Shown here in pieces: positions 1 to 25,173 of a stretch of DNA of 25,173 nt. Source of the stretch: a virus. Position 1 is the first letter of the stretch. Each line of letters starts with the position of its first letter. The position numbers and the translations under genes were made by a program. The notes under the pieces are model-generated. The model saw only the letters and a list, made by a program, of their open reading frames with translations. It did no database searches and was not told the origin of the DNA. The stretch covers positions 2,206 to 27,378 of the IMG/VR virus record IMGVR_UViG_3300030106_001150. One strand, 5' to 3'.

Positions 1-392
1 TTGTAAAATCTACTTCCTTTAAATGCATCACCAGCCATATTTGCTAAACTTGTTATGCCTCGACCTATGATACCACCACCCATTACGTAATCTTTAATAA
101 GATCTAATATTCCACGACTTGATGTTGTATCGCTTTCCATTAATTCACTGTCGCTATATGCATCCAGATCGCTATCTTCATCTTCTGGTATATCAAAAGT
201 TATAATATTACCTTGCCTATCTAACTCTATATTTTTTCGTATTGCTTCATTAATGTTTTCTCTTTCAATAGCAGACATCTCACCTAGGGTATTACCAGGG
301 TTGCTTCGTCTTGCTAATTCTCCCATAGCAGCAAAGTTACCAACGTTAGCTAGTGTTTGAAGTTCTTGATCTGATAACTGTGTTAAATCCAT
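1..392 (-). CDS. start of a further internal virion-type protein (partial)
   Basis: An ATG at 392-390 overlaps the stop of the giant gene (TAATG). The frame stays open for 130 codons to the window edge. It starts MDLTQLSDQELQTLANVGNF, has a charged helical first part, then an acidic stretch ('DIPEDEDSDLDAYSDSEL') and a Gly-rich hydrophobic segment ('DYVMGGGIIGRGITSLAN') near the edge. No family is recognised. The coupling to the giant gene suggests another ejection or core protein. The C-terminus is outside the window. Confidence 0.6.
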   Translation of the reverse strand, partial: MDLTQLSDQELQTLANVGNFAAMGELARRSNPGNTLGEMSAIERENINEAIRKNIELDRQGNIITFDIPEDEDSDLDAYSDSELMESDTTSSRGILDLIKDYVMGGGIIGRGITSLANMAGDAFKGSRFY

Positions 393-3300
393 TATGCTAA
401 TCCTCTGTTTCGAAGCCTAATCATCTTCTCTTCTTCCGATAATAACGTCTGTTCTGCAGGTGTCAAGCCAGTGTTCATCGCAGTTGGTGCCTGTACGACT
501 GCAGGATTAGGTTGTGGTTGCTCGGGTAATGGCACTCTAGATTGTGGCTCTGCCTTTGGTAAATAATCTTCTAATTTAAACTGCCATTCTTTGTTAAGGT
601 TTTGTTCTTGAAAATCTTGAAACATTCTATTTAAAGTAGACTCAGATTTACTGTAAAAATCCTGTCCTGTTTTTTGCTCTACTTCTATCAATGCTTTACG
701 TATATCCTTACTAGGGAAGAAAGGCTTAAATTTATTTGATTCTATATATTGAAGATCTTTTTTTCTATTTCTATCTATAAATGTTTTACCTATAGCATCT
801 TCTGACATCCCTAAAATTTTAGCACTGTTAATTTTATTTTTCATAGTTTTAGTAGCGTTAAACATAGCTCTATTTGCTACAAAGAATCTTTCAATAACTT
901 CTTCTGGTGATTTGTTTGGTCTAATTACACCTTCTCTACCTCCAGTAAATTCTTTTCTAGAGTTACGTATGCTAGCGTTATAATCATTTATTGCAAACTC
1001 AAGAGCTGCTTCTGGTTTTACAGGTATTAATCTAAATCCAAATACACCTGCAAGAGATTTATCTATTTCTATAACATCACCGTTTCTATCTGGTTTACCT
1101 GTTGCAGAATCAATAACTCTTACAAACTGTTTGTATTGTGGTAATTGTGATTCAACAACATGTTTTAACATTCGATCGTATCGTTCGTTTCTAGGTGTAT
1201 CGTCTGTGTATAAAACTGTACCATCTTTTGTTCTGCCACCTCTAGCTACAATATCACCAATAGCTTCTGTAAAGATAGACTCACCTATAAATGGATTAGC
1301 TGTTTCACCCATAGCCTTTTTAAGTCCTTCATAAAAACCTTTTGCTAATACTTCTTCGTCTTCAATACCTTGTTGTATCTGTTGCAGTACAGTTCTAAAC
1401 GGTCTTTGCACTGTGTCATACACATTGTTATGACTCCAATCACTATAAAATAATTCACCAGTCTTAGGATCTTTTACAAATATAAGTTGTGAGTTTTTAG
1501 ACCAAGGTGCAACACCTAAGTCTCTCGCTGCTAGTGCCTCTTTATCAGATACACCGAAGATAGCTTTTGATCCTTCTACAATACCATATGGTATAGCAGA
1601 GAACGCAACAGCTGCACCTGCAGCTCTTGATAAAGCAATATTTTTCATAGGGTTTGTGCTTTTAAAATAATTTATACTTCCTGTTACAGGATCTCTTAAA
1701 TCTTTTAGTATTGTTTCAAAAATACCACCGCTTGTTCTAAATACTTCTGATGGCCATGACATAAAATTACCAAACGGTGTAACACGCATTGTTCTTACAA
1801 AGTCACCAACGTACGCGTAGTTTGGTATTGTGTTTCTTACAATATCAGCAGCTTCTTCTTTTATTTGTTGAGGTGTTCTTTTTATACCTGCTTTTGCAAA
1901 TGCATCTGCTCTTCTAAGTTTTTCTGTTTCGTACATTGTAATTTTCCAAAAGTCATCTTCAGCTATATACGCGTCTTGCATCACCTGACCAGCTTTTCTT
2001 GCTTTTCTTAATGTACCTTCACCAATTCTACCTAGAGCTCTTGCCATGGGTTTTAAAATAGAATCAGTTGCTATGTTACCAGATTCAAATATTTTAGCAT
2101 CACGCATAAGGTTTTTAAGATCACCCATTCTTACGTTAGTATTTGTAACACCAAGTTCTAATAGTTCTCTGTAGTATTCCATAGCTTTTGGATCTCTTAA
2201 TCCTAGGTTCAAACTTTTTCTTGCTTGGTTAAAACCTCTTACCATGTAAACAGGATTAGTTAGTGCACCATTTGCTATTGCAAATGCAGAAGAAGATAAG
2301 AAGTTTCTAAAGTGTGTAGGTATAGATAAAACTGTTTTTGCATATTGTGATACTGCCTTTGGTGTTAAGAATAAATTTCTATATGCACCTGACGCTGTTC
2401 TAGCTGCAAAGTTACCTCTTTCTCCTCTCATCCACTCAGATACTTTTGATGCATTACTAAATGCTTCTGCTATTTCTTTTGATGTATGTTGACCTTGTAA
2501 TCTATTTATTAAAACGCCATCAGTAAAATATTCTTTTACGTAATCATCTATCTTTACAATCTCTGTGTTTGGTAAAGCTTTTCTTGCATCTAATGGATTT
2601 GCAAAGAAAAAACCTTTTGATCCTGGAGCTGTTGCAGAGGTAGCTGCATCTTTTAATTTTTGATCAACATCTAATATTTCATCAAACAGTTGGTTCTTTC
2701 TAGCTATTGTAGATAATCTATTTATGCCTTCAAATATTGAATATCTTGCGTCTTCTATTTCACCAAACAATTCTCTGAATGCTTTACTACCCTTACCTAT
2801 AACTTTTAATTCCTGTGAACCATCTGGTAATTCTTTTGATAATGTTTGTGCAAATGTTTTTATGTTTGTAGCATCGTTAGCACCTTGTGTTAAATTATCA
2901 AACTCAAAAGAAGGTAGTTTTGTTTTAGGGTTGTATTGTCTTGCTTGTGATAAAACACTATTTACCATCTGTTCTGCTGTTTCATCTGTAATAGGATTAT
3001 TATTTTTAGCTGCATATCTTTTAAATATTTCTTTTACTTTTTCTACAGCTTCTTCTGCAGGTTTATATCTTTGATAAAAACCAAAGTCTTGATTCTGAAA
3101 TATTCTATATGTTGTTCCGATAAATTGTTTTACTCTGTCTCCCATAAGTTTTCTTAAATCTTGTTGTAGTTTTTTACCAGCTGTTGCTTTCATACCTACA
3201 GGTCCTTGAGCTGTAATATCCAAAAGATTACTAAATCTTTCTCTTACTTTAGTTGCCGCAGTCATAATGTTATTTATATTTTCTTCTTTTGCACCTTGTT

Positions 3301-4396
3301 TTCTAGCAGACTTTGCAAAAAGATTTGCAGCATCAGCTGGTATACCTTTTTTTATATCTCCCTCAAACATCAAATCATTTACTTCTTTTAAAAACTTACC
3401 TCTGTTTTCATCATTTGTTTTATTTAAAAAATTTTTAAGTGTAGGAAACATTTGATTTACTTCTTTATCAATACGTTTTACTTGTTCCATAGCAAAATTT
3501 GTATCTGCCATCTGTCTACCTTTTTCAGTTCTTTTAGCTAAAAACACTTCTTGAGGTTGTGCACCTCTAGGTCTAAAAGCAGAACCGACTTTATCAAAAA
3601 ATCTTATTAATTTATCGCTGCTGTATGCCATCTGCTTACCACGTTTACCTAGTTCTCTTAATGCAAAACCTGAACCAAATACTAATCCGGTAAGTGGTAT
3701 AGACTCAGAACTAAATTTTAATCTGTTTAATAATTTTCTTGCAGCATCTTTTTGTGGATCTGCTTGTACATCTCTATCTAACTCTGTTGGACCAGCTTCG
3801 AATACATCACCGATAGTTCCTATATCTTCTACATCACCAACTAAAGTTTCTCCTGCTGCGCCACCTAAAGCAATTACACCTATGTTTTGTTTTGCTGATA
3901 ATGTAGGTGCAGCTTTCTTTAATTGTTTTGCTTTCTTTAAACCTTTTTGTAAATTTTTTGCTTTAGGATTTAAATATGTGCCAGCTTTTCTTGCACGTAA
4001 TGCTTTTAGTGCTACCTTTCTTGCTGCTGTTGCAGCAAACGTTGCTGGTACACCTATTTGTACTAATGCTTGTGTAATTTTACCTGCAGCTGTTTTTTCA
4101 GCTGTCTCTTCAAATATATTTATTTTATCAAATACCTGTTCTACTCGTGCTGCAGCATCTGTTGTAATACCAGTTAGATCCATTAACTCTGCACCTAATG
4201 AAAATATACCTTCAGGTACTTTAATAACACCTGACGCTATACCAGCCATAGCACCATGTATTTGACTTATTTCATTCTCGTCTGCTGGAGGCGGTGTTAA
4301 TGTTTCAACTTCATCAGCACCAATGATAAATTCCTCTGGCTTTTCTATAGAGAAATCTTGTTCCCCTTTAGGAATTATAAATTCCTTATCATCCAT
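392..4396 (-). CDS. giant internal virion protein, 1334 aa
   Basis: The 1334-residue protein is in the size class of the T7 gp16 ejection protein, but I see no lytic transglycosylase motif. It has an acidic, Pro-containing start (1-45), then Ala/Lys-rich helices (about 95-175) with hydrophobic patches ('NIGVIALGGAAGETLVG', 171-187; 'PLTGLVFGSGFAL', 234-246). A long helical mid-region (290-850) follows. 'YVGDFVRTMRVTPFGNFMSW' (862-881) is a block I associate with giant marine phage proteins. A hydrophobic segment lies at 922-947. The Gln/Pro-rich tail (about 1280-1310) ends 'LTPAEQTLLSEEEKMIRLRN'. Its stop overlaps the next start (TAATG). It probably forms part of the ejected core or trans-envelope channel; this is inference from size and position. 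Confidence 0.6.
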   Translation of the reverse strand: MDDKEFIIPKGEQDFSIEKPEEFIIGADEVETLTPPPADENEISQIHGAMAGIASGVIKVPEGIFSLGAELMDLTGITTDAAARVEQVFDKINIFEETAEKTAAGKITQALVQIGVPATFAATAARKVALKALRARKAGTYLNPKAKNLQKGLKKAKQLKKAAPTLSAKQNIGVIALGGAAGETLVGDVEDIGTIGDVFEAGPTELDRDVQADPQKDAARKLLNRLKFSSESIPLTGLVFGSGFALRELGKRGKQMAYSSDKLIRFFDKVGSAFRPRGAQPQEVFLAKRTEKGRQMADTNFAMEQVKRIDKEVNQMFPTLKNFLNKTNDENRGKFLKEVNDLMFEGDIKKGIPADAANLFAKSARKQGAKEENINNIMTAATKVRERFSNLLDITAQGPVGMKATAGKKLQQDLRKLMGDRVKQFIGTTYRIFQNQDFGFYQRYKPAEEAVEKVKEIFKRYAAKNNNPITDETAEQMVNSVLSQARQYNPKTKLPSFEFDNLTQGANDATNIKTFAQTLSKELPDGSQELKVIGKGSKAFRELFGEIEDARYSIFEGINRLSTIARKNQLFDEILDVDQKLKDAATSATAPGSKGFFFANPLDARKALPNTEIVKIDDYVKEYFTDGVLINRLQGQHTSKEIAEAFSNASKVSEWMRGERGNFAARTASGAYRNLFLTPKAVSQYAKTVLSIPTHFRNFLSSSAFAIANGALTNPVYMVRGFNQARKSLNLGLRDPKAMEYYRELLELGVTNTNVRMGDLKNLMRDAKIFESGNIATDSILKPMARALGRIGEGTLRKARKAGQVMQDAYIAEDDFWKITMYETEKLRRADAFAKAGIKRTPQQIKEEAADIVRNTIPNYAYVGDFVRTMRVTPFGNFMSWPSEVFRTSGGIFETILKDLRDPVTGSINYFKSTNPMKNIALSRAAGAAVAFSAIPYGIVEGSKAIFGVSDKEALAARDLGVAPWSKNSQLIFVKDPKTGELFYSDWSHNNVYDTVQRPFRTVLQQIQQGIEDEEVLAKGFYEGLKKAMGETANPFIGESIFTEAIGDIVARGGRTKDGTVLYTDDTPRNERYDRMLKHVVESQLPQYKQFVRVIDSATGKPDRNGDVIEIDKSLAGVFGFRLIPVKPEAALEFAINDYNASIRNSRKEFTGGREGVIRPNKSPEEVIERFFVANRAMFNATKTMKNKINSAKILGMSEDAIGKTFIDRNRKKDLQYIESNKFKPFFPSKDIRKALIEVEQKTGQDFYSKSESTLNRMFQDFQEQNLNKEWQFKLEDYLPKAEPQSRVPLPEQPQPNPAVVQAPTAMNTGLTPAEQTLLSEEEKMIRLRNRGLA

Positions 4397-4397
4397 G

Positions 4398-5171
4398 TTA
4401 CTCCTCTGTATCTGGAGCTTGTTTTCGTAATGTCGATTGATCTGCTTGTACTAATTTACCGTCGTCTACAATGTAAAACAGATTGTTATATGGATTTAAA
4501 AAAACAGCTCCGTTTGGTTGTCCTATTAATCTTGACATGTCTGGTCTAGTTTTATCATCGTCATCCATTTTTAGGATACCTTGATAAAATATACCAGGTG
4601 TTGTTCTAGCCTTTGCAACTTTAGGAGCTATGTTAACTGCTATTCTTCTAGCTTCATCTCCTACCACATCTTTGCCCAAAGCGGACTGTACTTCTTTTGT
4701 AATTGCTGCAATAGTACCAGACTCATAACCTTTAGCTAATTTTCTATCTAGTGTTCTATCTGCAATATCTTTTTTAATTCCTAATTCAAGACCTTTCAGA
4801 GCACCAGCTGTGCCTAAAGATTTACCTGCTTGTCTTGCTTTTAACGCTTGACCAACAGGCGCTTCAAAAGCAGAAGCTAAGTTTGCAAGTGTACCACCTT
4901 TACCTGCAGTTGACATACCTCTTAATCCACCTTGAATTAAAACGTTAGTTAATAAATCTGAATCAGATGGCTTACCTAGGTTAGCAAGTTTCATAGCTGT
5001 TTCAGCATAGCTTCTACCTGATGGTGATAAACCTGATGTTTCAAATATCTCTTGAATCATTTCTTCATTAGTACCAGTTTTAAAATTAGTTCTAGGTTTA
5101 GCTAACTCCATAATACCTTCGTTAACTTCTCCACCTCTTCTAAACATTGGTCTTTTTAAAGTTACACTCAT
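4398..5171 (-). CDS. putative internal virion protein, 257 aa
   Basis: The 257-residue protein starts MSVTLKRPMFRRGGEVNEGI, continuing M-E-L. The 'MFRRGG...GIM' pattern near the N-terminus is common in a group of marine phage proteins of unknown role. The middle is helical and Ala/Gly/Lys rich. The C-terminal 60 residues form a small strand-rich unit ('DMSRLIGQPNGAVFLNPYNN', 'LFYIVDDGKLVQAD'). It starts in a TAATG with the 270-residue gene and its stop is one base from the start of the giant gene. Position suggests an internal core protein. Confidence 0.58.
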   Translation of the reverse strand: MSVTLKRPMFRRGGEVNEGIMELAKPRTNFKTGTNEEMIQEIFETSGLSPSGRSYAETAMKLANLGKPSDSDLLTNVLIQGGLRGMSTAGKGGTLANLASAFEAPVGQALKARQAGKSLGTAGALKGLELGIKKDIADRTLDRKLAKGYESGTIAAITKEVQSALGKDVVGDEARRIAVNIAPKVAKARTTPGIFYQGILKMDDDDKTRPDMSRLIGQPNGAVFLNPYNNLFYIVDDGKLVQADQSTLRKQAPDTEE

Positions 5172-5983
5172 TATGCAGATCCTCTTATTAATCTATAGAT
5201 ACCAGCCAACGTAGCACCTGTGCTTAATCCTGTTTGTAATGCACCTGGAGAAGGTGTTGTCATTGTTTTCTCTCCACCAGGATATCCTGATATCAAAGGT
5301 ACAATACCAGAACCTAAAGTTTGCGCTGCTTCCAAAGGTTGGAATGCTTGTCTTTGTGCAAGTTGTTGATCAGCTGATAATAACTGTTGAGCTCTTGCTT
5401 GTTGTTGACCACCAAGCGTTGTTAAGCCTGCAATCTGTTGACCAACTAATGCAGGTGTTTGTTGTGCTAAATTTAAGTTTCTTGAAAAGTCTTGTTGAGC
5501 TAAACCTTGTGCTTGGGTAAATCCTTGTCCTAATAATTGAGCTTGTAATGCTGCTCTGTTTCTAGCTTGACCTGTTAAATATTCTGCTTCTGCAACACCT
5601 TGTCTGCCGCCACCAAATGCTCCTGCTTGAATAGCATTAGCTGCTAATGAAGGTAGGCCAGCTTGTGTCTGTCTATCAAACTCTGCAAGTGTTGTATCAA
5701 TAACATCTTGTTGAAAAGGTGACATGTAGGATTGATAAGCTGTTGGTCCAGTTAATCCTTGTGCTGCCGTTAAGAAAGGTTGGAAGCCACCAAGTCCAGA
5801 AGTCAGTCCTTCTGCTTGTGTTGTTAAAGCACCAGGTCCAGCAACAAACTGTCGACCCATAATGTCAGCAAGATTTTGTGTTTTAAAACCACCAACTGCT
5901 TTTGTTAGATCATCTAAATACGTTTTGCCGGCTGCTTCGATAAACTCTGCGGGTGCCTGTCTTACTGTTTGGACTTCTGCCAT
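5171..5983 (-). CDS. putative internal virion / ejection protein, 270 aa
   Basis: The 270-residue protein is rich in Gln, Ala and Leu and mostly helical. 'YMSPFQQDVIDTTLAEFDRQ' (86-105), then 'ANAIQAGAFGGGRQGVAEAE' and 'RAALQAQLLGQGFTQAQGLA' form a block common in marine podovirus proteins. The C-terminus has a hydrophobic Gly/Ser stretch ('LQTGLSTGATLAGIYRL'). No enzyme motifs were seen. Long Ala/Gln helices suit a packed internal core protein released with DNA. It is in TAATG overlap with both neighbours, so it is probably made in fixed ratio with them. Function is inferred. Confidence 0.58.
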   Translation of the reverse strand: MAEVQTVRQAPAEFIEAAGKTYLDDLTKAVGGFKTQNLADIMGRQFVAGPGALTTQAEGLTSGLGGFQPFLTAAQGLTGPTAYQSYMSPFQQDVIDTTLAEFDRQTQAGLPSLAANAIQAGAFGGGRQGVAEAEYLTGQARNRAALQAQLLGQGFTQAQGLAQQDFSRNLNLAQQTPALVGQQIAGLTTLGGQQQARAQQLLSADQQLAQRQAFQPLEAAQTLGSGIVPLISGYPGGEKTMTTPSPGALQTGLSTGATLAGIYRLIRGSA

Positions 5984-6738
5984 TAAACTCTTCCTCCTCT
6001 TTCAAGGGTTTTCATCATGTTATACATACGTTGAGCCCCTTTGTTAACATCTCCTTCACCCATGCCTCGTACAGCATCGGCTGTAAATACGAATTCGTTG
6101 TTTGATAACATCGCTGGGATATCATCTTCTTTTTCTTTTATACCAACTGGTTGTATAAATCCACCAGTATTTCTAAGATCTAGCTCCATAATACCTTCTG
6201 GATTTTGTCTCATAGGTAGTCCCTCGATACCCGCCGCTTGCATGGCGTTATCACTGGCTGTATCTCCACCTTCAGCATAACCTCCTCTACCTTGGTTATA
6301 TTCTACGACTTGGGAGTTTACAAATTTTTCTACAAGATCAGGTCTTTGTCTTAATTCAGGATTTAGATTTGTATAGTATTGTGTCAAATATGATTTTAGA
6401 GAATCAGTATCTCTAGTAATTTCTGCAACTTCTTCTTCAGTTTTACCTGCAAGAGCTCCACCAAACAATGTGCCTGCAGCACCTATAGCTAAACTCTTAG
6501 CTGCTTTACTTGTCATAAATTTAGGTAAAGTCATACCGCTCATCTTAGTACCTAACATAGGTCCTAATTTATATGCACCAAAACCTATAAGAGCAGCTTT
6601 ACCTATATCAGATGATAAAATATCACCTATACCACCTGCTACTTTTTTAACAGCTTTCTTGGCTCCCCCAGTAATCTTCTTAACTAGGCTACCTAATCCG
6701 TATAATTCTCTATTCATCTGTCCTCTAGATATTGTCAT
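5983..6738 (-). CDS. putative internal virion protein, 251 aa
   Basis: The 251-residue protein has a very basic N-terminus ('LVKKITGGAKKAVKKVAGG', 18-36). Two hydrophobic Ala/Gly stretches follow (about 46-62 and 82-98), long enough to insert in or lie on a membrane. Its C-terminal module is shared by many marine phage proteins ('DIPAMLSNNEFVFTADAVRG', 206-225, then 'GDVNKGAQRMYNMM', 229-242). It also has short Gly-rich pieces ('RGGYAEGGD'). It is first of the block before the giant protein, joined to the next gene by TAATG. A DNA-ejection or internal core role is inferred from composition and position. Confidence 0.6.
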   Translation of the reverse strand: MTISRGQMNRELYGLGSLVKKITGGAKKAVKKVAGGIGDILSSDIGKAALIGFGAYKLGPMLGTKMSGMTLPKFMTSKAAKSLAIGAAGTLFGGALAGKTEEEVAEITRDTDSLKSYLTQYYTNLNPELRQRPDLVEKFVNSQVVEYNQGRGGYAEGGDTASDNAMQAAGIEGLPMRQNPEGIMELDLRNTGGFIQPVGIKEKEDDIPAMLSNNEFVFTADAVRGMGEGDVNKGAQRMYNMMKTLERGGRV

Positions 6739-6789
6739 AATTTAGCTAAATTGTTATTGGCAGGCTTACAGATCCTGTAATCTGTTATT

Positions 6790-7662
6790 TTATGTGATTT
6801 TTTTGGGCTGGTCAACAGACTTTTCTCTTATCTCAATAGCCTTTTTAGAAGCCTGTAATTCATCCCAATATCTACCACAATATTCATACTCACCTGTATG
6901 TGATATGTGATCCATACAATATAGGTGTATTTTACCACCCATAGCGGTCCATCTTTTACAGAAACCAAAGTCTTCGCCATAATATTGTTTAGTCTTTGGA
7001 TCGTGTAAACACTCAAATAAATTATAAAAATTCTTCTTATAGTCTTCTACACCATTAACTAGTGTAGGTTGATGTATTTCTAGCTCTGGATACTTCTTAA
7101 TCATTCGCTCTATAACATCTCTTTTAATTAACATGCATCCAGTTGGGGCATGTGTTACCTCTGCTACACCGTTGTCCACCACTACTTCGTTCATACCTTC
7201 TACCTTTATAGGGTAGTGAAAGCCAGCTTTGGCAATCTCTTTTATATCTGTCATTTTGAATGCATCCATTCTTCTTTTAATTTTACCCCAATCAATATAT
7301 TTCATTGGATAAGGCACTGCTATAATGTCTTTATCTTTTTCTAACATCTTAAATATAGACTCAGCTTGGAAGTCTATATCAGAGTCAATAAATAATAAGT
7401 GTGTATGTTTATTTGGTTCGTTCATAAACTCAGATACAATTAAGTTTCTACCTTGTTGTACTAGTGATGATTTATATAAAGTAAAACTAACCAGTATGTT
7501 TCTCTGCATACATTGTTGTTGAAATTTTAGTAGGGCTTGTGTGTAGTGTATTGAACACTCACTATGTACAGGTGTACCCACCATAATCTTGATAGGGTCT
7601 TTTATTAATTTTATATCTGATTGACCTGTTACGTCAAATGTTATTGGTTCGTTATTTTCCAT
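6790..7662 (-). CDS. glycosyltransferase, GT-A fold
   Basis: The 290-residue protein has a GT-A layout. It has an N-terminal 'KIMVGTPVHSECSIHY' (25-40), 'QQGRNLIVSEFM' (69-80), the DxD-containing 'LLFIDSDIDFQ' (89-99), 'APTGCMLIKRDVIERM' (172-187), then 'YGEDFGFCKRW' (228-238) and 'HISHTGEY' (252-259) as the C-terminal active-site region. It resembles the Anp1/GT2-like enzymes common in marine phages. It overlaps the GT4-like gene by 11 bases, so two linkages may be made in sequence. A 51-base gap follows before the internal virion genes. There is no membrane segment, so it acts in the cytoplasm during infection. Confidence 0.82.
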   Translation of the reverse strand: MENNEPITFDVTGQSDIKLIKDPIKIMVGTPVHSECSIHYTQALLKFQQQCMQRNILVSFTLYKSSLVQQGRNLIVSEFMNEPNKHTHLLFIDSDIDFQAESIFKMLEKDKDIIAVPYPMKYIDWGKIKRRMDAFKMTDIKEIAKAGFHYPIKVEGMNEVVVDNGVAEVTHAPTGCMLIKRDVIERMIKKYPELEIHQPTLVNGVEDYKKNFYNLFECLHDPKTKQYYGEDFGFCKRWTAMGGKIHLYCMDHISHTGEYEYCGRYWDELQASKKAIEIREKSVDQPKKIT

Positions 7663-8584
7663 TTGTTATTCCTTTCAATAGTTGTGTCCAAGTCATAGCT
7701 ATCTTTGGCCAGCCATAATATATGTTAGCATAATTTTTTTGTCTTTCCAAATGATCTATGATTGCGGGTTGTGATAATGTTTTCTTTGCTGCCTCTATAC
7801 CTATGGCAAATTTTCTAGCTAGCATTCTATAGTCCTTACTGTACGGTATATACATAGGATACTCAGCACCTGTTTCATACAATGCACCATAGTTTGTCGT
7901 AATACAAAATAGACCAGCTGCCATAGATTCTAATAAAGATATGCAAAATGTTTCTTCCCATATACTTGGGTATACAAACATATTGTAATTTTTAAGATGT
8001 CTTTTTATATACTCGTTTGATTTATATCCGATGTAATTTACGTTTGGTAATTTTTTAGCTTGATCATATAGTTTTTGATATGTTGGATCGTTTGCTTCTG
8101 CAAAGTCTTTTCCATATACCTCACAGCTAGAGTATACGTCTAGTTCTATCATAGGATCTTTGATTAACTCCATAGCACCAAGCAATACGTTCAATCCTCT
8201 CCATGGTGTACAGTGATGTATAATTCTACACTTGTCTCTTTTCGGATGAAATGGTTTTTCTCTTGCAGGTATATTATCTATACCGTTCTTAATAACTACA
8301 CATTTGATTGTAGGCAGATCAAACATCTTTGTAAAATTTTCATAGTTCCAATGACTATTGAAAACATACCAATCATATTTACTATGATTGTTTTTATCTT
8401 TAAACCAAGGATGTATGTTTGGTTGATCCCAAGAATTTTTTTGCCACAATATATTTGGCTTATCTTTTGATAAAGGTATTTTTTCTGGTATGGAAGTTGT
8501 AATCTGTACTTTGTCTAATAATTCTTTATCTACAAATTTATGTAGATATGCCATCTGTAATTCTGTTCCGCCCATTGGCTTCAT
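7652..8584 (-). CDS. glycosyltransferase, GT4-like (GT-B fold)
   Basis: The 310-residue protein resembles GT4-type retaining glycosyltransferases. It has the N-terminal 'GGTELQ' loop (5-10), 'VFNSHWNYENF' (74-84), 'KNGIDNIP' (99-106) and 'TPWRGLNVLLGAM' (126-138). The EX7E motif is at Glu211 and Glu219 within 'WEETFCISLLESMAAGLFC'. The usual first beta strand before the GG loop is missing, so the N-terminus is trimmed relative to cellular enzymes. It starts in an ATGA with the oxygenase upstream and overlaps the next glycosyltransferase by 11 bases. It would add a sugar from a nucleotide-sugar donor to a protein or glycan; donor and acceptor are unknown. Confidence 0.83.
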   Translation of the reverse strand: MKPMGGTELQMAYLHKFVDKELLDKVQITTSIPEKIPLSKDKPNILWQKNSWDQPNIHPWFKDKNNHSKYDWYVFNSHWNYENFTKMFDLPTIKCVVIKNGIDNIPAREKPFHPKRDKCRIIHHCTPWRGLNVLLGAMELIKDPMIELDVYSSCEVYGKDFAEANDPTYQKLYDQAKKLPNVNYIGYKSNEYIKRHLKNYNMFVYPSIWEETFCISLLESMAAGLFCITTNYGALYETGAEYPMYIPYSKDYRMLARKFAIGIEAAKKTLSQPAIIDHLERQKNYANIYYGWPKIAMTWTQLLKGITNGK

Positions 8585-9030
8585 TTAAACCATCCTGCTA
8601 TTATGTATCTATCTCCACCTGAATTTCTAGTCACGCTATGTTCTATGTTAACACCATCAAAAAATACAGCTCTACCTGCTACAGGTGTTACTACAGTATT
8701 TTTACCTAAAACTAAATGGCCACCTGCAAAATCATCATTAAGAAATATAATGGTAGAATAAATAGTTTTATCTGATGCTGTGTCTTTGTGGTCATGAAAA
8801 GAAGAACCATCAGGACATCTAACGACTTGCCACCAATCTATGGTAACTCCTGTACAATCCTCACATTTCTTTTTTATTGTAGGCATGTTTTCTATATTAA
8901 CAATTTGTCTATCTGTAAAATTTTTCTTGTCATTAGACATAAAAAAATCCATTGCATCTTTTATCTCTGATCCGGTTAAAAAATTATTTACAATTTGTAT
9001 ACTATTTTTTAAATAATTTTTGTAACGCAT
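8581..9030 (-). CDS. 2-oxoglutarate/Fe(II) oxygenase, compact, 149 aa
   Basis: This 149-residue oxygenase has a complete metal site: His81 and Asp83 in 'FHDHKDT', His131 in 'NIEHSVTRN' and Arg141 in 'GGDRYIIAGW'. The strands 'YSTIIFLNDDFAGGHLVLG' (91-109) and 'PVAGRAVFFDGV' (116-127) form the P4H-type core. It is shorter than most family members, lacking a long N-terminal helical region. It ends in an ATGA overlap with a glycosyltransferase. Hydroxylation followed by glycosylation of the same target, as in collagen-type hydroxylysine chemistry, is therefore an attractive but unproven reading. The 29-base overlap with the preceding ORF leaves some doubt about the start. Confidence 0.83.
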   Translation of the reverse strand: MRYKNYLKNSIQIVNNFLTGSEIKDAMDFFMSNDKKNFTDRQIVNIENMPTIKKKCEDCTGVTIDWWQVVRCPDGSSFHDHKDTASDKTIYSTIIFLNDDFAGGHLVLGKNTVVTPVAGRAVFFDGVNIEHSVTRNSGGDRYIIAGWFK

Positions 9031-9211
9031 TCATACCTTTTGGTGATACGTGTACAGTTGTATCCTGTTGGACATGGTCTGTTGTTGTATCTGTATTTGG
9101 ATCATCAATATCCGCTTTCATTTCTACTTCGTCTTTATATACTCTACCAGTAAACTTGTTTTTACAAACAGTTACGGTTGTACAATTTATTTTTAGTATA
9201 TCATTATCCAT
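9002..9211 (-). CDS. small unknown protein, 69 aa
   Basis: The 69-residue product has a short strand-rich N-terminus with two cysteines ('INCTTVTVCKNKFTG', 8-22), an acidic middle ('KADIDDPNTDTTTDHVQQD') and a basic helix at the end ('SPKGMNALQKLFKK'). I do not recognise its family. It overlaps the preceding gene by eight bases and the following oxygenase by 29, in keeping with the packed coupling of the region. Such small late genes in marine phages are usually unnamed. Confidence 0.5.
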   Translation of the reverse strand: MDNDILKINCTTVTVCKNKFTGRVYKDEVEMKADIDDPNTDTTTDHVQQDTTVHVSPKGMNALQKLFKK

Positions 9212-9554
9212 TTTCTTGCGATCTGTCTATTAAAGCATAACTTATCAGGCCTTGTATCTTACTACTTCCTGTGGCTGCTTGCACAGTTATAGCATCACCT
9301 GCTTCCAAGTTCAAGCCTTGAGGTGAAGCATTTACTTGTGATTTAGCTCCTACTTCATCTCGAAAAAATTCATACTCAGTGCTAGCATCTGATGAGTCAA
9401 CAAAATTCATATTTACCACAATGCCTGATGATGCATCGTTGTTTGCAACATATATACTTTTAACTATAATTATTGCATTAGTAGGGCAAGTAAGCACCGT
9501 AGTTTTGCTTGTGTCTGTTTGTTTAAAAGCTTGATTTTTATATTGTATAGTCAT
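9204..9554 (-). CDS. small beta-rich virion protein, 116 aa
   Basis: The 116-residue protein starts MTIQYKNQAFKQTDTSKTTV and continues with alternating strands 'AIIIVKSIYVAN', 'IVVNMNFVDSSD' and 'GDAITVQAATGSSKIQGLIS'. This is the plan of a common small virion protein in marine phages, in which a beta-sandwich binds the head or tail surface. No catalytic residues stand out. It starts at a TAATG and overlaps the next ORF by eight bases. Its general plan is like the 89-residue product near the other end of the window. A decoration or tail-surface role is inferred. Confidence 0.55.
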   Translation of the reverse strand: MTIQYKNQAFKQTDTSKTTVLTCPTNAIIIVKSIYVANNDASSGIVVNMNFVDSSDASTEYEFFRDEVGAKSQVNASPQGLNLEAGDAITVQAATGSSKIQGLISYALIDRSQENG

Positions 9555-9718
9555 TAGTTCATAAAATAGTTGAAAGCATCTTGCTCGTCTTTTAAATCTT
9601 TTTGAAAAGCAAAATTAAGTTGATTTTTCATACCATCAAGAGACGCAAGAATTTGTCTTTGATTTTCTACTTCGTATTCAGTTTTTGGTTCTGGTATAAA
9701 TATAGTTATCTTTGCCAT
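9554..9718 (-). CDS. small protein, 54 aa
   Basis: A 54-codon ORF exactly fills the space between the nozzle gene and the next virion gene. It begins MAKITIFIPEPKTEYEVENQ and ends DEQDAFNYFMN. Both ends are TAATG overlaps with its neighbours, which strongly supports a real, translationally coupled gene despite its size. It is a short strand plus a long amphipathic helix (about residues 15-50), with no cysteines and no membrane segment. It could be a tail-completion or chaperone-like peptide; the function is unknown. Confidence 0.65.
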   Translation of the reverse strand: MAKITIFIPEPKTEYEVENQRQILASLDGMKNQLNFAFQKDLKDEQDAFNYFMN

Positions 9719-11637
9719 TATCTTCTACCGTCTGGTTGTGCATCTATTCTTAAAGTTCCGTATCTCCAAGTTTCGCCTGCAGCTTCGTTTTCTATTTTAA
9801 TTGCTATCAACCTACCTCTAGCTCTTGTATCAACTTTGTCTGTTGTAGACGTGATAGTAAAAGGACCAAGGGGTGAGCTTCTCTTTGCATTGTTTGGATA
9901 GTCATTTACAAACAATGTTATTTTAGAATTACCAGTAATGTATTTGTAATCAGGTACAAATCTTCTGATAGATGTGAATATTTCACCATCATCAATGTCT
10001 AAGTCTCCTGATGTTATGAAAGCTTCTATTGCAGTTGTTGTGCCATTAGCAACTTGGTCAGTGCCATCTTCATGAGAGTAGTATGTTGTTGCACCATATC
10101 TATTTGTAATTCCTTGTATTGGAAAGTTTGGTGTGCCAGTCGCTGAGTATTCTGTTGCATAAGGGTTATCAAACACATAAGCGTCAACGTATGTTGTTCT
10201 AGCTAATGATCCAGTCGTCCACACATTCTCTGCGTAATTATATGTAACAACTCTGTCAATTTGTGTAGATCCGTTTTTAGGATAGAACCACATAACTTCA
10301 TCGTATAAAGAATTGTATCCTGCTGAAATAGTTTGATTAGAACCAAAATTAATTCCAAGATTAGTGCCGTCAGTTGTAAACACAAAGTCTTCAACTAAGC
10401 AAGGTAAAGATTTAACTGTACCATCGTACACAAAGAAACCGCCTGCATCACCCATCCAATACACAGCACCATCTGCGTACACGACTGCGTTTTGTCCAAT
10501 ACATCCGCAACCTGTACCAACTTGTCTAACACTAAATGTAAAAGGTGGTCCAACAAATTGTATAACGTAAGCTGCTCTATCTGTAAGAACTAGTGTGTAG
10601 TCTTTTGCATTTACAGCCGCTCGTATCTCGCTACCTGCGTCGAGTCTAAAAGTTCCAGCAGTGTTTGTTGCTGTTGGTTGATATTGATTTAAATTTTCTT
10701 GATCAGAGAATCTGATAAACATAGGATCTTGTGTACCTGTGTCACCGATTGTCTCTTCTGTTCCTAAATGAAATAAGTGTCTATCTCTATCAGATACAAG
10801 TGTCATGATAGAAGCCGTTGGATTCGCACCCGTCTGAAATCCTGACGTAGTAACTGACGCTCTAACTGTTCTAGCACCAGCAGCTCCTGCGTTCCAAGTA
10901 AAAGTTTTTCCGTTGTGTATAGTTGCAACTAGAACTTCACCAAAGTTATCGAGTGACCAGATACCTGGATCTAACGTTACATCAGATACAGTTCTTGCTG
11001 TGCCCCATGTAGAGTTACCCCAAAGGTATGTGCCCCAACCATAACCTGTTGTTTGGAAAGTCGGTCCAACGTTTTCGTACGGATTAATAGTTACACCTCC
11101 CGCTGCAGTCATACCAGATCCAGACTCATTTGCTGACATCGTGATTGTAAATGTGTTGGTTGCAGCGCTTATAACTTCATAAGTCTTTGTTGTAAAATCT
11201 GTAACAGAGTATCCGGTAGCTCCACCTCCAGGTAAAGTTACACTAGAGAAAGTGACGTATCTACCTACAGCTAGATTGTGAGAAGTCTTGTTTATCGTTA
11301 CTGTTGCAGATCCGTTTGTAGATGTAAAAGTACCACCTGTTATGGCGGTTGCCAAAGGTGTTATGTCATAGAAGTCTTCACCATAGTATAAGAACAAACC
11401 TTGAGATGTACCAATAGCAGTGTACTTCTCTCCAGCCAAAGAGGTAAAAGCATGTTGTGCTCTAGCAACACCAGGTAGTTCTTTTTGAGAAACAGTAAGC
11501 TGTTTCCAGCCACCTATCTTTTCTGGTAGTCCTGTTCTAAATCTAACATTATCACCATCTATCCATTGACCTTCAGCTCCTGATGCCGTGGCCTGTTTGT
11601 TGAATCCTGGTGCAAACTGTAATTTCTTTAATGGCAT
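9718..11637 (-). CDS. tail nozzle / DNA-stabilisation protein, P22 gp10-like
   Basis: The 639-residue protein starts MPLKKLQFAPGFNKQAT with 'QWIDGDNVRFRTGLPEKIGG' (24-43). Its central 'GCGCIGQNAVVYADGAVYWM' (376-395) and 'GGFFVYDG' (399-406) match the podoviral gp10-type family, whose members close the portal channel and form the tail hub. It is beta-rich throughout, with propeller-like strand spacing. Residues about 100-185 look like an inserted Gly/Thr-rich domain, followed by 'GYGWGTYLWGNSTWG' (198-212), the same WG core found in the 561-residue fibre. Its stop and the next start share a TAATG. The decoration operon separates it from the adaptors it would dock on. Confidence 0.7.
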   Translation of the reverse strand: MPLKKLQFAPGFNKQATASGAEGQWIDGDNVRFRTGLPEKIGGWKQLTVSQKELPGVARAQHAFTSLAGEKYTAIGTSQGLFLYYGEDFYDITPLATAITGGTFTSTNGSATVTINKTSHNLAVGRYVTFSSVTLPGGGATGYSVTDFTTKTYEVISAATNTFTITMSANESGSGMTAAGGVTINPYENVGPTFQTTGYGWGTYLWGNSTWGTARTVSDVTLDPGIWSLDNFGEVLVATIHNGKTFTWNAGAAGARTVRASVTTSGFQTGANPTASIMTLVSDRDRHLFHLGTEETIGDTGTQDPMFIRFSDQENLNQYQPTATNTAGTFRLDAGSEIRAAVNAKDYTLVLTDRAAYVIQFVGPPFTFSVRQVGTGCGCIGQNAVVYADGAVYWMGDAGGFFVYDGTVKSLPCLVEDFVFTTDGTNLGINFGSNQTISAGYNSLYDEVMWFYPKNGSTQIDRVVTYNYAENVWTTGSLARTTYVDAYVFDNPYATEYSATGTPNFPIQGITNRYGATTYYSHEDGTDQVANGTTTAIEAFITSGDLDIDDGEIFTSIRRFVPDYKYITGNSKITLFVNDYPNNAKRSSPLGPFTITSTTDKVDTRARGRLIAIKIENEAAGETWRYGTLRIDAQPDGRR

Positions 11638-11653
11638 AATCCTAGTAGTATAT

Positions 11654-12193
11654 TCATTTTATTTTAGGTCCGCAACCGAATAAAGTCAGGGTTTTTCTTT
11701 GTCCTGAGAGGATTGGCTGAACCTTGTGATTCAAGAAAGACTTGATAATCAACACTGAACCAGGCTCAGATAATTCTGGCACTTCATATTCTACACCGTT
11801 GTATATCATAAATTGTCCTCCTGTAAATTTTTCTGTTGATAGATTTACTAGCACTGTTAGTTTCATATCCCACACATCTGATCTTGAAGTATCAACATGA
11901 TAACCATATTCACCATGTGGATCGTAAATATTATATAGACATATATCGTGATCGTTGAAAGGATAGAGATCGTATCCAAAATGTCTGTCATTTACCCAGA
12001 CAATAAAAGACTCTAAGTCTTTAATAATATGTTTAATTTTATTACGATGAACCAATAGTGTTCTAGTCTTCTTTTTACCTTCTGCTTGATTTTTGTTTTC
12101 TTCTATTTGAAAATGTTCTTGTTCTATCGTGTCACATAAATAACCAATAGTATCTCTGTTAAAAAATTTTTTATTATAAAAGCTATCTAGCAT
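11654..12193 (-). CDS. 2-oxoglutarate/Fe(II) oxygenase, 179 aa
   Basis: The 179-residue protein has an intact active site: His99 and Asp101 in 'YGYHVDTSRSD', His156 in 'FLNHKVQP' and Arg166 in 'SGQRKTLTLFGCG'. The strand 'KLTVLVNLSTEKFTGGQFMI' (111-130) is the P4H-type core. The basic N-terminal region includes 'NQAEGKKKTRTLLVHR' (35-50). It closes the decoration operon: its start overlaps the nucleotidyltransferase by 11 bases and its stop is 16 bases before the nozzle-like gene. It differs enough from the other oxygenases in the window to suggest a different target. The substrate is unknown. Confidence 0.85.
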   Translation of the reverse strand: MLDSFYNKKFFNRDTIGYLCDTIEQEHFQIEENKNQAEGKKKTRTLLVHRNKIKHIIKDLESFIVWVNDRHFGYDLYPFNDHDICLYNIYDPHGEYGYHVDTSRSDVWDMKLTVLVNLSTEKFTGGQFMIYNGVEYEVPELSEPGSVLIIKSFLNHKVQPILSGQRKTLTLFGCGPKIK

Positions 12194-12521
12194 TTCTAAT
12201 CTTTGTAGCAGAGATTGCTTCTACTTCTGCAGGTAATTCTATTTTGTCTATAGAATAACCAACATCTCTACCGTAACAAATGTTTGTAATATTAGGGACA
12301 CGTACAACTTCAAACATACCTCTGTATTCTCTTAGTCGTCTAATAATTTTTCTTCTTACAGTACCGTAGCCATACGGATTATTTTCTCCATCACAGTCTC
12401 TAACCATGATAATAACTTGTCCTGTCTTTTCTAACGTCTTTTTAAAAAGTTCAAAATGACCTTCGTGAAAAGGTTGAAACCTTCCTAACATTTGTGCTGT
12501 AGGTTTTTTATAATTTATCAC
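12183..12521 (-). CDS. HIGH-superfamily nucleotidyltransferase, possibly sulfate-activating
   Basis: The 112-residue protein has the nucleotidyltransferase signature 'GRFQPFHEGH' (13-22) and the C-terminal 'ISATKIR' (103-109). This places it with NadM, cytidylyltransferases and ATP sulfurylases. Between them is 'ICYGRDVGY' (81-89), reminiscent of the GRDxAG block of ATP sulfurylase. It is shorter than any cellular ATP sulfurylase and lacks the flanking domains. It overlaps the APS-kinase-like gene by 14 bases and the next oxygenase gene by 11. It may be an adenylyl- or cytidylyl-transferase for a decorating group, or a minimal sulfate adenylyltransferase. The superfamily is secure; the substrate is not. 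Confidence 0.72.
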   Translation of the reverse strand: MINYKKPTAQMLGRFQPFHEGHFELFKKTLEKTGQVIIMVRDCDGENNPYGYGTVRRKIIRRLREYRGMFEVVRVPNITNICYGRDVGYSIDKIELPAEVEAISATKIRNAR

Positions 12522-12888
12522 GAATCTCCTTTATTACATCTTGATAGTCAAAATTTTTAATTTCAAAAGTACAGTGACTTGGTTTTTCAAACATTTGATT
12601 TGTATCATCAAATCTACCTTTCTTAATTGTATTCATCCAAACCTTTACATCATACTCATGCCTGTCGTCATCAAACGGACAAATAAAATCTACAATCGCA
12701 TGACCATCTACAAGAGAAGATAAACATCCCATTCTCTGTGCTTGTCTTGTTCTACCTGTCGGAGAGAAGTCCCAATCGTTAAACATCTTTCTAACTTCAT
12801 CAGCATTAAAATAAGCATAACCTGCAGACAACTGTCTTGCAAAGGTTGTCTTACCTGATCCCGGCAGTCCGAATACTAATATTCTCAT
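12508..12888 (-). CDS. adenylylsulfate (APS) kinase-like P-loop protein
   Basis: The 126-residue P-loop protein has Walker A 'GLPGSGKT' (7-14), 'FNADEVRKMFNDWDFSPTGR' (27-46) in the position of the APS kinase DGDxxR...DLGFS block, and 'FICPFDDDR' (68-76) in place of FISPFxxDR. The end has 'GRFDDTNQMFEKP' (91-103), comparable to the substrate lid of APS kinases. It is much shorter than cellular CysC (about 200 residues). Related proteins recur in marine phages next to a small nucleotidyltransferase, as here. APS kinase makes PAPS from APS and ATP, which the adjacent sulfotransferase would use. Kinase activity on APS is inferred; another small nucleotide or sugar could be the substrate. Confidence 0.68.
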   Translation of the reverse strand: MRILVFGLPGSGKTTFARQLSAGYAYFNADEVRKMFNDWDFSPTGRTRQAQRMGCLSSLVDGHAIVDFICPFDDDRHEYDVKVWMNTIKKGRFDDTNQMFEKPSHCTFEIKNFDYQDVIKEIRDKL

Positions 12889-13606
12889 ATCGTTCTATAA
12901 TCCTTCTGGGCAAATAATCTTCAACCTTATAATTTATTTTGTTTATTTTGTCTACCCTGATTGAATGAAAAGGTCCTTCTACATGCTCATCATCGTATTG
13001 CATATCACCAAAACTAAACTGTTTTGTAAGAGATAGCTTTTCTGGTTTTAGTTGTAAGAATTGAAATATCTTATCTATTTGTTTTTGTGGATTTTGTACA
13101 AGTTCATTGTAAGTTATAACAATGTGCTGCTCTTCCTCATCTATCAAATTATTGATAGACCATATGTTTTTACCCAGTATACCATGATCAGGATTCATAA
13201 GAGAATCACAAAAAGAATCTATATCACTTTTGTCTGTCTTTGCTTTTACAAATGAGGCAAGACATTCTAGTATCGGTCTAACTAAAATTACAAACTTTCT
13301 ATCTGGAAATATACATTTTAATAATTCTAAATTACTTGGTGTACCCCATGGTGCTTTTTCTAATATATGAGCAGGTATGTCTTTGTAATAATTTTCAAAA
13401 GTATTTAGTAAGATATTCTCTAGACCTCTAAAGTATGGAAAGTTTTTAAATACGCTAGACTCTCTTGTTTTCAAGATATTAATAACAACATCAGGTAAAA
13501 TACTATTAGGTGTCATTTGTATTTGTTTGCTTTGATTTATCATTGAACCTAAAAAGGTTGCACCTGTTCTAGGTAGTGCACATAGAAAACTAAACTTCGT
13601 AGACAT
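12851..13606 (-). CDS. sulfotransferase (PAPS-dependent family)
   Basis: The 251-residue protein has the two PAPS-binding signatures of sulfotransferases. The 5'-phosphosulfate loop is 'LPRTGATFLGSMI' (11-23). The 3'-phosphate motif is in 'KFVILVRPILECLASF' (104-119), with Arg110 and Ser118. Further family-like pieces are 'LEKAPWGTP' (82-90) and 'ITYNELVQNPQKQIDKIFQF' (164-183). It would move sulfate from PAPS to a hydroxyl or amine on a glycan, protein or small molecule. No signal peptide or membrane anchor was seen, so it acts in the host cytoplasm. Its last 38 bases overlap the APS-kinase-like gene, which could supply PAPS. The acceptor is unknown. Confidence 0.8.
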   Translation of the reverse strand: MSTKFSFLCALPRTGATFLGSMINQSKQIQMTPNSILPDVVINILKTRESSVFKNFPYFRGLENILLNTFENYYKDIPAHILEKAPWGTPSNLELLKCIFPDRKFVILVRPILECLASFVKAKTDKSDIDSFCDSLMNPDHGILGKNIWSINNLIDEEEQHIVITYNELVQNPQKQIDKIFQFLQLKPEKLSLTKQFSFGDMQYDDEHVEGPFHSIRVDKINKINYKVEDYLPRRIIERYENISIRTAGIR

Positions 13607-14099
13607 ATTTAAACTCCGATGATCTTTTAGTAAATTCTAGAAACTCTTTGTTTTCAACAATAGGGTATCCAGCTAAATTAAAAGATGTGTTTAATAAGAT
13701 AGGCACATCTGTTTCTGTATAGAAAGCTGCAATCAAATCATACAAAGGACCTTTGTTAATAGTTTGTACTCTGCATGTACCATCAACGTGTACAATAGAC
13801 GGCACTTCGTTTACAGCTCTTAATTTTGCTTTTACAGCGAAAGACATATATGGACTTGTCTTTAATGATCCCATATCAAAATATGTATGTGCGTGTTCTT
13901 GTAATACTGTGCCAGCTAATGGTCGCCACCATTCTCTTCTTTTAAATTTATTTACAATCTCTTTTGCCTCTGGGTTTCTAGGATCAAACAAAATAGATCT
14001 GTTGCCTAGAGCTCTAGGTCCCCATTCACTTTTACCATGAAAGATAACCAAAGGTTTTTGATCTATTAAAATTTTCAAAGCTTCAAGAATATCTGTCAT
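13590..14099 (-). CDS. carbamoyltransferase C-terminal (YrdC-like) half
   Basis: The 169-residue product matches the C-terminal domain of O-carbamoyltransferases. It has 'EWGPRALGNRSIL' (25-37), 'FKRREWWRPLAG' (52-63), 'PSIVHVDGTCRVQTI' (100-114) and 'PILLNTSFNLAGYPIV' (133-148). In TobZ this half makes carbamoyl-AMP from ATP and carbamoyl phosphate and hands it to the N-terminal half. All its conserved blocks are present, so the split falls at the domain boundary with no obvious loss. The ATG lies within the last codons of the N-terminal ORF, and its own end overlaps the sulfotransferase start by 17 bases. The two halves could assemble as a heterodimer. Confidence 0.85.
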   Translation of the reverse strand: MTDILEALKILIDQKPLVIFHGKSEWGPRALGNRSILFDPRNPEAKEIVNKFKRREWWRPLAGTVLQEHAHTYFDMGSLKTSPYMSFAVKAKLRAVNEVPSIVHVDGTCRVQTINKGPLYDLIAAFYTETDVPILLNTSFNLAGYPIVENKEFLEFTKRSSEFKYVYEV

Positions 14100-15009
14100 A
14101 ATATATCGCTGCTCCTATCGCTGTGCCTGCATCATGTGGTATTGGATCTATGAAAAAATTTAAGTCTGGATACTTTTCTACGTATTTAAAATTGTTAGAA
14201 CAATTTAGAAAATAACCACCAGACATAATTATATTTTTACTTTTTGCTTTCTCAATTAATCTACACGTATCATAAAATGTTTTCTCTTGTACTTCTTTTG
14301 CTATTTTTACTTTTTCATAATCTAATGGATATTTATTAGCGTCATGTGCGTACGAAGATAGACCCATCAACTTACCAGCATCATTAGCATCTTTGAAACC
14401 TGCAGCTATGGTTGCTTCTTCAAAAGCCATACCACCAACACACTGTGTAGAAAATTTATTTTTAAATCCATTTAGATACATAGATATTTCAGTTTCAGAA
14501 CCAAATAATTTTTTACGTAATCTATATGCGCTGCTGTGTTTATATGTAGGTATAATTTTTTTATTATTAATTTCATAGACAGATTCAACTTCTTGATATG
14601 GAATATAAAATTTACAAGAACCACCACCATCAATAACAATAGCTGTAGCTTCCTCAAACTTTGAAAAATAAAAAGCTGTGATAGCATGATACAAATGATG
14701 TTCTTTTATATCAAAGAAATATGGAGGATGATCTAATTGCTTCTGTAGTTTGTTTATGATGTCTTGATCTGTAATAGGACAATAGTCATAGTTTCTACCA
14801 AACGAAGCGTAACAAACCATATCTGGTCTAAAGTCAATATGTTGTAATATGGATTGATAGATCTCTGTATCAGGTGTAGGCATATCATTTTTAATTAATG
14901 TAAATCTTTCTTCATTATAAAAATCTATTACTTTGCCATTACTATAAATACAAATAGATGGGTTGTGAGAAATGTTTATACCTAGGATTTTTTTATTATT
15001 ATGTTCCAT
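14083..15009 (-). CDS. carbamoyltransferase N-terminal (Kae1-like) half
   Basis: The 308-residue product matches the N-terminal domain of TobZ/NodU/CmcH-type O-carbamoyltransferases. It starts 'KKILGINISHNPSICIY' (6-22). The metal-site histidines are in 'EHHLYHA' (His104/His108), the 'IDGGG' loop is at 126-130 with Asp127, then 'GKLMGLSSYAHD' (212-223), 'MSGGYFLNCSNN' (262-273) and 'HDAGTAIGAA' (292-301) with Asp293. This half transfers the carbamoyl group from carbamoyl-AMP to a hydroxyl on sugar-like acceptors. Single-chain family members continue into a YrdC-like domain. Here the ORF stops (TGA) just after 'GAAIYYDRYS', and the C-terminal half is a separate ORF in the +1 frame with a 17-base overlap. 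Confidence 0.88.
   Translation of the reverse strand: MEHNNKKILGINISHNPSICIYSNGKVIDFYNEERFTLIKNDMPTPDTEIYQSILQHIDFRPDMVCYASFGRNYDYCPITDQDIINKLQKQLDHPPYFFDIKEHHLYHAITAFYFSKFEEATAIVIDGGGSCKFYIPYQEVESVYEINNKKIIPTYKHSSAYRLRKKLFGSETEISMYLNGFKNKFSTQCVGGMAFEEATIAAGFKDANDAGKLMGLSSYAHDANKYPLDYEKVKIAKEVQEKTFYDTCRLIEKAKSKNIIMSGGYFLNCSNNFKYVEKYPDLNFFIDPIPHDAGTAIGAAIYYDRYS
14112..14116 (-). promoter_or_regulatory. embedded ribosome binding site for the carbamoyltransferase C-terminal ORF
   Basis: AGGAG on the minus strand lies 12 bases before the ATG at 14099. It is built from codons for the conserved Ile-Gly-Ala of the upstream domain (ATA GGA GCA). The spacing is a little long but usable. It supports independent initiation of the second ORF rather than a random frameshift. 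Confidence 0.45.
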
Positions 15010-15311
15010 TCTAATTTCTCAAGTAAATCATCAAGATTAAACTCTTTGTCTTTCTTTTCTTCAATGTATTTATGTAGCTCTTCAATATCAATTATCACCC
15101 ATTGTTTGTTAAATTCAAATACCATTTTGTCTGCTTTAGTATCTGTCTTACCTGTCTGAAATAAATGATTATCAGACTCTCGTTTCATGTCTCTAACATC
15201 AAACTTATAAAAAGCATTCTTGTCTTTTAAGATACCTGCAATATTCCAAGATGTTTTTTCTTTTGGATATTCTACCGCTGTTAGATATTTAGCGAACCTA
15301 GAAACAATCAT
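14982..15311 (-). CDS. unknown small protein, 109 aa
   Basis: I do not recognise a functional family. The 109-residue protein is highly charged. It has 'RFAKYLTAVEYPKEKTSWN' near the N-terminus, a short strand 'KMVFEFNKQWVIIDIEEL' (62-79), then a Lys/Glu-rich helical end ('HKYIEEKKDKEFNLDDLLEK', 80-99). It is soluble, with no metal-binding motif. It starts in a TAATG with the upstream oxygenase and its last 28 bases overlap the carbamoyltransferase N-terminal ORF, so it is expressed with the decoration genes. A small partner or adaptor protein is possible, from position only. Confidence 0.6.
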   Translation of the reverse strand: MIVSRFAKYLTAVEYPKEKTSWNIAGILKDKNAFYKFDVRDMKRESDNHLFQTGKTDTKADKMVFEFNKQWVIIDIEELHKYIEEKKDKEFNLDDLLEKLEWNIIIKKS

Positions 15312-15967
15312 TAAAACTTAGGAAGTTTCATATAAGCAGGCGTACCTAAACAAGGTCTTGTATCATTCTCTCTTATCTTATTTTCTTTTGTGTCTGTATT
15401 ATAATGTAAAAATACTTGAGCACATTCTTCACCCGTAAATTTTTCTCTCCAATGCTCTAGTTGAACACCATCGTAAATTAACATGTCGCCTTGTTTTAAA
15501 TTTACTGCTATGCCTTTTGCATCACTTGACCATGTTGCACCTGATCCTGGTCCACCAACGTTTTCGTTTGGACTTAAAAAGATAGGCCATTCATCACCAC
15601 CTAAAAACAAAGTAGTAGATACTTCACAACTTGGTCTGTCTTTATGTCTTTTTAATTCATCTCCAGTTTTATAAAGTCTTGTGTAAGCATATGTAGGTAT
15701 TAGTTTTAACCCTGTTTCTTTTTCCATAACAGGTAATAATTTTAATAATAAAGTTTCCATAGCGATGTCACCATATTTACTCCAAGTTCCATCAACTTGT
15801 TGATCATTGAATACACCCCACGTTGCATCAAAATCTGATATTTGTTTTTTATCACGTAAAGTTTTAGCTGCTGCTTTAGCTATTAATAAATAATTAAAAC
15901 AAAACAAAGCTAGTTCTTTTGATACAACTTTCTTTGCTACACAGTATTTATTTTTTTTAAAACTCAT
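15311..15967 (-). CDS. 2-oxoglutarate/Fe(II) oxygenase, second type, 218 aa
   Basis: This 218-residue oxygenase is not closely similar to its neighbour. The jelly-roll core has 'YTRLYKTGDELKRHKDRPSC' (95-114), giving His108 and Asp110. It continues with a strand ending 'TTLFLGGDEWPIF', a 'LKQGDMLIYDG' strand (157-167) and the distal His172 in 'LEHWREKF', followed by 'AQVFLHY'. The 2-oxoglutarate-binding Arg or Lys is not at the usual spacing, so cosubstrate binding is less certain than for the 201-residue protein. An ATGA overlap with the gene before and a TAATG with the gene after suggest coupled translation. A hydroxylase role is likely; the substrate is unknown. Confidence 0.8.
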   Translation of the reverse strand: MSFKKNKYCVAKKVVSKELALFCFNYLLIAKAAAKTLRDKKQISDFDATWGVFNDQQVDGTWSKYGDIAMETLLLKLLPVMEKETGLKLIPTYAYTRLYKTGDELKRHKDRPSCEVSTTLFLGGDEWPIFLSPNENVGGPGSGATWSSDAKGIAVNLKQGDMLIYDGVQLEHWREKFTGEECAQVFLHYNTDTKENKIRENDTRPCLGTPAYMKLPKF

Positions 15968-16569
15968 CTATAAGGGTGCCCACAGTTCCATATAACTAAA
16001 GATAATCTTGTTCCTCTTAACACAGGTCTTACTCTGTGCCACACAAAACTAGGAAACACTACTATAGATCCTTTAGGTAATATCTCTCTACATATATGTC
16101 TGTTGTTAGGTTGCAGAGGATCATTGTTTTTAAAATCAAATTCTAGTTCACCACCTGTATAATCTTTTGGGTCAGATAAAGAAACAGTAACAGATAGTTT
16201 TCTTATCTTACCATTTTTATACGGTTCTTCTTTTGAATCTGCGTGCCAGTCATAAAATTGACCTGGCTCATATACTGTAAACTGACAAGACTCTGACTCA
16301 TCAAATTGAAAATTCCAACCAGCATTATTATTTGCATTGGTAACATAAGGTATAAATAAATTATACAACCAAGGATAGTTCATCCAAGCTATTTTTGAAT
16401 CTCTTTTCTTTTTTATAGATTTTAATTCTTCTTCAGTTGCTGTGTCAGGATTAGTGTCTCCAGTAAGACCCCTCATACCTTTTTCTTTCATTGCTGTAGC
16501 TATAACTTGATTGCAAAGTCTTTCAGGGATTGCTCCAGGAAAATACCAAAAATAGTTTTTTAATAACAT
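15964..16569 (-). CDS. 2-oxoglutarate/Fe(II) oxygenase (prolyl-4-hydroxylase-like, PKHD type)
   Basis: The 201-residue protein carries a complete catalytic set: His109 and Asp111 in 'YDWHADS', His178 in 'PSFVWHRVRPV', and Arg188 in 'RGTRLSLVIW' for 2-oxoglutarate. The strand 'RKLSVTVSLSDPKDYTGGEL' (123-142) is a hallmark of PKHD-type hydroxylases. Members hydroxylate protein or small-molecule substrates using O2, 2-oxoglutarate and Fe(II). The N-terminal helical region (1-80) is typical, and the length is close to family norms. It is linked by TAATG to the gene before and by an ATGA overlap to the next oxygenase. The substrate is unknown; a virion protein or glycan is plausible from context. 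Confidence 0.88.
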   Translation of the reverse strand: MLLKNYFWYFPGAIPERLCNQVIATAMKEKGMRGLTGDTNPDTATEEELKSIKKKRDSKIAWMNYPWLYNLFIPYVTNANNNAGWNFQFDESESCQFTVYEPGQFYDWHADSKEEPYKNGKIRKLSVTVSLSDPKDYTGGELEFDFKNNDPLQPNNRHICREILPKGSIVVFPSFVWHRVRPVLRGTRLSLVIWNCGHPYR

Positions 16570-17120
16570 TACACCTCCTTAAAGGTTGTAATCAAAAATG
16601 TGTTAGGGTGTTTTGATTCGTTACCTGCAATAAAGAATCTTTGAGTTGTAGGAAATAATACAAAGTCACCTGTATTCAAAGGTTGAAACCAAGTTTTATC
16701 TTTATGTTTATTGTTATCATATTCAATAACAACTTGAGCAGAATCAGGGAGTACATCTACGGCGTACACCATAACGTAATCAGGTTCGTTCTTAAGATCA
16801 TTCTCTTCAAGAACTTTTCTAGAAAAAGATTGTTCAGCGTGTTGTATAATATTACCAAAAGATAATTCTTCAATTAAAACTAAATTGTGTTTCATCTCTG
16901 CATATTCTTTTACCCACTCATGAATGTAGCCCATGTCTTTTGAATATTTTAATTTATAATCAAAAAATCTATAACTAGTTGGTGTGTCAGCAACAGTGTT
17001 GTGTTGAAGTTGTGCTTCTAATATATCAGCTTTTATTTGAGCGTTGTTTTGCTCGTAACCTTTGGGTCTTTTGACAGTGTCAGTGAACAGAGCCACTTCT
17101 GTTAATACTTTCTTTTTCAT
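16569..17120 (-). CDS. double-stranded beta-helix protein, degenerate oxygenase-like, 183 aa
   Basis: This 183-residue protein resembles small marine-phage jelly-roll proteins of the 2-oxoglutarate oxygenase type. The C-terminal half runs 'YVMVYAVDVLPDSAQVVIEY' (115-134), then 'PLNTGDFVLFPTTQRFFIAG' (147-166). The usual iron ligands are not evident: the only HxD/E candidate is His94-Ala-Glu96, and where a distal His would follow the 'GDFVLFPTTQ' strand there is Arg-Phe-Phe. It may bind a partner or substrate without catalysis, or coordinate metal differently. It is first in the decoration operon, after a promoter-like site. Its TAA stop overlaps the next ATG (TAATG). The family call is tentative. 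Confidence 0.5.
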   Translation of the reverse strand: MKKKVLTEVALFTDTVKRPKGYEQNNAQIKADILEAQLQHNTVADTPTSYRFFDYKLKYSKDMGYIHEWVKEYAEMKHNLVLIEELSFGNIIQHAEQSFSRKVLEENDLKNEPDYVMVYAVDVLPDSAQVVIEYDNNKHKDKTWFQPLNTGDFVLFPTTQRFFIAGNESKHPNTFLITTFKEV

Positions 17121-17126
17121 CTTTCT

Positions 17127-17155
17127 ATTATAAACTATTTATCTTTTTCTTCCAA
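17127..17155 (-). promoter_or_regulatory. sigma70-like promoter for the decoration operon, possibly leaderless
   Basis: The minus strand shows a perfect TATAAT (17132-17127) exactly 17 bases after TTGGAA (17155-17150), which is 4/6 to the -35 consensus. The -10 box ends only six bases before the ATG at 17120, so the expected start of transcription falls at or next to the start codon. This marks the boundary between the fibre genes and the modification genes. Confidence 0.45.
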
Positions 17156-17618
17156 GTAGTTCGTCTTTATCCGGTGCTGCATCATATTCTGCTTGTGTAA
17201 TAGGTGTAGCATACTCTAATTTTTCCCACTGTAATGTGCCTTCGTCCCATCTCCAGTAGTGTGTTAATAATTCATCATCTGTTAAATCTGGTAATAAACC
17301 TGCAGGTGATTCCCAATCATAAGTTGTAGTATTTTTTACCCATGAAGCAGGATTGTCTCCTTTGATTGGCCAGAACACTTGCTCTGATGGATCCCATTCG
17401 TATCCTATTCCAGCGTAGTTACCTCTAAAAGGTGAACCACCATTTAATGTTCCATTTCTGTGTGTATTTTTATCAGTCATAATCCACTGTGCAGCAGGCC
17501 ATCCAGTTGTTTCTTCTAAATGCGCTTGTCCAGCAGCTTCATCTGTAGCGATATTATCTTCTACGTGATCTACTCTTAATACAATATTATTCTCGTCTAT
17601 TTTTGCAAACTCAGCCAT
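17139..17618 (-). CDS. fibre-block accessory protein, 159 aa
   Basis: This is a 159-residue acidic protein. It begins MAEFAKIDENNIVLRVDHVED and contains 'RGNYAGIGYEWDPSEQVFW' (about 65-83), a motif seen in a common small protein of marine phages encoded near tail fibres. The second half is Trp-rich ('YDWESP', 'HYWRWDEGTLQWEKLEY'). No enzyme signature was found. The Shine-Dalgarno is poor (AGG at most), and the start is separated from the glycine-rich tip gene by two bases, so it may rely on translational coupling. It could be a fibre assembly factor or a small fibre component; neither is proven. Confidence 0.55.
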   Translation of the reverse strand: MAEFAKIDENNIVLRVDHVEDNIATDEAAGQAHLEETTGWPAAQWIMTDKNTHRNGTLNGGSPFRGNYAGIGYEWDPSEQVFWPIKGDNPASWVKNTTTYDWESPAGLLPDLTDDELLTHYWRWDEGTLQWEKLEYATPITQAEYDAAPDKDELLGRKR

Positions 17619-17620
17619 AA

Positions 17621-18496
17621 TTATTTAAACCTATATCTTATTAGTACAAGACCACTTGGTCCACCAGATCCGCCGTATGCTTCATCAGTTCCACCAGTTG
17701 GGTTATTCGGAGCATTACCATCTCCTGAACCACCTTGTCCAGATCCGCCAGCAAAATATCTTAAGTTTGGTGCGTTAGGAGTTCCTGAACCCGGTACTCC
17801 GATGTTTGAAATACCGCCAGCAATTTCAGTTCCAGCCCCCGCAGCTCCGCCGCCGCCGCCCGATCCGATGCAGCCGCCTCCGCCATTCCACGCGCCAGGT
17901 TGTCCTTGAGGTGGGTTAGTTGGAGGGTTGTTTCCAGTTCCGCCGCCAGCACCAGTGTTAGGAGGGTATCCCCCGCCTGATCCACCGCAACCGCCAGGTT
18001 TTCCTGGGTTACTTTTTACAGGTTGAGTATAGTGACCTACGCCACCGCCTCCGCCACCTGCAGCAGATATTGTTGAAAATGAAGATGCGTTTCCATTGTT
18101 ACCTTGCGTATTTTGTGAAGGTTGTGGAGATCCAGTTGCACCAATTGAAATTGGATATGTTGCAACGGACATTGGTAAAGCGCCATTTGGATTTGCTAAT
18201 GGACTTCCTGTCCAAGCTGCAGGGTTAGGAACAGATTCTCTGAATCCTCCTGCTGCCGTACCTCTGTTTGAAGGTGCGTTTCCGCCAGCTCCACCTGTAA
18301 CCAAATAATCAGCGTAAGCTAATGTTGGGTCTGGTGCTTTAGAAACAATAAAGTTACCTGGACTCGTAAAGACGTGAATTTTGTAATCCCCGACTTCAGA
18401 TACACTTCCTCCGTTTGCTTCCATGTATGGACTAGATCCAGCTGTTAAACCGAAACCTTTTCCAGATCCTGCTGCGAATGATCCTAGTATTGGCAT
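17621..18496 (-). CDS. glycine-rich tail-tip protein
   Basis: The 291-residue protein opens with MPILGSFAAGSGKGFG. Residues 36-70 ('GDYKIHVFTSPGNFIVS', 'DYLVTGGAGG') and the end ('YGGSGGPSGLVLIRYRF', 274-290) match the two ends of the glycine-rich tail-fibre domain family. Between them, 145-280 is mostly Gly, Pro, Asn and Ser, with runs of up to six Gly. Such domains can fold as packed polyglycine-II helices and act as receptor-binding tips in some phages. Two isolated Cys (170, 209) sit in the Gly-rich part. The DNA here is clearly more G+C rich than the surrounding genes because of GGN codons. It lies directly after the fibre gene. Adhesin function is inferred. Confidence 0.65.
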   Translation of the reverse strand: MPILGSFAAGSGKGFGLTAGSSPYMEANGGSVSEVGDYKIHVFTSPGNFIVSKAPDPTLAYADYLVTGGAGGNAPSNRGTAAGGFRESVPNPAAWTGSPLANPNGALPMSVATYPISIGATGSPQPSQNTQGNNGNASSFSTISAAGGGGGGVGHYTQPVKSNPGKPGGCGGSGGGYPPNTGAGGGTGNNPPTNPPQGQPGAWNGGGGCIGSGGGGGAAGAGTEIAGGISNIGVPGSGTPNAPNLRYFAGGSGQGGSGDGNAPNNPTGGTDEAYGGSGGPSGLVLIRYRFK

Positions 18497-18514
18497 CTTT
18501 CTCCTATCCTCCTA

Positions 18515-19585
18515 TTACGCGAACTGCGATTGTGCAGCTAACGCTGTAAACGCCGCATCACCTGTTTTGATAATTGTGTATGTATACACATCGATGGAGT
18601 TTGCATTTCCGCCTGTTGGAGCAGATCCGCCTTGCCATTCTGGTGTTACAGAAGAACCATCAATAGTGACTGCGTTGTTGTAATAAGGTGTGCCAGTGTT
18701 TGTTGTTAAGAATGCAACAGTTAAAGACTCACCTGTATCCATGATATTGTTTAGTGAGTTTGAACCATCGCCTCTAAAGTTAACTGTAAAGTTACCGGCT
18801 GATGCTGCTGTGTGGTAAAGAACAGCTTGTGTAATTACGTCGAAGTTCACTGTACCAGTTGTACCAGTTGCAGCGATTGTCATCTTCTCAGTTAATTGTT
18901 GAATTTTACCAGCGCCTAACGTTACTCTTCCTAAACCTTTTCCATTAATGTTTAAATCAATGTTTGTGTCACCACCAGTTGCAGACACATCAGGGCCTGA
19001 ACCTGTAGCTTGGTTAGTTACAGAAATTTCGTTAACTGCTGAACTAGTTTTTACAAATTTAATGTATTCGTTATTTGAATCATCTTCTAACGCTCCACCA
19101 GTGTCGATAACAATGTCATTACCATTTGTATCTAATACGCCTGATAATTGTGGTGTGATGTCAGATGATAAATCTGTGAAAGCAGTATCAACAACATTAG
19201 TTCCATCTGAGAAAACCATTTTTGTAGTTTTGTCAGTTGTCGCCCAAGTAACTCCAGTTCCTGAAGAAGTTTTGAAAGTTACAGTGTAAGCACCTGTTGT
19301 ACCATTTGATACAATAAAAGTTTTTTCAATTGAATCTGGAATTGTTACGTTGATGTTAGTTGTAATAGTTCCAGTTAATTTGATTACTGCGTTTTTACCG
19401 TTTGATACGGCACCGTTAGTAAAAGTTAATGCTCTATTTGCATTTGTAATATTGAACGTATCGTATCCGCCGATAGCTTGTTCAACTATTAATAAGTTTG
19501 TGTTTGTTATTTGACCCCACGTTCCTGAGTTTTCCCCAGTAGCTTGAACAGTCAATTTTAAACTTGCTGATGTCGAGTTTGCCAT
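18515..19585 (-). CDS. tail fibre protein, 356 aa
   Basis: The 356-residue protein starts MANSTSASLKLTVQATGE followed by NSGTWGQITNTNL, a start I recognise from marine cyanophage and pelagiphage fibre-like proteins. The middle is rich in Thr, Gly, Asn and Val with repeated short strands ('VIKLTGTITTNINVTIPD', 'NIDLNINGKGLGRVTLGAG'). The C-terminal part (about 285-356) contains 'SLTVAFLTTNTGTPYYNNAV', then 'YTYTIIKTGDAAFTALAAQ', a C-terminal block shared by several marine phage fibres. There are no enzyme motifs. It is preceded by AGAGG and followed 18 bases later by the glycine-rich tip gene, which fits a fibre plus tip pair. Confidence 0.65.
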   Translation of the reverse strand: MANSTSASLKLTVQATGENSGTWGQITNTNLLIVEQAIGGYDTFNITNANRALTFTNGAVSNGKNAVIKLTGTITTNINVTIPDSIEKTFIVSNGTTGAYTVTFKTSSGTGVTWATTDKTTKMVFSDGTNVVDTAFTDLSSDITPQLSGVLDTNGNDIVIDTGGALEDDSNNEYIKFVKTSSAVNEISVTNQATGSGPDVSATGGDTNIDLNINGKGLGRVTLGAGKIQQLTEKMTIAATGTTGTVNFDVITQAVLYHTAASAGNFTVNFRGDGSNSLNNIMDTGESLTVAFLTTNTGTPYYNNAVTIDGSSVTPEWQGGSAPTGGNANSIDVYTYTIIKTGDAAFTALAAQSQFA

Positions 19586-19605
19586 AATTTTTATATCCTC
19601 TTTTG

Positions 19606-19634
19606 TTTTTATTAAAATTTAACAATAGTGTCAA
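19606..19634 (-). promoter_or_regulatory. possible promoter before the second fibre gene
   Basis: In the 77-base gap after the 561-residue gene, the minus strand has a perfect TTGACA (19634-19629). A weak TAAAAA -10 (19611-19606) follows after 17 bases. An AGAGG site then leads to the ATG at 19585. The gap is almost pure A/T, so the -10 match carries little weight. Confidence 0.3.
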
Positions 19635-19662
19635 ATATTAATTTTGATTAAATTTTGCTGTT

Positions 19663-21348
19663 TTAAGCTGCGGTGTCAACCTCTTTCCATGTAGCGGTTG
19701 TGCCGGTGTCTACTTCATTCCAGATCAAATTATACACGCTTCCTACGTTAGCTGTCAAGCCTATTCCAGTAGGTATTACAATACCGTCTGCAATAACCGT
19801 TTCCGTGCCTTCGTTCATTGTCATGCCAATACCTGTTAACATGACGTCTGGAGAAGGGTCTGCTTGACCCAAATTAGCGGCCATTAATTGACCTGTTACA
19901 TTTATAGTATTATCAGGTGTACCCCAGTTTCCTTCACCCCAACCGTATCTGCCCCAACCTCTGTTAATTTCTTCAGTTGTTGTTACAGTTCCAATCGTTG
20001 CTGACATACCGATTCCGGTAGGTTTAGCTGTTACTAATGTAGTGTTTTCGTTCCATGGTTGTTGACCCCATGCAGCTCTACCCCAACCAGTATTTACTTG
20101 ATTTGATATTGATACGCTGCCAAGAGTTGCAGACATTGCAATACCTGTTGGTGCAGCTCCTTCGTTTGGTAGACCCCATACTTGGTTACCCCATAAACCT
20201 CTGCCCCAACCAATATTAATTTGTCCATCTATTGTGACAGAGCCAACGGTTGCTGTCGCTTGTATACCTGTTAATTCTGCAATCGGAACAAAAGCGTTAT
20301 CATTCCAAGGGCCATTACCCCATGATGCTCTGCTCCAACCAACATTAACTACTGCTTCTGCTGTAACACTTCCAAGTGTTGCAGACATTGAGATTCCAGT
20401 AATTGCTGCAGCTTCATCTGTGTCACCCCAAACTTGATCACCCCAAGCAGCTCTAGACCAACCTGAATTTACTTCTGCAGTTGTTGTTTCATTACCCAGA
20501 GCCATAGTCATAGGTAAAGCTGTTACATTAACGTTTACTTCTGTTTCGTTAACACCCCAACCTTCATTGCCCCATTCAGCTCTGCCCCAACCAGAATTAA
20601 TTTGTGAAGTTATAGTTACGGATCCTATTGTTGCTGTTGCTTGTATACCTGTTGGTACAGCTGTTCCGAAAGTTCCCCACGAAGCTATGTTCCAACCTAA
20701 TCTACCCCAACCTTGATTTATTTGACTATCAATTGTTACACTTCCAAGTGTTGCGGACATTCCAATACCTGTGAACGCGCCGCCAGAATCTGTTACGTCA
20801 CCCCATTCACCATTGCCCCAGTTAGTTGTACCCCAACCTTCTCGTAGAAATGCTTCTGCATTTCCTTGAGCAATAGTCATTGGTTGACCTGTTAATTGTA
20901 AAGTTGCATCGTCTTGAGCGTTCCAAGCACCATCGCCCCAATTTAATGCACCCCATCCATCAACGGATAGATCCATAACACCGCCCATACCTGAGCCATG
21001 CACATAACAAATAAAATAAAAATCTGAAGTTTGAGAAACTGTAAGTTCAACAGAACGAGTTGTTGCTGCATTGAAAGTTGTTGTGTCAGTATAGTTAGCA
21101 GCGGATACAACAGATCCATCTAACTTGTAAACGACACCAGATGAAATCATCTGACCTGTTGATGTCGTTGTAGAAAAAACTAATGGGTGATTATCGTTTG
21201 TACCAGAGTCTTGATTAAAAGCATACGTTAAGCCGCCGACTACATCGACGTCCATCGTACGAACACCGTCTAAATAAAATACGTTCCCTGTCCCGCCGCC
21301 GTACCTACTGCCTGTTGCGACAGTAACTGTATACGTTTTAAACGCCAT
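19663..21348 (-). CDS. WG-repeat fibre/virion protein with cupredoxin-like N-terminal domain
   Basis: This 561-residue protein has three parts. Residues 1-128 form a beta-sandwich-like domain with the ligand pattern of a type-1 copper site: His54 (NDNHPLVF), then Cys114, His117 and Met121 in 'FICYVHGSGM'. Residues 131-478 hold nine repeats of about 41 residues, each with a GWG(R)xxWGxxxW core starting at 131, 171, 213, 253, 296, 337, 380, 421 and 464. Most cores are followed by a strand such as TGIxMSATLGSVTI. The C-terminus (about 485-561) has partial strands and ends WKEVDTAA. The GWG cores suggest stacked Trp-Gly turns in an elongated fibre. It is first of the fibre block, and its start is buried in a hairpin. 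A tail fibre or surface role is inferred from repeats and position. Confidence 0.65.
   Translation of the reverse strand: MAFKTYTVTVATGSRYGGGTGNVFYLDGVRTMDVDVVGGLTYAFNQDSGTNDNHPLVFSTTTSTGQMISSGVVYKLDGSVVSAANYTDTTTFNAATTRSVELTVSQTSDFYFICYVHGSGMGGVMDLSVDGWGALNWGDGAWNAQDDATLQLTGQPMTIAQGNAEAFLREGWGTTNWGNGEWGDVTDSGGAFTGIGMSATLGSVTIDSQINQGWGRLGWNIASWGTFGTAVPTGIQATATIGSVTITSQINSGWGRAEWGNEGWGVNETEVNVNVTALPMTMALGNETTTAEVNSGWSRAAWGDQVWGDTDEAAAITGISMSATLGSVTAEAVVNVGWSRASWGNGPWNDNAFVPIAELTGIQATATVGSVTIDGQINIGWGRGLWGNQVWGLPNEGAAPTGIAMSATLGSVSISNQVNTGWGRAAWGQQPWNENTTLVTAKPTGIGMSATIGTVTTTEEINRGWGRYGWGEGNWGTPDNTINVTGQLMAANLGQADPSPDVMLTGIGMTMNEGTETVIADGIVIPTGIGLTANVGSVYNLIWNEVDTGTTATWKEVDTAA
19915..20958 (-). 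repeat. nine in-frame repeats of about 41 codons (WG repeats)
   Basis: Inside the 561-residue gene, successive GWG cores lie 40, 42, 40, 43, 41, 43, 41 and 43 codons apart. Core residues are Gly-Trp, a second Trp-Gly six to seven residues on, and a third Trp. Copies have diverged in DNA but kept the Trp and Gly positions, so selection is on the protein. Variation lies in the segments between cores. Confidence 0.85.
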
Positions 21349-21364
21349 AGGAGTTACCTCCTAT
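21347..21364 (-). promoter_or_regulatory. RBS/start-codon hairpin with GUAA tetraloop
   Basis: The mRNA reads AUAGGAG-GUAA-CUCCUAU, a perfect 7-bp stem closed by a GNRA-type tetraloop. The 5' arm (21364-21358) carries the AGGAG Shine-Dalgarno and the 3' arm (21353-21347) contains the AU of the start codon at 21348. Translation initiation of the 561-residue fibre gene would need this hairpin opened. The stop codon of the gene upstream is at 21366-21364, right at the base of the stem, so terminating ribosomes could unfold it. Confidence 0.7.
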
Positions 21365-21807
21365 TAACCAGAGATCCTTAGAATCGCTGCTGTTGACGTG
21401 GCTGCTGGAAACTGAATAGTAAACGTTCCTGATGTTGCTGTCTTATCACTTCCAAAATCTAAAACTGCTACAGCTTTGTTAGAGAAAGATGTATTATATA
21501 TTAATGCACCTCTCGCTGTTAAAGTTACGCCAGTAAAAGATCTATCTGCAAAGTCTACTCTCGCTACACCAGCTGTCATTGAAGTTCCACCGTTAACTAG
21601 TTTTCCTCCACCTTGTGCATACTGTCCTGAGTTAGAAACTTGGTTACCAGTACTGTCTCCTGGATAAACTGTTGTTGCGGAATTTAAAGTTGCAGAAGAA
21701 GTATAAAGAGCAATTTTGTACACGTCTCCACCTGATTGTGAAAAATCGTGATCGCCATCAAATAGTTCTTTTTTGAAACTGTTTGCTATTGCTTGTGTTA
21801 TTGCCAT
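21364..21807 (-). CDS. conserved marine-phage virion protein, 147 aa
   Basis: This 147-residue beta-rich protein starts MAITQAIANSFKKELFDGDHDF and includes 'DVYKIALYTSSATL', 'RVDFADRSFTGVTLTARGA' and a C-terminal 'SGTFTIQFPAA'. I recognise this arrangement as a recurrent virion protein of marine podo- and myoviruses, though its function is unnamed. There is no signal peptide or membrane segment. An AAGGAG site precedes the ATG. The gene lies between the adaptors and the first fibre gene. Its stop codon abuts the hairpin covering the next gene's start, so translation through this gene could influence that hairpin. Confidence 0.65.
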   Translation of the reverse strand: MAITQAIANSFKKELFDGDHDFSQSGGDVYKIALYTSSATLNSATTVYPGDSTGNQVSNSGQYAQGGGKLVNGGTSMTAGVARVDFADRSFTGVTLTARGALIYNTSFSNKAVAVLDFGSDKTATSGTFTIQFPAATSTAAILRISG

Positions 21808-21818
21808 GTTTTATCTCC

Positions 21819-22493
21819 TTATCCTTGTTTTGGTAAACGAGGAGCACTTTCAATATACTCATCCCGTCTTCTTCTTCCCATTTGTTCTACAGAGAACCCT
21901 TCGACTGCTTGCTTATACCTTTGTTCGTATAATTGCAAGAGATCTTGTGGACCCTTTAGAAAACTAAAAGCCTCAACTAGGCATGCATACAAAAGTCCGT
22001 TGGGAAACTGCAAACTCAAATATGTAGTTGTATTTGTAGACGATAATCCAGCAGGTTTCAAGATATAATTTAGCTGAATTGTGTATGCTGCATCTGCCAC
22101 GGGAGCAAAAACCAAAGTGTCCTGATCCCAATAGCCAAAATATTTAGGCGTTCCTTGGGTGTCTTGTGGATTATACTCAGCCATGAAATTTGTATCTCTA
22201 TACTCAATAATATTCCTATCTGTCGTAGGAGAAGTGCTTAAATCTTTATCCACTATTTGAGCAGATCTAACCACCAATAGGTTAGCAGGGGTGTCTATAA
22301 ATCTCTGTCCTGCTACCATTGTTGCCGTAACGTATCTTCTGTTATTGTCAGAATCTACCTCTCTTAAAATTCTAAATTCTGCATCTTCAATGATACCGTC
22401 TAAAATAGTGTCTGTTAAAACTGTTGGTGTTGTAACGTTATTGTCAACTTCTGTGTAAGCTCTAATTTTTGTTTTTAATTCATCGTATGTCAT
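21819..22493 (-). CDS. tail adaptor protein, SU10-adaptor / gp11-like
   Basis: The 224-residue product begins MTYDELKTKIRAYTEVD, then has 'LDGIIEDAEFRILREVD' (31-47), a beta-rich core with 'YVTATMVAGQRFIDTP', and a helical C-terminus ('NGLLYACLVEAFSFLKGP', then 'YEQRYKQAVEGF'). This pattern matches the phage adaptor family exemplified by the SU10 adaptor and T7 gp11, ring proteins that link the portal to the tail nozzle. It ends in a basic tail (GRRRRDEYIE). It shares an ATGA overlap with the preceding gene, so translation is probably coupled. With the 241-residue protein this gives two adaptor-like genes. Confidence 0.7.
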   Translation of the reverse strand: MTYDELKTKIRAYTEVDNNVTTPTVLTDTILDGIIEDAEFRILREVDSDNNRRYVTATMVAGQRFIDTPANLLVVRSAQIVDKDLSTSPTTDRNIIEYRDTNFMAEYNPQDTQGTPKYFGYWDQDTLVFAPVADAAYTIQLNYILKPAGLSSTNTTTYLSLQFPNGLLYACLVEAFSFLKGPQDLLQLYEQRYKQAVEGFSVEQMGRRRRDEYIESAPRLPKQG

Positions 22494-23296
22494 TCAGTTA
22501 CTCCATTATCTATCGGACCTGCCGATACAAGAGATCCGCCACCAGAAGCTGTGCTTGTAGCCGCTGACAAAACTGTAACTTTATAGCTGTTGTTTTCTGT
22601 CAACGTAGCCGGCATCCCGTTTGGATTCTTTACTGTACTTGATATCATAGTTATTGAGAAAGCGCCAAGGACTTTTGCACCTAGACTGTGAGAGCTAGCT
22701 GTCGTATTTTGAGGAGTATTCCCCCTAGTTGGAGCATTACTCCCCCTAGTGCATCCTGTGAAGGTATTACCAGTATTTCCTGTGTATTGAATAACTTCAT
22801 TCTCATATAATTTAGTATCACTATTTACTTTTTCTATCACAATAAATCCAGCAGCGGGAAAAGCGGAAGAATCGTTTACCAATATTGTATCTGTTGTGTC
22901 GTTGATAGCAGCAGCTAAAGTTGTTTCAGGTTGAAGTGTAGACACTGTTACACCACCAACAGGTTGTTTGACATCATAAAATCTTACAATATCTCCTGTC
23001 TGTCTCGCACTGTTTGGTTCTGAAACAGTTACTACCGTAGATGTATTGATTGTAGAAAATGGATTATCAGGTAAAAAATCTTGTGTTGGTAATTGTATTC
23101 TAGCAGGTCTTGCTTCTGGTAAACCCTGTGGATCAGCACCATGTGGTTTTGGTTCTAATTGTGGTTGCTTTGGTTCAAACTCAGATATGTGAACTCTAGA
23201 TCCATTCCATTCTCTAACCATTTCTTTGTATGGAAACTCCAACCCAGAACGGTCAGATATAAATTTTGCATATTTACCTTTTGAAAAATTAGACAC
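22490..23296 (-). CDS. structural protein with a cysteine-less zinc-ribbon-like N-terminus
   Basis: This 268-residue protein begins (about 9-46) with a segment that follows the phage module CDRCG...ELRKEWNGLRVCxxCFEPRHPQ. Here the four cysteine positions read Ser14, Ser17, His36 and Glu39 ('ISDRSG', 'RVHISEFEPKQPQ'). A proline-rich linker follows (42-70). A domain then occurs at about 127-210 ('TLAAAINDTTDTILV', 'EVIQYTGNTGNTFTGCTRG') of a kind that recurs in marine phage tail proteins. It overlaps the adaptor genes on both sides, by eight bases and by an ATGA, so it is probably assembled with them. It contains an imperfect internal repeat (TRGSNAPTRG). The exact role is unknown. Confidence 0.65.
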   Translation of the reverse strand: MSNFSKGKYAKFISDRSGLEFPYKEMVREWNGSRVHISEFEPKQPQLEPKPHGADPQGLPEARPARIQLPTQDFLPDNPFSTINTSTVVTVSEPNSARQTGDIVRFYDVKQPVGGVTVSTLQPETTLAAAINDTTDTILVNDSSAFPAAGFIVIEKVNSDTKLYENEVIQYTGNTGNTFTGCTRGSNAPTRGNTPQNTTASSHSLGAKVLGAFSITMISSTVKNPNGMPATLTENNSYKVTVLSAATSTASGGGSLVSAGPIDNGVTE

Positions 23297-24014
23297 TTGG
23301 ATAATACGTTTTCGGAGTTATATAAGACGATGATGACGACCCGTCTTCCGTCAACGCTCTATTTAATTCATCTTCATAATAGAGTTTCATCTCTTGACAT
23401 CTTTGCGGTTGATACTTTTGACATAAATAAAAAGCTAAACCTGATACCATACAAGGTACAAATCTATAAGGAACATCAGTAGCATTTGTGTAAACACCTA
23501 CGTCTTGAACTCTTTTGACATAATAATAGTTTATAAAATTACCAGCTTGTGATGCACCTGGTGTTAAATACAAAGTGATTGTAACTTTATCAATAAATCT
23601 TTGTACAAAATATTGTGAAGGTTGCCCTGTTGCAGTTTTATTTGATAGACCTTGATATGTAGATCTATTTATTTTTGTAAGAGGTGAGTCAACATTTGAA
23701 GCTCTGTAATTTGCTTCTAATATATCGTCAACACCATAAACAGCTGTAGCATCAGAAGTGCCATCACCTGTTGATCTAAACATTGTGTAAACAGCTTGGC
23801 CATTTACTAATGTAAGATTGTTGTTTGCTACTTCCCAATAGTGAAGTCCTCTATTACCCCACTCTTGAAACATAATATTTAAAGATCTTCTGGCAGTTTT
23901 CATATGTCCACCATTTAAAGTAAAGATACCTAAACGATCAAAAGCTTCTTCGATTATCTCATCGATAGCAAATGTTTTGTCGAACGTTGTAGTTCCTGAA
24001 GTAGTGTTAGCCAT
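23289..24014 (-). CDS. tail/connector adaptor protein, P22 gp4 / T7 gp11-like
   Basis: This 241-residue protein has the layout of podoviral head-to-tail adaptors. An N-terminal helical part ('IDEIIEEAFDRLGI', residues 17-30) is followed by 'MKTARRSLNIMFQEWGNRG' (38-56), the helix typical of gp4-like tail accessory factors. A beta-rich middle comes next (about 66-170), then a C-terminal helix pair ('YRFVPCMVSGLAFYLCQKY', about 183-201) and a short tail. Adaptors of this kind bind the portal ring and begin tail assembly. A GGAG site precedes the ATG. Its end overlaps the next start by eight bases. The adaptor family is fairly secure; which T7 or P22 protein is the closest equivalent is not. Confidence 0.75.
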   Translation of the reverse strand: MANTTSGTTTFDKTFAIDEIIEEAFDRLGIFTLNGGHMKTARRSLNIMFQEWGNRGLHYWEVANNNLTLVNGQAVYTMFRSTGDGTSDATAVYGVDDILEANYRASNVDSPLTKINRSTYQGLSNKTATGQPSQYFVQRFIDKVTITLYLTPGASQAGNFINYYYVKRVQDVGVYTNATDVPYRFVPCMVSGLAFYLCQKYQPQRCQEMKLYYEDELNRALTEDGSSSSSYITPKTYYPSV

Positions 24015-24023
24015 TTAATCTCC

Positions 24024-24293
24024 TTACTTGTCTAATATAATCGTAGCAATAGCGTTTGAAATTGCTGATACGGTCATGCCGCCTTCAAACAAAATACCAT
24101 CTTCTGCTAAGTTATATGCAAAGACATCTCCAGCTGGAACATCTACTTGAAACTGTGTAACAGAGTTACCGTCTTGTAAAGTTACTGAACCTGCTGATCC
24201 AGTTGAAGCTAAAATAATTCCTCTTAATCTAGTTCTTCCTCCAAAGACCGATGTAGCATCTGTTTTTCTAACTGCTTTTACATCTGATTTCAT
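24024..24293 (-). CDS. small virion-type protein, 89 aa
   Basis: This is an 89-residue protein. After a basic N-terminus (MKSDVKAVRKTDATSVFGGR, residues 1-20) it is composed almost wholly of short alternating hydrophobic strands, for example RGIILAST and ATIILDK. The general plan resembles small beta-sandwich virion proteins of marine phages, as does the 116-residue product at 9204-9554. An AAGGAG site precedes the ATG. It lies between an abundant virion protein and a connector gene. The role is unknown; a decoration or head-completion protein is plausible from position only. Confidence 0.55.
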   Translation of the reverse strand: MKSDVKAVRKTDATSVFGGRTRLRGIILASTGSAGSVTLQDGNSVTQFQVDVPAGDVFAYNLAEDGILFEGGMTVSAISNAIATIILDK

Positions 24294-24312
24294 TTTTTAA
24301 TCTCCTTATTGG

Positions 24313-24359
24313 TCTTGGTGGGTATTGAGATCAAAAAGTCTCAAAGTTTCCCACCAAGA
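24313..24359 (-). promoter_or_regulatory. two-tier intercistronic hairpin
   Basis: The 74-base gap after the 191-residue gene holds a perfect 10-bp stem (arms 24359-24350 and 24322-24313, TCTTGGTGGG/CCCACCAAGA). Inside it is a second 6-bp stem (24344-24339 with 24330-24325, TTGAGA/TCTCAA) with an 8-base loop. The structure ends about ten bases before the AAGGAG site of the next gene. No U-tract follows, so full termination is unlikely. A transcript-end stabiliser, processing site or partial attenuator fits better. Confidence 0.6.
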
Positions 24360-24367
24360 TAATTAAA

Positions 24368-24943
24368 TTAGATAGTTAAATCTAAAGTTTGTGATCCAAC
24401 AACTCCAATAAATGTTAAAGTCATTGTCACACCAGATCCGCCTGGCACACCAGAAACAACAGCTGCAACTTCATCAGCTGTAGCTAAAGCTCCGTCTGTT
24501 CCAGAAATACCTCTAAGACCGTTACAACCAAAGATTCCTTTGAATCCAGTTGAGTTAACAGCAACTGAAATGCCATCAACATAGTCATCAGTGTCAGCTT
24601 GAACTCCAATGTCTTGTAAGTTCACAGCGTTTGCTGCTGCAGTGTCAACTGTAACCATTACCGCTACCGGTAAAAAGTTAGCAGGCATTCCGATAGATGC
24701 TTCGTTTGCAGTTGTAGCTGCTGCACCGATCGTGATTGTAGCTTGGTATGTTTGAACTGTAAAACTGTCTGTTGCTATCGAGTTAAGCAATAACGCACCT
24801 GCTCTTGAAGCAGCTGTCGTATTAGCTTTATTCGCAGAAAACAAATCAGCGAGTTTAGTTACCACACCTGTAGATGTGTTTTTTGTAATAGCCTCAAATC
24901 CGTTCTCCGAACGTACTGGACCATTAAACGTTGTATTTGCCAT
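24368..24943 (-). CDS. putative abundant virion protein, 191 aa
   Basis: The 191-residue protein starts MANTTFNGPVRSENG, an opening I associate with structural proteins of marine phages. It is dominated by Ala, Thr, Val and Gly in beta-strand-like stretches, has few charged residues and no transmembrane segment, and ends in a hydrophobic strand (SQTLDLTI). The ATG is supported by a strong AGGAGG site seven bases upstream. It is the first complete gene after a promoter-like site and is followed by a strong intercistronic hairpin, which suggests high expression. It may be a capsid, decoration or tail surface protein. I cannot assign a precise role. Confidence 0.6.
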   Translation of the reverse strand: MANTTFNGPVRSENGFEAITKNTSTGVVTKLADLFSANKANTTAASRAGALLLNSIATDSFTVQTYQATITIGAAATTANEASIGMPANFLPVAVMVTVDTAAANAVNLQDIGVQADTDDYVDGISVAVNSTGFKGIFGCNGLRGISGTDGALATADEVAAVVSGVPGGSGVTMTLTFIGVVGSQTLDLTI

Positions 24944-24965
24944 AATTATATCCTCCTAGTTTTCC

Positions 24966-25006
24966 GAACGTAGTCTCTAGGCCGTCGACTATACTCGTCT
25001 ACGTTC
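24966..25006 (-). promoter_or_regulatory. 5' leader hairpin upstream of a strong RBS
   Basis: An 8-bp perfect inverted repeat (arms 25006-24999 and 24973-24966, GAACGTAG/CTACGTTC) encloses 25 bases, which contain further small palindromes (GTCGAC, GGCC). It is followed by AGGAGG seven bases before the ATG at 24943. There is no U-run after the stem, so it is not a normal intrinsic terminator. A leader structure that stabilises the mRNA of an abundant protein is the more likely role, by inference. Confidence 0.4.
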
Positions 25007-25028
25007 TAATTAATTGTATAGTAAGTAT

Positions 25029-25057
25029 TTTATATAGCAGATTTTTAAGAAGTGCAA
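25029..25057 (-). promoter_or_regulatory. sigma70-like promoter before the virion-protein block
   Basis: Read on the minus strand, a TTGCAC -35 box (25057-25052) is followed after exactly 17 bases by a TATAAA -10 box (25034-25029). It lies in the 158-base gap between the upstream partial gene and the 191-residue protein. The gap then continues into a structured leader and a strong ribosome binding site. It is a consensus-based call in AT-rich DNA, so chance matches are possible. Confidence 0.42.
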
Positions 25058-25101
25058 GAGATCGCGTAGTGAAGTTACGTTTTCAACGATGTAGCTTTTG
25101 T

Positions 25102-25173
25102 TTACGTAGCTACTGATACGCTGGGGGCTGCATCTTCGATCTTACTAGCTAATGAAGCTGCTTCTGCTTCTGC
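25102..25173 (-). CDS. 3' end of an upstream phage gene (partial)
   Basis: On the minus strand only one frame is open from the window edge. It encodes 23 residues ending in ASKIEDAAPSVSVAT and a TAA stop at 25104-25102; the other two frames stop within nine codons. The visible tail is rich in Ala and Glu (AEAEAAS). It sits just upstream of the virion-protein block and points the same way, so it is probably the C-terminus of a head or scaffold-related protein, but the family cannot be recognised from so short a piece. Confidence 0.55.
   Translation of the reverse strand, partial: AEAEAASLASKIEDAAPSVSVAT

Follow-up and report, generated by a model that had tools for sequence, protein, structure and literature searches.

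An exchangeable, adhesin-linked island of putative tail-tip tailoring enzymes in an HTVC023P-type pelagiphage

The tail-region island and its boundaries

The window analysed here is a stretch of 25,173 nucleotides of the IMG/VR virus record IMGVR_UViG_3300030106_001150. Its section from 17120 to 6790 is part of an HTVC023P-type pelagiphage, an ocean virus of SAR11, as indicated by a homologous nozzle protein (68% identity to HTVC027P, 61% to HTVC023P) and a syntenic late region with shared gene order. All open reading frames named in the initial annotation were recovered on the minus strand (Table 1), and the junctions from oxD (17120) to oxC (11654) do overlap as it had claimed, in nine of nine cases and by 1-38 nt each.

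Table 1. Predicted genes of the island and its flanks
Feature	Predicted product	Coordinates	Strand	Supporting evidence
Adhesin	Gly-rich tail-tip/adhesin protein, 291 aa	17621..18496	-	PF21722 Gly_rich_2 1.2e-8
g159	conserved companion of Gly-rich adhesin	17139..17618	-	phrog_7759 3.7e-22
oxD	conserved pseudo-2OG-oxygenase, 183 aa, DSBH fold	16569..17120	-	model pLDDT 87
oxA	2OG-Fe(II) oxygenase, 201 aa, H109-A-D111...H178, Arg188	15964..16569	-	PF13640 3.3e-16
oxB	2OG-oxygenase-fold enzyme, 218 aa, H108-K-D110...H172	15311..15967	-	phrog_2954 5.1e-47
u109	small conserved cassette protein	14982..15311	-	position recurrent in relatives' cassettes
ctN	N-terminal (Kae1-like) half of O-carbamoyltransferase	14083..15009	-	PF02543 1.1e-18
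ctC	C-terminal (YrdC-like) half of O-carbamoyltransferase	13590..14099	-	PF16861 3.4e-48
ST	PAPS-type sulfotransferase, 251 aa	12851..13606	-	PF13469 2.8e-12
KIN	APS-kinase-like P-loop kinase, 126 aa	12508..12888	-	PF01583 above cut-off
NT	NadM-like protein of the adenylyltransferase superfamily, 112 aa, GTG start	12183..12521	-	PF01467 2.4e-6
oxC	2OG-Fe(II) oxygenase, 179 aa, H99-V-D101...H156, Arg166	11654..12193	-	PF13640 1.7e-8
Nozzle	tail nozzle/stabilization protein, far slot boundary	9718..11637	-	phrog_3287 1.1e-86
oxE	2OG-Fe(II) oxygenase, 149 aa, H81-K-D83...H131, Arg141	8581..9030	-	PF13640 2e-13
gt1	family-1-type glycosyltransferase, near-core	7652..8584	-	PF00534 1.4e-16
gt2	probable second glycosyltransferase, near-core	6790..7662	-	phrog_1574 2.4e-34

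The gene-neighbourhood comparison with related phages, proposed earlier as a check, revealed the enzymes to form a real and recurrent tail-region island. In the relatives the slot was defined as the interval between the collar and nozzle genes; 84 complete slots were counted, and since the contigs were not dereplicated, this and the other counts of relatives overstate independence. The gene g159 is located between adhesin and cassette in relatives too. The protein u109 had no match in Pfam or PHROG and recurs across the cassettes, often as the final gene ahead of the nozzle.

Oxygenases and a pseudo-oxygenase

The four oxygenases predicted in the initial annotation all possess a complete HxD...H iron triad. 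In oxA, oxC and oxE, which exceed the Pfam cut-off for 2OG-FeII_Oxy_3, the triad is accompanied by a C-terminal Arg. His109 and His178 of oxA are kept in 159 of 159 relatives, and its profile search against the PDB matched PKHD hydroxylases and prolyl 4-hydroxylases. The gene oxE represents an optional insert ahead of the glycosyltransferase pair, an oxygenase being present there in 6 of the 25 loci with gt1.

No match was obtained for oxB in the Pfam search. Its structure model (pLDDT 92) displays the DSBH fold with the iron triad, and the best Foldseek matches were prolyl 4-hydroxylases (6.6e-8). The HxD motif is invariant in 114 relatives, and the distal His is present in all 112 relatives having that column. 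However, Gln184 replaces the usual 2OG-anchoring Arg/Lys (112/112 relatives having that column), so that the description of the four enzymes as intact holds for the triads and requires a caveat for oxB; Arg111 and Arg174 are invariant at other positions. Relatives of oxB have been published as ferrochelatases, a label found in none of the 50 Foldseek matches listed (0/50), which were 2OG/Fe(II)-type enzymes. Judging from the model, the published “ferrochelatase” partner in HTVC023P-type phages is a protein folded as a 2OG oxygenase.

The degenerate oxygenase relative suspected earlier corresponds to oxD, a conserved pseudo-oxygenase whose model matched 2OG oxygenases from about 1e-6 in Foldseek. 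The fold is kept and the triad is gone: the alignment of relatives contains no HxD, and the distal His is replaced by Tyr or Phe.

The split carbamoyltransferase and the sulfotransferase

Both halves of the two-part carbamoyltransferase exceed their Pfam cut-offs (Carbam_trans_N and Carbam_trans_C). The HHLYHA motif (HHxxHA type) is retained in ctN in an alignment with TobZ, and GPRALGNRS in ctC, which matched PDB entry 7xb6 (1.2e-30). Both catalytic domains and their motifs are thus common to the O-carbamoyltransferases TobZ and NodU. Unlike these single polypeptides, the phage version consists of two proteins in the window and in most relatives, with the gene order occurring either way and fusions in six. 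Given this recurrence, with variable gene order and six fusions, the split is genuine and reflects neither sequencing error nor decay. A frameshift or sequencing error was likewise ruled out for the KIN/NT split: locus L003, 90-95% identical to the window, and distant relatives are split alike.

The sulfotransferase ST passes the cut-offs of PF13469 and PF00685 and carries the 5'-PSB/3'-PB-type motifs PRTGAT and VRPILECLASF. The best PDB matches of its family profile were protein-tyrosine sulfotransferases (5e-11), with TPST1/2 as the nearest solved structures at low similarity. A scan of the adhesins for acidic-tyrosine sulfation sites gave no clear-cut acidic-Tyr enrichment. A second, probable sulfotransferase family, found beside KIN in 11 loci, was assigned from motifs and position; it scored 16.7 bits against a Pfam cut-off of 22 and had no match in the PDB search. 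The sulfotransferases that partner KIN are diverse (mostly 25-60% identical), KIN itself being 56-93% identical.

KIN, NT and a probable supply of PAPS

KIN passes the APS_kinase cut-off marginally (22.8 bits against 21.1) and contains the P-loop and DxxR...F...R motifs; its Gln49 occupies what we take to be the position where APS kinases carry Asn. The profile search against the PDB matched APS kinases, and NR kinase was absent from these matches. NT exceeds the CTP_transf_like cut-off, and its nearest PDB matches were NMN adenylyltransferases (1f9a, 2.9e-10), in line with the NadM/NMNAT-like motifs GRFQPFHxGH and IS(A/G)TxIR. The profile comparison gave no support for NT as an ATP sulfurylase: hhalign yielded a probability of 2.4% against three SAR11-family Sat proteins, with short motifs alone in common. 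The nucleotidyltransferase of the initial annotation is therefore retained as such, but it groups with the kinase and not with the glycosyltransferases; in other phages, as in some SAR11-family genomes, kinase and nucleotidyltransferase form a single fused protein. Because of these fusions the profile HMMs of KIN and NT were built domain by domain. In many phage loci KIN is present and NT was not recognised.

The partnership of sulfotransferase and APS kinase proposed earlier was strongly confirmed. A sulfotransferase of either family lies at most 6 genes from KIN in 77 of 80 KIN contigs, directly upstream in 56, and in two of the three contigs that deviate the gene is at a contig end; among complete slots with KIN it was present in 26 of 26 (Fisher 8e-18).

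KIN-NT is a chromosomal pair in SAR11 too. In the whole-genome profile search KIN homologs were detected in 38 of 98 SAR11-family genomes vs 1 of 348 from the rest of the phylum, whereas a peptide-pattern scan of the genome contigs had given no match. In three SAR11-family genomes (G014, G018, G021) the pair lies beside the APS-making aprBA genes, with aprB on the same strand 2-4 kb from KIN. Sat was found in 5 of 98 SAR11-family genomes and a strong CysD in 4 of 60; in HTCC1062, cysDNCHIJ and sat are reported to be missing and aprBA to be present (PMC5069961). The tie to sulfotransferases, the lack of standard sulfate activation in most SAR11 and the aprBA neighbours suggest that KIN most likely makes PAPS from APS for the sulfotransferase. 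The arrangement, an APS-kinase-like kinase that adjoins, or is fused N-terminally to, a nucleotidyltransferase near sulfotransferases, resembles bifunctional PAPS synthase, which combines APS kinase with ATP sulfurylase. However, the NadM-like NT lacks a significant ATP sulfurylase match, and KIN is short (126 aa).

The cassette varies with the adhesin, the glycosyltransferases do not

A 2OG oxygenase is present in 78 of the 84 complete slots, tryptophan halogenases occur in some, and some contain no recognisable enzyme. At every level of nozzle relatedness the enzyme sets track adhesin class more than virus relatedness: at a nozzle identity of at least 0.8 the mean Jaccard index by adhesin class, strand ignored, was 0.53 vs 0.22, and a restricted permutation of strand-aware enzyme sets against adhesin class gave p=5e-4, although joint exchange alone could yield this correlation because cassette and adhesin are physically adjacent. 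In relatives with the GLY adhesin class the same-strand cassette comes next. The shared strand of enzymes, fibre and nozzle genes, taken earlier as a sign of linkage, is no such evidence, since many relatives carry the island in inverted orientation. In one adhesin class the opposite strand encodes 67 of 68 enzymes, and inverted cassettes keep the same slot. The GLY310 adhesin class was considered as “enzyme-free”, which was ruled out by clustering, its 224-aa gene being another oxygenase. Outside the slot, carbamoyltransferases or KIN-NT were encountered in L010, in L186, DLP_6 and Suzuki (the three with KIN-NT) and in P-SSM2, whose nol lies in the replication region, unlike the window cassette.

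The initial annotation had treated both blocks as one system. The segment 17120-11654 is the variable, adhesin-linked cassette, whereas the glycosyltransferase pair, found in 25 of 30 loci, is a separate and near-universal function of the phage group outside it. Of the two glycosyltransferases announced, gt1 is clear; gt2 is probable from weak matches (Anp1, 0.019; a phage glycosyltransferase PHROG, 0.0018).

Comparison with published systems

Wittmers et al. 2022 (PMC9599517) described 2OG-Fe(II) oxygenase genes located together with “ferrochelatases” in HTVC023P-type pelagiphages. This concerns the same phage group and the same kinds of genes, and HTVC023P and HTVC027P have oxygenases in the slot; however, the text of that paper mentions neither carbamoyltransferase nor sulfotransferase, and in the sections consulted the set is not tied to the adhesin. 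T4-like cyanophages encode 2OG oxygenase, “ferrochelatase”, PrnA halogenase and carbamoyltransferase genes (Sullivan et al. 2010, PMC3037559). In cyanophage S-SSM7 similar enzyme kinds are located between tail-fibre and minor-coat genes, but it belongs to a different virus lineage, its carbamoyltransferase is annotated as full-length, and heptose-pathway genes are annotated whereas KIN is not.

Proposed function and alternative explanations

On balance, we regard the segment 17120-11654 as an exchangeable tail-tip tailoring island that modifies the neighbouring adhesin or a glycan on it. Since the enzyme set changes with tail-tip type, the tip is probably chemically dressed, and the Gly-rich protein is likely to be a candidate substrate. 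The enzymes would act on the product of the adjacent gene, or its glycan, during late gene expression. The 2OG oxygenases, which resemble prolyl hydroxylases, would hydroxylate side chains; according to the chemistry of their families, the split carbamoyltransferase would cap hydroxyl groups and the sulfotransferase would add PAPS-derived sulfate. Linkage and family strongly suggest that KIN would convert APS to PAPS, and NT, as fusion and adjacency show, works with it, perhaps making or recycling APS. The phage would thereby bring a missing donor step to its host, because most SAR11 lack canonical sulfate activation yet have AprBA-derived APS. Capping is optional, as in many relatives the oxygenases are not accompanied by a capping enzyme. 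That SAR11 phages tailor their tip adhesins with exchangeable RiPP-like sets and obtain PAPS via a new, host-shared kinase/nucleotidyltransferase pair is a more tentative reading; these sets comprise hydroxylases, halogenases, sulfotransferases and carbamoyltransferases, and the modification would be post-translational.

Glycans are common substrates of O-carbamoyltransferases and sulfotransferases. The cassette may instead alter the surface of the infected host cell (LPS or other glycans), masking receptors or excluding superinfection, and adjoin the adhesin as receptor and adhesin co-evolve. This serious but unlikely alternative agrees with the nearby glycosyltransferase pair and with the heptose-pathway genes in the comparable S-SSM7 island, whereas the late-region position, the likeness of the oxygenases to peptidyl-prolyl hydroxylases and of ST to protein-tyrosine sulfotransferases, and cassettes in which export or membrane proteins were not noted argue against it.

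A kinase combined with a nucleotidyltransferase is a common activation architecture, and KIN-NT might activate another small molecule (for instance a nucleoside or sugar phosphate, or in NAD salvage), with the proximity to sulfotransferases reflecting a joint product. The resemblance of NT to NMN adenylyltransferases fits this idea, as do the Stenotrophomonas phages and L186, where no sulfotransferase was recognised near KIN-NT. We consider it distinctly unlikely in view of the APS kinase matches of KIN without NR kinase, the sulfotransferase in every complete KIN slot, the adjoining aprB and the many phage loci in which KIN lacks a recognised NT.

An auxiliary metabolic role, in which the genes would change how the host handles iron, 2-oxoglutarate or sulfur, is the published reading for cyanophages and for the 2OG/“ferrochelatase” pairs (PMC3037559, PMC9599517), and iron and sulfur genes of the host are up-regulated when HTVC027P infects it (PMC12753301). 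It seems improbable here, as the “ferrochelatase” has a predicted 2OG-oxygenase fold and gene content tracks adhesin type, a pattern not expected from metabolism.

A DNA hypermodification cassette, the main alternative in the initial annotation, is highly improbable. In its favour, 2OG oxygenase, carbamoyltransferase and glycosyltransferase recall the chemistry of known base modifications, the Tet-like match of oxB is very weak but present (E 0.058), and some HTVC023P-group phages have thymidine-hypermodification genes near PolA (PMC9599517). The latter genes, however, belong to the replication region and are outside the slot, the cassette tracks adhesin type, and the window gives no support, with no methyltransferase, thymidylate-synthase-like or base-kinase genes among its scanned proteins in a record that is a fragment without the early region.

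Implications

The oxB result corrects the “ferrochelatase” annotation behind published interpretations. If tail-tip tailoring holds true, host range would rest on covalent chemistry that is invisible in the adhesin sequence, and cassette exchange would change the adhesin and its chemistry together. Furthermore, KIN-NT suggests a route to PAPS for a host without standard sulfate activation and a possible fate of the APS made by AprBA, which bears directly on SAR11 sulfur metabolism.

Phage identity and gene layout

The nozzle protein of the window shares 68% identity with Pelagibacter phage HTVC027P and 61% with HTVC023P. Based on this identity and on the late gene order common to all three, the phage is assigned to the HTVC023P-type pelagiphages. 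The virus record comprises 27,378 bases, of which the window covers bases 2206-27378. Every enzyme named in the initial annotation was found, encoded on the minus strand with tight overlaps between neighbouring genes.

Features of the window and of related loci
Feature	Coordinates	Strand	Description
oxB (window)	15311-15967	minus	phrog_2954 and phrog_3531, both labelled 'ferrochelatase'
oxD (window)	16569-17120	minus	conserved pseudo-oxygenase; modelled 2OG-oxygenase fold, iron ligands absent
u109 (window)	14982-15311		small conserved cassette protein, recurrent with Gly-rich adhesin class
g159 (window)	17139-17618		as u109
L174	5723-7195; 7694-8857		flavin-dependent tryptophan halogenases within tail slot, SAR11-type phage
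L125; L136	6471-7040; 8972-9541		short divergent sulfotransferase-like proteins
L112	359-3615		Kelch-like adhesin
L186	5414-6128		KIN-NT right after DNA polymerase gene, another phage; no sulfotransferase nearby
L343 (G018)	5971-6747		KIN-NT just upstream of aprM-aprB-aprA
L354 (S-SSM7)	12732-22297		carbamoyltransferases, 2OG oxygenases, tryptophan halogenase, heptose-pathway genes

Adhesin-dependent cassettes in the tail-tip slot

Relatives were sampled with the nozzle gene as anchor, and ORFs were called by a simple longest-ORF rule and labelled by profile. At least one 2-oxoglutarate (2OG) oxygenase was encoded in 78 of 84 complete slots between the collar and nozzle genes. Enzyme content and strand of the cassettes vary with the adhesin: cassettes of the Gly-rich adhesin class are mostly on the same strand, and 67 of the 68 enzymes associated with the 190-aa collar-domain adhesin class are on the opposite strand. 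At a nozzle identity of at least 0.8 and with strand ignored, the mean Jaccard index of the cassettes was 0.53 within the same adhesin class versus 0.22 between different classes, and a restricted permutation of strand-aware enzyme sets against adhesin class gave p=5e-4. Part of this correlation could be explained by physical adjacency.

Tryptophan halogenases were also detected in some slots (3.4e-83 and 4e-64); L117, L122, L124, L127, L132 and L173 each encode one or two of the flavin-dependent type.

The initial annotation had treated as one system the cassette and the pair of glycosyltransferase genes that follow the nozzle gene. Both blocks are present, but the detection of gt1, a member of the pair, in 25 of 30 loci indicates a near-core function separate from the cassette. 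The co-occurrence of enzyme families in related phages, proposed as a check, is borne out by the oxygenase-containing slots and by the putative sulfation genes described below.

Oxygenases and carbamoyltransferase

Three of the four oxygenases initially claimed pass the Pfam 2OG-FeII_Oxy_3 cut-off, and profiles of the oxA family match PKHD-type hydroxylases and prolyl 4-hydroxylases. The fourth, oxB, is supported by its triad and modelled fold, whereas the usual 2OG-anchoring Arg is replaced by Gln184, so that its co-substrate handling may differ from the norm. Its only family matches are the phage families listed in the table. The HxD motif and distal His are invariant across aligned relatives, and the AlphaFold model (pLDDT 91.9) matches prolyl 4-hydroxylases (6.6e-8). 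The 'ferrochelatase' label was rejected given these 2OG-type fold matches and the lack of any ferrochelatase among the 50 matches listed. According to Wittmers et al. 2022 (PMC9599517), 'ferrochelatases' of the HTVC023P-type group always adjoin 2OG oxygenases; we read these as putative oxB-type oxygenases, directly so for HTVC023P and 023Pt_psg01, since their genes of this label match oxB. The predicted degenerate relative corresponds to oxD, which retains the fold in the model and lacks the iron ligands in the alignment.

The proposed two-part carbamoyltransferase consists of ctN and ctC; both can be aligned with TobZ and related proteins, and both retain their motifs. Most loci encode the two parts as separate genes, and six encode a fusion; the order is reversed in L171, L172 and L183, and two N-halves flank one C-half in L017 and L018. 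The split is a stable two-protein arrangement.

Putative sulfation module in phages

KIN, the APS-kinase-like P-loop kinase, occurs on more than 100 viral contigs. Its profile matches APS kinases, and that of its nucleotidyltransferase partner NT matches NadM-type NMN adenylyltransferases; profile comparison gave no significant match of NT to ATP sulfurylase. Both are fused in Stenotrophomonas phages. In 80 loci, selected by KIN itself, a sulfotransferase lies directly upstream of KIN in 56 and within six genes in a further 10, while 11 encode another, probable sulfotransferase family (PF03567-like by motifs); of the remaining three, two stop at the contig edge and one (L186) represents a different phage context. 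All 26 complete slots with KIN contain a sulfotransferase. Four other complete slots contain a sulfotransferase without a called KIN, among them L129, in which KIN was detected by tblastn. That KIN implies the sulfotransferase but is not required by it is as expected of a putative donor-supply enzyme. Neither gene was called in any locus of the nozzle-anchored sample; thus, sulfotransferases are otherwise rare.

The sulfotransferase-like family of L125, L136 and relatives (cluster of 11; motifs IPKNGSTS and REPxDRLISG), which is under the Pfam cut-off, takes the place of the usual sulfotransferase in KIN loci. The Kelch-like adhesins of L112 and relatives carry repeated EEYDGSSW-type motifs with tyrosines flanked by acidic residues, and sulfotransferase and KIN are present in 4/4 complete slots of these loci.

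Target of the cassette enzymes and known systems

Gene content, motifs, folds, linkage and adhesin-class dependence were observed directly. The cassette chemistry would follow from the enzyme families, and the gene position together with the likeness to peptide hydroxylases and tyrosine sulfotransferases points to a substrate at the tail tip. The host cell surface, also named initially, may instead be the target, though with lower probability. A DNA modification system has little support: in the HTVC023P-type group the hypermodification genes sit near PolA and not in the slot (PMC9599517), the present record lying outside the phage's early region.

The individual enzyme kinds are already known from marine phages (PMC9599517; PMC3037559; PMC10580990), and cyanophage S-SSM7 has a comparable enzyme set between tail genes. 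The island of this unrelated myovirus is flanked by tail-fibre and minor-coat genes. A limited search of open-access literature found no description of the adhesin-linked island, the split carbamoyltransferase, or the KIN-NT/sulfotransferase module or its SAR11/aprBA link.

KIN-NT in SAR11 genomes

SAR11 genomes were gathered with a literature-derived 16S probe, whose matches are titled Pelagibacteraceae. KIN was detected in 38 of 98 SAR11-family genomes; elsewhere in the phylum, 1 of 348 genomes carries it. In about nine of the 38 the ORF length fits a KIN-NT fusion, and NT overlaps or is fused to KIN in most genes inspected (L313-L319, L341, L343-L346), with no NT beside KIN in the inspected neighbourhoods of L340 and L342. 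The aprB gene lies 2.3-4.0 kb from KIN on the same strand in G014, G018 and G021 (simple placement estimate 1e-4, uncorrected for kinship of the three genomes). In G018 the fusion is followed by three genes and aprM-aprB-aprA (aprB named by PF12139, aprM and aprA by inspection). Other KIN-NT pairs adjoin methanethiol-oxidase-like and ergothioneine-type genes, named by inspection.

Genomes that encode a sulfotransferase carry KIN more often than those that do not (18/27 versus 20/71, p=9e-4), and aprB is commoner in KIN genomes (28/38 versus 23/60, p=9e-4), both tests ignoring completeness and phylogeny. Sat was found in 5 of 98 SAR11-family genomes and strong CysD in 4 of 60. Strain HTCC1062 lacks cysDNCHIJ and sat and possesses AprBA as a source of APS (PMC5069961). 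Taking the APS-kinase match, the sulfotransferase linkage, the aprB proximity and the AprBA-derived APS jointly, the simplest reading is that KIN converts APS to PAPS.
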